Shown here piece after piece: positions 1-64,000 of a stretch of 64,000 nucleotides of DNA (positions are counted from its first letter, which is position 1; each line of letters starts with the position of its first letter). The notes beneath the pieces were generated by a model. It saw only the letters and a list, made by a program, of their open reading frames with translations. It was not told the DNA's origin and did not search any database. This DNA comes from an uncultured Alistipes sp. (GTDB taxonomy: Bacteria; Bacteroidota; Bacteroidia; Bacteroidales; Rikenellaceae): NCBI GenBank assembly GCA_900541585.1, contig UQKD01000007.1:56257-120256 (forward strand), written 5' to 3'. The translations under genes and the position numbers were made by a program.

Positions 1-1
1 C

Positions 2-1210
2 CTGAAAATCGCCGGATGCTCCTACTCCTCCGATCTCGCGCAGCAGTTTTCACGCTCGATTCAGAGGACGATAGACAGTAAGGAGTATCAGGCGATATTC
101 CCTGAAACCTATCTCAACGGCTCGAATATCCGCACGGATTCGCGGGGTTATTTGAGGAATGTCGATCTCTTCGAGATGGTAGGTCATCGAGGGTTTTACA
201 AGGCGGTCGGCGTAGGAGGTTCTTTGACAGGTACACCCGTCGATATTGCGATCATCGACGACCCGGTAAAGGATGCGAACGAGGCGAACTCCATCACTTA
301 CCGACAGAGGGTGTGGGATTGGTACAACACCGTTCTTTCGACCCGTCTGCACAACAATTCGCGGCAGCTCTTCATCATGACGCGTTGGCATGAGGACGAC
401 CTCGCCGGGCGCATCCTCAAAGCCGAGCCGCAGGAGTGGACGGTACTCGCCATCCCTGCGATCTGCGAGCAGGAATACGACGGAGGATTGAGCGAACGGC
501 ATATCGGCGACGCATTGTGGCCGTCGCGCCACTCCATCGAGAAGTTGCAGAAGCAGAAAGCCCGCGCCCCGCGCGAGTTCAATGCCCTGTATCAGCAACA
601 CCCGACCATCGAGGGCGGCAATATCGTGAAAAGGGACTGGTTCCGCACGATTTCGCTTGCCGAGTTCCGGTCGCTGCGATTCAACGAGCCTATACACTTC
701 TACCTCGATACGGCCTATAACAAGAAGAAAAAGGGCCAAGACAACGACCCCAGCGGCGTATTGGCGGCCTGCCGGATCAGGAATTACATCTATCTGATCG
801 ACGCGCAGAAAGTGTATAAGGAGATGCCCGACCTGTTGCGGTTCCTGCCTCAATACATCGCGGCGCATGACGGCAATTCCGAGAGCAAGCTCCATGTCGA
901 GCCGAAAGCCAACGGCGAGAGCGTGGTGCAGATGCTTCAAGAAATCTCGACCCTCAATGTCAAGCGGACGCCCACGCCTACCGATGACAAGGAGGTGCGA
1001 TTACGGGCCGTTTCGCCGCGCGTGGAGTGCGGGCGGGTGTTCATCGTCGAGGGGTCATGGAACGACGATTTTCTCGATGAAGTATGCGGATTTCCGAGCC
1101 AGCCGCACGACGAGTTCGTCGATATTCTCGGATATGCGATAAACGACCTGTACGATGAGGACGACGATATAGATTACGACGTATTGAGCAAGTCGAGTTT
1201 AGGGATGTAA
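2..1210 (+). CDS. Phage terminase large subunit (5' partial)
   Basis: The motor and nuclease that packages phage DNA into proheads. The frame is open from the first bases of the window, so the N-terminus with Walker A is missing; 402 codons remain. Visible landmarks are an ATPase-coupling-like segment near the edge (GCSYSSDLAQQFSRSIQ), a Walker B-like stretch DIAIIDDP near residue 83, and an RNase H-like nuclease domain with an aspartate in HFYLDTAY and a second acidic cluster in EFVDILGYAINDL near the end. An apparent TTG start at 152 is only an internal codon, because conserved ATPase sequence precedes it. It lies 19 bp upstream of the portal gene, as is usual. Confidence 0.93.
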   Translation: MKIAGCSYSSDLAQQFSRSIQRTIDSKEYQAIFPETYLNGSNIRTDSRGYLRNVDLFEMVGHRGFYKAVGVGGSLTGTPVDIAIIDDPVKDANEANSITYRQRVWDWYNTVLSTRLHNNSRQLFIMTRWHEDDLAGRILKAEPQEWTVLAIPAICEQEYDGGLSERHIGDALWPSRHSIEKLQKQKARAPREFNALYQQHPTIEGGNIVKRDWFRTISLAEFRSLRFNEPIHFYLDTAYNKKKKGQDNDPSGVLAACRIRNYIYLIDAQKVYKEMPDLLRFLPQYIAAHDGNSESKLHVEPKANGESVVQMLQEISTLNVKRTPTPTDDKEVRLRAVSPRVECGRVFIVEGSWNDDFLDEVCGFPSQPHDEFVDILGYAINDLYDEDDDIDYDVLSKSSLGM

Positions 1211-1229
1211 ACCAGTAAATTTTAAGGAT

Positions 1230-2747
1230 ATGATGCTATTTGATTTGTTTCGTAATTACCTCAATGCTCTTGTAGGACGGAATCAGGAGTTTGAGAAGCT
1301 GTTGGCCGCCAAAGACATTTCGGCGGTCAAGGAGCGCATGGGCAACCGTATGGATATGGCGATTGCCGCGCTCAAAGAATATGAAGTGTCCACCCATGAA
1401 ATCATGAAGCGGGAGGACAAGATCATCACCGACAAAAAGGGGAATTTCATCCGGTTCGAGCCGGTATGGAAGCTGCCGATCCCCTATCAGGTTTACATCA
1501 ATGAAATCGCCCTCGTATTCCTCTACGGCCGTCCGGTGAAATGGACGCAGCAATCCACCGGGACAGATCAGGCGTTCCAAAAATTTCAGGATGTCATCGA
1601 GCGCACTCACTTCAACAGCAAACTCCGCCAATGCAAGCGCATCGCCGGATCGGAGACCGAAAGTGCAATGCTTTTCCGCGTTTTCCGCGATGCGAACGAT
1701 GAGCCGGACGTTCAGATTCGGGTGCTCGCCAAGAGCAAGGGAGATGAGATTTACACGCGCTGGGATCAGTATGAAAACCTGATCTCCATAGCTTGGGGCT
1801 ACTATGTCCGGGAGCAGGAAAACAGCCTCGTCTATCACTTCGACATCTATACCCCGAATATCATCTACCGATGCACGCGGAAGAGCATCGGATGGGAGGT
1901 CGTCGAAGAGACGAATTTCATCGGCAAGATTCCGCTCATCCTCTTCCAGCAGGACAAGGAATGGAACGGCGTCGAGCCGCTTATCCATCGTGAGGAGCTG
2001 ATCGGCTCGCGCACCGCCGATACGAACGACTATTTCGCCGATCCTATCGCTATCATGGCCGCCGACCTCATCAAGAACCTGCCGGAGAAGAAAGAGGCGG
2101 CGAAACTGCTCGTGACGAACGATTCCGAGGGCGTGGACAAGGCGGCGAAGTACCTGACATGGGACAGTGCGCCGGAAAGCAAGAAACAGGAGATCGAATG
2201 GTTGCAAAATCATATCCTTTCCAAGTCGTTCACCCCGAATATCTCGCTCGACACGCTGAAATCGTTGAGCAATCTGTCGGGAAAAGCCCTGCGGACGGTG
2301 ATGTTGCTTGCCGACATCAAGGCGGCCAAGCACAAGGAAACCCACGACGAGCTGTTATCCCGCACCTCTTCGCTCATCACGGCGATCATCGGCAACGTCC
2401 TCGACGTGCATCTGAAAACCGAGTGCGAGAATCTGAAAATCGGACATGAGTTCCAAGAGCCGTTCGGGGACGACATCGCGGAAGCCCTCGAAAATATCAT
2501 CAAGAGCCTCGACGGCGGCATCATGGCGACCGAAACCGGCGTAGAACTGAACCCTCTCGTCAAGGATAAGAAGCTCGAAATGGAGCGTCTGAAAGCCGAA
2601 GAGGAGGAACGGGCGCAGAAGCAGCAGTCGATTTTCGGTGATATGGAGAACGGCGGGCCTCAATCCGCCTCGGATGGCGGCGACGACCCCGATGACGAAA
2701 ACGGAGATGAAGATGACCCGAAGAACAAGCAGCAACAGAAGAAGTAG
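1230..2747 (+). CDS. Phage portal protein (SPP1 gp6-like)
   Basis: 505 residues. Forms the dodecameric ring at the capsid vertex through which DNA enters and leaves. Position directly between terminase and the gpF-like head protein, its length, and a central region rich in alternating charged and hydrophobic strands fit the SPP1-type portal family. The C-terminus is a low-complexity acidic then basic tail (many D/E, then KQQQKK), common in portals. It starts at the first of two adjacent ATG codons (1230); the next gene begins 7 bp after the stop, so the head genes are probably co-transcribed and translationally coupled. Confidence 0.88.
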   Translation: MMLFDLFRNYLNALVGRNQEFEKLLAAKDISAVKERMGNRMDMAIAALKEYEVSTHEIMKREDKIITDKKGNFIRFEPVWKLPIPYQVYINEIALVFLYGRPVKWTQQSTGTDQAFQKFQDVIERTHFNSKLRQCKRIAGSETESAMLFRVFRDANDEPDVQIRVLAKSKGDEIYTRWDQYENLISIAWGYYVREQENSLVYHFDIYTPNIIYRCTRKSIGWEVVEETNFIGKIPLILFQQDKEWNGVEPLIHREELIGSRTADTNDYFADPIAIMAADLIKNLPEKKEAAKLLVTNDSEGVDKAAKYLTWDSAPESKKQEIEWLQNHILSKSFTPNISLDTLKSLSNLSGKALRTVMLLADIKAAKHKETHDELLSRTSSLITAIIGNVLDVHLKTECENLKIGHEFQEPFGDDIAEALENIIKSLDGGIMATETGVELNPLVKDKKLEMERLKAEEEERAQKQQSIFGDMENGGPQSASDGGDDPDDENGDEDDPKNKQQQKK

Positions 2748-2754
2748 GTAGCCG

Positions 2755-5331
2755 ATGGCAAAAAAAGCATATTCTCCCGACCCGAAAGCGGAAACCATCA
2801 AGCGCATCCAGCGCACGGAGGCTTACGCCGAGAAAGTGAGGCAGCTATTCGCCGCAACGGTGAATGAAATCCTCGCTCTCAACAAATCCGTGCCGACGCT
2901 GGACGAGGGCGTCATGTACTCTTTCGACGGGGATAATATGCGAATCCAAAAGAAAGTCGAGGCATTGCTCCGGCAACTGCATTCGGTGGTAACGACGGCG
3001 ATCCGCAAGGGCATTACCCTCGAATGGGAACAGGCAAACGTCGAATGCGACAAGCTCGTAGCCTCCTGCTTCGGCAAAAAGGTGTTATCCAGCCCGGAGT
3101 TCAGCGCATGGAACAACCGCAATACTGCGGCGATGAACGCCTTTGCCGACCGGACGGAGGATGGCCTCAATCTGTCGGGCCGGATATGGCAGTCGGTTCA
3201 GCAGCTCCGCGATGAAATGGAGATCGCCATGACCGTCGCCATCGGCGAGGGAGATTCGGCGCAGTCCATATCCCGCAAAGTCCGGCAATACCTGAATGAC
3301 CCTGATCTGATGTTCCGCCGTTTCCGCTTCAAGAAAGGCGAAGACGAGCAGGGCAAGCCTATCTATGGGCGGAAGTGGAAAAAGCGCATCAAGGACGAGA
3401 AAACGGGCAAATACCGATGGATCGACTATGAACGCAAGGACTACAAAACCGGATCGGGCGTTTACAAGTCCTCGGCCAAGAATGCCATGCGCGTTGCGAG
3501 GTCGGAAACGAACATCGCATACCGCCGCGCCGACAATGAGCGGTGGCAGCAGATGGATTTCGTCCTCGGCCAGCGTATCCAGCTATCGAAGAACCACCCG
3601 AAGAAAGACATCTGCGACAAGCTGGCAGGCGACTATCCAAAGGATTTCGTATTCGATGGCTGGCATGTGCAATGCTTCTGCTTCGCAACGCCTATCCTGA
3701 TCGACGAGGACGAGATGGCGAAAGTTACGGAGGCATTCCTCAAAGGCGAGAAATACACTCCGCGAGGTAGGCAGATCACCGAATATCCGGCCAATTTCAA
3801 GAAATGGGTGCGGGACAACAAGGAGAATATCCTTGCATCCCGCAATAGAGGCACGGAGCCCTACTTTATTCGCAATAACTCTGCGGCGATTGATGAGATA
3901 CTCAATCCGAAACCGAAAGAGCTTACAATCGCAGAAAAGGCGGCATTACGCCATGAGGCCCGAACACCCGAACAAGAGGCGGCGATTCGGAATGCGTGGG
4001 CCGAACGTCAGAAGAAGCACCAGCAGATCAAGACGGCGGCGAACAATATTGCCAAAGTCGCCGGGGATTATGGCGAGGTCGATTATTCCGCCCTGCAAAA
4101 GTACATCGATGCTGGCGATCTATCAGCCATGCAGACCGAGACCAAGAAAGTCGCGCAGGCCATCCTCGCCGCCAAGAAAGCGGAGCAGGCTCTCGCCGAC
4201 ATTATCCCCAATGCCCACTCGTGGCATAAGCAGTTCACGATGGATCAACTGCACGGGGTGTATAATGCCGTCAAATCGAAGATCGAGAGCTGGTCGGGCT
4301 TATCCCTCGAACAGCAGGCGAAAAAGCTGCATTTCGAGGCTTTCGACTTCCTCGGCGGCAACATGAAAGGCGTTCAGGAAAAGTATCCGACATGGAAAGT
4401 ATCGCAGGAAGCGTACATCAAGGAGCTTAACGCCGTCAATTACAAGATTTCGCTCAAACAAGCGATGGCAGATGTCTCACTTGTCGAACAATGGGCCGAA
4501 GCACATCCGAAGAGCCTCAATGTCGCAAAACTCCTTGCCGATGCAAAGCATGCCATCGCCAACGACGAGGATATTGCGGTTATCAAGCAAAAGGTTTCGC
4601 TCGCGGTAGCCGAAAAGCAGAAACGCGAGATGGAGCAGGCACGGCGCGACGCGAAAAAGGGATTCAAATCTCTCACCTTGCCAAATATCAGCAAGGCAGA
4701 GATAAAGCAACTTCTCGATCAATATGAATCCGAGGATTTTGAAGATGCGGATGCCCGATTGCGCTCAATGACCGGGAGTATATGGAAAAGCCTGACGAAA
4801 GAGGAGCGGATCATCCTGACGAAGTACACGCAGACTTACAGCTATCTGAATGAGCCGTTGCGAGGACAGACCTATTACGGGGCACGAGGCGGCGATGAAT
4901 TTGAACACGACCTGCCTATCCTAACGAGGGCACTTGAAAAGTTCTCCATGCCTCAAAATACCGTCGTCCGACGCGGCGTCGGCAGTTTCGAGATCAACGA
5001 ACTCGGATACGGCCTCGGAGAGCTGAAAATCGGCGATGTGTTCGTCGATAAAGGCTTCCTCTCGACCGCCATCCATAGGGCGGGAGGATTCCATGATACA
5101 TACAATTTGGTGATCGTGGTTCCCAAAGGTGCAAAGGGCGTTTACGCCGAGCCGTTTTCTCATTATACCGACTATAACAAGTTCGAGTATGACGGCAAAA
5201 TATGGGACGGTGAATCGGTTGAATCGGTAAGATCGGAAATGGAGTGGATCGGACAGCGAGGCAGCCAATTCCGTGTGCTCAAAAAGCAGGGCAGAACGAT
5301 CTACCTGCAAATGATCGGACAGCTCAAATAG
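2755..5331 (+). CDS. Mu gpF-like head morphogenesis protein fused to an ADP-ribosyltransferase domain
   Basis: 858 residues. Residues about 150-330 carry the gpF/SPP1 gp7 minor head region (SAKNAMRVARSETNIAYRRA, then DICDKLAGDYP and WHVQCFCFATPIL). Residues about 380-690 are helical linker. The C-terminal 160 residues look like a VIP2/exoenzyme-type ADP-ribosyltransferase: arginine in TVVRRG (R739/R740), the STS-like strand FLSTA (S770-T771) and the ExE motif E828-M-E830 followed by QRGSQFRVL. This R-S-E triad is the catalytic signature, so the domain may be active. Since gp7-type proteins can enter the cell with the DNA, the domain could act on the host at infection (inference). A glycohydrolase of opposite activity is encoded 0.4 kb away on the other strand. 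Confidence 0.87.
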   Translation: MAKKAYSPDPKAETIKRIQRTEAYAEKVRQLFAATVNEILALNKSVPTLDEGVMYSFDGDNMRIQKKVEALLRQLHSVVTTAIRKGITLEWEQANVECDKLVASCFGKKVLSSPEFSAWNNRNTAAMNAFADRTEDGLNLSGRIWQSVQQLRDEMEIAMTVAIGEGDSAQSISRKVRQYLNDPDLMFRRFRFKKGEDEQGKPIYGRKWKKRIKDEKTGKYRWIDYERKDYKTGSGVYKSSAKNAMRVARSETNIAYRRADNERWQQMDFVLGQRIQLSKNHPKKDICDKLAGDYPKDFVFDGWHVQCFCFATPILIDEDEMAKVTEAFLKGEKYTPRGRQITEYPANFKKWVRDNKENILASRNRGTEPYFIRNNSAAIDEILNPKPKELTIAEKAALRHEARTPEQEAAIRNAWAERQKKHQQIKTAANNIAKVAGDYGEVDYSALQKYIDAGDLSAMQTETKKVAQAILAAKKAEQALADIIPNAHSWHKQFTMDQLHGVYNAVKSKIESWSGLSLEQQAKKLHFEAFDFLGGNMKGVQEKYPTWKVSQEAYIKELNAVNYKISLKQAMADVSLVEQWAEAHPKSLNVAKLLADAKHAIANDEDIAVIKQKVSLAVAEKQKREMEQARRDAKKGFKSLTLPNISKAEIKQLLDQYESEDFEDADARLRSMTGSIWKSLTKEERIILTKYTQTYSYLNEPLRGQTYYGARGGDEFEHDLPILTRALEKFSMPQNTVVRRGVGSFEINELGYGLGELKIGDVFVDKGFLSTAIHRAGGFHDTYNLVIVVPKGAKGVYAEPFSHYTDYNKFEYDGKIWDGESVESVRSEMEWIGQRGSQFRVLKKQGRTIYLQMIGQLK

Positions 5332-5332
5332 A

Positions 5333-5356
5333 AAGGGAGTGCAATCGCGCTCCCTT
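5333..5356. terminator. Bidirectional terminator-like hairpin between convergent genes
   Basis: AAGGGAGTGC pairs with GCGCTCCCTT around an AATC loop (10 pairs, one G-U). It lies between the end of the rightward head gene and the stop codon of the leftward 112-residue gene, where transcription from both sides should stop. Confidence 0.6.
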
Positions 5357-5693
5357 ACTTGTAGTATCGCTTGTAGAATTTCTTGAACGGCTCGACGCAA
5401 TCCATCATCGACGACATATTGCCCTGTGCATAGCGATTAAACAGCATGGATTTCAAGGTAATCGGCACTCCGTCCGCATTCTCGAACTCTGCCAATCCGA
5501 CCGCAGTATATTCGTCGAGGTTTCGACTTTCAGAGGCATTCGCATCGCCTCTTGCGATGACCGCCATAGTATCGTGAACCCATGTCCGCTCGTAAAGCCA
5601 GAGCATCGTTTTGTTTTGGTCTTTGCCCTTATATGGGTTCTCCCGCTCGCCTTTATAGTAGCGGCAGTATTGCAGTAAATCGGATTCTTTCAT
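5355..5693 (-). CDS. Hypothetical phage protein, 112 aa
   Basis: Not recognised. Soluble, rich in Tyr, Lys and acidic residues (N-terminus MKESDLLQYCRYYKGERENP, C-terminus FKKFYKRYYK). No signal peptide or membrane segment. Its ATG overlaps the last base of the stop codon of the ADP-ribosylglycohydrolase gene, so it is the last gene of that leftward operon and is probably translated by coupling. A role alongside the glycohydrolase is possible but unsupported beyond the linkage. Confidence 0.7.
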   Translation of the reverse strand: MKESDLLQYCRYYKGERENPYKGKDQNKTMLWLYERTWVHDTMAVIARGDANASESRNLDEYTAVGLAEFENADGVPITLKSMLFNRYAQGNMSSMMDCVEPFKKFYKRYYK

Positions 5694-6469
5694 CAGTACG
5701 TTGCATAAAATTTCTTAATAACATTCTGCATATCTTTCGGCAGATAGCTCATCGCGGTCTCTATGGTCGTAAGATCGACACCGAAACGGGCCTTTGCGAG
5801 CGATCCGACGATAGCTCCGAGCGTATCGCTGTCGCCTCCGTAGAGAATGGCCTTGCGGATGGCATCCTCGAATGAATCGCTCTCTTTGATGATATGAAAG
5901 GCCAGCGGGACGCACCCCTGACACGTTTCGTCGAACTTGCCCCTCGGAATGAGATTCTGCTCCCAGTCCGCGCCGTAGAACATCCCGACCATTTCGAGGG
6001 CCTGATTGAGGGCCAAAACATCGCAGAAAGGATCGCAACTCCGCATCAGGTAAATCGCCCGTGCAACCACCATCGCCCCGATGATTCCGTCGGGATGGTC
6101 GTGCGTGATCTTGGCCGTCTCCATCGCCTGCCGGATCACCTCTTGCTCCGTATCGAACGCATAGGCGACAGGGCTGACCCGCATCGCCGCGCCATTGCCG
6201 AAGCTGTTGTACGGCTGCGGATCGGGAGAATTGAGCCACAAGGCGAAAGACGCTCCGTATGCACCCATCGGATTGGGGTATTTCCTACACCAACGTAGGA
6301 TGCTCGCCCGATAGTCCTCCCCACGCAAAATTGCATCGGCAATCGCCACCGTGCAGATCGTGTCGTCGGTAAAACTGCACTCCGGGGAGAACAGCGCGAA
6401 ATTCCCATCCCGCGTATTGTTGAACTCGAATCGAGAGCCTACTATGTCACCAATTATCGCACCTATCAT
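5693..6469 (-). CDS. ADP-ribosylglycohydrolase (DraG/ARH family)
   Basis: 258 residues, close to the usual length of single-domain ADP-ribosylglycohydrolases, which remove ADP-ribose from proteins or small molecules using a dinuclear Mg centre. All family landmarks are present: MIGAIIGDIVGSRFE at the start, TDDT (D35, D36), GNGAAMRVSP (91-100), ITHDHPDGI (121-129) and GGDSDTLGAI (211-220) with the metal-binding aspartates. No signal peptide, so cytoplasmic. It sits in a tight four-gene leftward operon inside the phage head region, beside a rightward gene whose product ends in an ADP-ribosyltransferase domain. It may reverse that activity or counter host ADP-ribosylating defence toxins; both are inference. 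Confidence 0.93.
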   Translation of the reverse strand: MIGAIIGDIVGSRFEFNNTRDGNFALFSPECSFTDDTICTVAIADAILRGEDYRASILRWCRKYPNPMGAYGASFALWLNSPDPQPYNSFGNGAAMRVSPVAYAFDTEQEVIRQAMETAKITHDHPDGIIGAMVVARAIYLMRSCDPFCDVLALNQALEMVGMFYGADWEQNLIPRGKFDETCQGCVPLAFHIIKESDSFEDAIRKAILYGGDSDTLGAIVGSLAKARFGVDLTTIETAMSYLPKDMQNVIKKFYATY

Positions 6470-6470
6470 A

Positions 6471-6689
6471 TCAAAAATTTTTAGAATCTATCACTTCGTC
6501 TATGTCCAGCACCCCGTCGGCGTTCTCTTTCATCGAATGCAGGTAGATATAGCCATTTCGGTAAAATGAAACCTTTGCCAGCTTTTCACGATACATAGCC
6601 TCCGCTTTCGCCCTATCGACAAAATACAGATGCGTAATGAGATCGTATGAATCCGCAACATAGGTCAGCCGATATACTTTGCTATCCAT
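6471..6689 (-). CDS. Hypothetical phage protein, 72 aa
   Basis: Not recognised. A small protein starting MDSKVYRLTYVADSYDLITH, with alternating beta-like and charged segments (SFYRNGYIYLHSMKE) and an acidic C-terminus. It overlaps the upstream gene by 8 bp and ends 1 bp before the glycohydrolase gene, so it belongs to the same operon. Translation coupling across the junctions is likely. Confidence 0.65.
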   Translation of the reverse strand: MDSKVYRLTYVADSYDLITHLYFVDRAKAEAMYREKLAKVSFYRNGYIYLHSMKENADGVLDIDEVIDSKNF

Positions 6690-6930
6690 CGCACTCCGAT
6701 TTTAATGACCGTCCTCTCGTCTTGCGCTGGATTTGCCCGATGCGAATGAGGACTTTCTTGTTCTCGTATTCGCTTCTACCCCTCGTCGCATTCGTGAGGG
6801 ACTTGTATGTGATGCCGACCGCCCCGATAGGAACGGTATCGTAGATCGCTTTCAGGGAACCGAAGTAGAAGTCGGTTTCGCCGTTGTACGGCTCCTTGAA
6901 CTGCAAATGCACTATCTTCTTTGCTTCCAT
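6682..6930 (-). CDS. Hypothetical phage protein, 82 aa, first gene of glycohydrolase operon
   Basis: Not recognised. An upstream in-frame ATG at 6999 exists, but a -7 box (TAAATTTG) at 6946-6953 lies between the two, so I start at the ATG at 6930 (MEAKKIVHLQFKEPYNGETD). The body contains GSLKAIYDTVPIGAVGITYKSL and a basic C-terminal end, resembling a small nucleic-acid- or protein-binding fold but with no identifiable domain. First of four tightly packed leftward genes leading to the ADP-ribosylglycohydrolase. Confidence 0.6.
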   Translation of the reverse strand: MEAKKIVHLQFKEPYNGETDFYFGSLKAIYDTVPIGAVGITYKSLTNATRGRSEYENKKVLIRIGQIQRKTRGRSLKSECDG

Positions 6931-6945
6931 AATCCAATACTTGTG

Positions 6946-6953
6946 CAAATTTA
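6946..6953 (-). promoter_or_regulatory. Candidate Bacteroidetes -7 box for the glycohydrolase operon
   Basis: Read leftward the sequence is TAAATTTG, a match to the Bacteroides -7 consensus TAnnTTTG. The predicted transcription start would be only about 9 nt from the ATG at 6930, so the leader would be very short. I see no convincing -33 element at 19-21 bp. Confidence 0.5.
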
Positions 6954-7180
6954 CCGCTTTTCCGGCGTTCTGCCACGCTTTCGCGCAAGAATCGATCAAT
7001 CTACCGACCCGACCGCAGATATTCGAAAATTGGCGGCATTTTCATTTTTCTTTTTTCGCGGAACTTTTTTCTTTTTCAACGGATGAATTTACGAGGGTCT
7101 TGCCCGATAGGTGATCCGGTTTTTTCGACGAAAAAACTTCCCCTATATCTATCTTATTATCTATATATTCTTATCTTCTG

Positions 7181-7243
7181 TGCAGGGGTCGTTGCACCCG
7201 TCGTTGCAGGGGTCGTTGCTGTACCCGTTGCACCCCGTCGTGC
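7181..7243. repeat. Tandem 12-bp GTCGTTGCA repeats
   Basis: Successive 12-bp units are GGGGTCGTTGCA (7185), CCCGTCGTTGCA (7197), GGGGTCGTTGCT (7209), GTACCCGTTGCA (7221) and a degenerate fifth unit (7233-7243). A further CGTTGCACCC occurs at about 7344 and CGTTGCAT near 7568. The spacing is constant, as in iterons. Confidence 0.75.
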
Positions 7244-7357
7244 TATTCTACTGGTAGTCATCGTGTTATATACATCAAATATCATTGCGCCCCTAAATAC
7301 GCTAAATATCAGATATTTTACACACAATCAACGCATTAAACATCGTTGCACCCTATT

Positions 7358-7366
7358 TGTGGATAA
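7358..7366 (-). promoter_or_regulatory. DnaA-box match
   Basis: TGTGGATAA on the plus strand is the exact reverse complement of the classical DnaA box TTATCCACA. One box alone can occur by chance; its position beside tandem repeats and AT-rich DNA makes it worth recording. Confidence 0.45.
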
Positions 7367-7533
7367 AATACTCTATCGCCGAATGCACGAGGATAAAATG
7401 CGTGGCGGTCTGCCTGCATTGATCCGCCCACGGATTGTATAGGTTCAAGGCCAACGCGCGGTACAACTCCGGAATTTCGCTTTGACGCGCGATACCAGCC
7501 TCCTATAACTGACCCTCCTTGCGCCTTTCATAA

Positions 7534-7562
7534 GGGCCTCCCATTTTGAAGACGGGAGACCC
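7534..7562 (-). terminator. Hairpin downstream of leftward operon (terminator-like)
   Basis: GGGCCTCCC pairs with GGGAGACCC (one internal mismatch) around an 11-nt loop, 26 bp past the stop of the DUF932-like gene in its direction of transcription. There is no clear U-run, so termination is uncertain. Confidence 0.35.
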
Positions 7563-7587
7563 TCGCACGTTGCATCGAGATACATGG

Positions 7588-8484
7588 CTAAATTCCGAAT
7601 TGCTCCGACAAGAACCCGACCATCGCCCTGTTCTGCGGCAAAAGGGCCGGAATATCCATCGTATCGGCTTTATACAACTCCGTTGCGCCGTTGTATAAGT
7701 CCCATACCGTGACCTTGCCGTTCTGATAATAGCGATACATCATATCCTCGGTAAGCCGCGAGATTTGCGACTGATTGAGCGGATAGGTGCGATTCTCCCT
7801 GATTTCTGCGATATGGGTATCACATTTCACCCGGAGGGCCGTCAGCATCCCGATCAGCGTGAACATCTGCTGCACGTCGATGGGGATTTGCTTCATCCTC
7901 TCGATCTTCTCCCGCTCGGTAACAACGATGCGGCGGGCATCGACGATCCATGACTTCACGATGTCGAGGATTTCGGGAATCGTTACGCCATTGCCTCGCC
8001 CCGATCCTTTCTCCGAGTAGGTCGAAATGTACTGATCCGCGCAGAGCATACATTGGTTATGGCAGATCATCACCATATTGCCGAACCCGACCTGTATTCC
8101 TTTCTGATGGAATGCGACGGCAAGGTTGGTCGTATTATCGGCATCATCGAAATTCGTGATGCGGATGTTGGCGAATACCCTGCGGAGGATATGCGCTTCG
8201 ACGGCCCGCTCTCCGTATTGCTCCTCTACCTGCGGCAAGAGGACGACACCCGGAGTATTGCGGTCTTTGTTCTGCGCTGCGAAGAGGTCGTAAACCTCGA
8301 CATCGTAATTCTGCGCGTTGCACATGCCGATAATCTGATTCAGCAGCTCATAGTGATAAATGCCCCGTAGCGGCTTTCCGTAGATGTCGTTCTCCTTGTG
8401 GGTTCGCGCCAGTTGATCGAGGGAAAGGGTCTGCACCTTTGCTTTCTCAAAGTCGAAAAATTTGTTGTTCAATGTCGTTTCCAT
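7588..8484 (-). CDS. DUF932-like phage/plasmid protein
   Basis: 298 residues from the ATG at 8484 (METTLNNKFFDFEKAKVQTL); a longer frame to 8580 has no comparable start context and would run into the upstream gene. The C-terminal KVTVWDLYNGATELYKAD resembles the end of DUF932 proteins, which occur on phages and plasmids and are of unknown function. HNQCMLCADQYIST in the middle matches the region around the conserved N and T/S of such proteins. No signal peptide or membrane segment. Last gene of a five-gene leftward operon starting at 9872. Confidence 0.6.
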   Translation of the reverse strand: METTLNNKFFDFEKAKVQTLSLDQLARTHKENDIYGKPLRGIYHYELLNQIIGMCNAQNYDVEVYDLFAAQNKDRNTPGVVLLPQVEEQYGERAVEAHILRRVFANIRITNFDDADNTTNLAVAFHQKGIQVGFGNMVMICHNQCMLCADQYISTYSEKGSGRGNGVTIPEILDIVKSWIVDARRIVVTEREKIERMKQIPIDVQQMFTLIGMLTALRVKCDTHIAEIRENRTYPLNQSQISRLTEDMMYRYYQNGKVTVWDLYNGATELYKADTMDIPALLPQNRAMVGFLSEQFGI

Positions 8485-8503
8485 AATGCGTTGAATTTTG
8501 AAT

Positions 8504-8986
8504 TTATATCCGTTTGATTGTCTTTGCCACCTCTTTGCCCCAATACCCGACGATGAGGTCATAGGCATCTTTATCGCCATCCCATGCGATCATGCACTCG
8601 TGGTTATTATATTCGTAGAAATAAACTTCCTGCGGATCGCATTCTTTCGGGATAGCTGCCCGGCTATCGTCGTAGAATTTGAAGAATGCAGTAAGTCCGG
8701 CATCCGTACCGAAAGCCCCCGTGTCTTTATCTCGGCATATCTTATCGCCGTCTTTGATGTGTCCGAGTTCTACCAAACGCTTGTATCCCTCGGCGAACTG
8801 TTCTCGGTTAAACGCAAAGAAAACCCCGCATTTATCCGCGTCGGGATGCTCATTCTTGATCGCCTTGTAGCGGTCGATAGTTTGGGCGTTCAGCATTACG
8901 ATACCCCCGTCATAATTACCCCAATCCCGATAGTATCGAAGTTCGCCCCGCGTGGTCTTGACCGTCTTAATATCTTTCTCTTCCAT
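8504..8986 (-). CDS. Hypothetical phage protein, 160 aa
   Basis: Start taken at the ATG at 8986 (MEEKDIKTVKTTRGELRYYR), 4 bp after the DUF3873 gene, rather than at the longer frame to 9040. Acidic, soluble, aromatic-rich (VYFYEYNNHECMIAWDGDKD). Such proteins are common on Bacteroidales mobile elements, but I cannot assign a function. Linked in an operon with the DUF3873 and DUF932-like genes. Confidence 0.65.
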   Translation of the reverse strand: MEEKDIKTVKTTRGELRYYRDWGNYDGGIVMLNAQTIDRYKAIKNEHPDADKCGVFFAFNREQFAEGYKRLVELGHIKDGDKICRDKDTGAFGTDAGLTAFFKFYDDSRAAIPKECDPQEVYFYEYNNHECMIAWDGDKDAYDLIVGYWGKEVAKTIKRI

Positions 8987-8990
8987 AATC

Positions 8991-9200
8991 CTATCGCTTT
9001 TGAGAGAGCCATAAATCCCGCTTTGCGCGGCAGTTATCAAGGGATACCCCGACGCAGGAGAAGAGTTCGCCGCTCTCCATGCGGTAATCGTATTGCCATC
9101 TTTTGACCGATTTCCGGCCGATTTTGGCCGTGAAACTCGTGTAGTTTTCTCGCCCCGGCTGACAGACGGAGCATCCGTTTACATTGATTGAATTTGCCAT
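8991..9200 (-). CDS. DUF3873 family protein
   Basis: 69 residues, the usual length of DUF3873. Recognisable features are the start MANSINVNGCSVCQPGRENY, the basic middle KRWQYDYRMESGELFSCV and the end LDNCRAKRDLWLSQK. Three conserved cysteines (CSVC, SCV, NC) hint at metal binding or a structural role. The family occurs on Bacteroidetes phages and conjugative elements; its function is unknown. Third gene of the leftward operon. Confidence 0.75.
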   Translation of the reverse strand: MANSINVNGCSVCQPGRENYTSFTAKIGRKSVKRWQYDYRMESGELFSCVGVSLDNCRAKRDLWLSQKR

Positions 9201-9228
9201 TGTTGCGCTGAATTTTATAGGTTTGCGA

Positions 9229-9447
9229 TTATTTGAGATTGTTTTTCAACCAAACTCTATCGACCTCCCACAAGGGTAGGCCCTTGATTATTTTCCGGCG
9301 GATCACCTCTTTCATGCCGATCAAGTCGGCCGCTTTGATATGGAGAGTAATATCGCCGAATTTCTGTGCTCTTTCGAGGAGGAAGTCCGCCATTTGGGAC
9401 TTCCATTCATGCAGGCTTTCCGCCTTTAACTGTCCTGATTTACCCAT
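9229..9447 (-). CDS. Hypothetical phage protein, 72 aa, paralogous C-terminus to its neighbour
   Basis: Not recognised. A small, mostly helical basic protein (MGKSGQLKAESLHEWKSQMA). Its last residues, IKGLPLWEVDRVWLKNNLK, match the end of the upstream 138-residue protein (IRAGLPLLEEDINYIDNNLK) at GLPL, E, D and NNLK, and the preceding helix is also similar. The two genes are adjacent, 8 bp apart, so this looks like a tandem duplication or a shared interaction module. Confidence 0.65.
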   Translation of the reverse strand: MGKSGQLKAESLHEWKSQMADFLLERAQKFGDITLHIKAADLIGMKEVIRRKIIKGLPLWEVDRVWLKNNLK

Positions 9448-9455
9448 ATACCGTG

Positions 9456-9872
9456 TTATTTAAGATTATTGTCTATGTAGTTTATATCCTCCTCCAAAAG
9501 AGGCAATCCCGCCCGAATTTTATGCACGGTAACTGCTCGTTGCCCGATCAGCCGCACCGCCTCTTTGTAAAAATCGGTATCATCATAGGCGCAAGCCTTT
9601 CCAATGAGAAAAATTGCGAGTTCTATATCCTTTTCGGCGGTTGTTTTGATATAATCATCGTGCCGCTCGATCAGCGCATTTATGGAATTTTCCTGACATT
9701 GAATCTTTGCAAATAATTCTTCAAGGAGGCGGCTCATTCCGTGCTTCTTAAATTCTTTGCAAAACTCATCTTTATCCATATCTCCTGCGGCCATATACAT
9801 AGCCTCGATATGCTGATATTCCTCGGATGTTGGAGTCAGCCCTGTTCTTTCGGTAAATTCTTCTCGTGTCAT
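9456..9872 (-). CDS. Hypothetical phage protein, 138 aa, first gene of leftward operon
   Basis: Not recognised. Acidic and helical (MTREEFTERTGLTPTSEEYQ), with no membrane segment. TPTSEEYQHIEAMYMAAGDMDKDEFCKEF near the start resembles helical regions common in small Bacteroidales mobile-element proteins. The C-terminal GLPLLEEDINYIDNNLK is shared with the next gene. It has the best promoter in the prophage (9930-9960, leftward), with a 13-bp palindrome between promoter and start codon. Confidence 0.7.
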   Translation of the reverse strand: MTREEFTERTGLTPTSEEYQHIEAMYMAAGDMDKDEFCKEFKKHGMSRLLEELFAKIQCQENSINALIERHDDYIKTTAEKDIELAIFLIGKACAYDDTDFYKEAVRLIGQRAVTVHKIRAGLPLLEEDINYIDNNLK

Positions 9873-9902
9873 AGCCTATTATAAATTTTGGTCGTTGTTC
9901 AC

Positions 9903-9915
9903 TACCTATTAAGTA
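9903..9915. promoter_or_regulatory. Palindromic operator candidate, copy 1
   Basis: TACCTATTAAGTA, one base from the perfect 13-bp palindrome TACCTATTAGGTA found at 29495. It lies just downstream of the predicted start of leftward transcription, so a bound protein would block that transcript. Two further copies precede the rightward morphogenesis and lysis operons. Confidence 0.55.
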
Positions 9916-9929
9916 TCTGTTTGATGATG

Positions 9930-9960
9930 CAAATATATAGCCAACTATTATAGTAAGCAA
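9930..9960 (-). promoter_or_regulatory. Leftward Bacteroidetes promoter for the 9872-7588 operon
   Basis: Read leftward: AAGTTG (-33 region), 20 bp, TATATTTG (-7 box, 9930-9937). This fits the Bacteroides consensus TTTG / 19-21 bp / TAnnTTTG. Transcription would start near 9922. Confidence 0.65.
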
Positions 9961-10059
9961 CTTTTTTTGTAGAAAAAGTGCGTTCAAAATCAGTCAAAAA
10001 TATAGATTTACGGATAACTGTGTCATAACCACACAGATAATTTTTGCCGAAATTTTAGA

Positions 10060-10088
10060 TACCTAATAGATATTTTTCATTACCTTTG
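10060..10088 (+). promoter_or_regulatory. Candidate late promoter of the morphogenesis operon (palindrome plus -7 box)
   Basis: A palindrome-like TACCTAATAGATA (10060-10072), exactly 8 bp, then TACCTTTG (10081-10088), a -7 box. No ordinary -33 element is seen at 19-21 bp; the palindrome occupies that region, suggesting activator-dependent transcription. The same arrangement with the same 8-bp spacing precedes the lysis cassette at 29495-29523. The start would be near 10095, 29 nt before the ATG. Confidence 0.65.
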
Positions 10089-10123
10089 TCCGTAACGATA
10101 CGTTTTAACAAATTTTTTCGACC

Positions 10124-10714
10124 ATGAAAAAGAAATTTCGCAAGCTCTTATCCGAAAAATGCAAGGATATGGGACTGACTGACAAGGCACTCGACGACCT
10201 CGTAGAGATCGGGGCGGAGGGTCTTGCCGACGATGCCTCGGACGAAGACATCGCCGCGAAAGTGGATTCGCTCGTGCCCTATGCAAAGGCGATGCAGGGG
10301 GAGATCACGAGGAAGACGCAACGTCCGAAACCGCAATCAAAGAAAACGCAATCCAACGACGAGGGCGAAGATGAGGGCGGAAACGATGATGAGGCCCCCG
10401 AATGGTTCAAGCCTTTCCAAAAGAAATTGACCGATCTCGAAACCGAGAACGCCGCTCTCAAAGCGGAAAAGGCAAAGACCACGCGACAGGCCGAAATCTC
10501 GGCAAAGGCTAAAAAGCTCGGAATCCCCGACTACCTGATGAAGCGAGTCTCATTCGCAGAGGATGCAGACCTCGACAAGGAGCTGGCGGATTACAAGCAG
10601 GAGTTAGTCAATAACAACCTCATGCCCAAGGAGCAGGCGCATGAAACGGGAAGTAGCAAGGAGGCAATGGAAGCCGACGCCAAGGCTTGGGCCGAAAGTC
10701 TTCCCAACAAGTAA
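10124..10714 (+). CDS. Scaffold-like phage protein
   Basis: 196 residues. Charged and helical throughout, with an acid-rich low-complexity linker (NDEGEDEGGNDDEAPEW, about 84-102) and a coiled-coil segment (DLETENAALKAEKAKTTRQA) like the Gp20-type minor structural/scaffold proteins that guide capsid assembly. Position two genes before the major capsid protein supports this. First gene of the long rightward morphogenesis operon. No predicted protease motif; scaffold removal would rely on another protein. Confidence 0.7.
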   Translation: MKKKFRKLLSEKCKDMGLTDKALDDLVEIGAEGLADDASDEDIAAKVDSLVPYAKAMQGEITRKTQRPKPQSKKTQSNDEGEDEGGNDDEAPEWFKPFQKKLTDLETENAALKAEKAKTTRQAEISAKAKKLGIPDYLMKRVSFAEDADLDKELADYKQELVNNNLMPKEQAHETGSSKEAMEADAKAWAESLPNK

Positions 10715-10753
10715 CAGCTCCGAATCATTCACCCCTTAAAATTGATTGCAACA

Positions 10754-11395
10754 ATGGCTATTGATTTCAAGAAAACGCAGCTATCGGGCCATACGCCCGA
10801 AATTTGGCGCGGCGAGTGCAAGATTCTGCCGGGCGGCTTCAAGCCGGTGCAGAACTTCCCCGTCGGAACGGTGTTGCATCGGGGAACTCCTATCTATGTC
10901 GATTTCGAGGCGATGAGTGCCGCCGTTTGCAAGACCGCCAAGGTTCTCGCAGGAGGCACGACCACCGCGCCCCGCATCGCCAAAGGTCATTACTTCGTCG
11001 CAGGCGACGTGGTGATGAAACTCGGAGTAACCGACAAATCCCCGATCATCAAGTCCATCGACACGGCCAATGCCGAGTACGATATCCTCACGTTCGCATC
11101 CGCCATCGCAGGGCTGGCCGAGGGCGACATCCTCTCGGAGGCGACCGAATATGCTTCTACGGGCGGCGGCGCGGAAAAGACCGATCCGATTCCCGCTGAA
11201 CCCAAATACACACCGAACATGGTTGTCGGTGCTGTCAAGGAGTTTACCGGGAAAGGCATCCCGACGATTGATGCCGCATACGAAGCGGTCGTTCTCTATC
11301 CGAGCCTGAACTTCCCGCTGTTGGAAGACTGGCTCATCAACCCCGGCAAGGTATGCCTCAAAGCAAACCCGAACATTCTGTTCATTAAACAGTAA
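10754..11395 (+). CDS. Head fibre or capsid decoration-like protein
   Basis: 213 residues from the ATG at 10754 (MAIDFKKTQLSGHTPEIWRG); an in-frame TTG at 10742 is less likely. Mostly beta-rich (VLHRGTPIYVDFEAMS, KLGVTDKSPIIKSIDTANAE) with a Gly/Ala-rich middle. Located between scaffold and major capsid genes, where Bacteroidales phages commonly carry a head fibre or decoration protein that attaches to the capsid surface. The assignment rests on position and composition. The next gene starts 5 bp later. Confidence 0.5.
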   Translation: MAIDFKKTQLSGHTPEIWRGECKILPGGFKPVQNFPVGTVLHRGTPIYVDFEAMSAAVCKTAKVLAGGTTTAPRIAKGHYFVAGDVVMKLGVTDKSPIIKSIDTANAEYDILTFASAIAGLAEGDILSEATEYASTGGGAEKTDPIPAEPKYTPNMVVGAVKEFTGKGIPTIDAAYEAVVLYPSLNFPLLEDWLINPGKVCLKANPNILFIKQ

Positions 11396-11400
11396 CGATC

Positions 11401-12507
11401 ATGCCCGAAATTCTTTATAGCTCAATCTTTGGCGCATTGACGCAGCATGTACAGGCTCGCTTCGATGCCGCCTCGAAACTGCACAAGCAGCTTTTCGACA
11501 ACGTAATCTTCGAGCGTTTCCTCGACTGGGACACCCCGACTATCGGCCTCGACTTCGAGGAGATCATCGGTCAGTACAACATCACGGTAGCCGCCCCGAC
11601 CATCGGCGACCAGTCGAAAGAGGCTATCCTCGGTACGGAGGGGCTGGAAACCGTGAAAGAGCGCATCCTCAATCATGCCGTAACGCTGCCGATGACGATT
11701 CAGGACTATCGTAAGGTTCTGCAAATCCTCGACAGCAAGTCGCTCCCCGACAAGGCAAAGACGGAGCAGCTCATCAAACTGATGTGGGGCAGCTCGACGA
11801 CGGTCGTAAGCTCCGTCCTCGCAAAGCTCGACATCCTGTTCCTGCGTCCGCTTTCCAACGAGGGCATCGTCGAACTCGACGACAATATCAACCCCGAAGG
11901 TGGCGTGCGCGGCACGATCAACTTCAACCAGCCCGCCGAGAATATCGCATCGTCCAAAACCCAGTGGATTGATGTCAATCTCGACACGGTGGACTGCTTC
12001 GAGGACGTGCAGGGCATCATCGACGCCGCACAGGACAAAACCGTATTCGGCAAAATCCTCTGCGCGCCGTCGCGCATCTCCTACATGTGCCGCAGCAAGA
12101 AGATCAAGCAGATGATCTGGGGAACAGACAAATCTGCGAAGATCGTGCAGCTGAAAGACCTGAACGCCTATATGCAGGAGAACAGTTACCCTGTTTTCGA
12201 GCCTATCCGCCGTCAGGTTCGCATTCAGAAAGGCCAATCCCGCATCCCCTATACGCCGTGGAACGAGAAGAACATGGTCTTCATTCCCGACGGCAAGCTC
12301 GGCATCGTCAAAAACGCATGGGCGAACAACGAGCTGAAACAGGAGGCCGGAGTGGCGTACTCCAACTACGGGCGTATCCGCGTCTCGCAATGGGGCGTGG
12401 GCGAAACGCAGGGCAGCAACGGCGTTGAGTTCACCAAGGCCGAATCGCTCTCGTTGCCCGTGATTACGGAAATGAACGGCATCTACACCCTCAAAACGCA
12501 GCAGTAG
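11401..12507 (+). CDS. Major capsid protein
   Basis: 368 residues. Forms the icosahedral shell. The N-terminus (about 1-70) is helical with FDAASKLHKQLFDNVIFERF and GLDFEEIIGQYNI; the middle has the alternating helix and strand pattern of HK97-fold capsid proteins. The C-terminal part includes QSRIPYTPWNEKNMVFIPDG and KQEAGVAYSNYGRIRVSQWG, a common MCP ending pattern in which a strand carries the host epitope-like loop. Order scaffold, decoration-like protein, MCP, connectors fits. No detectable N-terminal protease target, so any maturation cleavage is not visible. Confidence 0.82.
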   Translation: MPEILYSSIFGALTQHVQARFDAASKLHKQLFDNVIFERFLDWDTPTIGLDFEEIIGQYNITVAAPTIGDQSKEAILGTEGLETVKERILNHAVTLPMTIQDYRKVLQILDSKSLPDKAKTEQLIKLMWGSSTTVVSSVLAKLDILFLRPLSNEGIVELDDNINPEGGVRGTINFNQPAENIASSKTQWIDVNLDTVDCFEDVQGIIDAAQDKTVFGKILCAPSRISYMCRSKKIKQMIWGTDKSAKIVQLKDLNAYMQENSYPVFEPIRRQVRIQKGQSRIPYTPWNEKNMVFIPDGKLGIVKNAWANNELKQEAGVAYSNYGRIRVSQWGVGETQGSNGVEFTKAESLSLPVITEMNGIYTLKTQQ

Positions 12508-12509
12508 CC

Positions 12510-12845
12510 GTGGATAACCTTACCGCAACGAGGAGTTTGTGCAATGCGATAGCAAACACATTCTATCCTGATAACGCGACTATCGAATTTGCGCTCTTCA
12601 ACGAGGGCATCGACGCAAAGGCCGAGGCGACCCCGAAAGACCCTATGATCTTTCGGGTTGCCGCCCGCCTTGTCATCGGATATGTCGAAAGCAGCCGCTC
12701 CGAAAACGGCGTATCGACCTCCGTAATGAGCGAAGAAGCCCTCAAACAGAGCCTTTCGATTTGGTGCGGACATTATGGCCTCGATGCGGATGAGGTTCTT
12801 TCCGACTATATGCGCGTGATCGAGGACGGCACGCATCTATGGTGA
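12510..12845 (+). CDS. Head-tail connector-like protein
   Basis: 111 residues, GTG start at 12510, two bases after the capsid stop codon. Helical (TATRSLCNAIANTFYPDNATIE) with an end, KQSLSIWCGHYGLDADEVLSDYM, that resembles the connector (gp6/gp15-type) proteins placed directly after the major capsid. It would bind under the portal to complete the head. The assignment is by position, size and helical content. Confidence 0.6.
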   Translation: MDNLTATRSLCNAIANTFYPDNATIEFALFNEGIDAKAEATPKDPMIFRVAARLVIGYVESSRSENGVSTSVMSEEALKQSLSIWCGHYGLDADEVLSDYMRVIEDGTHLW

Positions 12846-12846
12846 T

Positions 12847-13158
12847 ATGAGGTACAACGGCACATTACGCTACGAGCTACTCACCGAGGGCGGTATCGAC
12901 GAATGGGGCGAGCCGATCAAGGCCCAATCCGCATGGAGCGAGGCGATCCCCTGCTCCATCAAGACCAACAGCGATAACCGCAAGGGTCGTTACGAGGACG
13001 GCGAATTTCGGCAGGCTTCGTTTACGATCCTCGTTGAGTGCATCCCTTTCCCCTACAATCGGGTCAAACTCGAAAGGATGGGCGAAAATCTCGGCGAATA
13101 CCGCGTGATGAGCGCCGAACCTCTCACCACCGTAGGCAGAACTCAAATCGTGGTGTGA
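12847..13158 (+). CDS. Head closure or head-tail joining-like protein
   Basis: 103 residues, beta-rich (GTLRYELLTEGGIDEWGEPI, then QASFTILVECIPFPYNRVKL). Small beta-barrel proteins of this size immediately before the gp10-like gene are normally stoppers (head closure). It starts 1 bp after the preceding stop and is followed 1 bp later by the next gene. The function comes from position and strand content only. Confidence 0.6.
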   Translation: MRYNGTLRYELLTEGGIDEWGEPIKAQSAWSEAIPCSIKTNSDNRKGRYEDGEFRQASFTILVECIPFPYNRVKLERMGENLGEYRVMSAEPLTTVGRTQIVV

Positions 13159-13159
13159 T

Positions 13160-13648
13160 ATGGCGAAAGTCGCTACATCTCACGGCAAATACAAGGGCGT
13201 CATCGTCAGCAAGACGGACATGCGCAAGCTGAAAGCCGGATTGCAGGCCAAGATGAAAGACATCGTCGCCCTGCTCGTGAAGCAACTCTCTTCCATCGGG
13301 GAGGAGTGCATACGAATCGCCCGCGAGAGTGGCAGCTACAACGATATTACCGGCAATTTGAGGTCATCAATAGGCTATGTGGTGCTTGTGGACGGGAAAC
13401 CCGTCGTGACGGGAGCCTCGAAGCAATACAGCGGCAAGGATGGCAACGGCGAAGCCGGCCCGCCCGCCGCCGAAGCATTGCTCCAAAGTCTGCAAGCGAA
13501 ATTTCCGTGGGGTGTGGTTCTGATCGTCTGTGCAGGCATGAAATACGCCGCGTATGTCGAAGCAGTCCACCACAAGGACGTTCTTACCTCCGCCGAGTTG
13601 AAAGCCGAATCGCTTGCCAAGAAATTACTCAACGGTCTAATCGAATAG
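13160..13648 (+). CDS. HK97 gp10-like tail completion protein
   Basis: 162 residues. N-terminal helix (DMRKLKAGLQAKMKDIVALL) followed by ARESGSYNDITGNLRSSIGY and, later, GMKYAAYVEAVHHKDVLT. The pattern of helix, then a T/S-G-N-L-R-S-S-I strand, then Y-A-x-Y-V-E matches the HK97 gp10 family of tail completion or neck proteins. Located between head closure and tail terminator-like genes, as expected. Confidence 0.75.
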   Translation: MAKVATSHGKYKGVIVSKTDMRKLKAGLQAKMKDIVALLVKQLSSIGEECIRIARESGSYNDITGNLRSSIGYVVLVDGKPVVTGASKQYSGKDGNGEAGPPAAEALLQSLQAKFPWGVVLIVCAGMKYAAYVEAVHHKDVLTSAELKAESLAKKLLNGLIE

Positions 13649-13652
13649 CGAG

Positions 13653-14060
13653 ATGATAAAAACGGAGATGCAGATTGAGCGGGATTTCTATTCTTTCGTC
13701 AAGAATAGCGAACTCGGAAAGGCCATCAGAGGAAAGGTTTACCGACCTGAAATGCGCCCAGCCAATGCCACAACGGAGGATTTGATCGTCAAGTTCCTCG
13801 CAGGACTTGATGAACAAGTACAAACGGGAGTGGTAATCTTCAATCTCTATGTCCCCGATATACCTCATGCCGACGGCCGGATGGTTCCCGACAAGAACCG
13901 CATCGGCGAGTTGGAGGAGATGCTTCTCACATTCGTTGAAACCGCAGGTGGTACGGAATACTGGCTCGAAACCGATACGACGCCGACAACGATGCGCAAC
14001 GAGGAGATAGAGCAGCATTTCATATACGCAAGAATCAAGTTTAACCGCATAACAGAATAG
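13653..14060 (+). CDS. Tail terminator-like protein
   Basis: 135 residues. The N-terminus (MIKTEMQIERDFYSFVKNSE) and the segment GVVIFNLYVPDIPHADGRMV followed by LEEMLLTFVETAGGTEYWLE fit the alpha/beta tail terminator/minor tail proteins between gp10-like and tube genes. It would cap the tail tube during assembly. Located 4 bp after the gp10-like gene and 4 bp before the tube gene. The function is inferred from order and fold pattern. Confidence 0.6.
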   Translation: MIKTEMQIERDFYSFVKNSELGKAIRGKVYRPEMRPANATTEDLIVKFLAGLDEQVQTGVVIFNLYVPDIPHADGRMVPDKNRIGELEEMLLTFVETAGGTEYWLETDTTPTTMRNEEIEQHFIYARIKFNRITE

Positions 14061-14064
14061 GATT

Positions 14065-14598
14065 ATGGCAAAGAAAAAGAAAATCATCATGTCATGGTCG
14101 AAGTGCAAGATCGAGGTCGGCAAGACCGGCGAGGATGAAGCAATGGCCAGCGAACTGACCGACATAGGGACGATCAACGACAAATCGACGACGCTTGCCA
14201 CCGAGGACGGCGAAACGCTGACCGCAACGGCAACGGGCGGGATCGTGGTTGCCGAGGAGGAGGGCGAGCCGGTCGTTACCCTGACAACCCGCGTCAAGGA
14301 GATGGACTTCGACAAGGAAAAGATGTTCAACGGGGCAGAGGTCTCGGAGGACGGCGACGAAATGACCGTCAAGACCAACGTCGTATCGGACGACTTCTCC
14401 GTAAAGCTCACGCCCAAGAATATCGGTGCTATCGGCATCAAGATTCGTCGGGCACATGTTTCGTTCCGCCCCGGCAGCTCCGAGGAGGAGGGATCGTATG
14501 TCGATCTCACATTCAAGGTGCTCGCCTGCTCCGACGGGGAACTCTACAAGAAGTTCCGCGTCAAGGCCGAAGATTGGCAGGCATCAGAGGCCGTGTAG
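14065..14598 (+). CDS. Major tail (tube) protein
   Basis: 177 residues, beta-rich with repeated Thr/Glu strands (STTLATEDGETLTATATGGI, VVTLTTRVKEMDFDKEKMF). The composition, length and position between the terminator-like protein and the chaperone/tape-measure genes are those of a siphovirus tail tube subunit. Lysine-rich N-terminus (MAKKKKIIMSWSKCKIE). The tRNA-Ser gene follows 59 bp downstream of its stop. Confidence 0.7.
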   Translation: MAKKKKIIMSWSKCKIEVGKTGEDEAMASELTDIGTINDKSTTLATEDGETLTATATGGIVVAEEEGEPVVTLTTRVKEMDFDKEKMFNGAEVSEDGDEMTVKTNVVSDDFSVKLTPKNIGAIGIKIRRAHVSFRPGSSEEEGSYVDLTFKVLACSDGELYKKFRVKAEDWQASEAV

Positions 14599-14657
14599 TA
14601 TCACCAATGACATGCGGAATAGACGCCCTTTGCGGTTGGCAGGTAAAACCGCGTTTC

Positions 14658-14742
14658 GGAGGGTTGGCAGAGTGGCTGAATGTACCTCACCGCTAACGAG
14701 GCAAGCCGTCGGGCTTCGGGGGTTCGAATCCTCCACCCTCCG
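14658..14742 (+). tRNA. tRNA-Ser (anticodon GCU) inside the tail operon
   Basis: Perfect 7-bp acceptor stem (GGAGGGT / ACCCTCC), D-arm GCAGAGTGGCTGAATGT, anticodon loop CCGCTAA (GCU at positions 34-36, reading AGC/AGU), a 5-bp long variable arm AAGCC-GTCG-GGCTT typical of serine tRNAs, T-arm GGGGG-TTCGAAT-CCTCC, and discriminator G. The CCA end is not encoded. Oddities are C instead of U at position 33 and an A-C mismatch at 31-39, so it may be a degenerating or specialised copy. It lies between the tube and chaperone genes in the same orientation, so it would be cut out of the late mRNA. Confidence 0.85.
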
Positions 14743-14753
14743 CAATTTTATAC

Positions 14754-15278
14754 ATGGATATGGAACAGACTACTATCGAAAGCCGCGTCGCATCGGCCAT
14801 ACTCGAAAGAAATGTAGGGAATATCGAGATCGAGGGCGTCACCTACGAAATAGCACCGCCGTCCATCGCAACGCTCATCATCGTTTCGGAGTTCATCGCC
14901 TCCCTCCCGATTGTGGAGAAAGTGGAGAAATCCGAGATCGTAAACTCCGTACTGCATCATGCGCGGTTTTTCCGGCCTCTCGGCGACATCGCGGCGACGC
15001 TTATCCTCGGAGCGAAGAGCCTCATCGAGGAGCGCGTCGTCGTGCAGGAGAAACGCTATTTGTTCGGCCTCATCAAACGCAAAAGCAAGAAGAAAATCAA
15101 GACCGACAAGCGGGCGGAACTCGCCAAAGCCATTTTAGAGAACGTCCGCCCGACGGTTCTGTTCAATGTCATCGTACAGCGGCTTCAAGACATGGAGATC
15201 AGCAGTTTTTTCGCCATTACCACTTCCCTGTCAGAGGCGAATATCCTCAAACCGACAAGGGAAGTGGTAAAAGGCTGA
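14754..15278 (+). CDS. Tail assembly chaperone (gpG-like), 0-frame product
   Basis: 174 residues (MDMEQTTIESRVASAILERN). The helical body with a Lys/Arg-rich loop (FGLIKRKSKKKIKTDKRAEL) and its place directly before the tape measure fit a gpG-type chaperone that holds the tape measure protein until tail assembly. It ends in GTA AAA GGC TGA, and the -1 frame continues open across this point for 80 more codons to the start of the tape measure gene, as in classical G/GT frameshift pairs. The start is the first ATG after the tRNA. Confidence 0.7.
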   Translation: MDMEQTTIESRVASAILERNVGNIEIEGVTYEIAPPSIATLIIVSEFIASLPIVEKVEKSEIVNSVLHHARFFRPLGDIAATLILGAKSLIEERVVVQEKRYLFGLIKRKSKKKIKTDKRAELAKAILENVRPTVLFNVIVQRLQDMEISSFFAITTSLSEANILKPTREVVKG

Positions 15279-15511
15279 ACGACAGCATTTGGGCTACCGT
15301 TCTCGGAATCGCAAGAACGCTCGGAGTAACAGAGAAATACGCCTTATACGACATCAGCTATGTAAACGCGATCCTGTATAGCCGTGCGATGCCGATGCCC
15401 GGCGACAAGGGCGAGAATGGCGACGCGCCGCTTTACGATGGCAGTAAAGACGCGAATAACCCCGAAAATTTCACGGATTTCACAGATGACGAGGAGATTG
15501 TAAGAATATGA
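15269..15511 (+). CDS. Tail assembly chaperone -1 frameshift extension (gpGT-like)
   Basis: 80 codons with no good own start codon, open in the -1 frame from the A-run at 15269-15272 to 15511. The product includes LNDSIWATVLGIARTLGVTE, EKYALYDISYVNAILYSRAM and an acidic end, typical of the T-part of gpGT. Its stop overlaps the tape measure start (ATGA), so it is surely translated. The most economical route is a -1 slip on GTA AAA G, although this is not a perfect X-XXY-YYZ heptamer; initiation on a CTG or coupling at the TGA is the alternative. Confidence 0.6.
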   Translation, partial: KRLNDSIWATVLGIARTLGVTEKYALYDISYVNAILYSRAMPMPGDKGENGDAPLYDGSKDANNPENFTDFTDDEEIVRI

Positions 15512-18500
15512 AAAACGACGACGGCGCATTAAGTTTTGGCACGGCGATAGATATGTCCGGCTTCGATGCCGGCATCGAGCAAATCGAGGGGAAAGTCGCA
15601 GGATTGACCTCCAATGTTGAAGTTGAGACCTCCAAAATCTCTCAACTGCTCGCCAACGTCCCGACCTTGAATATCGAAGTCGTCACCAATGCGTCGCAAT
15701 CCCTTTCCACCATCGACACCGCATACGCCGAACTCGACCGAGTGATCGACACCAACCGCTCGTCCGTATTGGCGTTGGAGGAGCAATACCGGCAGCTCGG
15801 TTCCGAAATCTCGAATCTCGGACGGCAGGCCGCAACTCCCGCTATTCAGGCCGAATACGATGCCCTCAAACAGCAGCAGACGGCGATCAAGGAGAATATA
15901 GCGTTACGCAAGAAAATCGTTACCGAGGCCGAGAAAGTCGGCGACGAACTCTATCAGACCGAACAGCGGTTGAAGAAAGAGGCTGCCGCCGCCGAGAAGA
16001 GTGCCAACAGCCAAGTATCGCTCCGCACCCGATTGAGGCAATTACGGGAAGAACTCGTAATGATGGAGGCATCGGGACAGCGCGGCACGGCGCAGTATCG
16101 CGCCTTGCAGGAGGAGGCGGGAAAACTCACCGACGCATGGGCCGACGCCACAGCGCAGGCAACGATCCTCGCACATGACCAGCGCGGTATGCAGGGCCTC
16201 ATTTCGGGGCTTTCGGGCGTTGCGGGGGCTTTCTCCGTAGCGCAGGGTACAATGTCCCTATTCGCCGGAGAAAACGAGGATTTGCAGAAGATCATGGTCA
16301 AGGTACAGTCCCTCATGGCGATCACGATAGGACTGCAACAGATACAGCAAACCCTCAATAAGGATTCGGCCTTTACCCTCGTCACCCTCAATTCGCTCAA
16401 AGAGTGGTGGAACAAGCTCACGGGACAGAGTGCCGTCGAGCAGGCCGCCGAAACCGCCGCGACCGAGATCAATACCGCAGCACAGGTAGCCAATGCAACG
16501 GCGACGGCCGCCGATACTGCGGCGCAGACGGCCAATAATGCAGCCACCGCAGGAGGAACGGCCGCGCAAGTGGCGAATACCGCATCGACAACGGCACAGA
16601 CCGCCGCGACGACCGCCGGAGCCGTCGCTACGAAAGCCATGTCCGTAGCGATGAAAGGTCTGCGGGCCGCGCTCATTTCTACCGGCATCGGAGCATTGGT
16701 CGTTCTTTTGGGGTCGCTCGTGAATTGGCTGATGAAAGCGTTTGAGGCGTCATCGAAAGCCGATAAGGAGTTCGAAGAGCAGCAGGAAATCCTCAAAGCA
16801 GGCAACGAAGCCTACATCAAGGCTTCTATGGAGATCGAGAACTACAAAAACAAACTCGAAAACTTCAAGGGGACAAAAGCGCAGGAGAAAGAAGTCGTCA
16901 AAGAGCTGAACTCCAAATACGGGGAGGCAATGGGCTACTATAAGACTCTTGCCGAATGGAAAACCGTCTTAAAGCAAAAGGGCGAGAAGTATTGCGAAAT
17001 GCTCATGCTCGAAGCGCAGGCACAGGCTCTTTTGACAAAAACGACCGAAGCATATATCAAGCTCCAAGAGGTCAATGCAAAGGTCGAAAACGGCGATTTC
17101 AACAAATGGTGGCGTGGAAAGCGCGGAGATAATCGTGCAGCGCAAGAGGCCGTAAATGAAGCGCAGGAAGAATACGAAAAGTGGAAAAAACAATGGGGTG
17201 AGATACAGGAAAAGGCGTCGCAGTTCAAGAAAGATAACGACCTCGATTTCCATATCGATCCGTCCAAAGATAAGTTCGACCCGAAAAAGGCGGCCCTCTC
17301 GCAAAAGAAATCCATCGAGGAATGGAAGAAAGCGGTCAAGCAGTATATCAAGGACGCACATAGCGAGATCGCTGACTATACGCTTGACGCAATGGCAGAG
17401 GGACAGGCCAAAGAACTCAATCAGATAGAACTCGACACCGTGCGTAAGCGTAATGCGTGGCGGGATCAGTTGCGCCAGCTCGCCAAGGTTCGGCAGGATG
17501 CCGAGAAGCAATATTACATGTCGCAGAAAGGCGCGACGGAGGTCGGATGGGCCAATTCCAAGCGTGGCAAGATGACTATCGACGATTACGCCAAAGAGTT
17601 GCTCCAAGACCCGAAAATCGCCGAAGAGTTCAATCGCGTATTAACTGCCATCACGGAGCAGGGAGAGCGGGAAAAGGCCGAAATCCGCAGGAAATACACC
17701 GACGCGCTGATTGACGAATACGGCACGGTCGAGCAGAGGATCGAGAAACTCAATCGGGAGTGGACGAAGAAACTATCCACTATGCCGACTGAATACCTGC
17801 ACAACGCGATCAAGCAGATGAACGCCGAGTTTGCCGCATTGGAATCCGCAGATTTCAAGAAGTCGATCAACTGGGAGAGCGTATTCGGCGACCTCGGAAA
17901 ACAGTCGTTATCGACCTTGCAATACAACCTCGACAAGATCAAGGCTTATTTCGCCTCGAACAAGGATTCGATGGGCGCAACCGAGATCAAGGACTATCAG
18001 GAAGCGATTACCAAGATGGAGGAGGAAATCGCCTCTCGAAACCCCTTTGTCGCCCTGCACAAGTCGATCAAGGACATAGGCAACGCCAAAACGGAGTTCG
18101 TCGCCGCATTGCAGGCATGGCACGACGCGCAGGATGGAATCACGACCGCGCAGCAGGAATACAACGAAGCCCTCGCCGTCGAGCAGGCCCTCCGCGAGCA
18201 GATTGATTTGGGTACTCTCACGGAGGACAGCGATAAGTACCGCGAAGCCGAAGAAAACCTGAAATTGGCGAAATTCCGCGTTGCCGAAGCGACGGAGCGC
18301 AACTCGCAGGCCGAACAACGAGCTTTATCCGCGCGGAACAATATCACCGTTGCCTACAAGAATTTCGCAACGCAACTGCGGGCTGTCGGAGGCGTGATTT
18401 CCGGTATCGGCGGCCAAGCGCAGAACCTCGCAGCGATATTCTCCGATGATGTCGCAAATGGTATCGGCAAGGCCCTCGATACTATCGACGCGGTACTGGA

Positions 18501-19842
18501 TGCCGCATCGACCGTCATGGATGCAATCGGAGATGTCGGTAAGGGCGTCGCCGAGGGCGTAGAAGCCACCGTTGATGCAACGGCGCAGGGTGCGACAGCC
18601 GCAGCAGCAGCCGGAGCCGCCTCTATATCGACCATCGAGAAAGCATCGGTCATTCTCGCCGTCATTTCGGCGGCCTTGCAGGTCGCTACGGCTATCGCCA
18701 ACCTCTTCAACGACGACGATGCCAAGCAGAAAGAAATCGAGAACCTGCAACGCCGTATCGACCAACTGCAATGGGAACTCGACAATGCCGATACCGTCCG
18801 TTTGCAGAATAACGTCGGGGATGCCGTGCAGAGATTGAGGGACATCTATGCCGAAACGACGCAGGAGGTATTGAGACTGCACCTCACATCGCAGCAATAC
18901 GGCAACGCATGGACGCGGATGTTCGCTCGGATGCGGTACGACAGCGAGATTTACGAGAAGTCTGTCGAGAAGATCGCCGATGCGTATGCAAAGGTCGCAT
19001 ACACCGCCGACAAAGCCCTCGGAGAGAAGAAATACGACGAAAGCCGCAAGCAGCTCGAAAATCTTGCCGAGCAGCAGATACTCATTCAGAAACAGATCAA
19101 TGAGGAGCAGAGCAAGAAAAAGACCGACCACGGCAAGATCGAGGAGTGGCAACGACAGATTCAGGAGATCAGCCAAGCGATGGGGGCCATCATCAACGAG
19201 ATGCTGGAAGACATCATCGGCTATACCGCGGAGGATTTGGCAAGCGAACTCGGAGATGCGTTCTTCGAAGCTTTCAAGGAGGGAGAGGATGCGGCCGAAG
19301 CATGGGGTAAAAAGGTAAACGATATTGTTGCCGACATCCTAAAACGGATGATGATCCAAGAATTACTCGAAAACCCAATCGGCGACATTTTCAACAGGTA
19401 TAAGAAAAAATGGTTTGGCGAAGACGGTGTTTTCCAAGGTTTCGATGCGGTAAAGAATAGCCTAACCGACTTTGCCGGTGAGCTGAATGTTCTTGTTACG
19501 GATTTTTCCGATGCAATGAATGAACTACCCGACGAGTTGAAAAGCTTTCTGATTGGAGATGCCGAACGCGAGGGCACGAGCAAGGGTATCGCCACCGCGT
19601 CGCAGGATAGCGTCGATGAGAACAACGCCCGCCTGACGACCATTCAGGGGCATACCTATACCCTCGTACAGGGCATGAACGACCTGAACCGCACAAGCAA
19701 TGCCGTCCTCGACAAACTGACGGGCATCGAGAAGAATACCTCCGACGCCAACGACAAACTCGATAGGGTCGATAAGAATATCAAGGACATCAAAAACACG
19801 GTCGATGATATTGACCGGAAAGGATTAAAACTCCGCAGCTAA
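15508..19842 (+). CDS. Tape measure protein
   Basis: 1444 residues, the longest gene in the prophage, setting tail length. The N-terminal 250 residues are coiled coil. An Ala/Thr-rich segment (about 310-380) is followed by a transmembrane-like stretch GLRAALISTGIGALVVLLGS (about 385-404) typical of tape measures that enter the host membrane. Another Ala/Gly-rich, membrane-prone part lies about 950-1070 (AATAAAAAGAASISTIEKAS). The C-terminus is a coiled coil (TGIEKNTSDANDKLDRVDKN). The start overlaps the stop of the chaperone extension (ATGA), indicating coupling. Confidence 0.92.
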   Translation: MKNDDGALSFGTAIDMSGFDAGIEQIEGKVAGLTSNVEVETSKISQLLANVPTLNIEVVTNASQSLSTIDTAYAELDRVIDTNRSSVLALEEQYRQLGSEISNLGRQAATPAIQAEYDALKQQQTAIKENIALRKKIVTEAEKVGDELYQTEQRLKKEAAAAEKSANSQVSLRTRLRQLREELVMMEASGQRGTAQYRALQEEAGKLTDAWADATAQATILAHDQRGMQGLISGLSGVAGAFSVAQGTMSLFAGENEDLQKIMVKVQSLMAITIGLQQIQQTLNKDSAFTLVTLNSLKEWWNKLTGQSAVEQAAETAATEINTAAQVANATATAADTAAQTANNAATAGGTAAQVANTASTTAQTAATTAGAVATKAMSVAMKGLRAALISTGIGALVVLLGSLVNWLMKAFEASSKADKEFEEQQEILKAGNEAYIKASMEIENYKNKLENFKGTKAQEKEVVKELNSKYGEAMGYYKTLAEWKTVLKQKGEKYCEMLMLEAQAQALLTKTTEAYIKLQEVNAKVENGDFNKWWRGKRGDNRAAQEAVNEAQEEYEKWKKQWGEIQEKASQFKKDNDLDFHIDPSKDKFDPKKAALSQKKSIEEWKKAVKQYIKDAHSEIADYTLDAMAEGQAKELNQIELDTVRKRNAWRDQLRQLAKVRQDAEKQYYMSQKGATEVGWANSKRGKMTIDDYAKELLQDPKIAEEFNRVLTAITEQGEREKAEIRRKYTDALIDEYGTVEQRIEKLNREWTKKLSTMPTEYLHNAIKQMNAEFAALESADFKKSINWESVFGDLGKQSLSTLQYNLDKIKAYFASNKDSMGATEIKDYQEAITKMEEEIASRNPFVALHKSIKDIGNAKTEFVAALQAWHDAQDGITTAQQEYNEALAVEQALREQIDLGTLTEDSDKYREAEENLKLAKFRVAEATERNSQAEQRALSARNNITVAYKNFATQLRAVGGVISGIGGQAQNLAAIFSDDVANGIGKALDTIDAVLDAASTVMDAIGDVGKGVAEGVEATVDATAQGATAAAAAGAASISTIEKASVILAVISAALQVATAIANLFNDDDAKQKEIENLQRRIDQLQWELDNADTVRLQNNVGDAVQRLRDIYAETTQEVLRLHLTSQQYGNAWTRMFARMRYDSEIYEKSVEKIADAYAKVAYTADKALGEKKYDESRKQLENLAEQQILIQKQINEEQSKKKTDHGKIEEWQRQIQEISQAMGAIINEMLEDIIGYTAEDLASELGDAFFEAFKEGEDAAEAWGKKVNDIVADILKRMMIQELLENPIGDIFNRYKKKWFGEDGVFQGFDAVKNSLTDFAGELNVLVTDFSDAMNELPDELKSFLIGDAEREGTSKGIATASQDSVDENNARLTTIQGHTYTLVQGMNDLNRTSNAVLDKLTGIEKNTSDANDKLDRVDKNIKDIKNTVDDIDRKGLKLRS

Positions 19843-19843
19843 A

Positions 19844-20332
19844 ATGAAAGAACTCATCAGACGAATACAGAGGGAATGGAGGGCGGCCAAAGATGCCGCC
19901 CAAGCCCAATGCGCCGACAGCGGGCAGCAGGAAATGGCGGCCAAGCTCGAAGCCTGCGACATGTTCAAGGGCGACGAGACATTGGAGGAGCTGATCGGGC
20001 TGATGTTCTCCCCGCGAGGGGTCGAATTTATGACAACCTACAACTTCCCCGACATCGCCACGTTCAGGCGGTTCAAGAAATACCGTCCGGAGCGATACGG
20101 GGTATATATCGACAGCGGCAAAATCTCGCTTTCAGAGGCCCGAAAAATCTTTTTGATAGGAGATACCGCCGCAGAGCTGAAATACCGTCAAACCGCCGGA
20201 AATCGGCTATTCCTGATGTGCGGGGCGAAAGTCTCCGTCGCGGCATCGGGATATGCGGTCGTCAAGGTCGAAAAGGATAAGGATTCCGAGGTGAGTTACA
20301 TCGTTCAGGACAATGCGAAAATCTTATGGTAG
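19844..20332 (+). CDS. Phage tail-associated hypothetical protein, 162 aa
   Basis: Not assigned. N-terminal helix (MKELIRRIQREWRAAKDAAQ) followed by a middle region FKGDETLEELIGLMFSPRGV and a beta-rich C-terminal half (RYGVYIDSGKISLSEARKIF). It lies 1 bp after the tape measure stop and overlaps the distal tail gene by 7 bp, so it should be a tail-tip or tail-assembly component. Similar-sized genes occur here in Bacteroidales phages. Confidence 0.65.
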   Translation: MKELIRRIQREWRAAKDAAQAQCADSGQQEMAAKLEACDMFKGDETLEELIGLMFSPRGVEFMTTYNFPDIATFRRFKKYRPERYGVYIDSGKISLSEARKIFLIGDTAAELKYRQTAGNRLFLMCGAKVSVAASGYAVVKVEKDKDSEVSYIVQDNAKILW

Positions 20333-21300
20333 GCAAGCTGTTCATAGACGGGCTGGATGCGTTCAGTGAATACGGCATCTTCGTAGAGCAGTACGGGTAC
20401 AAGGCACTCGTACAGATGCCGTCATTCAAAAAGCTGAACAGCACCGAATGGCCCGAATATGACGGCGAGGAAACAGACCTCTCGAATCCGATCCTCGACA
20501 GCAAGACATTCTCGATACCGTTTTGCATCACCGATATTTTGAGCGCGAGCGATCTATTCGAGGTGCTTTCCGATGGGGCGTATCATATCTTCGACTTCGC
20601 CGAACTCGGCAAGTCCTACAAACTGCGGCTTCTGACCAATCCCGCATTGTCCGCAAAAATCCAGCTCGGAAAAATCACGCTGAATTTCGCCGATGACTTC
20701 CCGCCTGTCTATCCGACCGATGAAACGGACATCGAGAGCCTGAACGAGTACAATACGCTACTGAATCAGGCGCCCTATGCGGCAGCTCCGGCGGGTTTCA
20801 AACAGAACGGCTACGAGCTGGATGATGTCGATTTTTCCCGCTTCGGGGTCTATGTCCTCGACGGCACGGATCGGAATATTCAGAAAGCCCCGAACGTCCG
20901 CGAGAATCTGAAAGTCGATGTAACCAATCGGCCCGGAGTAAGCTATGACGGAGAATCGGTTTTCTACAAGGCGAAAGACGTTGCGATGAAGCTCTTTATC
21001 TATGCCGATAGCATCGCTCAATTTTGGGAACGCTGGTATGCGCTTTTCACCGCCCTGCTGAAACCCGAACTGCGTAAATTATACAACGACACCTCTTTGG
21101 AGGAGTATAATTGCTATTACAAAAGTAATTCGGTAACGCGATTCGATATTCGACGAAATGGGCGGGTGTGGTGCGAGTTCACCGTAACCCTGACCTTTCC
21201 CGATTCGCGGCCCGACGGTAATTACTGCGTATTGGCGACCGAGGATAAGGAGGCAGTGATAACCGAGCCGGAAGAGGGCCTCATCGTATTTAGAATTTAA
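20326..21300 (+). CDS. Distal tail-like protein with internal duplication
   Basis: 324 residues. Two related modules are visible: GLDAFSEYGIFVEQYGYKAL near residue 9 and DVDFSRFGVYVLDGTDRNIQ near residue 166, each followed by strands and a conserved F/Y-x-L pattern (SKTFSIPFCITD; KDVAMKLFIYAD). This two-copy layout suits a distal tail (Dit)-like ring protein at the tail tip. Position after the tape measure and before fibre genes supports it. It overlaps the previous gene by 7 bp. Confidence 0.6.
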   Translation: MVGKLFIDGLDAFSEYGIFVEQYGYKALVQMPSFKKLNSTEWPEYDGEETDLSNPILDSKTFSIPFCITDILSASDLFEVLSDGAYHIFDFAELGKSYKLRLLTNPALSAKIQLGKITLNFADDFPPVYPTDETDIESLNEYNTLLNQAPYAAAPAGFKQNGYELDDVDFSRFGVYVLDGTDRNIQKAPNVRENLKVDVTNRPGVSYDGESVFYKAKDVAMKLFIYADSIAQFWERWYALFTALLKPELRKLYNDTSLEEYNCYYKSNSVTRFDIRRNGRVWCEFTVTLTFPDSRPDGNYCVLATEDKEAVITEPEEGLIVFRI

Positions 21301-21312
21301 CTCTACAAGGAT

Positions 21313-21975
21313 ATGATAAAGAAGAAAATATCGGAACTCCCCGAATGCACCTCATTCAAAGGGCTGTGGACTATCGGCGTCGATATATTCAACAAGAGCG
21401 TCAAGGTGTCGCTCGAATATATCCAGTCGGTCGTCGAGGGGATGAAGTCGGCGACGAAAAATGCGACCGACGCCACCGGCGCGGCAAACTCCGCAGCGCA
21501 GACGGCCGACAATGCCGCGCAGAGGGCGCAGGCGGCGACGACCGCTGCCAATACCGCGACCACGAACGCCAGCAACGCCACCGCCGCCGCGATTGAGGCG
21601 AAAGAGGATTGCGAGGAGGTGATCGCCGCCGCTGCGGAATTGGAGCCGCTGAACCTCGTACCTACGGCGATGACGGTAGAATACCCCTCGCGTCTGCTGG
21701 TCGGCAATATGGCGGAGAATTTCATCCGCGCAACGCTCGCTCCGGCCAGCGTCAAGCCGAATGTACTGTTCCTCGGCGACGATAAGGCCGTATCGGTAAC
21801 TCCCGACGGGCGTATCACGATCCTCGCCGCCGGGGTCAGCATCATCCATGTCATCCCGACCTGCAACGTAGCCCTCTACAAGACGATTCAGATCAAGGTC
21901 TCGAAGCCTACGGTCAGGTTGGTAACACTCTCGTCGATCCGCCTCACGGCAAACGGTAATTTCAGGTTCAATTAA
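21313..21975 (+). CDS. Tail fibre-like protein with Ala/Thr coiled coil and Ig-like domain
   Basis: 220 residues. N-terminal part MIKKKISELPECTSFKGLWT, then an Ala/Thr/Asn-rich heptad-like stalk (about 50-110; for example QTADNAAQRAQAATTAANTA) that should form a trimeric coiled coil, then a beta domain (VSVTPDGRITILAAGVSIIH) resembling bacterial Ig-like group 2 folds used for glycan binding. It likely lies at the tail tip as a side fibre. The repeated stalk makes this gene a candidate for length variation between strains. Confidence 0.6.
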   Translation: MIKKKISELPECTSFKGLWTIGVDIFNKSVKVSLEYIQSVVEGMKSATKNATDATGAANSAAQTADNAAQRAQAATTAANTATTNASNATAAAIEAKEDCEEVIAAAAELEPLNLVPTAMTVEYPSRLLVGNMAENFIRATLAPASVKPNVLFLGDDKAVSVTPDGRITILAAGVSIIHVIPTCNVALYKTIQIKVSKPTVRLVTLSSIRLTANGNFRFN

Positions 21976-21990
21976 AAACAACATCAAGCT

Positions 21991-22308
21991 ATGGCAAGAC
22001 AAGGTTACATCAGCGAATTTATGAATGGCGGGCGCATCCTCTCGCATGGCAAGATCGAGAGCCTCGCAGACGGTTTCAGCCTGCCGAATGACGCACTGTT
22101 CTCGCTCTACATCAGGCCCAAATACAGCAGTTCCACCGTGGACACCGTATTGAGCGTGAAATGCTATCAGGACGACGAATTTTCCGACGCTCCGGTAGTG
22201 CTCAACGATTGGTCGCCGATGGCAATCAAGGCCATCGCACCGAATGCGGATTTTCTCAACACTCACGACCTCTATTGGGGAGCTGGGACTTACGTCGAAA
22301 AGGTATGA
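21991..22308 (+). CDS. Phage hypothetical structural protein, 105 aa
   Basis: Not recognised. Beta-rich (FSLYIRPKYSSSTVDTVLSV) with a Gly-rich start (MARQGYISEFMNGGRILSHG). Placed between two fibre genes, so it is probably part of the tail tip or fibre. Its stop overlaps the ATG of the following 50-residue gene (ATGA). Confidence 0.6.
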   Translation: MARQGYISEFMNGGRILSHGKIESLADGFSLPNDALFSLYIRPKYSSSTVDTVLSVKCYQDDEFSDAPVVLNDWSPMAIKAIAPNADFLNTHDLYWGAGTYVEKV

Positions 22309-22457
22309 TCGTCTCGGTTTTCATCTCCCTATCGCGGCGGCTGCGCCAATGGGTGGCATCCCGTAGGCAAAAGAAAATGCGGCTGAATACCGCATCGTCG
22401 GTGATGTTCATCGCATCGAAAGGAAAAACGGTTTTCAAATTCTTAAACGACAAATAG
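22305..22457 (+). CDS. Very small basic protein, 50 aa
   Basis: Too short for usual gene callers. It starts at the ATG that overlaps the preceding stop (ATGA) and ends 2 bp before the DGR target gene. Sequence features are a hydrophobic N-terminus MIVSVFISLSRRLRQWVASR, then many Arg/Lys. It could be a membrane-associated peptide or only serve to couple translation into the target gene. Function unknown. Confidence 0.5.
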   Translation: MIVSVFISLSRRLRQWVASRRQKKMRLNTASSVMFIASKGKTVFKFLNDK

Positions 22458-22459
22458 CT

Positions 22460-23884
22460 ATGACAGCAGAACAAGAAGCAATCCTCGAACAGATTATCGA
22501 GGCTTTTCAGAATGGCAAGCGATTGAGCGACTTGCCCGATGTATCGGGAACCAACCCGTTCAACCTCATTTGCGAGGTATTGGAGGACGGCGAGAGCAAA
22601 AAGGCCGCGCTCGCGACGCTCCTGCCGTACATGGAGGAGGAATGCAGCTACGGCATCGAGTTCGACACCGCCGTATCCTCGCCTGCCTGCACCCGTATCG
22701 GCAACCTCTCCCTGCACAAGAGCCTGCCGATCCACAGCCGGATGAAAGGCTGCCTGCTCAACGACGACGGCGAGGTAGTGGAATACCTCAATCCGTCCAA
22801 CTGGACGGGGCAGACGCGCGACGGCTCGCGGGGGCAGGTCATGGTCGAACTTCCCATGCACTACCGCAAATTCGAGACGGACGGCACGAAACGGCGGGTG
22901 CGTATCAGCGAGTACCCTCTCCCCGGCTATCATCTTGTCGGGAAAAGATACGTTTCGGCGTATCAGGCTACCATACAGCGCAGCACGACGACCCTCTGCT
23001 CGGTCGTGAACATGGATGCCGATTACCGCGGCGGCGGGAACAATACGGCGTATGACGGAACCTATCGCACGCTCCTCGGACGCCCGGCAACAACGACCTC
23101 CCGCACCAATTTCCGCAATTACGCCCGCAAGCGCAAGGCCGGTTCGACGGAATGGAACTGCATGACCTACGACATCCAAAAAGAGCTGTATTGGCTCTTC
23201 GTTATCGAATATGCTACGCTCAACTCGCAGGCGACATTCAACGCTCAAAAAGACAGCAACGGCTATGCACAGGGCGGTCTCGGAGCGGGTGTAACGAACA
23301 TGTCCGATTGGAGCGGATTCAACGGCTATTATCCGTTCGTGCCGTGCGGCCATACCGACGAACTCGGAAATGGCACGGGCGAGGTAGCATACCCCGTCAT
23401 CAATGAGGACGGATCGACCCGATGCACGGTCATGGTTCCGCGCTATCGGGGCGTCGAGAATCCTTTCGGTCATGTTTGGCAATGGACGGACGGCATCAAC
23501 ATCCGGATCAGCCCGACCGAGGAGAACGGCGGCGACGGGTTGAGCAAGGTATTCGTCTGCACCGATCCGGCCAAATTTTCGGATAGCGGCTACGACGGCT
23601 ACGCTCATGTAGGCAACGAGGCCCGCGCAGAGGGGTATGTCAAAGAGGTGATTTTCGGCGAGGGAGGAGAGATCATGCCCTCCGTCGTAGGAGGCGGTTC
23701 TTCGACCTATTTTTGCGACTACCACTATACCAACATCCCGACGACCGAAGCCTTGCGCGGTGTCCTGTTCGGCGGTAATGCGTCTAACGGCGCGGATGCC
23801 GGATTTGCGTCTGCGAATGCGAATAACGCGCCCTCGTATACGTATGCGAATGTCGGGTCTCGCCTTTGCTTTATCCCCGCATAA
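22460..23884 (+). CDS. DGR target protein: tail tip protein with C-type-lectin-like variable domain
   Basis: 474 residues. The N-terminal helical segment (MTAEQEAILEQIIEAFQNGK) is followed by a long domain whose VENPFGHVWQWTDGINIRIS resembles the formylglycine-generating-enzyme/CLec fold seen in Mtd-like and TvpA-like DGR targets. Residues 433-469 are encoded by the variable repeat and end ANVGSRLCFIPA. Ten variable positions fall in or beside Asn/Ser/Tyr/Thr-type codons, giving a binding surface that can be rewritten. The cassette order target, small gene, template repeat, reverse transcriptase supports the role. It likely binds the bacterial surface receptor at the tail tip. Nothing suggests an inactive copy. 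Confidence 0.9.
   Translation: MTAEQEAILEQIIEAFQNGKRLSDLPDVSGTNPFNLICEVLEDGESKKAALATLLPYMEEECSYGIEFDTAVSSPACTRIGNLSLHKSLPIHSRMKGCLLNDDGEVVEYLNPSNWTGQTRDGSRGQVMVELPMHYRKFETDGTKRRVRISEYPLPGYHLVGKRYVSAYQATIQRSTTTLCSVVNMDADYRGGGNNTAYDGTYRTLLGRPATTTSRTNFRNYARKRKAGSTEWNCMTYDIQKELYWLFVIEYATLNSQATFNAQKDSNGYAQGGLGAGVTNMSDWSGFNGYYPFVPCGHTDELGNGTGEVAYPVINEDGSTRCTVMVPRYRGVENPFGHVWQWTDGINIRISPTEENGGDGLSKVFVCTDPAKFSDSGYDGYAHVGNEARAEGYVKEVIFGEGGEIMPSVVGGGSSTYFCDYHYTNIPTTEALRGVLFGGNASNGADAGFASANANNAPSYTYANVGSRLCFIPA
23757..23864 (+). repeat. DGR variable repeat (VR)
   Basis: 108 bp at the 3' end of the target gene, 20 bp before its stop codon. It aligns without gaps to the template repeat at 24309-24416 (offset exactly 552). 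There are 10 mismatches and all 10 are at TR adenines (5 A to G, 3 A to T, 2 A to C, by my alignment). The 26 bp at the left end and the final few bases are identical, as expected for flanks of homing. Confidence 0.95.
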
Positions 23885-23891
23885 CGGATAA
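23871..23891 (+). promoter_or_regulatory. Hairpin just downstream of VR (possible DGR homing element)
   Basis: TTATCC pairs with GGATAA around a 9-nt loop (CCGCATAAC), beginning 6 bp after the VR end and spanning the stop codon of the target gene. DNA hairpins directly after VR stimulate retrohoming in the Bordetella phage DGR; the equivalent role here is inferred. A 6-bp AT/GC-mixed stem is modest evidence. Confidence 0.45.
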
Positions 23892-23934
23892 CGCCACAGA
23901 AAACACGCTCGGCCAATAATTAAACGCTACGACA

Positions 23935-24282
23935 ATGGAGAATAACCACAATCCGATGGAGGATGACGGCTCGCTGGATTTCCTGAAAATCCCCGCCGAT
24001 GAAACCAACAAGCATTTCAACTGCCCCGAAACGACGCAACAGAAGTTGATTAACCTCACCTTTTGGGTCTGCGACTACATCGAGGGCGTGAAAACGAAGT
24101 TCGGATCAGATCGGACGCTCGTCAAGATCAAGATGAATCGGGACGACCCCGATCGGGATGCACGGAAATTCTTTACCAATTCGCGGGAAATCAAATACGT
24201 CCTCGCCAAGATTCGGGAGATGGACAAATTCCCGCGACGGGTAACGATGCGGGCATCGGGAACGCGGTACTACTTGGAGTAA
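23935..24282 (+). CDS. Conserved hypothetical DGR-linked protein, 115 aa
   Basis: Lies between target gene and TR, the place where an avd accessory gene is often found. It does not look like Avd, which is an all-helical basic bundle: this protein is mixed (MENNHNPMEDDGSLDFLKIP, then DDPDRDARKFFTNSREIKYV, ending KFPRRVTMRASGTRYYLE). The alternating helix and strand near the C-terminus suggests a small winged or ferredoxin-like fold. Avd-like function is possible but unproven; it may instead be an independent tail-linked gene. Confidence 0.6.
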   Translation: MENNHNPMEDDGSLDFLKIPADETNKHFNCPETTQQKLINLTFWVCDYIEGVKTKFGSDRTLVKIKMNRDDPDRDARKFFTNSREIKYVLAKIREMDKFPRRVTMRASGTRYYLE

Positions 24283-24308
24283 TGGATGTATAAAGGTTGG
24301 TTACTCTT

Positions 24309-24416
24309 GCGGTGTCCTGTTCGGCGGTAATGCGAATAACAGCGCGAATGCCGGATTTGCGTATGCGAATACGAATAACACGCCCTCGAATACGAATGCG
24401 AATGTCAGGTCTCGCC
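24309..24416 (+). repeat. DGR template repeat (TR)
   Basis: 108 bp located 26 bp after the 115-residue gene and 148 bp before the reverse transcriptase start, in the same direction as VR. It contains 27 adenines by my count, mainly AAT/AAC, ACG, AGC and AGG codons (Asn, Thr, Ser, Arg), which give wide amino acid choice when adenines are randomised. Left and right ends are identical to VR. It is in frame with an open frame leading to the RT, but the RT start is later. Confidence 0.95.
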
Positions 24417-24563
24417 AATGATTTTCAGAAAGGTAAAAACATAAATTTTGAGAGTAACGACCCTGCCTCTCGGCAAAAAACATCACCTCAAAAAGGAGTT
24501 AGTAGGCGGTTTCGGGCCTCCCGAACTGTCGAACGCCCCGAATATGAAAAGCAAAGCGTCAAA

Positions 24564-25601
24564 ATGAAGCGCATAGGAAATTTATACGAAAAGATCATAT
24601 CGCTGGATAATCTTCGTCTCGCCGATGAAAAGGCAAGACGCGGAAAACTCCGTACATATGGTGTCAAAGTTCATGACAAGAATCGTGAAGCAAATATCCT
24701 TGCCCTGCATGAAACGCTGAAAAATCGTACATTCAAGAACTCCGAATACAGCACGTTCACGATCTATGAGCCGAAAGAGAGGATCATATTTCGATTGCCG
24801 TATTACCCCGACCGCATTCTGCATCATGCGATAATGAATATCCTCGAACCGATATGGGTTTCGGTCTTCACGAAAGACACATATAGCTGCATAAAAGGCC
24901 GAGGTATTCACGGAGCAATGCGGAATGTCAAGAGGGCCATCAAAGACCGGGAAAACGCCCGATATTGCCTCAAAATCGACATCCGAAAGTTTTACCCGTC
25001 GATAGACCACGACGTATTGAAAGCCGTCATCCGCCGCAAAATCAAATGCAAGGATACGCTCGCCCTGCTCGATACGATCATCGATAGCACCGACGGCGTG
25101 CCTATCGGCAACTATTTGAGCCAATACTTCGCAAATCTGATGCTCGCCTACTTCGATCATTGGATCAAGGAGGAGAAGCGGGTGCGGTACTATTTCCGAT
25201 ATGCCGACGACATGGTATTTCTCGCCTCCACGAAAGAGGAGTTGCACATCCTGTTGGCCGACATCAAGAAGTATCTCGCGGCCTTAAAACTGACACTGAA
25301 AGGCAACGAGCAGATATTTCCTATCGCCGAGAACCGGGCGGACAAGCACGGGCGCGGCCTCGATTTCGTCGGATTCGTGTTTTATCACGCTCAAACGCTC
25401 ATGCGGAAAGCCATCAAGCAGAATTTCTGCCGTGCTGCCGCGCGATTGAATAAAAAGCTCAATATCAGCGCAAAAGACTACAAGCAGCGATTATGCAGTT
25501 GGTTCGGATGGGCAAAAGTATCAAACTCAAAACATTTACTAAAAACAATCATCAAACCACAGTTCTATGAAACGTGCATATTACGACGCAATGCCGCCTA
25601 A
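24564..25601 (+). CDS. DGR reverse transcriptase
   Basis: 345 residues, start at ATG 24564 (MKRIGNLYEKIISLDNLRLA); an open frame upstream covers TR and is not coding. RT motifs are: RIIFRLPYYPDRILHHAIMN, LKIDIRKFYPSIDHDVLK (catalytic Asp), PIGNYLSQYFANLML with G182-N-Y-L-S186-Q187 (the GxxxSQ form typical of DGR RTs, in place of QGxxxSP), and FRYADDMVFLAS with Y213-A-D-D216. It lacks maturase or endonuclease domains. It copies TR RNA into cDNA with adenine-specific errors that then replace VR. It overlaps the next gene by 35 bp. Confidence 0.95.
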   Translation: MKRIGNLYEKIISLDNLRLADEKARRGKLRTYGVKVHDKNREANILALHETLKNRTFKNSEYSTFTIYEPKERIIFRLPYYPDRILHHAIMNILEPIWVSVFTKDTYSCIKGRGIHGAMRNVKRAIKDRENARYCLKIDIRKFYPSIDHDVLKAVIRRKIKCKDTLALLDTIIDSTDGVPIGNYLSQYFANLMLAYFDHWIKEEKRVRYYFRYADDMVFLASTKEELHILLADIKKYLAALKLTLKGNEQIFPIAENRADKHGRGLDFVGFVFYHAQTLMRKAIKQNFCRAAARLNKKLNISAKDYKQRLCSWFGWAKVSNSKHLLKTIIKPQFYETCILRRNAA

Positions 25602-25986
25602 ATTCGAGGCGGTAGGCAACGGCAGCTACATCTACCGTTGGGACATTCAGGAAGAGGCCGCACCGCAGCAGCAGGCCATGACGGAGAACGAAGATCAGCC
25701 CGCCACCGAAATTTCACGCACGCAGTATTCCTGCTATGAGGTAATCGTATGGGCTTCCGTATCGAGTAACAAGATCACCGAGGCCGTCATCGGTCAGATG
25801 TGGGAAGCGAACTACGAGCAGAAACTCATCAACGAGTACAATGCCGCCAATCTCGGCGTATATGGCGGCTCCAAGACGAGCGACGAGGCAAAGGCAAAGA
25901 TCGCCTCCTACAAGGCATTTCTCGCAGCGAGAGCCACGTTGAAAGCCCAAATCGACGCAGATTGCGCCGAACTGAACATCGAATAA
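25567..25986 (+). CDS. Hypothetical tail-associated protein, 139 aa
   Basis: Overlaps the end of the RT gene by 35 bp in another frame. MKRAYYDAMPPKFEAVGNGS, YIYRWDIQEE, then YSCYEVIVWASVSSNKITEA and a helical Ala/Lys-rich end (KAKIASYKAFLAARATLKAQ). Tail fibre assembly proteins show similar aromatic N-terminus and helical C-terminus, so a fibre chaperone role is a weak guess. I do not recognise the family. Confidence 0.6.
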   Translation: MKRAYYDAMPPKFEAVGNGSYIYRWDIQEEAAPQQQAMTENEDQPATEISRTQYSCYEVIVWASVSSNKITEAVIGQMWEANYEQKLINEYNAANLGVYGGSKTSDEAKAKIASYKAFLAARATLKAQIDADCAELNIE

Positions 25987-25995
25987 AATCAGATC

Positions 25996-28900
25996 ATGCT
26001 GACCCTGCATTTCAATAACACGACATTGGACGTACAGGAGAGCGATAGCAGCTACCGCTCTCGCTCCCTCATGTCCAAGCCGCAACTCGTCCTGAAATTC
26101 TCCCTATCGGAATTTGTCGAAATTCCGGTCGGAGCATGGTGCGAGTATCAAGGCGTGAAATATAAACTCGGCTCGCCGGAGAACATCAAGAAGAACGGAA
26201 CCCGCAATATCGAATACACGCTCACCCTCGGAACATTGGAGGACAACATGAGCCTGTATAAGATGCGTAATCCCGTCGATAAACGCCTCAAATGGTCGAT
26301 GTGCGCCAAGCCCCACGAACTCGTCGAAGCTATCGTCTGGAATCTCAACCAGCGCGACGGGGCCGGAGTTTGGAAAGTCGGCGAATGTCTCGATGCGGCG
26401 GAGCAGACGGTCGAGTTCAATCACACCTACGTCGATGCTGCATTGCAGGATGTCGCAAACAAATTCGAGACCGAGTGGGAAATCAACGACTACACGATCT
26501 CGCTGCACAAAGTCGAGTATTTCAAGGACGATCCCCTGCCGCTCGCATACGGCAAGGGCAACGGCTTCGAGCCGGGTGTCGGGCGCACCACGCAGAGCGA
26601 TGAGCTGCCGATCAAGCGGCTCTATGTTCAGGGCGGAGACCGCAATATCGACCGCTCGAAATACGGCTCGGCGGAATTGCTGTTGCCGAAGTCGCAGATG
26701 CTCGTTTACGAGGGCCGCACCTATCAATCCGACGCGGAGGGGTATTCCATCGAGCGCATCGACAAGGTTTCCGATGCCGTCAAGGAGGACAGCCTCGATT
26801 GCTCCGAGATATACCCGTCCCGCGAGGGAACGGTATCGGCGGTCGAGTGTATTGACGCCGGAAAGAATTTCTACGACATCATCGACAGCTCCATCCCTGC
26901 CGATCTGAACTTCAACGATTATGTCATCGAGGGCGAGACGGCGACGATCATCTTCCAAAAGGGGATGCTCGCGGGCGACGACAAGCAGTTCGAGTTCAAA
27001 TACAACCACTCGGAACGCCGCTTTGAACTCGTGCCGCAGGAGATCGACGGGGTTACGATGCCGAACGAAACATTCAAGCCCGCCGTCGGCGATACCTACG
27101 CCGTTTTCGGGATCATGCTGCCGGACGCCTATATCTGCAACAATGCGGATAAGACGGGGGCGTCATGGGATATGTTCCGCGAAGCGGCCCGCAAGCTCTA
27201 TGAGAACGAAGATCAGAAATTCACCTTTACCGGCACTCTGCAAGGGCTGTGGGCGAAAAAGAATTGGCTCCGTGTCGGCGGTCGGTTGAAAGTCGGCGGG
27301 TATGTCCTGTTCTCCGATGAGCAGTTCGCCCCCGATGGCCTCCCGATCCGCATCACGGGTATCAAGGAATTTCTCACCTCGCCGTATGCTCCCGTTCTCG
27401 AAATCTCCAACTCGGTTTCGGGCAAGAGCGTATCGTCGCAGCTTCGGGAGATCGGCCAAAACGAGGTGGCGACGGATAACAGCATCCGCTATGCCGTAAG
27501 CTATACCAAGCGTCGGTTCCGCGACGTCCGGGAGACGATGGCGATGTTGGAGGATTCGATGCTCGACAACTTCACGAACTCCATCAGCCCGCTGACCGTG
27601 CAGACGATGATGATGCTCGTCGGGGACGAAAGTCTGCAATTCCGGTTCGTCGCCAGCAAGACCGACCTCACGGCGGTAAGCGACGGCATCACCTACGACA
27701 ATGCGGCGAAGCAGTTGCATATCCCGCACGGATTCATCCAGCACATGACGCTCGGCATCGGCACGATCTCGTCCTCTCATGCCGATTCGGAGTACAAGGT
27801 TTGGGAGATGAACGAATACCTTTCGCCGTACCTCGACAACGGCGACAAGAAGTATTATCTCTATGCCAAAGTCAGCCGCACGGACACCGCCGCAAAGGGC
27901 GATTTCCTGCTCTCTGACCGGGCGATCAAGATGACCGACATTGCAGGGTATTATCATCTGCTGGTCGGCATTCTGAACAGCGAATACGACGGCGAACGGA
28001 GCTATGTTTCGCTCTACGGGTTTTCGGAGATTCTGCCCGGTCGCATCACGACGGATCGCATAGCGACCTCGGACGGCAAGAGCTTCATCGACTTTTTGAG
28101 CAATGCGCTCCACTTGGGAAATGATAGCAGTTATTTAGATTGGAATAACATCGTCGCCGACACACTATCCACGATCAACATGCTGCTGGAAAATGCCACG
28201 ATAAAAACCAAATTGAGCGTTCTCGGCGAAGCATTGATCGCAGGGTTCTATTTCTCGGACGAGATTATCAAATCTACGATGAAATCGGGCAATGACCCCG
28301 CTATGTATTTGAATGGCAAAACCGGTAAGATTCACCTCAAATCGACAACGACCGGAGGTGATTATTCTCTTGATTACGAAAATTCGGAGATTGATATAGA
28401 TGCAGGCGCAGGTGAAGTATCGGCAAGAAATAGTAACGGAGTAGCATATCTGTCTGCAAGTGGCGTCTTCTGCAATAATGCGAAAACAAATGCGATGCCG
28501 TCCTCTACTGGTTATACGCATTACGGTTCAATCGTCGGGCTTGGATATGGCGACGTGGACTATACGTGGGCATTCGACAAAGAAAGCACGTTAATTGCCG
28601 GAGTATATGGACGGGCCAGCAATACGGGTACAGCCCCCGCATACGGCGGATATTTCCGTGATTTGCTGGCCGCCGGACTGATCTTCAATCCAAAATATAT
28701 CGGAGATACCGACACCTATTATTTGTCTGATGGATACACTCAATGCCTCGGAATGACAAATTCAGGGAAAACGGCGACGGTGTATCTTCCGACGGGAGGA
28801 ATGGAAGGTAAAGTTATCTTCGCAAAACAGATAGGTCAAGGACAAATGCGTTTTCGGGCGCGTTCAGGACAATACATATACGATGACATCAGCGTAAACG

Positions 28901-29007
28901 ACTACTACGATGTGCCGGAGGGATGGGAAGCAAAATTCACCTTTGCAATCTTTTACCTGAATAACGTAAAAAAAGAGGCATGGCTTGTAAGTCGCTGGAA
29001 ATTCTAA
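25996..29007 (+). CDS. Tail tip/baseplate protein (prophage tail endopeptidase-like)
   Basis: 1003 residues. The N-terminal third resembles the gp27/gp44-like hub of prophage tail proteins (FVEIPVGAWCEYQGVKYKLG, SWDMFREAARKLYENEDQKF, KNWLRVGGRLKVGGYVLFSD). A helical linker (about 480-530) is followed by a fibre-like region with Gly/Asp-rich repeats (SKTDLTAVSDGITYDNAAKQ) and a C-terminal beta-rich domain (GMEGKVIFAKQIGQGQMRFR). The composition is that of a tail-associated lysin or host-binding protein at the tail tip. The last third is less GC-rich than the rest, which could mean a replaced receptor-binding end (impression only). Confidence 0.75.
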   Translation: MLTLHFNNTTLDVQESDSSYRSRSLMSKPQLVLKFSLSEFVEIPVGAWCEYQGVKYKLGSPENIKKNGTRNIEYTLTLGTLEDNMSLYKMRNPVDKRLKWSMCAKPHELVEAIVWNLNQRDGAGVWKVGECLDAAEQTVEFNHTYVDAALQDVANKFETEWEINDYTISLHKVEYFKDDPLPLAYGKGNGFEPGVGRTTQSDELPIKRLYVQGGDRNIDRSKYGSAELLLPKSQMLVYEGRTYQSDAEGYSIERIDKVSDAVKEDSLDCSEIYPSREGTVSAVECIDAGKNFYDIIDSSIPADLNFNDYVIEGETATIIFQKGMLAGDDKQFEFKYNHSERRFELVPQEIDGVTMPNETFKPAVGDTYAVFGIMLPDAYICNNADKTGASWDMFREAARKLYENEDQKFTFTGTLQGLWAKKNWLRVGGRLKVGGYVLFSDEQFAPDGLPIRITGIKEFLTSPYAPVLEISNSVSGKSVSSQLREIGQNEVATDNSIRYAVSYTKRRFRDVRETMAMLEDSMLDNFTNSISPLTVQTMMMLVGDESLQFRFVASKTDLTAVSDGITYDNAAKQLHIPHGFIQHMTLGIGTISSSHADSEYKVWEMNEYLSPYLDNGDKKYYLYAKVSRTDTAAKGDFLLSDRAIKMTDIAGYYHLLVGILNSEYDGERSYVSLYGFSEILPGRITTDRIATSDGKSFIDFLSNALHLGNDSSYLDWNNIVADTLSTINMLLENATIKTKLSVLGEALIAGFYFSDEIIKSTMKSGNDPAMYLNGKTGKIHLKSTTTGGDYSLDYENSEIDIDAGAGEVSARNSNGVAYLSASGVFCNNAKTNAMPSSTGYTHYGSIVGLGYGDVDYTWAFDKESTLIAGVYGRASNTGTAPAYGGYFRDLLAAGLIFNPKYIGDTDTYYLSDGYTQCLGMTNSGKTATVYLPTGGMEGKVIFAKQIGQGQMRFRARSGQYIYDDISVNDYYDVPEGWEAKFTFAIFYLNNVKKEAWLVSRWKF

Positions 29008-29011
29008 AATA

Positions 29012-29473
29012 TTGACAACCATGACAGAATACGGATATATCAATGATGGAGGCTACCTCGTATCAAGATTCATCGAGAAACAAGTCGAAAAATATAAGGA
29101 CACGGACGGCAAGATCAAAATGCGAGTTATCTCTATTGAAATGCAGATTGAGAAGTTGGCGCAACATGGATGGAAGCCAGTCGATCCGATTGACGAAAGC
29201 GCAATGCAATGTGCCGACGGGTACACCGTGAGAATAACTCCATACGATGCCGGAAACCGCATATCGTATAAATACGAAACAGTATTTGACACTCAAAAGG
29301 TATTCAGAGAAATCCAATCGCTCAAAGATCAGCTCACCAGCAGCGATTATAAAGTCATCAAATGCTACGAGGCGTCTTTGACACGGGCGGCACTCCCCTA
29401 CGACATTGACGAACTACATTCTCAAAGGCAGGCGATAAGAAACCGTATCAATGAGTTAGAGGCGACAATATAA
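29012..29473 (+). CDS. Hypothetical phage protein, 153 aa (tail-linked)
   Basis: Not recognised. 4 bp after the tail-tip gene. Mixed alpha/beta (MTTMTEYGYINDGGYLVSRF) with a helical C-terminal tail (LHSQRQAIRNRINELEATI) that could be a small coiled coil. Possibly a tail-tip chaperone or an attachment to the tail-tip protein. It is the last gene of the morphogenesis operon before the lysis promoter. Confidence 0.6.
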   Translation: MTTMTEYGYINDGGYLVSRFIEKQVEKYKDTDGKIKMRVISIEMQIEKLAQHGWKPVDPIDESAMQCADGYTVRITPYDAGNRISYKYETVFDTQKVFREIQSLKDQLTSSDYKVIKCYEASLTRAALPYDIDELHSQRQAIRNRINELEATI

Positions 29474-29494
29474 TTTTTTATTCGCCCAAATAAG

Positions 29495-29523
29495 TACCTA
29501 TTAGGTATTATTTACTACTTTTG
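29495..29523 (+). promoter_or_regulatory. Candidate late promoter of the lysis cassette (palindrome plus -7 box)
   Basis: Perfect 13-bp palindrome TACCTATTAGGTA (29495-29507), then 8 bp (TTATTTAC), then TACTTTTG (29516-29523), a -7 box. Spacing matches the morphogenesis promoter at 10060-10088 exactly. Transcription would start near 29530, a dozen bases before the ATG at 29543. Confidence 0.65.
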
Positions 29524-29542
29524 TCATAAATCTAAACCTGTT

Positions 29543-30217
29543 ATGGAACAGAAAATTGAAAAGGGAATCGGGTGGCTCGAAAGGCTGCTCAAAATGGAGG
29601 AAAAATACGGGTTCTTCCGCTTTCTGCGGGTACTCCTGCTTTTGCTCCTCACGGGATTTGTAATCCTCACAATCACCAATCCGCGCTATGTGCTGGATAA
29701 GATCGAATCCATCCAAACAGCGCAGCACGACGAATCCGTGGTAAAACGCATTCAGGCGGATGCCGATATTCGCCTGATGCTTCATCATCTGCTCCACACG
29801 CTGAATGCCGACCGCGCATGGCTTATCGAATTGCACAACGGCAGCAAAAACCTATCGTCGGGGTTGCCGTTCCTCTATGGCGATATGCGTATTGAAGTCG
29901 TGGCCGACAGTATTAGCAATGTAGATGATGAATATATCAACTTCCAATTATCGAAATATCCGTTTATCGGAAAACTATTTGATGACGGCTTTTATTGGGG
30001 ATCGGTGGATGCGATCCGAGAAATCGACGAACGAATGTATTTCAAATTCAAGTCTAATTCCGTGAATGAGGTTGCCATACTCGCGCTATATGCCGGAGAG
30101 CGGCCTCTCGGAGTAATCGGGCTGTCGTTCTGCAATGACAAGCACATGGACGCTGCGGCCGTCGGGAAAGCCATCCGCAAATGCGGCATTCAGGTAGCAA
30201 CATTACTATCTAACTAA
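29543..30217 (+). CDS. Membrane-anchored protein with GAF-like domain (lysis region)
   Basis: 224 residues. One N-terminal transmembrane segment (FLRVLLLLLLTGFVILTITN, about 28-47) is preceded by an amphipathic helix, followed by a soluble domain (DADIRLMLHHLLHTLNADRA, WLIELHNGSKNLSSGLPFLY, YAGERPLGVIGLSFCND) with GAF-like pattern. The head of the lysis cassette suggests a regulator or membrane-anchored lysis factor; a pinholin-type role cannot be shown. First gene after a promoter shared in layout with the morphogenesis operon. Confidence 0.55.
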   Translation: MEQKIEKGIGWLERLLKMEEKYGFFRFLRVLLLLLLTGFVILTITNPRYVLDKIESIQTAQHDESVVKRIQADADIRLMLHHLLHTLNADRAWLIELHNGSKNLSSGLPFLYGDMRIEVVADSISNVDDEYINFQLSKYPFIGKLFDDGFYWGSVDAIREIDERMYFKFKSNSVNEVAILALYAGERPLGVIGLSFCNDKHMDAAAVGKAIRKCGIQVATLLSN

Positions 30218-30228
30218 CTATCCAAGAT

Positions 30229-30687
30229 ATGAAACTTTTACTCAAACGAATAGCCCTGAAACCGACCTATACCATCGGCTGGCTCTACATCGACGGGCAA
30301 AAGGTCTGCGACACCATCGAAGATGCCGTGCGAGACCTGAACAAAAACGGGCGGTTCGACAACGGCGAAAAGAAAGTTTACGCCGAAACCGCTATCCCCT
30401 ACGGGACATACGACATCACGCTGAAAGTCCAATCCCCGAAATATAAGGATCGGGCACAGTACAAATTCTGCGACGGCTACCTGCCTCGGCTGCTCAATGT
30501 GCCGGAGTTCGACGGCATCCTGATCCATATCGGCAATACCGCCGAGGATAGCGCGGGGTGCATATTGGTCGGCGAAAACAAGGAGGTCGGCAAGGTGCTG
30601 AACTCGACGGCGACATTCCGACGGGTCTATGCCATGCTCAAAGCGGCCTCCGACCGGGGCGAACCAATCCAAATCGAAATCGTATGA
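30229..30687 (+). CDS. DUF5675 family protein, putative L,D-transpeptidase-like lysis enzyme
   Basis: 152 residues. The conserved end ILIHIGNTAEDSAGCILVGE resembles the H-x-G ... S-x-G-C catalytic pattern of YkuD-type L,D-transpeptidases (H, then S-A-G-C), which act on peptidoglycan crosslinks. IPYGTYDITLKVQSPKY and the beta-rich body also fit. It sits in a lysis cassette where endolysins are expected, so a cell-wall-modifying role is likely though unproven. No signal peptide; export would need the holin-like gene next to it. Confidence 0.6.
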   Translation: MKLLLKRIALKPTYTIGWLYIDGQKVCDTIEDAVRDLNKNGRFDNGEKKVYAETAIPYGTYDITLKVQSPKYKDRAQYKFCDGYLPRLLNVPEFDGILIHIGNTAEDSAGCILVGENKEVGKVLNSTATFRRVYAMLKAASDRGEPIQIEIV

Positions 30688-30800
30688 GAAACGTGAAGAA
30701 AAAGAAACCGACCTACGAACAGATTGTAGATAGGGCATATATCATAGCTTTGACGGCATTAGCATTGGCTTTCCTATCGTTCATGCTGTCGCTTGGATGA
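30684..30800 (+). CDS. Small single-helix membrane protein (possible holin or spanin partner)
   Basis: 38 residues, ATGA overlap with the DUF5675 gene. Basic N-terminus (MRNVKKKKPTYEQIVDRAYI) then one hydrophobic helix (IIALTALALAFLSFMLSLG). The size is well below classic holins, but the location in the lysis cassette and basic cytoplasmic side fit a small hole-forming protein. It was below ordinary gene-calling length. It overlaps the tail end of the leftward 128-residue gene by 20 bp. Confidence 0.55.
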   Translation: MRNVKKKKPTYEQIVDRAYIIALTALALAFLSFMLSLG

Positions 30801-31167
30801 GTTGCCAAACAAGCGAGGTCGCAGCCACTATGAGTGCCCCTACTGAAATCCAAAAGGCTCGACGGGCATATTTGATATTGGATTCTTTCACCCTATTATC
30901 AAGTTGCCTGTCCGCTTCCCTCTTTCCGATTTCTTCGAGGGCATGGCCGCAATCGGCGTAAATAGGACTGAGGTATTGGGGCTGAGTAATACGGAAATCG
31001 CCACCGCTGATTCCGACCCCGACATGCTCATTCGAGAACAGCCGATATATACGAGGCCAATATTCCCCGGATAGTTCCTCGCCTTTTTCGCAAGTAACTT
31101 CCGAATGCCCCGCCGCAATGTATTCGATTACAGCCATAAGCGACTGATAAAACTCCTTTGTTTCCAT
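30781..31167 (-). CDS. Leftward membrane-anchored protein, 128 aa (accessory/moron candidate)
   Basis: Start at ATG 31167 (METKEFYQSLMAVIEYIAAG). The soluble N-terminal part has a possible helix-turn-helix-like pattern but no clear family; the C-terminal ARRAFWISVGALIVAATSLVWQL is a membrane helix. Lies antisense between the lysis genes, facing convergently against the 38-residue gene. Being transcribed opposite to late genes suggests expression in the lysogen; an exclusion or immunity role is an inference. Confidence 0.6.
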   Translation of the reverse strand: METKEFYQSLMAVIEYIAAGHSEVTCEKGEELSGEYWPRIYRLFSNEHVGVGISGGDFRITQPQYLSPIYADCGHALEEIGKREADRQLDNRVKESNIKYARRAFWISVGALIVAATSLVWQLIQATA

Positions 31168-31174
31168 AACGACA

Positions 31175-31182
31175 CAAAAATA
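31175..31182 (-). promoter_or_regulatory. Candidate -7 box for the leftward 128-aa gene
   Basis: Read leftward the sequence is TATTTTTG (TAnnTTTG). Transcription would start within a base or two of the ATG at 31167, making an almost leaderless mRNA. A TTTG about 22 bp upstream lies inside the first codons of the divergent spanin gene. Confidence 0.45.
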
Positions 31183-31192
31183 ACGAACAAAC

Positions 31193-31690
31193 ATGAAACG
31201 ACTTCAAATTATAGTATTTTTTATAATCCTGCTGGCGGTAGTCGGCTGTTGCCCGTGCAAACATCTGACGACCTCGACCGGGACGCGGGACAGCCTGCAT
31301 GTCGAGATCAGGCATCGCACTATATGGATTCCCGACACGGTGCGGGTGCAACTGCCGGCCGAGCGAACCGAGCAGACCGTCCGCCAAGATTCGAGCCACC
31401 TCGAAACCTCGGCGGCGGTATCGGACGCACGGATCAACCCCGACGGATCGCTATCCCACTCGCTCGAAAACAAGACGAACGATCGGGAAATACCGACGCA
31501 GCGGCCGATAGAATATCGCGACAGCATCGTCTATCGGGATCGGGAGATCGAGGTCGAAAAGATTGTCGAGGTAGAGCGCAAATTAACATGGTGGCAACAG
31601 ACGCAAATACGCGGTTTTTGGGTGGCGATTATCATCATCCTCGTACTACTCCGGAAAAAGATTTTTCCCTTGATTCGGCGGTTTATTTGA
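31193..31690 (+). CDS. Unimolecular spanin (u-spanin)-like lipoprotein
   Basis: 165 residues. N-terminal lipoprotein signal (MKRLQIIVFFIILLAVVGC) with lipobox VVGC, a Thr/Glu/Arg-rich coiled or extended periplasmic part (EYRDSIVYRDREIEVEKIVE), and a C-terminal transmembrane helix (GFWVAIIIILVLL) followed by basic residues. An outer-membrane lipid anchor joined to an inner-membrane helix in one chain is the signature of u-spanins, which disrupt the outer membrane in the last step of lysis of Gram-negative hosts. Good support, although sequence families are very diverse. Confidence 0.8.
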   Translation: MKRLQIIVFFIILLAVVGCCPCKHLTTSTGTRDSLHVEIRHRTIWIPDTVRVQLPAERTEQTVRQDSSHLETSAAVSDARINPDGSLSHSLENKTNDREIPTQRPIEYRDSIVYRDREIEVEKIVEVERKLTWWQQTQIRGFWVAIIIILVLLRKKIFPLIRRFI

Positions 31691-31752
31691 GGACGCACAG
31701 GCGATAAATACAGCCGATTATAATAATAAATCCAAATTTCAAAAACTTTTTG

Positions 31753-31760
31753 TACCTTTG
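31753..31760 (+). promoter_or_regulatory. -7 box of the Mrr-like gene leader
   Basis: TACCTTTG (TAnnTTTG). A start near 31767 would give a leader of about 215 nt before the ATG at 31985. No clear -33 is seen. No palindrome of the late-promoter type precedes it, so this is probably expressed separately, including in the lysogen. Confidence 0.5.
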
Positions 31761-31800
31761 CAAAAGTTTTGATATTATAGCGTTTGCTATTGTTTTTGAG

Positions 31801-31983
31801 GCTCATAAAATCGCCAAAATTTCGGAGTACTCTCAAAGAGCAATGGTGGACGCCTGCGTATATCACGTGGGCGTTTCCTTTGTGGAGAGTACGGGCGTTT
31901 GGCGATGCCTATGAGCTTACTAAGGACGCCCACGTTTTCTGCGTCTATCCGTAAACAACAGCAGATGCTTGACTTACGGATAG
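31801..31983 (+). ncRNA. Strongly structured leader upstream of Mrr-like gene
   Basis: Nested long hairpin: GCTCATA (31801) pairs with TATGAGC (31910); ATCGCCAAA (31810) with TTTGGCGAT (31898); GTACTCTC (31827) with GAGAGTAC (31885); then CAAAG/CTTTG and GACGCC/GGCGTT inside. A second hairpin, CTATCCGTAA (31945) with TTACGGATAG (31974), ends one base before the start codon. CGTGGGCGT (about 31866-31874) can pair instead with ACGCCCACG (about 31926-31934), so two structures compete. I do not recognise a known RNA family. It may be a separate small RNA or a control element for the downstream gene. Confidence 0.65.
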
Positions 31984-31984
31984 C

Positions 31985-32842
31985 ATGAGCGAAAAGAAAC
32001 CAACAAGGCAGGCGGAGATTGTATTTGCCGCCATGAAAGCAATCGAGGCCAACGGCGGCGAAATGAGGATTTCGGATATATACGAAACCCTCGCATCATC
32101 GTTCCCGCTGACCGATTATGAAAAAGAGGAGACCAAGAGCGGGGTCATCCGCTGGAAAGCGTATCTCAACTTCTATTCGATAGAGGTCGGCAAGGTCGGG
32201 TATCTCGTCAAAAAGAGCGGGATTTGGCATCTGACGGAAGAAGGAGCGAAAGCTCTTGCCGCCGGAGCCGGAGAGTTCTTTGCCGATTTTCACGGCAAGT
32301 TTTCCAAGATACAGAAAGAACACGCGGTATCTGTCATCGAGGATAACGCGGATCAGCCCGATGATTTGGATATGCTGCAAGGTCAGGCATCGAAAGGCAT
32401 TCGGGAGTATATCATCAAAAAGAACCCCTACGAGTTTCAGGATTTGGTCGCCGCCCTACTACGGGCAATGGGCTACTATACGCCGTTCATCGCCCCGAAA
32501 GGTAAGGATGGCGGTGTCGATATTATCGCCTACCGAGACCCGCTCGGCACGACCGCCCCGCAGTTGAAAGTGCAGGTCAAGCATTATCCCACCTCGGCGA
32601 TCTCCGTCGATGTCGTCCGTAGTCTGCTGGGGGTTCTCGTCAAGGAAGGCGAAGTCGGCCTGCTGGTTACATCGGGGACATTCACCAGCGAATCCAAGAA
32701 AGAGGCCCGCAACGGGCATCGCTGCCTGCGCCTGATCGACATCGACGAGTTCATTGACCTATGGATTCGCTACTACGACCGCATGAGCGAGGAGGACAAA
32801 GCTCTGCTCCCGATTATTCCTGTCTATTTCTTGAAAGCATAA
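31985..32842 (+). CDS. Mrr-like type IV restriction endonuclease
   Basis: 285 residues. N-terminal winged-helix Mrr_N region (RQAEIVFAAMKAIEANGGEM, DYEKEETKSGVIRWKAYLNF) followed by a Mrr_cat/restriction endonuclease-like domain: FQDLVAALLRAMGYYTPFIA, GKDGGVDIIAYRDPLG, and LKVQVKHYPTSAISVDVVRS, giving the E/D...D...QxK catalytic pattern. Mrr-type enzymes cut modified foreign DNA, so this prophage gene probably protects the lysogen against other phages. Located beyond the lysis genes near the prophage end, the usual place for accessory genes. It starts immediately after a leader hairpin that may limit translation. Confidence 0.85.
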   Translation: MSEKKPTRQAEIVFAAMKAIEANGGEMRISDIYETLASSFPLTDYEKEETKSGVIRWKAYLNFYSIEVGKVGYLVKKSGIWHLTEEGAKALAAGAGEFFADFHGKFSKIQKEHAVSVIEDNADQPDDLDMLQGQASKGIREYIIKKNPYEFQDLVAALLRAMGYYTPFIAPKGKDGGVDIIAYRDPLGTTAPQLKVQVKHYPTSAISVDVVRSLLGVLVKEGEVGLLVTSGTFTSESKKEARNGHRCLRLIDIDEFIDLWIRYYDRMSEEDKALLPIIPVYFLKA

Positions 32843-32854
32843 AACCATCATATT

Positions 32855-33352
32855 ATGAGAAAACTCTTATCTATCCTATTCCTATCCCTTTGCGTCGCAG
32901 CTTGCTCCAAAGACGACGCCCCACAGCCGGAGATGAACGAAACTGTCAAACAGATTTGGCAGACCCTCAATGGAACCTATATCGGATTCCACGAGGATAA
33001 ATTATCCTCTGCTGCCTCCTACACGGAAACCATCGTCTTTCAGCCCTATTCCAAGCCGAAAGAGATTAAGCCGACGGTAATCCTTTTCCCTGATTTCACG
33101 GCATACGGAACCGCCGTAATAACCGACACCCGATTTGAAGAGATCAGCGGCTCATCGACCTGCTATTACTCAATAGACGTAAAATATGAGGGGGCAACCC
33201 CGACGATCTCATTCTTTGAATACGGAACGGACGGCGAAGTAGTGAACCGCGAAGATAAGCGCAATATCAAGGTCATCGACGCCTCCTCTTTCAAAATGTG
33301 GGATTATGGCTTGACCGAGGCAGAGAATGCGATAATCTACGCCAAGCAATAG
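32855..33352 (+). CDS. Hypothetical lipoprotein, 165 aa
   Basis: Lipoprotein signal MRKLLSILFLSLCVAACSKD with lipobox VAAC. Beta-rich body (NGTYIGFHEDKLSSAASYTE, YYSIDVKYEGATPTISFFEY). Bacteroidales encode many such small lipoproteins, often of lipocalin-like or immunoglobulin-like fold; function unknown. 12 bp downstream of the Mrr-like gene and probably co-transcribed. It could be a lysogenic conversion factor or belong to the host side of the junction. Confidence 0.65.
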   Translation: MRKLLSILFLSLCVAACSKDDAPQPEMNETVKQIWQTLNGTYIGFHEDKLSSAASYTETIVFQPYSKPKEIKPTVILFPDFTAYGTAVITDTRFEEISGSSTCYYSIDVKYEGATPTISFFEYGTDGEVVNREDKRNIKVIDASSFKMWDYGLTEAENAIIYAKQ

Positions 33353-33369
33353 AAATCCAAATAAATCAC

Positions 33370-33456
33370 TATCTTTGCGGTACTGATAACCCCGTATCAG
33401 TTGCGTTGAATACCCCTCTCGACAGACCGATAGATCGGGCGTTGAGAGGGTTTTTT
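33370..33456 (+). ncRNA. Candidate small RNA with promoter and terminator
   Basis: A -7 box TATCTTTG (33370-33377), then hairpin CTGATA-ACCCCG-TATCAG (about 33383-33400), then a strong terminator: CCCTCTC (33414) pairs with GAGAGGG (33444), with an internal CCGAT-AG-ATCGG hairpin, followed by TTTTTT (33451-33456). The transcript would be about 70 nt with no ORF. It could simply be a leftover terminator with a chance promoter. Confidence 0.45.
33414..33456 (+). terminator. Rho-independent terminator at the prophage end
   Basis: 7-bp stem CCCTCTC / GAGAGGG with inner hairpin, followed by six U. This would end transcription of the Mrr-like/lipoprotein unit and protect the downstream sigma gene from read-through. 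Confidence 0.7.
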
Positions 33457-33855
33457 ATTCGATTCTGTTACCCGTCTGTTACCCAGCCTCCAAAGTGGTG
33501 TTCATTGGCTATAAATAAACCAATATGTAATAGCGAGTTACAACCCATTTTGGAAAGATACCATAGATTTTGCATCGGCAAATAATTGCCGCAAACCACG
33601 ATCCGGTATTATCGGCAACGGCTTCAGGAGCTCCGTACGAGTGCCTATTTGTGACTCGGAATCATGGTACAAACGAAGGAAACAACAAGTCCACGACGGT
33701 CCGAACGGCATTAAAAGCGGAGGACATTTCAGATGTTCATGCCGAATCGCTTGTTTATTACGGGAATTTTTGCGAACATTGTAAACAGGTTGTGCGCTGA
33801 AAATGGAAAATAGCCCCCGGAATACAATCCCAAAAAGCTTCGCGGCGTGTAAAAC
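33457..33855. other. Prophage-host junction region, no convincing gene
   Basis: About 400 bp between the terminator and the sigma gene. It contains a doubled TCTGTTACCC repeat (33464-33484) and several weak hairpins. A 76-codon open frame (33570-33800) lacks a recognisable domain or promoter and is not annotated. The host upstream region for the sigma gene must lie here, but I find no TAnnTTTG box close to 33856. Confidence 0.5.
33464..33484 (+). repeat. Doubled 10-bp direct repeat near the prophage edge
   Basis: TCTGTTACCC occurs at 33464-33473 and again at 33475-33484, 1 bp apart. It could be part of an attachment site or integrase arm-binding site, or chance; the other prophage end is outside the window so this cannot be tested here. 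Confidence 0.4.
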
Positions 33856-34426
33856 ATGGACATAAAGAGAGACAAGGACGATGCGTCTTTATGGAATCGA
33901 TTTCTCGACGGAGACCGGGAGGCTTATGCGTATATTTTCGAGAGATATGTCCGTGTGCTGTTTATGTACGGGTCCCAGTTCACCGGCGACCGGGAACTGG
34001 TAAAAGACTGCATCCAGGATGTTTTCGTCAAGATATACTCCAACCGAAGCAACCTGCGCCCTACCGACAACATCAAATACTACCTGTTCGCGGCGCTCCG
34101 CAACAGCCTCATAAACGCCCTGAAACGCGACAAAGCCCGATTCGGAGGGGGGGGGGGGTTCCGACACCGACGCAAAGGCGAAAGAGCAGGCCTGTGAGGA
34201 CGCATCCCGCATAATCGAAATCCGGGAAGAGGAGGCGATCATGCAGAACAGGGTCGCCGAAATCATGTCGGCCCTCACGCCGCAGCAAAAGCGGGCCGTG
34301 CATTACCGGTATATCGACAATCTCAGCATCAGCGAGATTTCCGACGTCATGAATATGAGTTACCAGGCTGTCCTGAACACCATCCAACGGGCTTTGAAGC
34401 GAATCCGCACAAATTATTTGAATTAA
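33856..34426 (+). pseudogene. ECF sigma factor, frame disrupted by a 12-G run (possibly phase-variable)
   Basis: Region 2 is intact (DGDREAYAYIFERYVRVLFM, DCIQDVFVKIYSNRSNLRP) in the first frame, which ends at 34197. Region 4 (ALTPQQKRAVHYRYIDNLSI, SISEISDVMNMSYQAVLNTI) continues in another frame to 34426. The break is at a run of 12 G (34147-34158). Removing one G, or adding two, fuses the two parts into one normal-length ECF sigma factor of about 190 residues. It precedes a FecR anti-sigma gene and a SusC/SusD locus, so it would be the activator of that locus. Genuine off-state, permanent mutation and assembly error remain possible. Confidence 0.8.
34147..34158 (+). repeat. Poly-G tract (12 G) in sigma factor gene
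   Basis: Twelve consecutive G between A and T. 12 G gives a truncated sigma factor (113 codons), 11 G or 14 G restores the frame. Such tracts change length by slipped-strand mispairing and are a common basis of on/off phase variation. Confidence 0.85.
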
Positions 34427-34487
34427 TTTCCGGAAAAGTGATTATAAAATCCGAGCCGCGGTGTTTACTGTATAAAACTGCGCCCGG

Positions 34488-35669
34488 ATGGACAACAAAG
34501 ATTATAAACTCTTTACCCTCGAAGATTTCCTATCGGACGATTTTTTCATTGCATCGGTGAAAAGTCCCGTACGCCAAAGCACCGCTTTCTGGCAGGACTT
34601 CGTAGCGTCCGATCCGCCCAATATCAGCGAATATCTCGTCGCCCGGAGGTATATCGAATCCTCGAACGAAATCCTGCCTTTCATTACCGACCGGGAGATC
34701 TCCCTGCTATGGGACAACATCGTCGCGGAAACGGGCCTGAACAAACCGGAACGGCGCCCCCGCCGGAAATACATGCTCTACCCGGCGGCCGTCGCCGCGT
34801 CGGTCCTGATGCTGTTCGCCCTGTGGCCGTCGGACGACGTGACGCGGCATGTCGAAATCTGCGAATACGCCTGCGCAAAAGCCGACTCCACTGAAAGCAG
34901 GGAGGCCAAACTGATCCTGTCGGACGCCAAAACCGTGGTCATCACGGACAAGGAGGCCGAAATCCGCTACGACGATTCGAAAATCACGGTCAGCCGGTCG
35001 CAGATACCCAAGGAAGAATCGGCCAAATACAACCAGCTCATCATCCCGAAAGGCAAAATGTCGCGCCTCACCCTATCCGACGGAACCAAAGTGTGGGTCA
35101 ATGCCAATACACGGATCGTCTATCCGGCGGAATTCACCGGCAAGCAGCGGGAAATCTACGTCGACGGCGAAATTTTCCTCGACGTCGTGCACGACGACCG
35201 TCCGTTCATCGTGCGGACCAAAGGACTGAACGTCGAGGTCATGGGAACCCGTTTCAACGTATGCGCATACGACAAAGGGGAACTCGAACGCATCGTCCTG
35301 GTGGAAGGGTCCGTACGGGTCGCGGACAAGACGGGAGGAAACAAGAGGGTCCTCGAACCGAAGCAGATGTACGAAGCTGCGGGAGGAGAGACGCGCGTCG
35401 AAGAAGTCGACGTCCGCAAATACGCATCGTGGATCGAGGGATTGTACTATTTCGACAGGGAGAGGCTGGAAAACGTCGCCCGGCTTCTGTCCGATTATTA
35501 CGGTGTCTCGATCGTTTGCAGCGAGAAAACGGGCGGGTTCGCCTGCTCCGGCAAACTGGACCTGAAAAGCGACCTCGACGAAGTGTTGCTCGGATTGAGC
35601 CTGAGCCTGCCGGTAGTCTGCGAGCACGTGGGAGACGACATGTATATCATCGTACTCAAAAACGACTGA
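34488..35669 (+). CDS. FecR-type anti-sigma factor
   Basis: 393 residues. N-terminal cytoplasmic part, then one transmembrane helix (YMLYPAAVAASVLMLFALWP, about residues 97-116), then a FecR domain (YNQLIIPKGKMSRLTLSDGT, KVWVNANTRIVYPAEFTGKQ, REIYVDGEIFLDVVHDDRPF) and a C-terminal DUF4974-like domain (YYGVSIVCSEKTGGFACSGK). It should hold the sigma factor inactive until the TonB transporter signals through its STN domain. 61 bp after the sigma gene and 148 bp before the susC gene. Confidence 0.93.
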   Translation: MDNKDYKLFTLEDFLSDDFFIASVKSPVRQSTAFWQDFVASDPPNISEYLVARRYIESSNEILPFITDREISLLWDNIVAETGLNKPERRPRRKYMLYPAAVAASVLMLFALWPSDDVTRHVEICEYACAKADSTESREAKLILSDAKTVVITDKEAEIRYDDSKITVSRSQIPKEESAKYNQLIIPKGKMSRLTLSDGTKVWVNANTRIVYPAEFTGKQREIYVDGEIFLDVVHDDRPFIVRTKGLNVEVMGTRFNVCAYDKGELERIVLVEGSVRVADKTGGNKRVLEPKQMYEAAGGETRVEEVDVRKYASWIEGLYYFDRERLENVARLLSDYYGVSIVCSEKTGGFACSGKLDLKSDLDEVLLGLSLSLPVVCEHVGDDMYIIVLKND

Positions 35670-35817
35670 ATCCCAACCTTAAAACCCCGAAAAACCGAAG
35701 AGCCTATGAGATAAAACCGAATTCCGAAAAAACGACCGGACGATACTGGTACTATCGCCCGGTCTGCGATCTAACCGTTAAACTGCTAAAAATTAACCAT
35801 TAAATCCCTACAAAGGT

Positions 35818-38800
35818 ATGAATAATAACAATAAGTCATGCTGTAAGAAATCATTATTTCGCCGGGAATTGTGGGTGGTACGGATGGCGTTCCTGTTTCT
35901 GACGCTCGGAATGTGGCCGGCAAATGCCGCCGCAGCCGCTCCGAAAGCCACTCTTTTATCGATCAACGCCAAAAACAAACCCGTAAAGGAGGTGTTCGCA
36001 GAGATCGAGAAAAAAACCGAATACATTTTCTTTTATTCCGACGACATCGTCGACGTCGACCGCAGCGTCTCGGTCGACGTGAAAAACGGGAGCGTCGAAA
36101 CGGTCCTCGACCAGATTTTCCGATCGACGGACAACTCCTACGAAATCAAGGACCGCCAGATCTTCATCGTAAAGCCGGAAAAAAGCGCCGCGAAAAAGAA
36201 CGAATCCGTCCGGCAGCAACCCGGTACCAAGCGGATCACCGGCACGGTCACCGACGCCAAGGGAAACCCGCTGGCGGGTGTGAACGTGATCGTGAAGGGG
36301 ACGACGATCGGAGTGTCGTCCAACATCGACGGTACGTACGTGATCGACATCCCGCTCCATGCGTCGCTCGTTTACAGCTACATCGGCTATCTGAACCAGG
36401 AGATCACGCCCGGGGCCGAGAGCATCTGCAACATCGTCCTCGACGAGGACAACCGGGTGATGGAAGAGGTGGTGGTGGTCGGGTTCGGCCAGCAGAAGAA
36501 GGAGAGCGTCATCGGCGCGATCCAGTCGTTCAAGACCTCCGACATGAAGATGCCCGCCGCCAACCTCACGAACAGTTTCGCAGGCCGCATCGCCGGCGTG
36601 ATCTCGGTACAGCAGTCCGGAGAGCCGGGCGCCGACGGGGCGAATTTCTGGATTCGCGGCGTAAGCACCTTTGCCGAGGCCGCGCAGAATCCGCTGATCC
36701 TGATCGACGGCGTGGAGTGCTCCTCGTACGACCTGAACGCCCTCGCCCCCGAGGTGATCGAGAATTTCTCGATCCTCAAGGATGCCACGGCGACGGCGCT
36801 CTACGGATCGCGCGGCGCAAACGGCGTGATGATCGTGACGACGAAAACCGGGCAGGGCGGCAAACCGAAAATCAACCTGCGCGTCGAGGGGCGCATGTCG
36901 ATGCCCACACAGATTCCCGAACTCGCCGACGGCGTACAGTACATGCGGATGTTCAACGAGGCCATCGAAGCGCGCACGCCCGGGGCCGAGCCGAAATTCT
37001 CGGAGGAGGCGATCCAGGGAACGATCGACAAGCTGGACCCCTACGTCTACCCCAACGTCAACTGGTACAAGGAGCTTTTCAAGCGGCAGACCTACACGCA
37101 GGCGGTCAACCTGAACGTCTCGGGCGGCATCGCCAAGCGGGTGACCTACTTCATGAGCGCGTCGATCACCAACGAATCGGGCCTGCTGAAGCAGGCTCCG
37201 GAGAACCCCTTCAAGAACAACATCCACAACCTGCGCTATTCGTTCCAGTCGAACGTCAGCAGCCAGCTCACCAAAACCACCAAGGTGGGAGTGAAACTGA
37301 ATATCCAGGTGCAGGATTACACCGGGCCGCTCAACGACGTGAATTACCTCTTCGGCCGGGTGATGTGGGCCTCGCCGTCGCAGTTCCCCGTGAAATTCCC
37401 GCAGACCGGGGAGATGAACTACATCCCCTTCGGCAACAAATCGGGCGGTCCCCAGTCCAACATGTACGCCAACCCGTACGCCTCGCTGGCGCAAGGCGTC
37501 AACGAGATGTTCAGAACCACCTCGATGGGAACGCTCGATTTCGAGCAGAAGCTGGACTTCATCACCAAGGGGCTTTCCATCACGGGGCAATTCTCGCTCA
37601 AGGTCTTCAACAGCACCTCGACGGGCAAATACATCTCGCCGTTCTACTTCGAGATCGACCCCAACACGCTGGTTAAGAACGACGACGGCAGCTACACCTA
37701 CGACCTGCGCTCGATCAACACCAACGGCAGCAACGCCGCCGTGGCGCGGAACTCGAACTCCAGCGACCGCCTCACCAACACCAACATCATGCTCAACTAC
37801 CAGCGCCAGTTCGGCAAGCACGACGTGAACGCCCAGTTCATCTACCTGCAACGGGGCTACTTCCGCAACAATCCCGCGAGCAACAACTACAACGCCGCAC
37901 TGGGAGAGAGAAACCAGGGTATCGCGGGCCGCCTGACCTACAATTTCGACAGACGCTACTACACCGAATTCAATTTCGCCTACAACGGCAGCGACAACTT
38001 CGTCGAGGGGAAAAAGTTCGGATTCTTCCCGTCGATCGCCCTGGGTTACATCCTCTCGAACGAGAAATTCTTCGAGCCGCTGACCAAAGTCGTCAGCCTG
38101 CTGAAAGTGCGCGGTTCCTACGGTCTGGTGGGCAACTCGCTCACCAGCGAACGCTTCCAGGGCTACACGCACCTGACCATGGACGGCAAGAGCTACTCGT
38201 TCGGCCCGGCGTTCAACAGTTCGATGAAGGGCGCGGTGATAACCCGCTACGGCAACCCCTACGCCACGTGGGAGACCTCGCTGAAAAAGAATATCGGACT
38301 GGAAATCGGTCTGTTCGACAACCGGTTCCTGCTGATCGCAGACTTCTTCCGCGAAAACCGCGAACGCATCCTGCTGACCCGCCAGACAGTTCCCGCGACG
38401 GTCGGCATGGGCAGCGCCACGCCGTTCGCCAACATGGGCAAGACGCGGAACCAGGGCGTGGACCTCTCGCTCGAATATAACCATGTCTTCAATCCCGATT
38501 TCCTGCTGACCTTCAAGGGAACGTTCACCTACGCGAAAAACACGCTGATCTTCCGCGACGAACCCGACTACGAATGGGATTACCAGTACGAGCGCGGCGG
38601 TCCGATGAACCGGATCGGGCCGGCTTACGTCGCACTGGGGCTTTTCAAGGACCAGGACGACATCGACAGCAGCCCCGACCAGTCGGCCGTGATGGCCAAC
38701 GTCAGACCGGGCGACATCAAATACAAGGACCTGAACGGCGACAAGAAGATCGACCAGTACGACCGCACCTACATCGGCGACCCGTACATTCCCCAGATCG

Positions 38801-39276
38801 TCTACGGCTTCGGGCTTTCGGCGAAATACAAGCGGTGGGACTTCTCGGTCTATTTCCAGGGCGTCTCGAAGGTGTCGATCTACATGAACGACATCCACCC
38901 GTTCGGCGTCTACCACAAGAACGTGCTCGGGTTCGTCGCCAAGGACTACTGGTCGGAGAGCAACCCGAACCCCGCGGCCGCCTATCCGCGCCTCTCTCAC
39001 ACCGACGGCCGCGACAACACGGAGGTGCTCTCCTCCTACTGGCTCCGCGACGGCGCGTTCCTGCGCCTGAAAAACCTCGAAATCGGCTACTCGTTCAAGT
39101 GGATGCGGGTCTACCTTTCGGGGGCCAACCTGCTGACGTTCTCGCCCTTCAAACATTGGGACCCCGAACTGGGCGGTTACGACAACAAGCCGGAGTCGTC
39201 CAGCGCCAACCGGGGCAACGGACTCCGATACCCGCTCCAGAAGATCGTGAACATCGGAGCGCAGTTTAACTTTTAA
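35818..39276 (+). CDS. susC: SusC/RagA-type TonB-dependent outer-membrane transporter with STN domain
   Basis: 1152 residues. Signal sequence to about residue 40 (LTLGMWPANAAAAA). STN domain about 42-120 (SINAKNKPVKEVFAEIEKKT, IFFYSDDIVDVDRSVSVDVK), then a carboxypeptidase-regulatory-like beta domain (RITGTVTDAKGNPLAGVNVI), TonB box region (VMEEVVVVGFG), plug domain (IDGVECSSYDLNALAPEVIE, ALYGSRGANGVMIVTTKTGQ) and a 22-strand barrel ending in F. The STN domain means it talks to the FecR anti-sigma. It imports glycan fragments delivered by the SusD-like protein encoded next. Confidence 0.97.
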   Translation: MNNNNKSCCKKSLFRRELWVVRMAFLFLTLGMWPANAAAAAPKATLLSINAKNKPVKEVFAEIEKKTEYIFFYSDDIVDVDRSVSVDVKNGSVETVLDQIFRSTDNSYEIKDRQIFIVKPEKSAAKKNESVRQQPGTKRITGTVTDAKGNPLAGVNVIVKGTTIGVSSNIDGTYVIDIPLHASLVYSYIGYLNQEITPGAESICNIVLDEDNRVMEEVVVVGFGQQKKESVIGAIQSFKTSDMKMPAANLTNSFAGRIAGVISVQQSGEPGADGANFWIRGVSTFAEAAQNPLILIDGVECSSYDLNALAPEVIENFSILKDATATALYGSRGANGVMIVTTKTGQGGKPKINLRVEGRMSMPTQIPELADGVQYMRMFNEAIEARTPGAEPKFSEEAIQGTIDKLDPYVYPNVNWYKELFKRQTYTQAVNLNVSGGIAKRVTYFMSASITNESGLLKQAPENPFKNNIHNLRYSFQSNVSSQLTKTTKVGVKLNIQVQDYTGPLNDVNYLFGRVMWASPSQFPVKFPQTGEMNYIPFGNKSGGPQSNMYANPYASLAQGVNEMFRTTSMGTLDFEQKLDFITKGLSITGQFSLKVFNSTSTGKYISPFYFEIDPNTLVKNDDGSYTYDLRSINTNGSNAAVARNSNSSDRLTNTNIMLNYQRQFGKHDVNAQFIYLQRGYFRNNPASNNYNAALGERNQGIAGRLTYNFDRRYYTEFNFAYNGSDNFVEGKKFGFFPSIALGYILSNEKFFEPLTKVVSLLKVRGSYGLVGNSLTSERFQGYTHLTMDGKSYSFGPAFNSSMKGAVITRYGNPYATWETSLKKNIGLEIGLFDNRFLLIADFFRENRERILLTRQTVPATVGMGSATPFANMGKTRNQGVDLSLEYNHVFNPDFLLTFKGTFTYAKNTLIFRDEPDYEWDYQYERGGPMNRIGPAYVALGLFKDQDDIDSSPDQSAVMANVRPGDIKYKDLNGDKKIDQYDRTYIGDPYIPQIVYGFGLSAKYKRWDFSVYFQGVSKVSIYMNDIHPFGVYHKNVLGFVAKDYWSESNPNPAAAYPRLSHTDGRDNTEVLSSYWLRDGAFLRLKNLEIGYSFKWMRVYLSGANLLTFSPFKHWDPELGGYDNKPESSSANRGNGLRYPLQKIVNIGAQFNF

Positions 39277-39289
39277 CGACCGAAGAATT

Positions 39290-41212
39290 ATGAAACCGCA
39301 ATATATCCTATTATCGCTTTGCCTCGTGCTGGCCGGATGCAGTTACCTGGACCTGGAACCGGAAAAGAAAGGTACGCTCCAGGAGGTTTTCGAGGACCGG
39401 ACCTCCGCCGAGAAGTTCCTGTACGGATGCTACGGCTACCTGCCCGCCTCGAACGACTTCAACGGCGAGCCGCAGGTGTGGGGCGCCGGGGACGAAGTGG
39501 CCCTCACGTCCCAGTGGGGCACCGACTGGCATTGGGCCAAAGCCGCCCACACGGGACAGATCTCGGCCGCAGAGCCGCTCTACAACTACTGGTCGCACCA
39601 CAAAAGCAAGAAACAGCCCTCGCGCTGCGCCGCCTACGACCTCTACGGAGGCATCCGCCAGTGCTACACCTTCATCGACATGGTGGACGGGGTTCCCAAC
39701 GCCAGCGACAGCGAAAAGGCGCGGTGGAAAGCCGAGGCGAGATTCCTGGTCGCCTATTTCCACTACTCGCTCCTGCGGCTCTACGGTCCCATCTGCCTCG
39801 TCGAGGGAATCATCCCGAACGACGCTCCGGAGGAGGTCTACTACCCGACCCGGCGTCCCTACGACGAATGCGTAGGCTGGATCGCCAGGAAATTCGACGA
39901 AGCGGCCGGCGAGCTGAAGGCCTCGCGGGCCTACTCGGCGCTGGACATGGGCCGTGCCAACTACGTCGCCGCCCTGGCCATCAAGTCGCGGATGCTGCTC
40001 TACGCCGCCAGCCCGCTTTTCAACGGCAATTCGGAGTACTACGCCGATTTCAGGAACAAGAACGGGGAGCAGCTCATCAGCCAGACCTACGACAAGGAGA
40101 AATGGAAGGCGGCCCTCGACGCGACCGCGGAAGCGATAGCCGCCGCGGAGCAGGAGGGATACAAGCTGTTCCGGTTCAAGTCCGAAGGAACGTCGCTCAC
40201 GCCGGAGGAGGTCGCCTATCAGACGGCCCGGAACATGGTCACGACGCTTCCCCGCGAAATATCGGACAATCCGGACATGATCTGGGTCGATTCCCGCTCG
40301 CCGGTGAACAGCCAGCAGATGTATGCCATCCGCGGGCTTACGAACAACTCCGTGAGCGTTCCCTACGGCGGCGTTTCGCCCTCGTTCCGGATGGTCGAGA
40401 CCTTCCTGACCAAAAACGGGCTTCCGATCGACAAGGACCCGGAGTTCGACTATCCGCACCGCTACGATCCCGTTCAGGACGAATACGGGGAGTGGACGGC
40501 CAAGATGCACCTCGGGCGCGAGACCCGCTTCTACGCCGACATCGCCTACGACCGGGCGCATGACTACGAACTGCGGGGCAACTGGACCCTCTACCTGCGC
40601 ATGGGCGAAAAGCACCCCGCGACGAAGCTGACGATGGGCAACGACCCGAACCGGGACATGCAGACGATCAACGGCTATCTGGTGAAAAAGACCGTGCATC
40701 CGAACTCCTATTTCCCGAACAATTCGGTCTCCGCCGGACGCATCGACTGGGCATGGCCGCTCGTCCGGATGACGGAACTCTACCTGAACTACGCCGAGGC
40801 ATACGTCGAATACCACGGGACGCTCGCCGGGCAGGCCCTGCAATACATGAACGACATCCGCGACCGCGTCGGCGTGCCGCGCATCGACGATGCGTGGAAG
40901 GGCATTCCCGGCAAAGACTACCGGGAGATCATCCGCCAAGAGCGGACGATCGAACTGATGTTCGAGGGACACCGCTATTTCGACGCCCGGCGGTGGAAAA
41001 TCGCCCACCTGACTTTCGCCGAGCCGTCGAAGCGCTGGAACTGCTTCCCCACGGGCTTCACGACGACCAACGTACAGCCGTACGACAGTTACCTGACGAT
41101 CATGCCGTCCATCGAGACGTCCAAGATATTCGAACAAAAACACTATCTTTATCCGATCGACGCGGAAAATATTTCCAGCAACAGGAACCTGGTACAGAAT
41201 CCGGGCTGGTAA
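39290..41212 (+). CDS. susD: SusD/RagB-type glycan-binding lipoprotein
   Basis: 640 residues. Lipoprotein signal MKPQYILLSLCLVLAGCSYL (lipobox LAGC). TPR-rich helical core (AEKFLYGCYGYLPASNDFNG, WKAEARFLVAYFHYSLLRLY, GPICLVEGIIPNDAPEEVYY) and the family's C-terminal region (RMTELYLNYAEAYVEYHG, RQERTIELMFEGHRYFDARR). It caps the SusC transporter on the cell surface and binds the target glycan. 13 bp after susC, same operon. Confidence 0.96.
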   Translation: MKPQYILLSLCLVLAGCSYLDLEPEKKGTLQEVFEDRTSAEKFLYGCYGYLPASNDFNGEPQVWGAGDEVALTSQWGTDWHWAKAAHTGQISAAEPLYNYWSHHKSKKQPSRCAAYDLYGGIRQCYTFIDMVDGVPNASDSEKARWKAEARFLVAYFHYSLLRLYGPICLVEGIIPNDAPEEVYYPTRRPYDECVGWIARKFDEAAGELKASRAYSALDMGRANYVAALAIKSRMLLYAASPLFNGNSEYYADFRNKNGEQLISQTYDKEKWKAALDATAEAIAAAEQEGYKLFRFKSEGTSLTPEEVAYQTARNMVTTLPREISDNPDMIWVDSRSPVNSQQMYAIRGLTNNSVSVPYGGVSPSFRMVETFLTKNGLPIDKDPEFDYPHRYDPVQDEYGEWTAKMHLGRETRFYADIAYDRAHDYELRGNWTLYLRMGEKHPATKLTMGNDPNRDMQTINGYLVKKTVHPNSYFPNNSVSAGRIDWAWPLVRMTELYLNYAEAYVEYHGTLAGQALQYMNDIRDRVGVPRIDDAWKGIPGKDYREIIRQERTIELMFEGHRYFDARRWKIAHLTFAEPSKRWNCFPTGFTTTNVQPYDSYLTIMPSIETSKIFEQKHYLYPIDAENISSNRNLVQNPGW

Positions 41213-41309
41213 AAACCCGATTTTCAGACAAGAGGTGCGTCCGCCGGGGATGCAACGCCCCGGGGCGCACCCCTCGTCCTGATTTTATGAAAACCAAAAC
41301 CCGAATACA

Positions 41310-43184
41310 ATGAAGTACATCGGAACAATATCCCTGTCGTTGCTTCTGGCCTTGTCGGCGAACGCCGCGCCGCCGGCCGGCGACACGATCCGGATCACGC
41401 AGCTGGGGCTTCGGCCCGGTTCGCGGATCAACGCCACGCCGTTCGTCAACGAAGCCGTAAAACGGTGCAGGGAAAAACCCGGAAGCGTGCTCTACTTCCC
41501 CGAAGGCCGCTACGATTTCTGGCCCCAGCATGCCGTCGAACGCGATTACCACGAGTCGAACACCACGGACATCAACCCCAAACGCCTGGCGGTGTTTTTC
41601 GAGGGAATGGACGGGATCACACTCGACGGCGGCGGGTCGGAGTTCATCATGCACGACCGCATCCAGCCCGTCACGCTCGATAATTGCAGCAATGCGGTTC
41701 TGAAAAATTTCACGGTGGACTGGGACGTCCCGCTGATGGGGCAGGGCGAGGTCATCGGAATCGGGACCGACTATTTCGACCTGCGTATCGACCCCGCCAA
41801 ATACCCCTACATCCTCGAAAACGGCAAGCTCGTCTTCGTCGGCGAAGGCTGGAAAAGCCCCGTGACGCGGATGATGGAGCTGGACGTCTACACCGGGGTC
41901 ATCCAGAACGGCGACCGCGCCCTGGGCAGCAAATGGAACGAATACCGGGCAACGGAACCAGTTCCGGGTGTCGTGAGGGTCCGGCGGGAAGGCGGTTTCA
42001 GACGCTATCCGAAAGTGGGCAACATCCTGGTGCTCCGGCACGGCGAGCGGGACCACGCCGGCATCTTCATCAACGAAAGCCGGAACGTCTCGCTGAGCGA
42101 CATCACGATCCACCACACGGCCGGACTCGGAATCCTCTGCCAGTATGCGGAAAACCTCGATTTCGACAACGTGGACGTCGTGCCGAACAAGGCCAAGGGA
42201 CGCTATTTCAGCGGCCATGACGACGGCATTCACGCCATGGGCTGCAAAGGCCGTATCCGCGTGAACGACTGCGAATGGCAGTACCTGATGGACGACCCGA
42301 TCAACATCCACGGAACCTGCGTGCGCATTACCGAGGTGCTCTCGCCGACCGAGGTGAAGTGCCGGTTCATGGAGTCCATGAGCGTCGGCCTGCGATGGGC
42401 CGTCCCGGGCGACAGGGTCGGATTCATCGACAACAAAACCATGTGCACCGAGGAGGAGAATGCGACGAAATCGTTTACGAGACTCAACGAGCGGGAATTC
42501 ATCCTCGAAACCGAGAAACCCTTCTCCCGCGCGATCCGGGCGGGCATGGCGCTGGAAAACCGGACCTGGACGCCCGACGTGGAGATCCGCAACTGCCGCT
42601 TTTTGAGCAACCGCGCGCGGGGACTGCTGATCTCCACACCGGGAAAGGTCGTCGTCGAGAACAACTTCTTCGCCTCCAGCGGTTCGGCCATCCTGATCGC
42701 CGGAGACGCGAACTACTGGTACGAGAGCGGCGCCATCCGGAACGTGCTGATCCGCGGCAACCGGTTCGACGCCTCGTGTCTATCGTCCGGATACCAGTTC
42801 ACCGAAGCGGTCATTTCGATCCTGCCCGAGATTCCGGAACCCGACCCGTCACGCCCCTTCCACCGCAACATCCGCATCGAGGACAACCATTTCTGTTCGG
42901 CCGACTATCCGATCCTGTTCGCCACCTCGGTCGACGGGCTGACTTTCAGCGGCAACACCATCGAGCGGAGCTACGACTTCCGCCCGTGGCATCCGCGCAA
43001 GGCCGGGATCACGGTCGATGCCTGCCGGAACGTGACGATCTCCGGCAATGAGTTCATCGGCGAAGTCCTGGGCCGGACGGTCAGCGTCGAAAACATGCAC
43101 AGGCGCGAGGTGAAAATCGCCCCCGGATCGCCCTATAAGGTCGTCTGGAACAAAGAGGCCGCGCGACCCAAACTCCAAAAATAA
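41310..43184 (+). CDS. GH110-type alpha-1,3-galactosidase
   Basis: 624 residues, close to known GH110 enzymes. Signal peptide MKYIGTISLSLLLALSANAA. Right-handed parallel beta-helix: repeated short turns such as NCSNAVLKNFTVDWDVPLMG, HHTAGLGILCQYAENLDFDN and VEIRNCRFLSNRARGLLIST. The region HDDGIHAMGCKGRIRVNDCE and MDDPINIHGTCVRITEV matches the conserved, acidic-residue-rich active-site face of GH110. GH110 enzymes remove terminal alpha-1,3-linked galactose, including the blood group B epitope. Belongs to the SusC/SusD locus. Exact specificity (branched B antigen only, or also linear epitopes) cannot be told from sequence by eye. Confidence 0.85.
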   Translation: MKYIGTISLSLLLALSANAAPPAGDTIRITQLGLRPGSRINATPFVNEAVKRCREKPGSVLYFPEGRYDFWPQHAVERDYHESNTTDINPKRLAVFFEGMDGITLDGGGSEFIMHDRIQPVTLDNCSNAVLKNFTVDWDVPLMGQGEVIGIGTDYFDLRIDPAKYPYILENGKLVFVGEGWKSPVTRMMELDVYTGVIQNGDRALGSKWNEYRATEPVPGVVRVRREGGFRRYPKVGNILVLRHGERDHAGIFINESRNVSLSDITIHHTAGLGILCQYAENLDFDNVDVVPNKAKGRYFSGHDDGIHAMGCKGRIRVNDCEWQYLMDDPINIHGTCVRITEVLSPTEVKCRFMESMSVGLRWAVPGDRVGFIDNKTMCTEEENATKSFTRLNEREFILETEKPFSRAIRAGMALENRTWTPDVEIRNCRFLSNRARGLLISTPGKVVVENNFFASSGSAILIAGDANYWYESGAIRNVLIRGNRFDASCLSSGYQFTEAVISILPEIPEPDPSRPFHRNIRIEDNHFCSADYPILFATSVDGLTFSGNTIERSYDFRPWHPRKAGITVDACRNVTISGNEFIGEVLGRTVSVENMHRREVKIAPGSPYKVVWNKEAARPKLQK

Positions 43185-43192
43185 CGAAGCAC

Positions 43193-44380
43193 ATGAAAGC
43201 AATCCCCCTATTTCTGTTTTTCAGCCTCTCCGGCTTTGTCTACGGCTCCTGCGGCGAAAAAGAATCCGCAATGCCCCCGACCCCTCCGGCCGCCGCCGGA
43301 GAGGTCTTCCGCACGCCGGCCTACCTGCAAAACCCCGCCGCCGACGCCATGACGGTCATGTGGATCACCAACGTCCCCTGCCGCAGCTGGGTCGAGGTCG
43401 GAACCGAACCCGACCGGTTGCAGCCCGTGAGGTGTTACGACGAGGGCATGATGGTCGCCAACCGGACGATCAACAAGATCAGGCTGGAAGACCTCCGCCC
43501 CGGCACGAAATACTACTACCGGGCCTGCTCGCAGCAGATACTCCACTACGGCAGCTACAAAAAGGAGTTCGGCGACACGGTCCGGATGCCGTTGGCGTCC
43601 TTCACGACGTGGGACGAGCGCGACCAGGACTACACGGTTCTGGTCTTCAACGACGTACACAAGAAAACCGGACTGTTCGGACATCTGATGAGCCTCGTCG
43701 GAAACGAGCCGTACGACCTCGTGATTTTCAACGGCGACTGCTTCGACGATCCGGAAAAGGAGTCGGAGATCGTCGAGGTCCTCACGGAATACTGCAAATC
43801 GTACGGCAGCGACTGCATCCCGTCGGTGTTCATGCGCGGCAACCACGAGATCCGGGGCGCCTGCTCCGTCGTGCTGTGGGACTACCTCTCCAAGGCGGGC
43901 GAACACTCCTATACGGCATTCACGATGGGCGGCACGCGCTTCGTCCTGCTGGACTGCGGCGAGGACAAGCCCGACGGCACCGAAGTGTATTACGGCATGA
44001 ACGACTTCACGCAATACCGCAAGGACCAGGCGCAATTCCTGCAAACGGAACTCGCGGGACCCGAATTCACCGCCGCGGCGCGGAAGGTACTGATCCACCA
44101 CATTCCCATCTACGGAAACGCCGTCGCGAAATTCAATCCCTGCAAGGAGCTGTGGCAGCCCCACCTGGCGGCGGCCGGATTCGACGTTTCGCTGAACGGC
44201 CACCTGCACCGGTACGAACTGATCGAAAAAGGGGCTTCGGAGAACAATTTCCCGGTGGTGATCGGCGGCGGCTACAAAGAGGAGAACGCAACCGTCATGA
44301 TCCTGAAGAAGACCGGGGAGCGGCTCAACCTCCGGGTCGTGCACGCCAAAGGAAACACACTGCTCAACCGCGACCTTTAG
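43193..44380 (+). CDS. Metallophosphoesterase lipoprotein with N-terminal Fn3-like domain
   Basis: 395 residues. Lipoprotein signal to SGFVYGSC. The N-terminal domain (RTPAYLQNPAADAMTVMWIT, EVGTEPDRLQPVRCYDEGMM) is like the fibronectin-III-type domain of purple acid phosphatases. Calcineurin-like motifs: LVFNDVH, DLVIFNGDCFDDPEK, FMRGNHEIRG, VLIHHIPIYG, LNGHLHRYE. The first motif has N before D-V-H rather than the usual D-x-H order but the set is otherwise complete. It may remove phosphate from glycans or act on another periplasmic phosphoester; substrate unknown. 8 bp after the GH110 gene. Confidence 0.82.
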   Translation: MKAIPLFLFFSLSGFVYGSCGEKESAMPPTPPAAAGEVFRTPAYLQNPAADAMTVMWITNVPCRSWVEVGTEPDRLQPVRCYDEGMMVANRTINKIRLEDLRPGTKYYYRACSQQILHYGSYKKEFGDTVRMPLASFTTWDERDQDYTVLVFNDVHKKTGLFGHLMSLVGNEPYDLVIFNGDCFDDPEKESEIVEVLTEYCKSYGSDCIPSVFMRGNHEIRGACSVVLWDYLSKAGEHSYTAFTMGGTRFVLLDCGEDKPDGTEVYYGMNDFTQYRKDQAQFLQTELAGPEFTAAARKVLIHHIPIYGNAVAKFNPCKELWQPHLAAAGFDVSLNGHLHRYELIEKGASENNFPVVIGGGYKEENATVMILKKTGERLNLRVVHAKGNTLLNRDL

Positions 44381-44401
44381 CGGTCGCCCGGTATGCTGCG
44401 C

Positions 44402-44427
44402 GATCCCGTCCGGTTCCGGGCGGGATC
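44402..44427 (+). terminator. Hairpin after the metallophosphoesterase gene
   Basis: GATCCCGTCCGG pairs with CCGGGCGGGATC (12 pairs, one G-U). Followed by a weak U-rich stretch (CGCTTTTCTTC). May separate the GH110/phosphoesterase part from the GH2 gene or modulate read-through. Confidence 0.55.
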
Positions 44428-44631
44428 ACGCTTTTCTTCACCCCGGAAAAACACGCCCTCTGCGGCCCTTCCGGCAAAAATGTGCGGAACCGATCGAATA
44501 CCGCTGTTTTTCAGTCACTATATTTGGAGTTTCCCGGCATTTTTCCGAAATTTACCCAATCGGGCCGCGCCGGACGTCCGGCAGCGAAAACCGCCCCGGC
44601 AGACTATGCCTAAACCTTAAAAACAGAATAA

Positions 44632-47742
<3,111 letters not shown>

Positions 47743-47760
47743 GCCGCGCCACACGGCCGA

Positions 47761-47796
47761 GGCCGGGACTCCGCAACGGGGTTCCGGCCTTTTTAT
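47761..47796 (+). terminator. Rho-independent terminator after GH2 gene
   Basis: GGCCGG...CCGGCC hairpin with inner paired bases, followed by TTTTTAT. Ends the glycan-utilisation operon. Confidence 0.75.
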
Positions 47797-47862
47797 CGGC
47801 CGCAGGACTTGCCCGGAAGGCAAAAAATGCGCATCTTTGCCGTCCGTTAAACGATCCCGAAC

Positions 47863-48903
47863 ATGCTATACACCGAAGATACGCGCATCGAAGCGCTGGC
47901 CGTACACGTCGTCGGCAACAAATCGAAGGACGAACCCCTGACGGTCTCGCCCGAACTCTCGGCGCAGGTGGCCGACGAAGGGCTGATGCGCACGCTCACG
48001 GCCTATTTCCTCGGCGGCTTCAAGAGCGAGGAGTGCTACAACCTCTACCACGAGACCGACCTCGGGTGCAACGAGGTCTGGAACTTCGCATGCAGGATCT
48101 TCGACGACCCGGAGGCGCTCCTCGAACATTCGGTGAGCCTCGCCAAGCACCTCTACGAGAGCGGCATGCACCCGCAGATCAAAAGCGGCGAATTTTATGC
48201 GGCCTACTTTTCGGATTGCAGTTTCGGCGGCGAACGCTGCGACGCGCTGGGGTTGTTCAAGTCCGAGACGCGCGACACGTTCCTCGACGTCGAACAGCAG
48301 ACCGGGGGCGTGCACATCGCGGCCCGCGAAGGCATCGACATCAAACGGCTGGACAAGGGAGCCGTCATTTTCAACACGGAACGCGAACAGGGATTCGCGG
48401 TCTTCGTCGTCGACAACACCAACCGCACCGAGGCTCGCTACTGGATCGACGATTTCCTGCGCGTGCGCCAGCGGCAGGACAACTACCACAATACGCACAA
48501 CACGCTGGCAATGTGCAAAAAATACGTCACGAAACACCTCTCGAAGGAGTTCGAGGTGTCGAAGGCCGACCAGGCCGAGATGCTCAACGAGACGATGAAG
48601 TATTTCCAGGAGCAGGAGAGCTTTTCGATGGACGATTTTTCGGAGAAGGTGATCCGCCAGCCGGAGGTCGTGGAGAGTTTCTCACGCTTCCGTCAGGAGT
48701 ACGAGCAGGACCGCGACATCCGCATCGAAGACGAATTCGGCATCTCGGATTCGGCCGTCAGGAAGCAGGCGCGGTCGTACAAGAGCGTCATCAAGCTCGA
48801 CCGCAATTTCCACATCTACGTCCACGGCAACCGCAACCTGCTGGAGCAGGGCGAGGACGAGAAGGGCAAATTCTACAAAGTCTATTACGAAGAGGAGGAG
48901 TAG
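47863..48903 (+). CDS. Nucleoid-associated protein, NdpA/YejK (NA37) family
   Basis: 346 residues, family-typical length. Features are the N-terminal MLYTEDTRIEALAVHVVGNK, central SGEFYAAYFSDCSFGGERCD, and the C-terminal EFGISDSAVRKQARSYKSVI and KLDRNFHIYVHGNRNLLEQG. NA37 proteins bind DNA in the nucleoid; little else is known in Bacteroidetes. Alone between a terminator and a convergent membrane gene. A CATCTTTG near 47832 is one base from a -7 box. Confidence 0.85.
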   Translation: MLYTEDTRIEALAVHVVGNKSKDEPLTVSPELSAQVADEGLMRTLTAYFLGGFKSEECYNLYHETDLGCNEVWNFACRIFDDPEALLEHSVSLAKHLYESGMHPQIKSGEFYAAYFSDCSFGGERCDALGLFKSETRDTFLDVEQQTGGVHIAAREGIDIKRLDKGAVIFNTEREQGFAVFVVDNTNRTEARYWIDDFLRVRQRQDNYHNTHNTLAMCKKYVTKHLSKEFEVSKADQAEMLNETMKYFQEQESFSMDDFSEKVIRQPEVVESFSRFRQEYEQDRDIRIEDEFGISDSAVRKQARSYKSVIKLDRNFHIYVHGNRNLLEQGEDEKGKFYKVYYEEEE

Positions 48904-48905
48904 GC

Positions 48906-49307
48906 TTACCCGAGCATGCCGCCCAGCACCAGACCGAACAGCACGAGAAACAGCGCCCAGTGGCACAGCCGGAGGTAACGGCGTCCCCCGGCTTTTTCAC
49001 ACAGCAGCGCCACCAGCCAGAAGACGCACCAGCCGCCGAACACCAACAGCAACAGAAGTTCGAGCGCGAAGTTGCGCGGCAGGGCGCCCGTTCCCAGCAG
49101 GAGCACGAACGTCGCGGCCAGCGCCAGGTCCACGGAAATCATCTGAAAGCCGCAGCGGCCCATCAGCCACGCCTCGTAAGCCCGTGAAGGGGCCGTCGCC
49201 GCGTCGGGGCGCGCCTCCGAGTAGAAGCGGTTGCCCGAAAACACATGTACGAAGAATGCGGCGGCGAGCAGCGCTCCGGCCGCCAGAAACCATCCGTTCA
49301 TCATCAT
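48906..49307 (-). CDS. Small membrane protein, 133 aa
   Basis: Four hydrophobic helices (GWFLAAGALLAAAFFVHVFS, MISVDLALAATFVLLLGTGA, FALELLLLLVFGGWCVFWLV, LCHWALFLVLFGLVLGGMLG). It overlaps the SDR gene stop by 4 bp and is in the same leftward operon. No family recognised with certainty; function unknown. Confidence 0.75.
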   Translation of the reverse strand: MMMNGWFLAAGALLAAAFFVHVFSGNRFYSEARPDAATAPSRAYEAWLMGRCGFQMISVDLALAATFVLLLGTGALPRNFALELLLLLVFGGWCVFWLVALLCEKAGGRRYLRLCHWALFLVLFGLVLGGMLG

Positions 49308-50023
49308 CCCATTTTACGGTAAATACACTCCGGCATGTGCCGGAGCAGCCACGCGACGATCCGCCAGCGGCGCGTGACGACCGCCACGCTACGGCGGCGG
49401 CGAATAGCCCGCACGATCCCCTCCACGGCCCGGTCGACGGGCATCACCCAGAACAGCCCCTCGCCCTTGGCCATCTCCGTCGCGACGAATCCCGGACGGA
49501 TGTCGGTCACCGGGAGGGGCAGTCCGGATTTCGCAGCCCGCTGCCGCAGGCCCTCGGCATAGTTGATCTGATAGGCTTTCGAGGCGTTGTAAGCCGGAGC
49601 AGCACCGCCGCCGCGCAGGCCCCCGACCGACGTGATGACGACCAGATGGCCGCCGCCCTGCCCTTCGAAACGGCCGTAGGCCCAGTCGACCGCCGCGGTC
49701 CAGCCCACGACGTTGGTTCGGATGGCCGGTTCTTCCAGCGCATAGTCCAGTCCGGGATTCAGGTCGCCGGTTCCGGCGCTGACCACGCACAAATCCAGGC
49801 CGCCCAGCTCTCCGGCGAGGCGTTCCAGCGCCGCACAGGCGGCGGCAGGGTCCATGATGTCGGCCGCGGCGTAACAAAAACTGTCCGGACGGGTGGCCGC
49901 CAGTTCCTCCAGCAGCGCCTCGCGCCGCCCGGTCACGCCGACCCGGTATCCTTCGGCCGCAAGGCGTTCGGCCAACGCCCGGCCGATACCGGAAGTGGCC
50001 CCGATGACAATCGCTCGTTTCAT
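49304..50023 (-). CDS. SDR family NAD(P)-dependent oxidoreductase
   Basis: 239 residues from the ATG at 50023 (MKRAIVIGATSGIGRALAER); a longer frame to 50065 is unlikely. Rossmann motif GATSGIG, NAG-like substitute VVSAGTGDL, catalytic Ser in VVITSVGG and YxxxK as Y-N-A-S-K. Classical short-chain dehydrogenase/reductase; substrate unknown. 4-bp overlap with the downstream membrane protein. Confidence 0.93.
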   Translation of the reverse strand: MKRAIVIGATSGIGRALAERLAAEGYRVGVTGRREALLEELAATRPDSFCYAAADIMDPAAACAALERLAGELGGLDLCVVSAGTGDLNPGLDYALEEPAIRTNVVGWTAAVDWAYGRFEGQGGGHLVVITSVGGLRGGGAAPAYNASKAYQINYAEGLRQRAAKSGLPLPVTDIRPGFVATEMAKGEGLFWVMPVDRAVEGIVRAIRRRRSVAVVTRRWRIVAWLLRHMPECIYRKMG

Positions 50024-50076
50024 GGAAACAAAGTTAACGGGTCCGCCCGGAAAAAGCGTTGACACAGATCAAGAAA

Positions 50077-50637
50077 TCAGCGGACACGGCGGCGGATGCG
50101 GCTCAGCGTCTCGGGACGCACGCCCAGATAAGAGGCCAGCTCCCGCAGGGGAACGAGTTGCAACACGTCGGGACAACGCTCCGTCAGGGCCTCGTAGCGT
50201 TGCTGCGGCGAGGCGGCATAGCGGTCCAGCAGGCGTTCGTAGACCTCGGCCAGCATGTGTTCGGCCAGCGTGCGGCCCAGCCGTTCGCTGGCGGCATCGG
50301 TGCGGTAGAAGGCTTCGAGCCGTTCGCCGGGAACAAGCAGGGTCTCGGCACCGCACATCGCCCCGATGGTCACCTGCGACGGCACATCGTTGCGCATCGA
50401 GATATAGTCGCCGACAAATTCCCCGGCGAAGGCGTAACCCACGACATGCTCCTCTCCCGCGGCATCGGCATGCACGTAACGGAAAGCCCCCTGCACGACC
50501 AGCCCGCAGCGGTGGTTGCGGAGACCCTGCCCGGAGAGCCGTTCGCCGCGGGCGAAACGGCGTACGACGCCCTCGCGGCGGATAAAGGCGGCGAGTTCCG
50601 AAAATTCGGCCTCCGTTATGTACCGGTTGAAATTCAC
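50077..50637 (-). CDS. Crp/Fnr family transcriptional regulator
   Basis: 186 residues from a GTG at 50637 (translates MNFNRYITEAEFSELAAFIR); a TTG further upstream at 50673 would overlap the divergent promoter. N-terminal cyclic nucleotide-binding domain (ARGERLSGQGLRNHRCGLVV, EEHVVGYAFAGEFVGDYISM) and C-terminal winged helix (VPLRELASYLGVRPETLSRI). No Fe-S cysteine cluster, so it is not an oxygen-sensing Fnr proper. Divergent from the DoxX gene, which it may regulate. Confidence 0.85.
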   Translation of the reverse strand: MNFNRYITEAEFSELAAFIRREGVVRRFARGERLSGQGLRNHRCGLVVQGAFRYVHADAAGEEHVVGYAFAGEFVGDYISMRNDVPSQVTIGAMCGAETLLVPGERLEAFYRTDAASERLGRTLAEHMLAEVYERLLDRYAASPQQRYEALTERCPDVLQLVPLRELASYLGVRPETLSRIRRRVR

Positions 50638-50659
50638 GGACGTAAAGATAATCCATCGA

Positions 50660-50691
50660 TTTGGGAGAACCAAACGAAGGTATTAAATTTG
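50660..50691 (+). promoter_or_regulatory. Canonical Bacteroidetes promoter for DoxX gene
   Basis: TTTG (50660-50663), 20 bp, TAAATTTG (50684-50691). Matches the -33/-7 consensus and spacing. Transcription would start near 50698, 22 nt before the ATG at 50720. The same interval is upstream of the divergent Crp/Fnr gene. Confidence 0.75.
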
Positions 50692-50719
50692 CAGCATCCG
50701 TTACGAACAGAACAAAAAC

Positions 50720-51151
50720 ATGAACGCAATCCTCCGACTGATCTTTCCCGCAACGCCCTCCGGCGCCGGGACTTCGTGGCTGCTGCTGGCGGCCCGCATC
50801 GTCTTCGGCGCGCTGATGATGACCCACGGCATCGCCAAATGGCAGCATTTCGCAACGCTCTCGGCGACGTTCCCCGACCCGCTGGGCCTCGGAAGCCGCA
50901 CGTCGCTCGTGCTGGCGATCTTCGCCGAGGTGGTCTGCGCGCTGGGATTCATCACCGGAACGCTCTACCGGCTGGCGCTCGTCCCGATGATTTTCACCAT
51001 GTGCGTCGCCTTCTTCTCGGTCCACGGGGGCGACCCGTTCGCCGCGCGCGAACCGGCCATGCTCTACCTCACGGTCTTCGTGCTGCTCTGGATCGCCGGT
51101 CCCGGGCGGTATGCCGCCGACAACCTGATCGCCCGGCGGCTGAACCGATAA
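50720..51151 (+). CDS. DoxX family membrane protein
   Basis: 143 residues. Four transmembrane segments; pattern SWLLLAARIVFGALMMTHGI, followed by KWQHFATLSATFPDPLGLGS and LVLAIFAEVVCALGFITGTL, VFVLLWIAGPGRYAADN typical of DoxX/DoxD-like proteins (the conserved GxxxL.H...K motif is seen as ALMMTHGIAKW). Often linked to redox or thiosulfate metabolism; here the role is unknown. 10 bp before the YjbQ gene. Confidence 0.88.
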   Translation: MNAILRLIFPATPSGAGTSWLLLAARIVFGALMMTHGIAKWQHFATLSATFPDPLGLGSRTSLVLAIFAEVVCALGFITGTLYRLALVPMIFTMCVAFFSVHGGDPFAAREPAMLYLTVFVLLWIAGPGRYAADNLIARRLNR

Positions 51152-51161
51152 AACCGACGAC

Positions 51162-51572
51162 ATGGTACTCCAACGCGAATTCACGCTCCGCCCGCGCAGC
51201 CGGGGCTTCCACCTCGTCACCGACAAGATCGTACGCAACCTGCCGCCGCTGCCCGAAGCGGGGCTGCTGCACCTCTTCATCCGCCACACCTCGGCGGGAC
51301 TTTCGATCAACGAAAACGCCGATCCCGACGTACAGCAGGACCTCGCGGCGATCTTCGACCGGCTGGTCCGCGAACGCGAAAGTTACTATACGCACAACGC
51401 CGAGGGCGACGACGACATGCCGGCGCACGCCAAATCGACCCTCACGGGTGTCGGCCTCACCATCCCGATCGTCAGCGGACGGCCGGGGCTGGGAACCTGG
51501 CAGGGCATCTACCTCTGCGAGTTCCGCAACCGCGCCGCAGGCCGACGGATCGTGGCCACCGTCGTCGGATAA
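51162..51572 (+). CDS. YjbQ family protein (secondary thiamine-phosphate synthase fold)
   Basis: 136 residues. Family signatures HTSAGLSINENADPDVQQDL, DDMPAHAKSTLTGVGLTIPI and LGTWQGIYLCEFRN, with the His and Glu likely at the active site. Secondary thiamine-phosphate synthase activity is reported for the family; cellular role uncertain. Confidence 0.92.
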   Translation: MVLQREFTLRPRSRGFHLVTDKIVRNLPPLPEAGLLHLFIRHTSAGLSINENADPDVQQDLAAIFDRLVRERESYYTHNAEGDDDMPAHAKSTLTGVGLTIPIVSGRPGLGTWQGIYLCEFRNRAAGRRIVATVVG

Positions 51573-51598
51573 CCGTCGGATAGCCGCCGCCCGGCCGC

Positions 51599-51631
51599 AA
51601 AAAAAGCCTGCACCGAAAGATGCAGGCTTTT
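51599..51631. terminator. Bidirectional rho-independent terminator
   Basis: GCCTGCA pairs with TGCAGGC around CCGAAAGA, with A-run on one side and T-run on the other, so it works for the rightward YjbQ gene and the leftward LruC gene. Confidence 0.85.
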
Positions 51632-51648
51632 CTGTCCGTTACCGTCCG

Positions 51649-52971
51649 CTACCAGTAGTGCGGAACCAGCGAATGGTCGTAATTCTTGTACCAGCCGCGT
51701 TTCCGCTGGCCGTTGCTCTCGATCCACTCCTTCAGGTCGGGATAGGCCGAGAAGATGCTCACGCGGTCGTAGACGTGGGGCGTGCCGACGGGAAGGCGCA
51801 GCACCCATACGTCGTTGTCCTTGCTGCAATAGGGCACGCTCGACATCAGGCCCTTGCTGTCGGTCTCGTAATTCTTGTAACGGTAGCTCGGGGCGAAACC
51901 TTTCTGGTGAATCTCCGCCGAACCGTAAGCCGATTTGAGCACCATGAAGAAATCGTGCTTCTCGGGATAGGAGACCACGTCGCGGAAAGCCTCGGCCTGC
52001 GCGCGGCTCGCCTCGCCGGTGAGTTTCGAACGGTCGGGAACACCCGACAGTTTGACATAGGCGCGGATCATCGGCTTGCCGACCTCGATGTCGCCTTCGG
52101 CGGTCTGATAATGCTTGCCCTGGACCAGGTTGTCCAGTCCGTCGAACAGGATCAGCACCTTGTCCGGCTGGGTCAGGTCCACGTCGATGGTGAAACGGTT
52201 GTCCCGGATCTCGGTCATCACACCCTGTCCCGCTTTTTCGTAAACGATCTTTTCGATGTGCTCGGGCTGGAGGATCGAGGTGTCGAAATCCAGTTGCAGA
52301 CCGGCCTTCCTGGTGCGGCCGCTGCCCACGCCGCGGATGTCGAGCGTGACGATCACACCCTCCTTGTAGCCGTGTGCCGGCAGCAGCGACGGGGAGGTGC
52401 ACTCGACCGTCTTGAGGTCATACTCCACCACGAGGTCGTTGAAGTCGGCATCCGAAGCGGCGAAGTCGGGCCACATGTCCTCTACCATGATAACGCCCGA
52501 GTTGTAGTAGTACTGGTAATCGGGAACCTTTTCGTAGCGGGATTTCACGGCGTCGACCGGGAATTTATAATTCACATCCGCACCGTTCACGGCGAGCGCA
52601 ACGACATCGTCGGCACCCGACGCGGCGGGATATTTCACATAGAGTTTCTCCGCACCGGCAGGGACTGCCATGCGGAACGTGCGGGCCACGTCCGATTCGA
52701 GGAGCACATCTTCGAGGAGCAGCGAATTATCCTGGCAGTCCTCCTCCGAATAGACCGAGACATTGGTCGTGACGCCCGACTCGAGCGTCAGGTTCACACC
52801 CGTTTCGGTGGACCAGTCGAAACCGGCCGGCACGACCGGAATTTCGGGTGCCACAACGGGTTCTTCCGGTGTTCCGGGGACTTCGGGAGTTTCCCCGGCG
52901 GTGTCGACGTCGGTACAGGCGCCAAACAGGATCACCGAAAACATAGCACAGATCGAGAAGATTTTTTTCAT
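51649..52971 (-). CDS. LruC domain-containing lipoprotein
   Basis: 440 residues. Lipoprotein signal MKKIFSICAMFSVILFGACT (lipobox FGAC). A Pro/Glu/Val-rich linker (ETPEVPGTPEEPVVAPEIPV) leads to a beta-rich region (FDWSTETGVNLTLESGVTTN) and an LruC/DUF4842 domain (NYYYNSGVIMVEDMWPDFAA-type region with FNDLVVEYDL and GSGRTRKAGLQLDFD). LruC proteins occur on Bacteroidetes surfaces; function is not settled. Confidence 0.87.
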   Translation of the reverse strand: MKKIFSICAMFSVILFGACTDVDTAGETPEVPGTPEEPVVAPEIPVVPAGFDWSTETGVNLTLESGVTTNVSVYSEEDCQDNSLLLEDVLLESDVARTFRMAVPAGAEKLYVKYPAASGADDVVALAVNGADVNYKFPVDAVKSRYEKVPDYQYYYNSGVIMVEDMWPDFAASDADFNDLVVEYDLKTVECTSPSLLPAHGYKEGVIVTLDIRGVGSGRTRKAGLQLDFDTSILQPEHIEKIVYEKAGQGVMTEIRDNRFTIDVDLTQPDKVLILFDGLDNLVQGKHYQTAEGDIEVGKPMIRAYVKLSGVPDRSKLTGEASRAQAEAFRDVVSYPEKHDFFMVLKSAYGSAEIHQKGFAPSYRYKNYETDSKGLMSSVPYCSKDNDVWVLRLPVGTPHVYDRVSIFSAYPDLKEWIESNGQRKRGWYKNYDHSLVPHYW

Positions 52972-53282
52972 AATGCGTCTAATTAGGCATTAATAATTCA
53001 CTTAAAAAGCCGGTTTTGTCCTACTACACCTGCAAACAGCTCGTTGCAGCTATCTGTTTTCGTCCAAAATGAAAACTTTTCAGCCCGCACAAAGATACGC
53101 AAATATTTTGCTACATTCCAAAAATAGCAGGCACTTTTTCCAATTATCTGTCAGAATGGCTGCAACATGCGCCCGGAGGCCGTTAATGCGCGAACAGGGT
53201 CCCGGAACGGCCAACCGGGAGGACGGCGCATCCGGCACCTGGCCCGGATTTTGCCGCCCCGAAAAGAAAAAACCGAACCGTC
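52972..53282. other. 311-bp intergenic region holding the LruC promoter
   Basis: Leftward -7 box TATCTTTG (plus strand 53090-53097) with a TTTG about 21 bp upstream gives a start near 53083 and a 5' leader of about 110 nt for the LruC gene. No ORF worth annotating; the rightward 85-residue gene starts at 53283 without a clear own -7 box. Confidence 0.6.
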
Positions 53283-53540
53283 ATGGCCGCAAAAACCGAC
53301 ACTTCCGACCGACTCACCGCCGAAGAACGCCGCAAACTTCCCGCATCGGCGTTCGGAATCCCCGAAACGCGCGAATTTCCGCTCGTCGACGCAGCGCACG
53401 TACGCGCAGCGGAAGCCTATTTCCGTTACGCGCCCGACGACAGGAAGGCGTCTCTTGCCCGGCGCATCCTCGCCCGGGCCCGCGAACTGGGCGTCGACGT
53501 GCAGAGCCGCACCGTCCGCGGCTGGGGCGGGGAGATGTAA
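53283..53540 (+). CDS. DUF6582-like small protein, 85 aa
   Basis: MAAKTDTSDRLTAEERRKLP, ASAFGIPETREFPLVDAAHV, then ARRILARARELGVDVQSRTV. This pattern (reads like a protein that tracks an internal 'FGIP..R.FPL.D..HV..A' segment) is seen in small phage- or plasmid-linked proteins of DUF6582. Cytoplasmic, basic; function unknown. Confidence 0.65.
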   Translation: MAAKTDTSDRLTAEERRKLPASAFGIPETREFPLVDAAHVRAAEAYFRYAPDDRKASLARRILARARELGVDVQSRTVRGWGGEM

Positions 53541-53556
53541 CAACCGAAAAAATCGC

Positions 53557-53564
53557 TATCTTTG
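53557..53564 (+). promoter_or_regulatory. -7 box of the YqaA/GNAT/DUF5131 group
   Basis: TATCTTTG, start near 53571, 30 nt before the ATG at 53601. The following three genes are packed closely enough to share this promoter. Confidence 0.5.
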
Positions 53565-53600
53565 TCTGCACGGGCCGCCGAAAGGTCCGCGCGGATACGT

Positions 53601-54059
53601 ATGGAAGCGATCACCGAATTTCTCATCGACTGGGGCTATTGGGGCCTTTTTCTCTCGGCGCTCATCGCCGGGAGCGTCCTGCCGTTCAGCTCCGAGGCTG
53701 TGATGGTCGTCCTGGTGCGCATGGGACTCGATCCCGTGGGATGTGTCGTCGCGGCATCGCTGGGCAACACGCTCGGCGGCATGACTTGCTACTGGATCGG
53801 CACGCTCGGCAAAACCGAGTGGATCACCCGGCTGGGGGTCTCGACGCGCCAGCTGGCCCGGGCGCGGAAATTCCTCTCCGGACGCGGGGCGCTGATGGCC
53901 TTCTTCGCCTTCCTGCCCACCATCGGCGAAGCCATCGCCATCGTGCTGGGGCTGATGCGCAGCAACGTCTGGCTGACGGGCGGAGCAATGCTCGCGGGCA
54001 AGACCGCACGTTACATCGTCATACTGGCGACCTTGCAGGGCGCCCTATCCCTTTTCTGA
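53601..54059 (+). CDS. YqaA family (DedA-like) membrane protein
   Basis: 152 residues from the ATG at 53601 (MEAITEFLIDWGYWGLFLSA); 13 residues of a longer frame are discounted. Family motifs are GSVLPFSSEAVMVVLVRMG (Glu after F/P-S-S), SLGNTLGGMTCYWIG, RGALMAFFAFLPTIGEAIAI and GLMRSNVWLTGGAMLAGKTARY. A membrane transporter-like SNARE-associated fold protein of unknown substrate. 1 bp before the GNAT gene. Confidence 0.9.
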   Translation: MEAITEFLIDWGYWGLFLSALIAGSVLPFSSEAVMVVLVRMGLDPVGCVVAASLGNTLGGMTCYWIGTLGKTEWITRLGVSTRQLARARKFLSGRGALMAFFAFLPTIGEAIAIVLGLMRSNVWLTGGAMLAGKTARYIVILATLQGALSLF

Positions 54060-54060
54060 T

Positions 54061-54507
54061 ATGGAAATTCACAAGACAGACACGCCGTCGCGGGAACTCC
54101 TGCTGCTGGCCGACGAGTCGGAAGCCTCGGTGGCCGACTACATCGGCCGCGGAACCTGCTACGCCACCTATGACGACGGACGGATCGTCGGTCAGTACGT
54201 GCTGATCCACACGCGGCCCTTCACGGCCGAGGTCGTGAACATCGCCGTGACGCCCGACCGCCAGCGTCAGGGCATCGCCACGGCCCTTTTGGCCCACGCC
54301 GTCGATACAGCCCGCCGGGCGGGATTCCGTCTCCTCGAAATCGGCACGGGCGACTGCGGCTTGGGACAGATCGCCCTCTACGAACGCTGCGGATTCGTCC
54401 GCTGCGGCATCGACGAAGATTATTTCCGCAAACACTATCCCGCTCCCATCTTCGAAAACGGCCTGGAGTGCCGCCACATGGTGCGCCTGCGCATGGAACT
54501 CCGATAG
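54061..54507 (+). CDS. GNAT family N-acetyltransferase
   Basis: 148 residues. Acetyl-CoA binding motif A: EVVNIAVTPDRQRQGIATAL, with Q/R-x-x-G-x-A pattern, then AHAVDTARRAGFRLLEIGTG and IALYERCGFVRCGIDEDYF. Substrate unknown. Overlap-free but close to the following gene (2 bp). Confidence 0.9.
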   Translation: MEIHKTDTPSRELLLLADESEASVADYIGRGTCYATYDDGRIVGQYVLIHTRPFTAEVVNIAVTPDRQRQGIATALLAHAVDTARRAGFRLLEIGTGDCGLGQIALYERCGFVRCGIDEDYFRKHYPAPIFENGLECRHMVRLRMELR

Positions 54508-54509
54508 CC

Positions 54510-55232
54510 ATGTCCATATCGTGGAACCCTTGGCACGGCTGCTGCAAAATCAGCGAAGGCTGCCGCAACTGCTACGTCTACCGGCAGGACAGCCGGCACG
54601 ACAAGGACAGCCGTGAGGTGCGCCAGACGGCGATGTTCGACCGCCCGATACGCCGCAGCCGCGACGGACGTTTCAAAGTCCCCGCGGGCGAGATGGTCTA
54701 CACCTGTTTCACATCGGATTTTCTGCTGGAGGAGGCCGACGACTGGCGCGCCGAGGCGTGGGAGATGATGCGCATCCGCCACGACCTGCGGTTCATGTTT
54801 TTCACCAAACGCATCGACCGGCTGGCGGCCGCACTGCCGCCGGACTGGGGCGAGGGATACGAAAACGTCATCATCGGCTGCACGGTCGAGAATCAGGCGA
54901 TGGCCGACTACCGGCTGCCGCTGTTCCTGAAAACACCTATCCGTCACCGCATCGTCATCTGCGCCCCGTTGCTGGGACCGCTCGACATCATGCAATACCT
55001 GACGTCCGGGATCGAGGAGGTCTCGGCCGGCGGCGAATCAGGCAACGAGGCCCGGCCCTGCGACTATGCATGGGTACTTGCTCTGCGCGAACAGTGCGTG
55101 TCGGCGGACATCCCTTTCTGCTTCCACCAGACCGGGGCGCGGCTCCTGAAGGACGGGCGCCTTTACCGCATCCCCCGCAGATACCAGCACTCCCAAGCCC
55201 GGAAGGCAGGAGTAAACTACAAAACCCGTTAA
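54510..55232 (+). CDS. DUF5131 family protein
   Basis: 240 residues, ATG at 54510 (MSISWNPWHGCCKISEGCRN). Cys-rich start CCKISEGCRNCYVYRQ resembles radical-SAM-like CxxxxxCxxC cluster binding; then a DFLLEEADDWRAEAWEMMRI and FFTKRIDRLAAALPPDWGEG, CTVENQAMADYRLPLFL, GGESGNEARPCDYAWVL and CFHQTGARLL. This matches DUF5131/Gp37-Gp68-type proteins; their function is unknown. Overlaps the next, convergent gene by 4 bp. Confidence 0.85.
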   Translation: MSISWNPWHGCCKISEGCRNCYVYRQDSRHDKDSREVRQTAMFDRPIRRSRDGRFKVPAGEMVYTCFTSDFLLEEADDWRAEAWEMMRIRHDLRFMFFTKRIDRLAAALPPDWGEGYENVIIGCTVENQAMADYRLPLFLKTPIRHRIVICAPLLGPLDIMQYLTSGIEEVSAGGESGNEARPCDYAWVLALREQCVSADIPFCFHQTGARLLKDGRLYRIPRRYQHSQARKAGVNYKTR

Positions 55233-55567
55233 CGGACCGGGTCGTAGGAGATCGTCGACTCTTCGTCGGTGCGTTCGATCTTCATAATCACGGGCCGCAG
55301 CCCGTCGTTGCACGAGCAGATGGCCACTCCCTCCTTGTCGATCCAGTCCCCGTAATAGAACTTCCCGGCCCCGTGCGAGAGGGCGAAGACATATTGGTAA
55401 ACGGCCTTCCACGCCTCGTCGCAGAACCCTTCGGGCTTGGCGTAGTCGGCATAGAAAACCTGCCCCTCGCGCATCATCGGGCAGCGGTCGAATCCGGGAG
55501 CGGCATACTCTTTGGCGAGCTCCTCGTTGAGCATGGTCTTGAGGATCGTGATCTTACAGCGTTTCAT
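55229..55567 (-). CDS. TIGR04076 family protein
   Basis: 112 residues. MKRCKITILKTMLNEELAKE, FDRCPMMREGQVF, and CSCNDGLRPVIMKIERTDE resemble the TIGR04076 family: a small Cys-containing protein of unknown function. Converges with the DUF5131 gene. Confidence 0.75.
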   Translation of the reverse strand: MKRCKITILKTMLNEELAKEYAAPGFDRCPMMREGQVFYADYAKPEGFCDEAWKAVYQYVFALSHGAGKFYYGDWIDKEGVAICSCNDGLRPVIMKIERTDEESTISYDPVR

Positions 55568-55599
55568 AGCGAACCGGTTTTCGGTAAATATACGAAAAA

Positions 55600-55623
55600 T
55601 CCGGCCCCCTTTCGGAAGCCGGA
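55600..55623 (-). terminator. Terminator after ferritin gene
   Basis: TCCGGC...GCCGGA hairpin; read leftward it is followed by ATTTTTCG. Confidence 0.7.
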
Positions 55624-55659
55624 CCCACTAAAAATAAAAACTATGACAAAAACTTCGAT

Positions 55660-56184
55660 TTAAGCGTTTGCGTTCGCCAGGGGCGAAGCCTGCGTGTAAG
55701 TGCGGGCGGCCAGCTCCTTGTCGAGCATGTACAGCCCGAACTTGTTGCCCTCGACGGCCTCGCAGGCGGTGATCATGTCGCGTGCCGACTCCTCCTCCTC
55801 GACCTGCTCGTCGACGAACCAGACGAGCATGTTCGACGAAGCGTAATCCTTGTCCTCGGCGGCGATGGCGGCCAGGTTGTTGATCATGGCCGTGACCTCC
55901 TTCTCATGGGCCAGCGTGTCCTGGAACATCTCCAGCGGCGAAGCCCACGCAGTGCGCACCTCCTCGATGGGAAGCAGCTTCACCTCGGCGTCGCGCGAAA
56001 GAATGTAGTTCATGAAGATGCGCGCATGGTCCTGCTCCTCCTGGAACTGAACGTAGAACCAGTTCGCAACGCCTTTCAGCCCCTTGGCCTCGGCGTCCAT
56101 CGACATCGAAAGATAGAGATAGGCCGACCAGAGTTCGGCATTGATCTGCGCGTTCATCGCTTCGTGTAATTTCTTGCTCAACAT
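55660..56184 (-). CDS. ftnA: Ferritin (non-haem)
   Basis: 174 residues from ATG 56184 (MLSKKLHEAMNAQINAELWS). Ferroxidase-centre residues in NAELWSAYLYLSMSMDAEAK and QFQEEQDHARIFMNYI (E-E-x-x-H) and later DEQVEEEESARDMI. Iron storage in cytoplasm; forms 24-mers. An upstream in-frame start (56241) lacks any support. A strong promoter is not evident by eye. Confidence 0.95.
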   Translation of the reverse strand: MLSKKLHEAMNAQINAELWSAYLYLSMSMDAEAKGLKGVANWFYVQFQEEQDHARIFMNYILSRDAEVKLLPIEEVRTAWASPLEMFQDTLAHEKEVTAMINNLAAIAAEDKDYASSNMLVWFVDEQVEEEESARDMITACEAVEGNKFGLYMLDKELAARTYTQASPLANANA

Positions 56185-56321
56185 AACGGTATTGTTTTTA
56201 AGTTTGCGGTTTGTGATCGTATGTGTGATACAAATATACAATAGTTTCCGGTGATTTGTATCAAAATAGCCATCATATTATTTTATAGCCGGATAGCATG
56301 GCATTATACCCGCCCAAACAA

Positions 56322-56350
56322 CGGCGCACGACCGGGTGGGTCGTGCGCCG
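56322..56350 (-). terminator. Terminator-like hairpin after PepSY gene
   Basis: CGGCGCACGACC pairs perfectly with GGTCGTGCGCCG (12 bp) around a 5-nt loop, located 26 bp past the end of the PepSY-like gene in its direction. Weak T-run. Confidence 0.6.
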
Positions 56351-56375
56351 CGGTTATCCGTCGGGCGGATGGGGA

Positions 56376-56819
56376 TCAGTCGTCGATCTCGATCAGGCGG
56401 AACTGAAGGTCGAACTTCAGGTCGAGACCGTTGTCGAGTTTCACCTCCCAGTCGCGCTTGTCGCGGTCGATCGAGACGATCTTGCGGCCTGCGAAATTCT
56501 TGGCGACATAGTCGCGGATCTGCTGCGGAACGACCGCTGCGGGGACTTCGCCGTACTTGCAGTCGACCTCTTTCCACTGTCCGTCCTTTGCGAACTCGAC
56601 CTTCGAGCCGTTGACGAAGACCACCTTGTAGTCCTTGTCGAACAACTCCTCGTCGACCTTGGCGTAGGAGACCTCGACTCCCTTGAAGTGGGTCTGGACG
56701 AACTGCTGCGAAACGGCGGGAAGTTCGCCGACGGCGATGATCCGGTCTTTACCGGCGAAAGCGGGAACCGAAGAGGCCATGACGGCCAGCGAAGCGAGAA
56801 GAATCGTGAACTTTTTCAT
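56376..56819 (-). CDS. PepSY-like periplasmic protein
   Basis: 147 residues. Signal peptide MKKFTILLASLAVMASSVPAFA. Two PepSY-like/DUF2874 repeats (VGELPAVSQQFVQTHFKGVE with SYAKVDEELFDKDYKVVF; VPQQIRDYVAKNFAGRKIVS with IDRDKRDWEVKLDNGLDLKF). Periplasmic, often next to two-component systems as here (89 bp downstream of the sensor kinase gene). Likely regulated by it or modulates it; function unproven. Confidence 0.82.
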   Translation of the reverse strand: MKKFTILLASLAVMASSVPAFAGKDRIIAVGELPAVSQQFVQTHFKGVEVSYAKVDEELFDKDYKVVFVNGSKVEFAKDGQWKEVDCKYGEVPAAVVPQQIRDYVAKNFAGRKIVSIDRDKRDWEVKLDNGLDLKFDLQFRLIEIDD

Positions 56820-56908
56820 AATCGTAGTGTTTTAATTAAGTTTCATGGTACAAAGTTGCGGCCCGAAACTGAAACGAATCTGAAAAAATCGGATTTCCCG
56901 CATTTTTT

Positions 56909-58189
56909 TCACGCCGGGAAATCGACTGTGAAGCAATGCCGCCCCTCCTTATAAAAATAGGAGACCTTCAACCCGTAGAGACGGCAGACTGCATCGACCA
57001 CGGCAAGGCCCAACCCCGTCGAACCCTCCTTCTTCGCACCCTGGTAGAACCGGTCGAAGATGCGCCCGGCGTCGAGCGGACCGCCCGCGCCGCTGTTGCA
57101 GACCGTGAGGCGCCGCGGAGCGACGCACACCGTCACCTCGCCGCCCTCGTCGCCGTGGACAAAGGCGTTTTTCAGGAGGTTGGCGACCACGCTCCCGGCC
57201 AGCGACGGATTCATCCGTGCCGTGAGCGGCCCTTCGTCCGCAAGCGCAAAGCGCATGCTGCGGTAGGCGTAAATCTCCTCCATGTCCTCGGCCGTGCGGC
57301 GCACCAGCGCGTTCACGTCGACCTCTTCGGCCTCGGGAAACTGGCCGTTGTCGATCTTCGACAGCAACAGCAGCGAACGGTTGAGCCGCACGAGGTAGTC
57401 CAGCGTCCGCTGCACCTTGGCGATCTCGCCCAGCTGCTCCCCGGTGAGCGCATGCGCGTCGTCGACCAGCATTTCCAACCGGTTGCGGCAGACCGCCAGC
57501 GGGGTCTGCATCTCGTGCGAGGCGTTGCCGATGAACTGTTTCTGCCGCTCGAACGACGACTCGGCACGCTCGGCATAGCGGCGCGCGGCATCGTTGAGTT
57601 TCCGGAACTCCGTGACGGAGGTTTCGACCGCAAGCGGCGCATTCCGCGCCCCCACGGTGTAACCGTCGAGCCACCGCAGCAGGGCGTACAACGGCCGCAT
57701 CGTGCGGTAGAGCACGACGACCGTAACCAGCAGGATCATCAGCAGCAGGAACAGATAGAGGCAGACCATCCAGCCGAGGATCGCCTCGCGAAGGTCGTCC
57801 TTCTCGATGGTCGGGGTCATCACCGTCAGTTCGCGCCATTGCCCCGCACCGTCGCGAAACACCTTGCGCAGCACGCGGGCCGGCTCCTTGTCGTCGCGCT
57901 CGGGAATGAAAATCTCCTCGTCGGAATAGCGTTCGTGGTGCTGTGCGGCAGCATATTGGGGCGACACCTCGTGCAGAAAGTAGCCGTTGTTGCCCTCGTC
58001 CGCCGGGACGGGAAGTTCGCGCCCGGCCAGGACCCGCTTGACGATCACTTCGGCACGAGCTTCGAGCGCGTCGTCCACCTCGTCGTTGATCTCGTCGATC
58101 AGCGTGAAGTAAAACAACACGGCCCACGCAGCCAGAAGCAGCGACAGCGCCCACGACAGGTGCAGCAGGATGCGGTAGACCAGTTTCAC
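56909..58189 (-). CDS. Sensor histidine kinase
   Basis: 426 residues. N-terminal transmembrane segment (LLHLSWALSLLLAAWAVLFY), periplasmic domain (about 30-150), second transmembrane helix (GWMVCLYLFLLLMILLVTVV), HAMP-like linker and HisKA with the phosphoacceptor in FIGNASHEMQTPLAVCRNRL (H), ATPase domain with N box SVVANLLKNAFVHGDE and G box EGSTGLGLAVVDAVC. Phosphorylates the response regulator encoded upstream. Its start overlaps the regulator stop by 4 bp. Confidence 0.96.
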   Translation of the reverse strand: MKLVYRILLHLSWALSLLLAAWAVLFYFTLIDEINDEVDDALEARAEVIVKRVLAGRELPVPADEGNNGYFLHEVSPQYAAAQHHERYSDEEIFIPERDDKEPARVLRKVFRDGAGQWRELTVMTPTIEKDDLREAILGWMVCLYLFLLLMILLVTVVVLYRTMRPLYALLRWLDGYTVGARNAPLAVETSVTEFRKLNDAARRYAERAESSFERQKQFIGNASHEMQTPLAVCRNRLEMLVDDAHALTGEQLGEIAKVQRTLDYLVRLNRSLLLLSKIDNGQFPEAEEVDVNALVRRTAEDMEEIYAYRSMRFALADEGPLTARMNPSLAGSVVANLLKNAFVHGDEGGEVTVCVAPRRLTVCNSGAGGPLDAGRIFDRFYQGAKKEGSTGLGLAVVDAVCRLYGLKVSYFYKEGRHCFTVDFPA

Positions 58190-58863
58190 GGCTGTACGAG
58201 TTTATAGCCGAAGCCGTAGACGGCGCGGATCTCAATGTCGGCACCCGCGTCGTGGAGCTTGCGCCGCAGGTTCTTCATCTGCGCATAGACGAAATCGAAG
58301 TTGTCGGCCTGGTCGATATGGTCGCCCCAGACCCCTTCGGCCAGCGCCGTCTTGTCGACCGTGTGGTTGGGGCGGGACATGAAGTAGTGGAGGATATCGT
58401 ACTCCTTGCGCAGCAGTTCGACCCCGCGGCCCGCCACCTCGACCCGGCGGCTGTCGGGCCACAGGCGCACGTTGCCCGCGTCGAGACTCTCGTTCCCGTC
58501 GCGCTGGTGTCGGCGCAGGACGCTGCGGATGCGGGCGCTCAATTCCGCCAGGTGGAACGGCTTGGGGAGGTAGTCGTCGGCCCCGAGTTCCAGTCCCTCG
58601 ATCTTATCGTCGAGGGAATCGCGGGCCGAAATAATGATCACCGCAGCCGGGCTGCGACGCTTCTTCAGCTCTTCGAGCAGCCGCAATCCGCTCCCGCCGG
58701 GCAGCATGATGTCCAGCAGGATGCAGTCGTAATCGTATGCGGCGATCTTGTCGAGCGCCGCAGCGTAATCGGCGGCCTGCTCGACGACGTAGTGCTCCCG
58801 GGTCAGTGTCCGGACCATGATCTCCCGCAGGGAGGGTTCGTCTTCGACAATAAGTATCTTCAT
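58186..58863 (-). CDS. Response regulator, OmpR/PhoB type
   Basis: 225 residues from the ATG at 58863 (MKILIVEDEPSLREIMVRTL). Receiver domain with Asp in YDYDCILLDIMLPGGSGLRL and Lys in GADDYLPKPF; C-terminal winged helix (RRVEVAGRGVELLRKEYDIL, FDFVYAQMKNLRRKLHDAGA). Partner of the adjacent kinase; targets may include the PepSY gene downstream. Confidence 0.96.
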   Translation of the reverse strand: MKILIVEDEPSLREIMVRTLTREHYVVEQAADYAAALDKIAAYDYDCILLDIMLPGGSGLRLLEELKKRRSPAAVIIISARDSLDDKIEGLELGADDYLPKPFHLAELSARIRSVLRRHQRDGNESLDAGNVRLWPDSRRVEVAGRGVELLRKEYDILHYFMSRPNHTVDKTALAEGVWGDHIDQADNFDFVYAQMKNLRRKLHDAGADIEIRAVYGFGYKLVQP

Positions 58864-58934
58864 AATATATTCCTTTTTCTCGGGGAGGGGCGAAATTACA
58901 GTCCGAATCCGAAAGGAAACTGAAATACGCGGGA

Positions 58935-59912
58935 TCAGCACTGCCCGGTCCGCCGGAAATAGTTGCGCAGCACCAGCAGTGAAATAATCTTCTCGCGCCG
59001 GCGGTCGCGGAACTGCGCGACGTATTCGTGCGCATGCGCGATGATCGCCTCGGCCTCGGCCGGATGCTCGATGTAGTAGCGCATCCGCTCTTCGAGGTCG
59101 GAATAGTCGGGCCGGATCTCGACGTAATGGTAATCGGGGATGAGCGTGCCCTCCATGAACCACGTCTCGTAGGTCGGGCGGGGCATCACGGCCAGCGAGT
59201 TGGACGACATGATCCACTTGAGGTTCGTCGCCACATCGTAGCCCTCGATCGCCAGGATGAACTTGTAGTTCAGGTGGTCGTACATCGAAATATGGGGTTT
59301 GGTCCACTCCGCGGGATATTCGGGACGGGGCGTCGAGATGCCTGCATCGCAGCACTCCGAACCGAAATACATGCGCATGAAACGCTCGCGGTGGGGACGC
59401 CGCGTGATCGCCAGCCGGAAAATCGCCTTGTCCAGTTTCTTACGGAACGGGATATCGTCGCGCAGGAAGATGAAATGGCGCACCTTGTCGAGGTTCAACA
59501 GCACCGAATTGGCATTGTCGCCACGAATGGGCCGGCTCTTGACGATCGACGGCACGTCGGGAACCGTTGTCACGTCCCCGGGAACGGTATTCCAGAGCAG
59601 ACGGTCGCTGAACCAGCGGGTGAACTCGTACGTATCGAAGAAATAGGCCGTCTGAACGCCCCGGCGGAACTTGTGGTCGCCCAGCGGACGCAGCCCTTCG
59701 GGGCGGGAAATTCCGGTCCCGGGGGCGAGTTTGTTGTAATAATCCGCCCGGCGGCAGATATACTCCCAGTCGGGACGGCGCTCCGCTTCGGCAAGCACCC
59801 GGTCCAGGCGAGACTGCAACAAACGTTTCGGCGTAATGTAACGTCCGAAACTCCGCAGGAACCAAAACAGCTTGATCTGTTTGTTGTGGAAAATACGGTT
59901 CAGACGGTTCAT
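58935..59912 (-). CDS. GT90-type glycosyltransferase (CAP10/LpsA-like)
   Basis: 325 residues from the ATG at 59912 (MNRLNRIFHNKQIKLFWFLR); a TTG at 59918 could add two residues. Family features: IVKSRPIRGDNANSVLLNLD, RERFMRMYFGSECCDAGIST, MYDHLNYKFILAIEGYDVAT, NLKWIMSSNSLAVMPRPTYE and TWFMEGTLIPDYHYVEIRPD. Members add sugars to lipopolysaccharide or capsule; the acceptor here is unknown. Alone, leftward. Confidence 0.88.
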   Translation of the reverse strand: MNRLNRIFHNKQIKLFWFLRSFGRYITPKRLLQSRLDRVLAEAERRPDWEYICRRADYYNKLAPGTGISRPEGLRPLGDHKFRRGVQTAYFFDTYEFTRWFSDRLLWNTVPGDVTTVPDVPSIVKSRPIRGDNANSVLLNLDKVRHFIFLRDDIPFRKKLDKAIFRLAITRRPHRERFMRMYFGSECCDAGISTPRPEYPAEWTKPHISMYDHLNYKFILAIEGYDVATNLKWIMSSNSLAVMPRPTYETWFMEGTLIPDYHYVEIRPDYSDLEERMRYYIEHPAEAEAIIAHAHEYVAQFRDRRREKIISLLVLRNYFRRTGQC

Positions 59913-60050
59913 CGGCAATCGGTTTAGACAGACAAAGGTAGCAAAAAGTCGGATGGATGCAAAACCGGATTACGACCGACTCGGGAAAACCCTCCGACTG
60001 ATAAAAGGGGCGTTACGGCTCCAAAGATAAAAAAAATCTGCGGAAACGAA

Positions 60051-60077
60051 CAAAAAAGCGGAAACATCCGTTTCCGC
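60051..60077 (-). terminator. Terminator after fabH
   Basis: GCGGAAAC pairs with GTTTCCGC around ATCC; read leftward it is followed by TTTTTT. 23 bp past the fabH stop. Confidence 0.8.
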
Positions 60078-60099
60078 CTTTCGCCGAGGATCGCCCCGC

Positions 60100-61104
60100 T
60101 TATGCCTTCAGGCCGTCGTAGGCCCACTTCACATAGGTCGCACCCCAGGTATATCCGCCGCCGAAAGCCGACAGAATGAGGTTGTCGCCCTTGCGCAACT
60201 GGCTCTCGTAGTCGCAAAGACACGAAGGAATCGTGGCGGCCGTGGTGTTGCCGTTGCGGTCGATGTTGATCATGCACTTGTCCTGCGTGATGCCCATGCG
60301 GCGCGCCGTGGCGTCGATGATGCGCAGGTTGGCCTGGTGGGGAACCAGGAAACGGATGTCGTCGCCCTTGAGGTTGTGACGCTCCATCATCTCCACCGAG
60401 ACGTCGGACATCTTCGAAACGGCGGCCTTGAATACGGCGTGACCGTCCCACATGATCGTATGCCAGTTGTTCTGCACCGTCTCGATCGAAGCCGGGAAGC
60501 GCGAACCGCCCGCCTTCATGTAGAGCTGCATCTCGCCCGAGCCGTCGGAGCGCAGGATCGAATCCACGACTCCGAAACCTTCGGTATTGGCTTCCAGCAG
60601 CACGGCGGCGGCGGCGTCGCCGAAGAGCGGGCAGGTAGAACGGTCGGTATAGTCGACGATCGACGACATCTTGTCGGCGCCCACGACGATGACCTTCTTG
60701 CTCGTGCCGGCCTCGATGAACTTCGCACCGGTGGTCAGGGCGAACAGGAAGCCGCTGCAAGCTGCCGAAACGTCGAACGCGAAGGCGTTCTTGCAGCCCG
60801 CCTGGTCGGCGATCAGGTTACCCGTCGAGGGGAAGAACATGTCGGGGGTCACCGTGGCGCAGATCACCACGTCGATCTCCATGGGGTCGACCCCTGTCTT
60901 ATCCAACAAATTGATGACCGCGCGGGCGCCCATGTAGGAACTGCCGACGCCTTCGCCCTTGAGGATATGCCGCGTTTTGATACCCGTATGCGACATGATC
61001 CACTCGTCGTTGGTGTCGACCATCCGGCTTAATTCTTCGTTGGTGAGGATATATTCCGGAAGGTACTGTCCCACACCCGTAATAGCTGCTGTTATCTTAC
61101 CCAT
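60100..61104 (-). CDS. fabH: 3-oxoacyl-ACP synthase III (KAS III)
   Basis: 334 residues. Initiates fatty acid synthesis by joining acetyl-CoA and malonyl-ACP. Catalytic Cys in [16 protein letters not shown], His in [16 protein letters not shown] and Asn in [36 protein letters not shown] is the usual start. 24 bp downstream of plsX in the same operon. Confidence 0.97.
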
Positions 61105-61128
61105 TAGCTTTGACTTTTCGTGTTTTGG

Positions 61129-62076
61129 TTAATTTTGAAACGCACGTTGCAGTTTCGCTGTCAGATCGGCCTTGATGACCTGTTCGGTCGAAAGAATCAT
61201 GCTCCGGATCGCCTGGGGCGAAGAGCATCCGTGACCGATGATGACGGGCGCGTTGACGCCCAGGACGGGCGTACCGCCCACGTTTTCGTAGTTCATGGCG
61301 TCCCAGAAGGCATTGCGGCAGCCCATGGCCATGTTGATGCGGTAGAGGCCCTCGGCCATTTTCAGAACCGTATTGCCGACGAATCCGTCGCAGACGATCA
61401 CATCGGCGACCTTGGCCGAGAAGAGGTACGAAGCCTCGACGTTGCCCACGAAATTGATCCGCCCGTCCTCCCGGAGCAGTTCATAGGCAGCCTTGGTCTG
61501 GGCGTTGCCCTTGGTCTCCTCCTCGCCGATGTTGAGCACCGCCACACGCGGACGCTCGATGCCCAGCACCGCCTCGGCGTAAATCGAGCCGATCAGGCCG
61601 TACTGCGCCAGCACCTCGGGCTTGCAGTCCACATTCAGGCCCACGTCCAGCAGCAGCGCAGGACGCCCTGCGACGGTGGGAACGATGGACGAAATCGTGG
61701 GACGCACCACGCCCTCGATCGGTTTGACGGCATACATCGAACCGACCATCATGGCGCCGGTCGAACCCGCGCTCGCAAATCCGTCGATGGCACCTTTGGC
61801 CAGATGGCCGAACCCGACCGTGATGCTCGAATCCGCCTTGGCCTGGAAGGCCTTGGCCGGGTGGTCGCCCATCTCGATCACCTCGGTGGTCGCAACGATT
61901 CCGAACCGCTCGGCGGGACATCCCTCCGAAGCGAGCACGGACTTAATTTTCTCTTCATCGCCGAACAGCACGACACGGCTGTCCGACCCGATCGCATCGA
62001 GCGCCATGACGGCTCCCTTGACAGCCGCTTCGGGTGCGTAATCGCCGCCCATGGCATCTACACCAATCTTTATCAT
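61129..62076 (-). CDS. plsX: Phosphate acyltransferase PlsX
   Basis: 315 residues. Converts acyl-ACP to acyl-phosphate for phospholipid synthesis. Start MIKIGVDAMGGDYAPEAAVK is the PlsX signature; further DVGLNVDCKPEVLAQYGLIG and NIGEEETKGNAQTKAAYELL, VGNTVLKMAEG, GVNAPVIIGHGCSSPQAIRS. Conserved neighbour order rpmF-plsX-fabH. Confidence 0.97.
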   Translation of the reverse strand: MIKIGVDAMGGDYAPEAAVKGAVMALDAIGSDSRVVLFGDEEKIKSVLASEGCPAERFGIVATTEVIEMGDHPAKAFQAKADSSITVGFGHLAKGAIDGFASAGSTGAMMVGSMYAVKPIEGVVRPTISSIVPTVAGRPALLLDVGLNVDCKPEVLAQYGLIGSIYAEAVLGIERPRVAVLNIGEEETKGNAQTKAAYELLREDGRINFVGNVEASYLFSAKVADVIVCDGFVGNTVLKMAEGLYRINMAMGCRNAFWDAMNYENVGGTPVLGVNAPVIIGHGCSSPQAIRSMILSTEQVIKADLTAKLQRAFQN

Positions 62077-62180
62077 ACTCGTACGAGTGTTGGTTGTTAT
62101 CTTGTCCCGCTCCCGCCCCGGCCCCGGAGAACATGCGCAACCGGGGGTCAGGCGCCCGGAAGGGAACCTTCATAAATTAA

Positions 62181-62214
62181 AAAAGAGGCACTCCCCGCGG
62201 GGATGCACTCTTTT
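62181..62214. terminator. Bidirectional hairpin between rpmF and plsX
   Basis: AAAAGAG/CTCTTTT and GGCACTCCCC/GGGGATGC form one long hairpin with T-runs on both sides. plsX/fabH may therefore be partly expressed from a separate start. Confidence 0.65.
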
Positions 62215-62225
62215 GAGCGCCGGAA

Positions 62226-62411
62226 TTATTCGGCAGCTTTCTTCTCGATAGCGAGCTTTCCGCGATAGAAGCCGCACTCGGGGCATACTCGGTGATAAAG
62301 CACCGCTGCGCCGCAGTTCGAGCAGGTAACCACCGTCGGAACGGTAGCCTTGTAGTTGGTTCTGCGCTTATCGCGTCGCGTCGACGAGACTTTGTGTTTA
62401 GGATGTGCCAT
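62226..62411 (-). CDS. rpmF: 50S ribosomal protein L32
   Basis: 61 residues. MAHPKHKVSSTRRDKRRTNY, then the zinc ribbon CSNCGAAVLYHRVCPECG (CxxC...CxxC) and GFYRGKLAIEKKAAE. The usual partner of DUF177 and plsX in bacteria. Confidence 0.98.
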   Translation of the reverse strand: MAHPKHKVSSTRRDKRRTNYKATVPTVVTCSNCGAAVLYHRVCPECGFYRGKLAIEKKAAE

Positions 62412-62453
62412 TTTAAAATATAATTTATAAGTTTAAACGTATCTTTTCCGTGT

Positions 62454-63050
62454 TTATTTCGCGCCGCCGGGTTCTTCACCGTCTTCACCGTCCGCGCCTT
62501 CGGCCTCCATCCGCTCACGCAGAGCGGCCAGCTTGGCCCATTCGCCGTCGTTGTGCTCCCCGGCGCCTTCGGCCGCAGTCTCGATCGACGCGAACTCCCG
62601 GTCGGAAACGATCCGGAAGCGTTCGAGCATCTCGGGGTTGCACTCCCCCTCAGGATGCACCCGCTGGTAGGGCAGCGACAGCACGATGCTTTCGTAGATG
62701 TACTGCGCGAGTTCCACGCGGTCCTCACCCGGCAGCATCCACATCACTTCGCCGTCGTATTCGTGCACCTCGTCGGAGAATTTCACCACCAGCTGCCCCT
62801 CGAAATCAATGGGCACGCGGCAATCCTCCAGGCAGCGGTCGCATTCGACGACGACATAGCCCGTGATCCCGACATCGAGCGTGAGCTGCTTCTCCGAGCG
62901 GTCCATACCGACCGAGACCTCACACCGTCCGTCCTTGATCTCCGTGCTTTCGAAGGCTTCGAACAACGACCCGTCGACCTCGAAACGGAAGTCGTGACGA
63001 CCGTTTTTCAACCCTTTCCAGGCAATCGAATATCGTTGAGCTACCTCCAT
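62454..63050 (-). CDS. DUF177 (YceD-like) protein
   Basis: 198 residues. Conserved VVECDRCLEDCRVPIDFEGQ (C-x2-C type) and YDGEVMWMLPGEDRVELAQY. Upstream of rpmF, linked with 23S rRNA accumulation in other bacteria. Acidic C-terminal tail. It has a canonical promoter (63070-63100). Confidence 0.92.
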   Translation of the reverse strand: MEVAQRYSIAWKGLKNGRHDFRFEVDGSLFEAFESTEIKDGRCEVSVGMDRSEKQLTLDVGITGYVVVECDRCLEDCRVPIDFEGQLVVKFSDEVHEYDGEVMWMLPGEDRVELAQYIYESIVLSLPYQRVHPEGECNPEMLERFRIVSDREFASIETAAEGAGEHNDGEWAKLAALRERMEAEGADGEDGEEPGGAK

Positions 63051-63069
63051 TTAAGCACATTTAGTGCGC

Positions 63070-63100
63070 AAAGTTACGAAAAAATAAGACATTTGCAAAG
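63070..63100 (-). promoter_or_regulatory. Canonical promoter of the DUF177-rpmF unit
   Basis: Read leftward: TTTG (plus strand 63097-63100), 19 bp, TAACTTTG (63070-63077). Matches the -33/-7 consensus and spacing. Transcription starts near 63063, about 13 nt before the ATG at 63050. Confidence 0.8.
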
Positions 63101-63251
63101 AAAACCACGAGTTTTAGCACTCCCGGACCGGCGGGGTGCAAATAAATTTGGCGTTGCACGACAGTTGTATTATTTTTACGGAAAAATAGTCCGCGCGCGG
63201 CCTGCCGAACCGATCCGGCGCCGCATCCGGCCCGCGCGGCCCCGGCAGAAC

Positions 63252-63656
63252 ATGGACGAAAAAGGATTTACAATCGAAGTCACGAGCCGCTACGAAGGGT
63301 GGTGGCGGTACAACGTAGCGCTGATGTGCGGCTGCTTCGACGACGCCGGCCGGCGCATCGGATTCGCCTCGTCGGCATCAACCGTGGCCGACGCCGGCTC
63401 GAACCTCCCCGAACGCCCCGCAGGCGTCGCGGCGGACCGCACGGCCACGCTGCAAACCATGCAGTGCGACCACCTCGTGCTCTACCTATATATAATTCCC
63501 CACACGCTGCCCGCGGGCAACGAAATCGACGCGAACAAGCCCTTCGGAATCGAGGTGAGGATTTCCTATGCCGGACGCCGTCTGCGCACCGAAAAGCGGG
63601 CGATCAACCAATGGTCGGGCGCCTCGGTCGAAATGCGGGTCGATTCGAAAAAATAG
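63252..63656 (+). CDS. Hypothetical protein, 134 aa
   Basis: Start at ATG 63252 (MDEKGFTIEVTSRYEGWWRY). Beta-rich, no signal peptide or membrane helix (NVALMCGCFDDAGRRIGFAS; HLVLYLYIIPHTLPAGNEID). Possibly a small Bacteroidetes-specific stress or repair protein; family not recognised. A TAAATTTG at 63143-63150 is a possible -7 box, giving a leader of about 100 nt. Confidence 0.65.
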   Translation: MDEKGFTIEVTSRYEGWWRYNVALMCGCFDDAGRRIGFASSASTVADAGSNLPERPAGVAADRTATLQTMQCDHLVLYLYIIPHTLPAGNEIDANKPFGIEVRISYAGRRLRTEKRAINQWSGASVEMRVDSKK

Positions 63657-63686
63657 CCTTCCGGCCAATCCGGAAACCAATATAAC

Positions 63687-63717
63687 GAAAAGAGGGAACC
63701 ATCGCTGGCTCCCTCTT
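63687..63717. terminator. Bidirectional terminator
   Basis: AGAGGGA...TCCCTCT with inner CCA/TGG pairs, A-run on the left and T-rich on the right. It serves the rightward 134-residue gene and the leftward GAPDH gene. Confidence 0.8.
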
Positions 63718-63738
63718 TCTCTATCGGATGGCTTTCGA

Positions 63739-64000
<262 letters not shown>

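Follow-up and report, generated by a model that had tools for sequence, protein, structure and literature searches.

A diversity-generating retroelement with a predicted OB-fold partner protein and an RT-17 spacer RNA in a likely Bacteroidales prophage

The stretch of DNA analysed here (64,000 nucleotides, referred to below as the window) contains a true diversity-generating retroelement (DGR) of a known kind. Our overall reading, which we hold with good confidence, is that this DGR lies in a likely Bacteroidales prophage, carries the RT-17 RNA between TR and the reverse transcriptase (RT) gene, and encodes, at the usual place of Avd, a predicted OB-fold protein that likely serves the RT. A 474-aa tail-protein gene with VR, a 115-aa gene, TR, the RT-17 RNA and a 345-aa RT follow one another on one strand between 22460 and 25601:

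22460..23884, + strand: target gene, 474-aa tail protein whose C-terminus holds VR (phrog_5302 tail protein, E 9.1e-142)
23757..23864, + strand: VR, whose match to TR runs on to 23872; it varies at TR adenines across relatives
23855..23872, + strand: IMH at the 3' end of VR, with fixed differences from TR at 23855, 23865, 23866 and 23869 (10 of 10 loci compared)
23935..24282, + strand: gene of the 115-aa predicted OB-fold DGR partner (phrog_19665, function unknown; no Pfam family)
24309..24416, + strand: TR, whose match runs on to 24424 (IMH*)
24459..24555, + strand: spacer RNA between TR and RT, Rfam RF03020 (RT-17), 43.5 bits against a gathering cut-off of 40.4
24564..25601, + strand: DGR-type RT, 345 aa, with GNYLSQ and YADD (PF00078, E 8.1e-20; phrog_1423, E 8.7e-128)

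The retroelement and its phage setting

The order target, 115-aa gene, TR and RT, as well as the sizes of the target and the small gene, were found as the original prediction had given them. Matches to terminase, portal, head and tape-measure proteins, a Dit-like tail protein and small tail genes lie 5' of the element; 3' of it, a protein of 1003 aa matches Prophage_tail weakly, below the cut-off. The tape-measure and Dit-like neighbours, together with this weak match, support the tail-tip context proposed earlier. FecR, TonB-linked receptor and SusD genes come after the phage genes, from 34488 on, and because of these host-type neighbours the gene content indicates that the element is likely in a prophage of a Bacteroidales (Bacteroidota) host, as had been suggested. 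Within the 80 top-ranked genome relatives of the RT (out of 112), those that come nearest and carry a title are MAGs under the names Bacteroidales, Rikenellaceae and Alistipes.

For the RT, ATG 24564 is the most likely start codon, which gives 345 aa; a 434-aa open reading frame from TTG 24297 passes through TR. Both predicted motifs are present, GxxxSQ as GNYLSQ and YADD as such. The best PDB relative of the RT was 8ub7 (E 1.9e-44; the next at 2.1e-17), to which the RT of the Bordetella phage BPP-1 is matched end to end (E 4.5e-230). The assignment to the DGR type, with the BPP-1 RT as the best solved relative, rests on this PDB match and the motifs, and agrees with the original prediction; the result named there as contrary, an RT outside the DGR clade, was looked for as well. 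A retron or group II intron RT was considered and rejected, the best PDB match being the BPP-1 RT and the NCBIfam group II, Drt and retron models scoring far below cut-off. A tree of 115 rows (thinned from 150 distinct sequences, with 16 too-short ones dropped) placed the RT of the window with OB-type relatives, in a tree with long branches whose non-DGR rows numbered only three, one being nested. Five Avd rows formed one group (97/98) in the same tree, again with few outgroups and long branches.

The C-type-lectin-like C-terminus claimed for the target was pursued with a predicted structure. The AlphaFold2 model had a pLDDT of 82.8 and a pTM of 0.85, with block pLDDT values of 66 to 91 in the VR part. 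Foldseek matched it to TaqVP (5vf4, E 1.2e-6) and Mtd (1yu1, E 3.9e-5), and TaqVP and Mtd chains took PDB ranks 1 to 8, with a modest best TM-score of 0.41. With DGR variable proteins in all eight top PDB places, the model supports the reading of the target as a C-type-lectin-like DGR variable protein.

TR and VR align over 108 bp without a gap, exactly where they had been predicted, and all 10 differences are at adenines of TR (5 A to G, 3 A to T, 2 A to C). Because TR has 27 adenines in 108 positions, the chance of 10 out of 10 differences falling on A is about 2e-7, and a chance repeat was rejected on this ground. The match extends to 116 bp, and the 3 further differences are likewise at TR adenines. 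Not all 10 differences look mutagenic: the one at 23855 is counted as a fixed IMH/IMH* difference because it is the same in all 10 loci compared, which leaves 9. VR is in frame with the target gene, and 26 of the 27 TR adenines correspond to first or second codon positions, with 1 at a third position. The pair was also the longest direct repeat among 20 of the 24 families listed for 20000-30000. A stem of 6 bp follows VR in the window and four close loci, and other stems occur in some loci; no hairpin at this place proved to be conserved, 10 of 22 loci, L089 included, having no stem of at least 5 bp there.

Relatives were collected by RT similarity (the top 80 of each set, from 446 viral and 112 genome matches, plus six places in the nearest genome searched), and 17 loci with repeat pairs were compared against the TR and VR of the window. 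L087 and L088 each differ from the window at 1 TR position, and their VR differences are at window TR adenines in 14 of 14 and 16 of 16 cases, respectively; L089 has 3 TR differences and 15 VR differences, 14 of them at A. The more diverged loci carry additional other changes, such as L011 with 30 and L018 with 28 VR differences, 14 at window TR adenines in each. VR variation in the close loci thus clusters at TR adenines with TR nearly constant, as the original prediction had expected, and the opposite outcome, variation unrelated to these adenines, was looked for in the same comparison. The TR/VR differences at 23855, 23865, 23866 and 23869 were identical in the window and nine relatives, and from the aligned sequences these four are the IMH/IMH* mark expected at the 3' end of the repeat. 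At six other, non-A columns of these 10 loci, TR and VR share the same lineage-specific base, and such in-step changes are hard to explain without copying of TR into VR.

When repeats were scanned under a 75% A filter, pairs came up in 113 of 167 records, and the count of 1611/1653 comes from pairs pre-selected for 75% A. An unfiltered pass placed 1792 of 2261 mismatches at A, with 94 of 130 pairs reaching at least 75% and no repeat in 7 loci. Among the 36 lower pairs, 14 came from loci where the filtered scan had given an A-biased pair; we think that the script matched other repeats there, such as two variable repeats. L001 and L087, which agree in length and coordinates, appear to be one contig, and near-copies are frequent among the viral contigs.

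The 115-aa protein and the RT-17 spacer RNA

The 115-aa protein had no family in Pfam, PADLOC or PDB sequence searches, and NCBIfam gave only matches far below cut-off. The only repeated name was a Treponema lipoprotein family (TIGR01781 at E 0.013, far below its cut-off; PF09710 at E 8.7e-4 in one of 62 family members). Relatives of the protein fell into 441 clusters. An iterated profile found the family in 155 of the 163 records with this RT type, the window and at least one duplicate (L001/L087) included; 167 records had been fetched, the other four being additional RT places in genome G001. All 158 family matches were on the strand of the RT, with 63 upstream, 93 downstream and 2 in frame with it; in L002, on the minus strand, the small gene is upstream of the RT. 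Seven of the eight records lacking the family are cut on one side, L057 being the exception. The gene had been listed in the original prediction but missed as a non-Avd DGR partner.

Since the profile was derived from such DGR loci, exclusivity was tested on genomes. Profile A1 matched 3 places in 198 same-class genomes, each beside an RT match. The wider profile A3, with at most 12 candidates scored per genome, matched 9 places in 8 of 395 genomes; 8 of the 9 either were fused to an RT match or had one no more than 1 kb away, and the ninth was a 35-column match (E 4e-4). From the other side, 8 of the 14 RT places in the 395 genomes have the family, and 7 of 8 do where RT identity is at least 59%. 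In-frame fusions to the RT were seen in L134, L151, hankyphage p00, G103 and G224, and the family also stands beside RTs in contigs titled Flavobacterium, Pedobacter and Dyadobacter. By these genomic associations, the small protein is tied to the DGR-type RT.

The structural model of the protein (pLDDT 87) consists mainly of beta strands. The three BFVD entries that match it best come from viruses and bear the name reverse transcriptase or intron-encoded protein, and the nearest folds in VIA include several ssDNA-binding proteins. The family is mostly basic, with a net positive charge in 55 of 62 members. On the basis of the model, the protein is predicted to adopt an OB fold and would likely handle the single-stranded copy.

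Avd identity of the small gene was also considered and rejected: PF05635 (Avd) did not match the 115-aa protein, hhalign of the family against Avd gave a probability of 0.6%, and the predicted structure is mainly beta and not a helix bundle. Avd profiles, built from four phage proteins together with the longest frames in 20 stretches that matched PF05635, found nothing in the window and the 166 other fetched records. In 18 phage loci they matched 5, of which 4 were their own seeds and L203 was independent. The OB profile matched 4 of the 18 (Versailles only at E 3.9e-5), 9 matched neither profile and none matched both; in L190, L191 and L193 stop codons interrupt the RT when it is read in the standard code, and the OB search may have missed a gene. 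Genes with PF05635 are widespread in other parts of such genomes (17 of 25 genomes or records), which leaves room for the host to provide Avd in trans. No PF05635 gene was found on either DGR contig of G001.

RF03020 was found over its cut-off between TR and RT in 12 of the 15 relatives scanned, and not in L100, L112 and L117. A three-helix structure paired 93.2% of the cells in 48 spacers, compared with 79.3% after shuffling. Changes on both sides were seen in 9 of its 11 pairs (1 of 500 shuffles as high). Pair 82-120 occurs as G-C, U-A and A-U. The covariation score was equalled in 0 of 500 shuffles, and slid controls scored far lower, a control that flatters the structure because it was derived from the same alignment: the structure was written by hand from column covariation and then tested there. 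This alignment (A2) holds 47 of 87 distinct spacers plus L137, picked by hand with extra-stem and many distant spacers omitted; RNAalifold alone predicted only 4 pairs on the spacers. The covariation in these sequences is what would be expected of a DGR spacer RNA. In 198 genomes, searched with stricter filters and with only some candidates scored, RT-17 had 4 places. Two scored over the cut-off, and these adjoin the RTs of G001; the two that scored below it are in G103, next to the RT, and in G125, at a distance from the RT. No RT-17 match accompanied the RT of G164 in this search. The original prediction had not included an RNA between TR and RT.

Proposed mechanism and alternative explanations

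In the mechanism that we propose, the RT would be recruited by a folded transcript that covers TR and the RT-17 spacer. Synthesis of cDNA would start at the spacer/IMH* end, with TR adenines being misread. The mutated cDNA would then take the place of VR, altering as many as about 15 codons in the gene of the C-type-lectin-like tail protein, which likely binds the host. The BPP-1 spacer is described in part of PMC12875486 as folding, recruiting RT-Avd and priming cDNA from an internal adenine, and by analogy RT-17 would serve in folding, RT recruitment and cDNA priming. The OB-fold protein would most likely bind single-stranded nucleic acid (cDNA or TR-RNA) and thereby play the part that Avd plays with the RT in BPP-1. 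We infer both the activity of the DGR and this binding and role of the protein. The route of the mutated cDNA into VR is incompletely understood even in BPP-1, according to a passage of PMC12875486.

We see about even chances that these loci represent a second DGR architecture, in which a large lineage of gut phages and Bacteroidota chromosomes would rely not on the Avd barrel but on a single-strand binder with an OB fold, either free-standing or part of the RT, that coats or anneals the cDNA or shapes RT-17, driving retrohoming. It is also possible, though we put it forward tentatively, that the protein acts on the RNA side, binding the RT-17 spacer or TR-RNA and building an RNP with the RT, with no coating of cDNA. 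The recruitment of the RT-Avd complex by the spacer RNA of BPP-1 (reported in part of PMC12875486), the retention of the RNA in loci with the OB partner and the basic character of most of the proteins all favour a role of this kind. The several ssDNA-binding proteins among the nearest folds point away from it, but the fold cannot tell RNA from DNA.

The remaining alternatives appear improbable to different degrees. The location in a phage and the predicted resemblance to SSBs would fit a hitchhiker, either a phage gene or a general SSB with no part in the DGR; however, a gene that keeps to the RT strand in 158 of 158 matches while lying on either side of the RT, that is fused in frame to it, that is nearly absent outside DGR loci in 395 genomes and that accompanies RTs in Flavobacterium, Pedobacter and Dyadobacter contigs is unlikely to be one. 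It is very unlikely that the DGR is a decayed relic that has lost VR rewriting, considering that the RT is open with intact motifs, VR is in frame, the spacer RNA scores above cut-off, and VR differs from close relatives at A positions with TR nearly unchanged. We give hardly any credence to a strongly diverged Avd in an ordinary BPP-1-type DGR. The protein does occupy the avd position, and small ORFs of related Bacteroides phages are called Avd in a passage of PMC8143477, and Avd-like by isoelectric point and size in one of PMC6199706, but the mainly beta prediction, the hhalign result, the lack of a PF05635 match and the fact that Avd and OB profiles never matched the same locus all speak against it.

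Should the OB-fold architecture be true, the conserved, sometimes RT-fused predicted single-strand binder would be the missing partner for retrohoming, and it would explain the "Avd-less" DGRs of gut phages (lack of avd as described in part of PMC7290462). It would also offer a natural one-piece RT-OB enzyme to study and give the Rfam RNA family RT-17 a function.

Comparison with known systems

The open-licence literature that we searched held no OB-fold, SSB-like or other new DGR accessory that we recognised, and nothing in it reported the fold of the 115-aa family, its fusions, its genome-wide tie to the RT or its link to RT-17. In a passage of PMC10053308, Wu et al. 2018 apparently tied one protein without a Pfam family to DGRs. 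This protein may be the 115-aa family, which has no Pfam family either, so that the association with DGRs may be partly known already; what is new would then be the fold prediction, the RT fusions and the connection to the RNA. The Rfam entry RF03020 names only "RT-17 RNA" as an sRNA, whereas it is placed here as the TR-RT spacer of DGRs.

The DGR of BPP-1 (mtd-avd-TR-brt) shows the same order of target, small gene, TR and RT. The adenine-specific TR/VR differences, the related RT, the Mtd-like target model and the RNA between TR and RT are also alike, whereas the small gene of the window has a predicted OB fold and no detectable likeness to Avd. "Lineage 3" of Wu et al. 2018, as described in part of PMC7290462, has a VR end with SRLC, a target-TR-RT core and no avd. 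The window shares the SRLC end of VR and the core order and probably belongs to this lineage, but a conserved non-Avd partner is present here in most loci. The DGR of the hankyphage, reported as active in a passage of PMC12135933, likewise combines an OB-family domain with a DGR RT and annotated TR and VR. In hankyphage p00, however, the OB domain lies in the RT frame, at residues 328-423 of a 435-aa open frame, and the RT-OB gene is annotated simply as reverse transcriptase.

Other genes in and beside the likely prophage

Several features of the window, apart from the diversity-generating retroelement (DGR) itself, were located in and beside the likely prophage.

2755-5331: minor-head-type protein of 858 aa, matching an ADP-ribosyltransferase PHROG
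5693-6469, opposite strand: ADP-ribosylglycohydrolase match
14658-14743: tRNA-Ser (gct) gene
31985-32842: Mrr-type restriction endonuclease gene
33856-34197: sigma-factor-like ORF of 113 aa

The ADP-ribosylglycohydrolase match comes after the minor-head-type gene, and the tRNA gene is embedded in the block of genes for phage morphogenesis. The endonuclease gene is close to where the prophage probably ends on the right. The sigma-factor-like ORF is short for an ECF sigma factor and is followed by a FecR/TonB-receptor/SusD cluster; the prophage may adjoin the gene to which this ORF belongs or sit within it.

DGRs of related loci

The nearest of the compared genomes, G001, carried two DGRs of the window's type, on contigs C221 (locus L001) and C191 (L002); the two RTs share 95% and 66% identity with that of the window. 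Among the loci fetched for their related RTs, seven (L086, L126, L134, L139, L143, L152 and L163) showed one TR with two variable repeats, positioned ~100 bp and ~500 bp upstream of the TR. Another, L022, had two OB-family genes (3352-3735 and 5396-5707), which flanked the RT on both sides and belonged to different subfamilies.

Partner genes at phage RT loci

Profile searches of 18 phage loci found neither Avd, the usual DGR helper, nor the OB family at nine of them (L187, L190-L194, L197, L201 and L204), although an OB gene may be missed in L190, L191 and L193, where stops interrupt the RT when it is read with the standard code. The RT of crAssphage LMMB was ~90 residues longer at its end.
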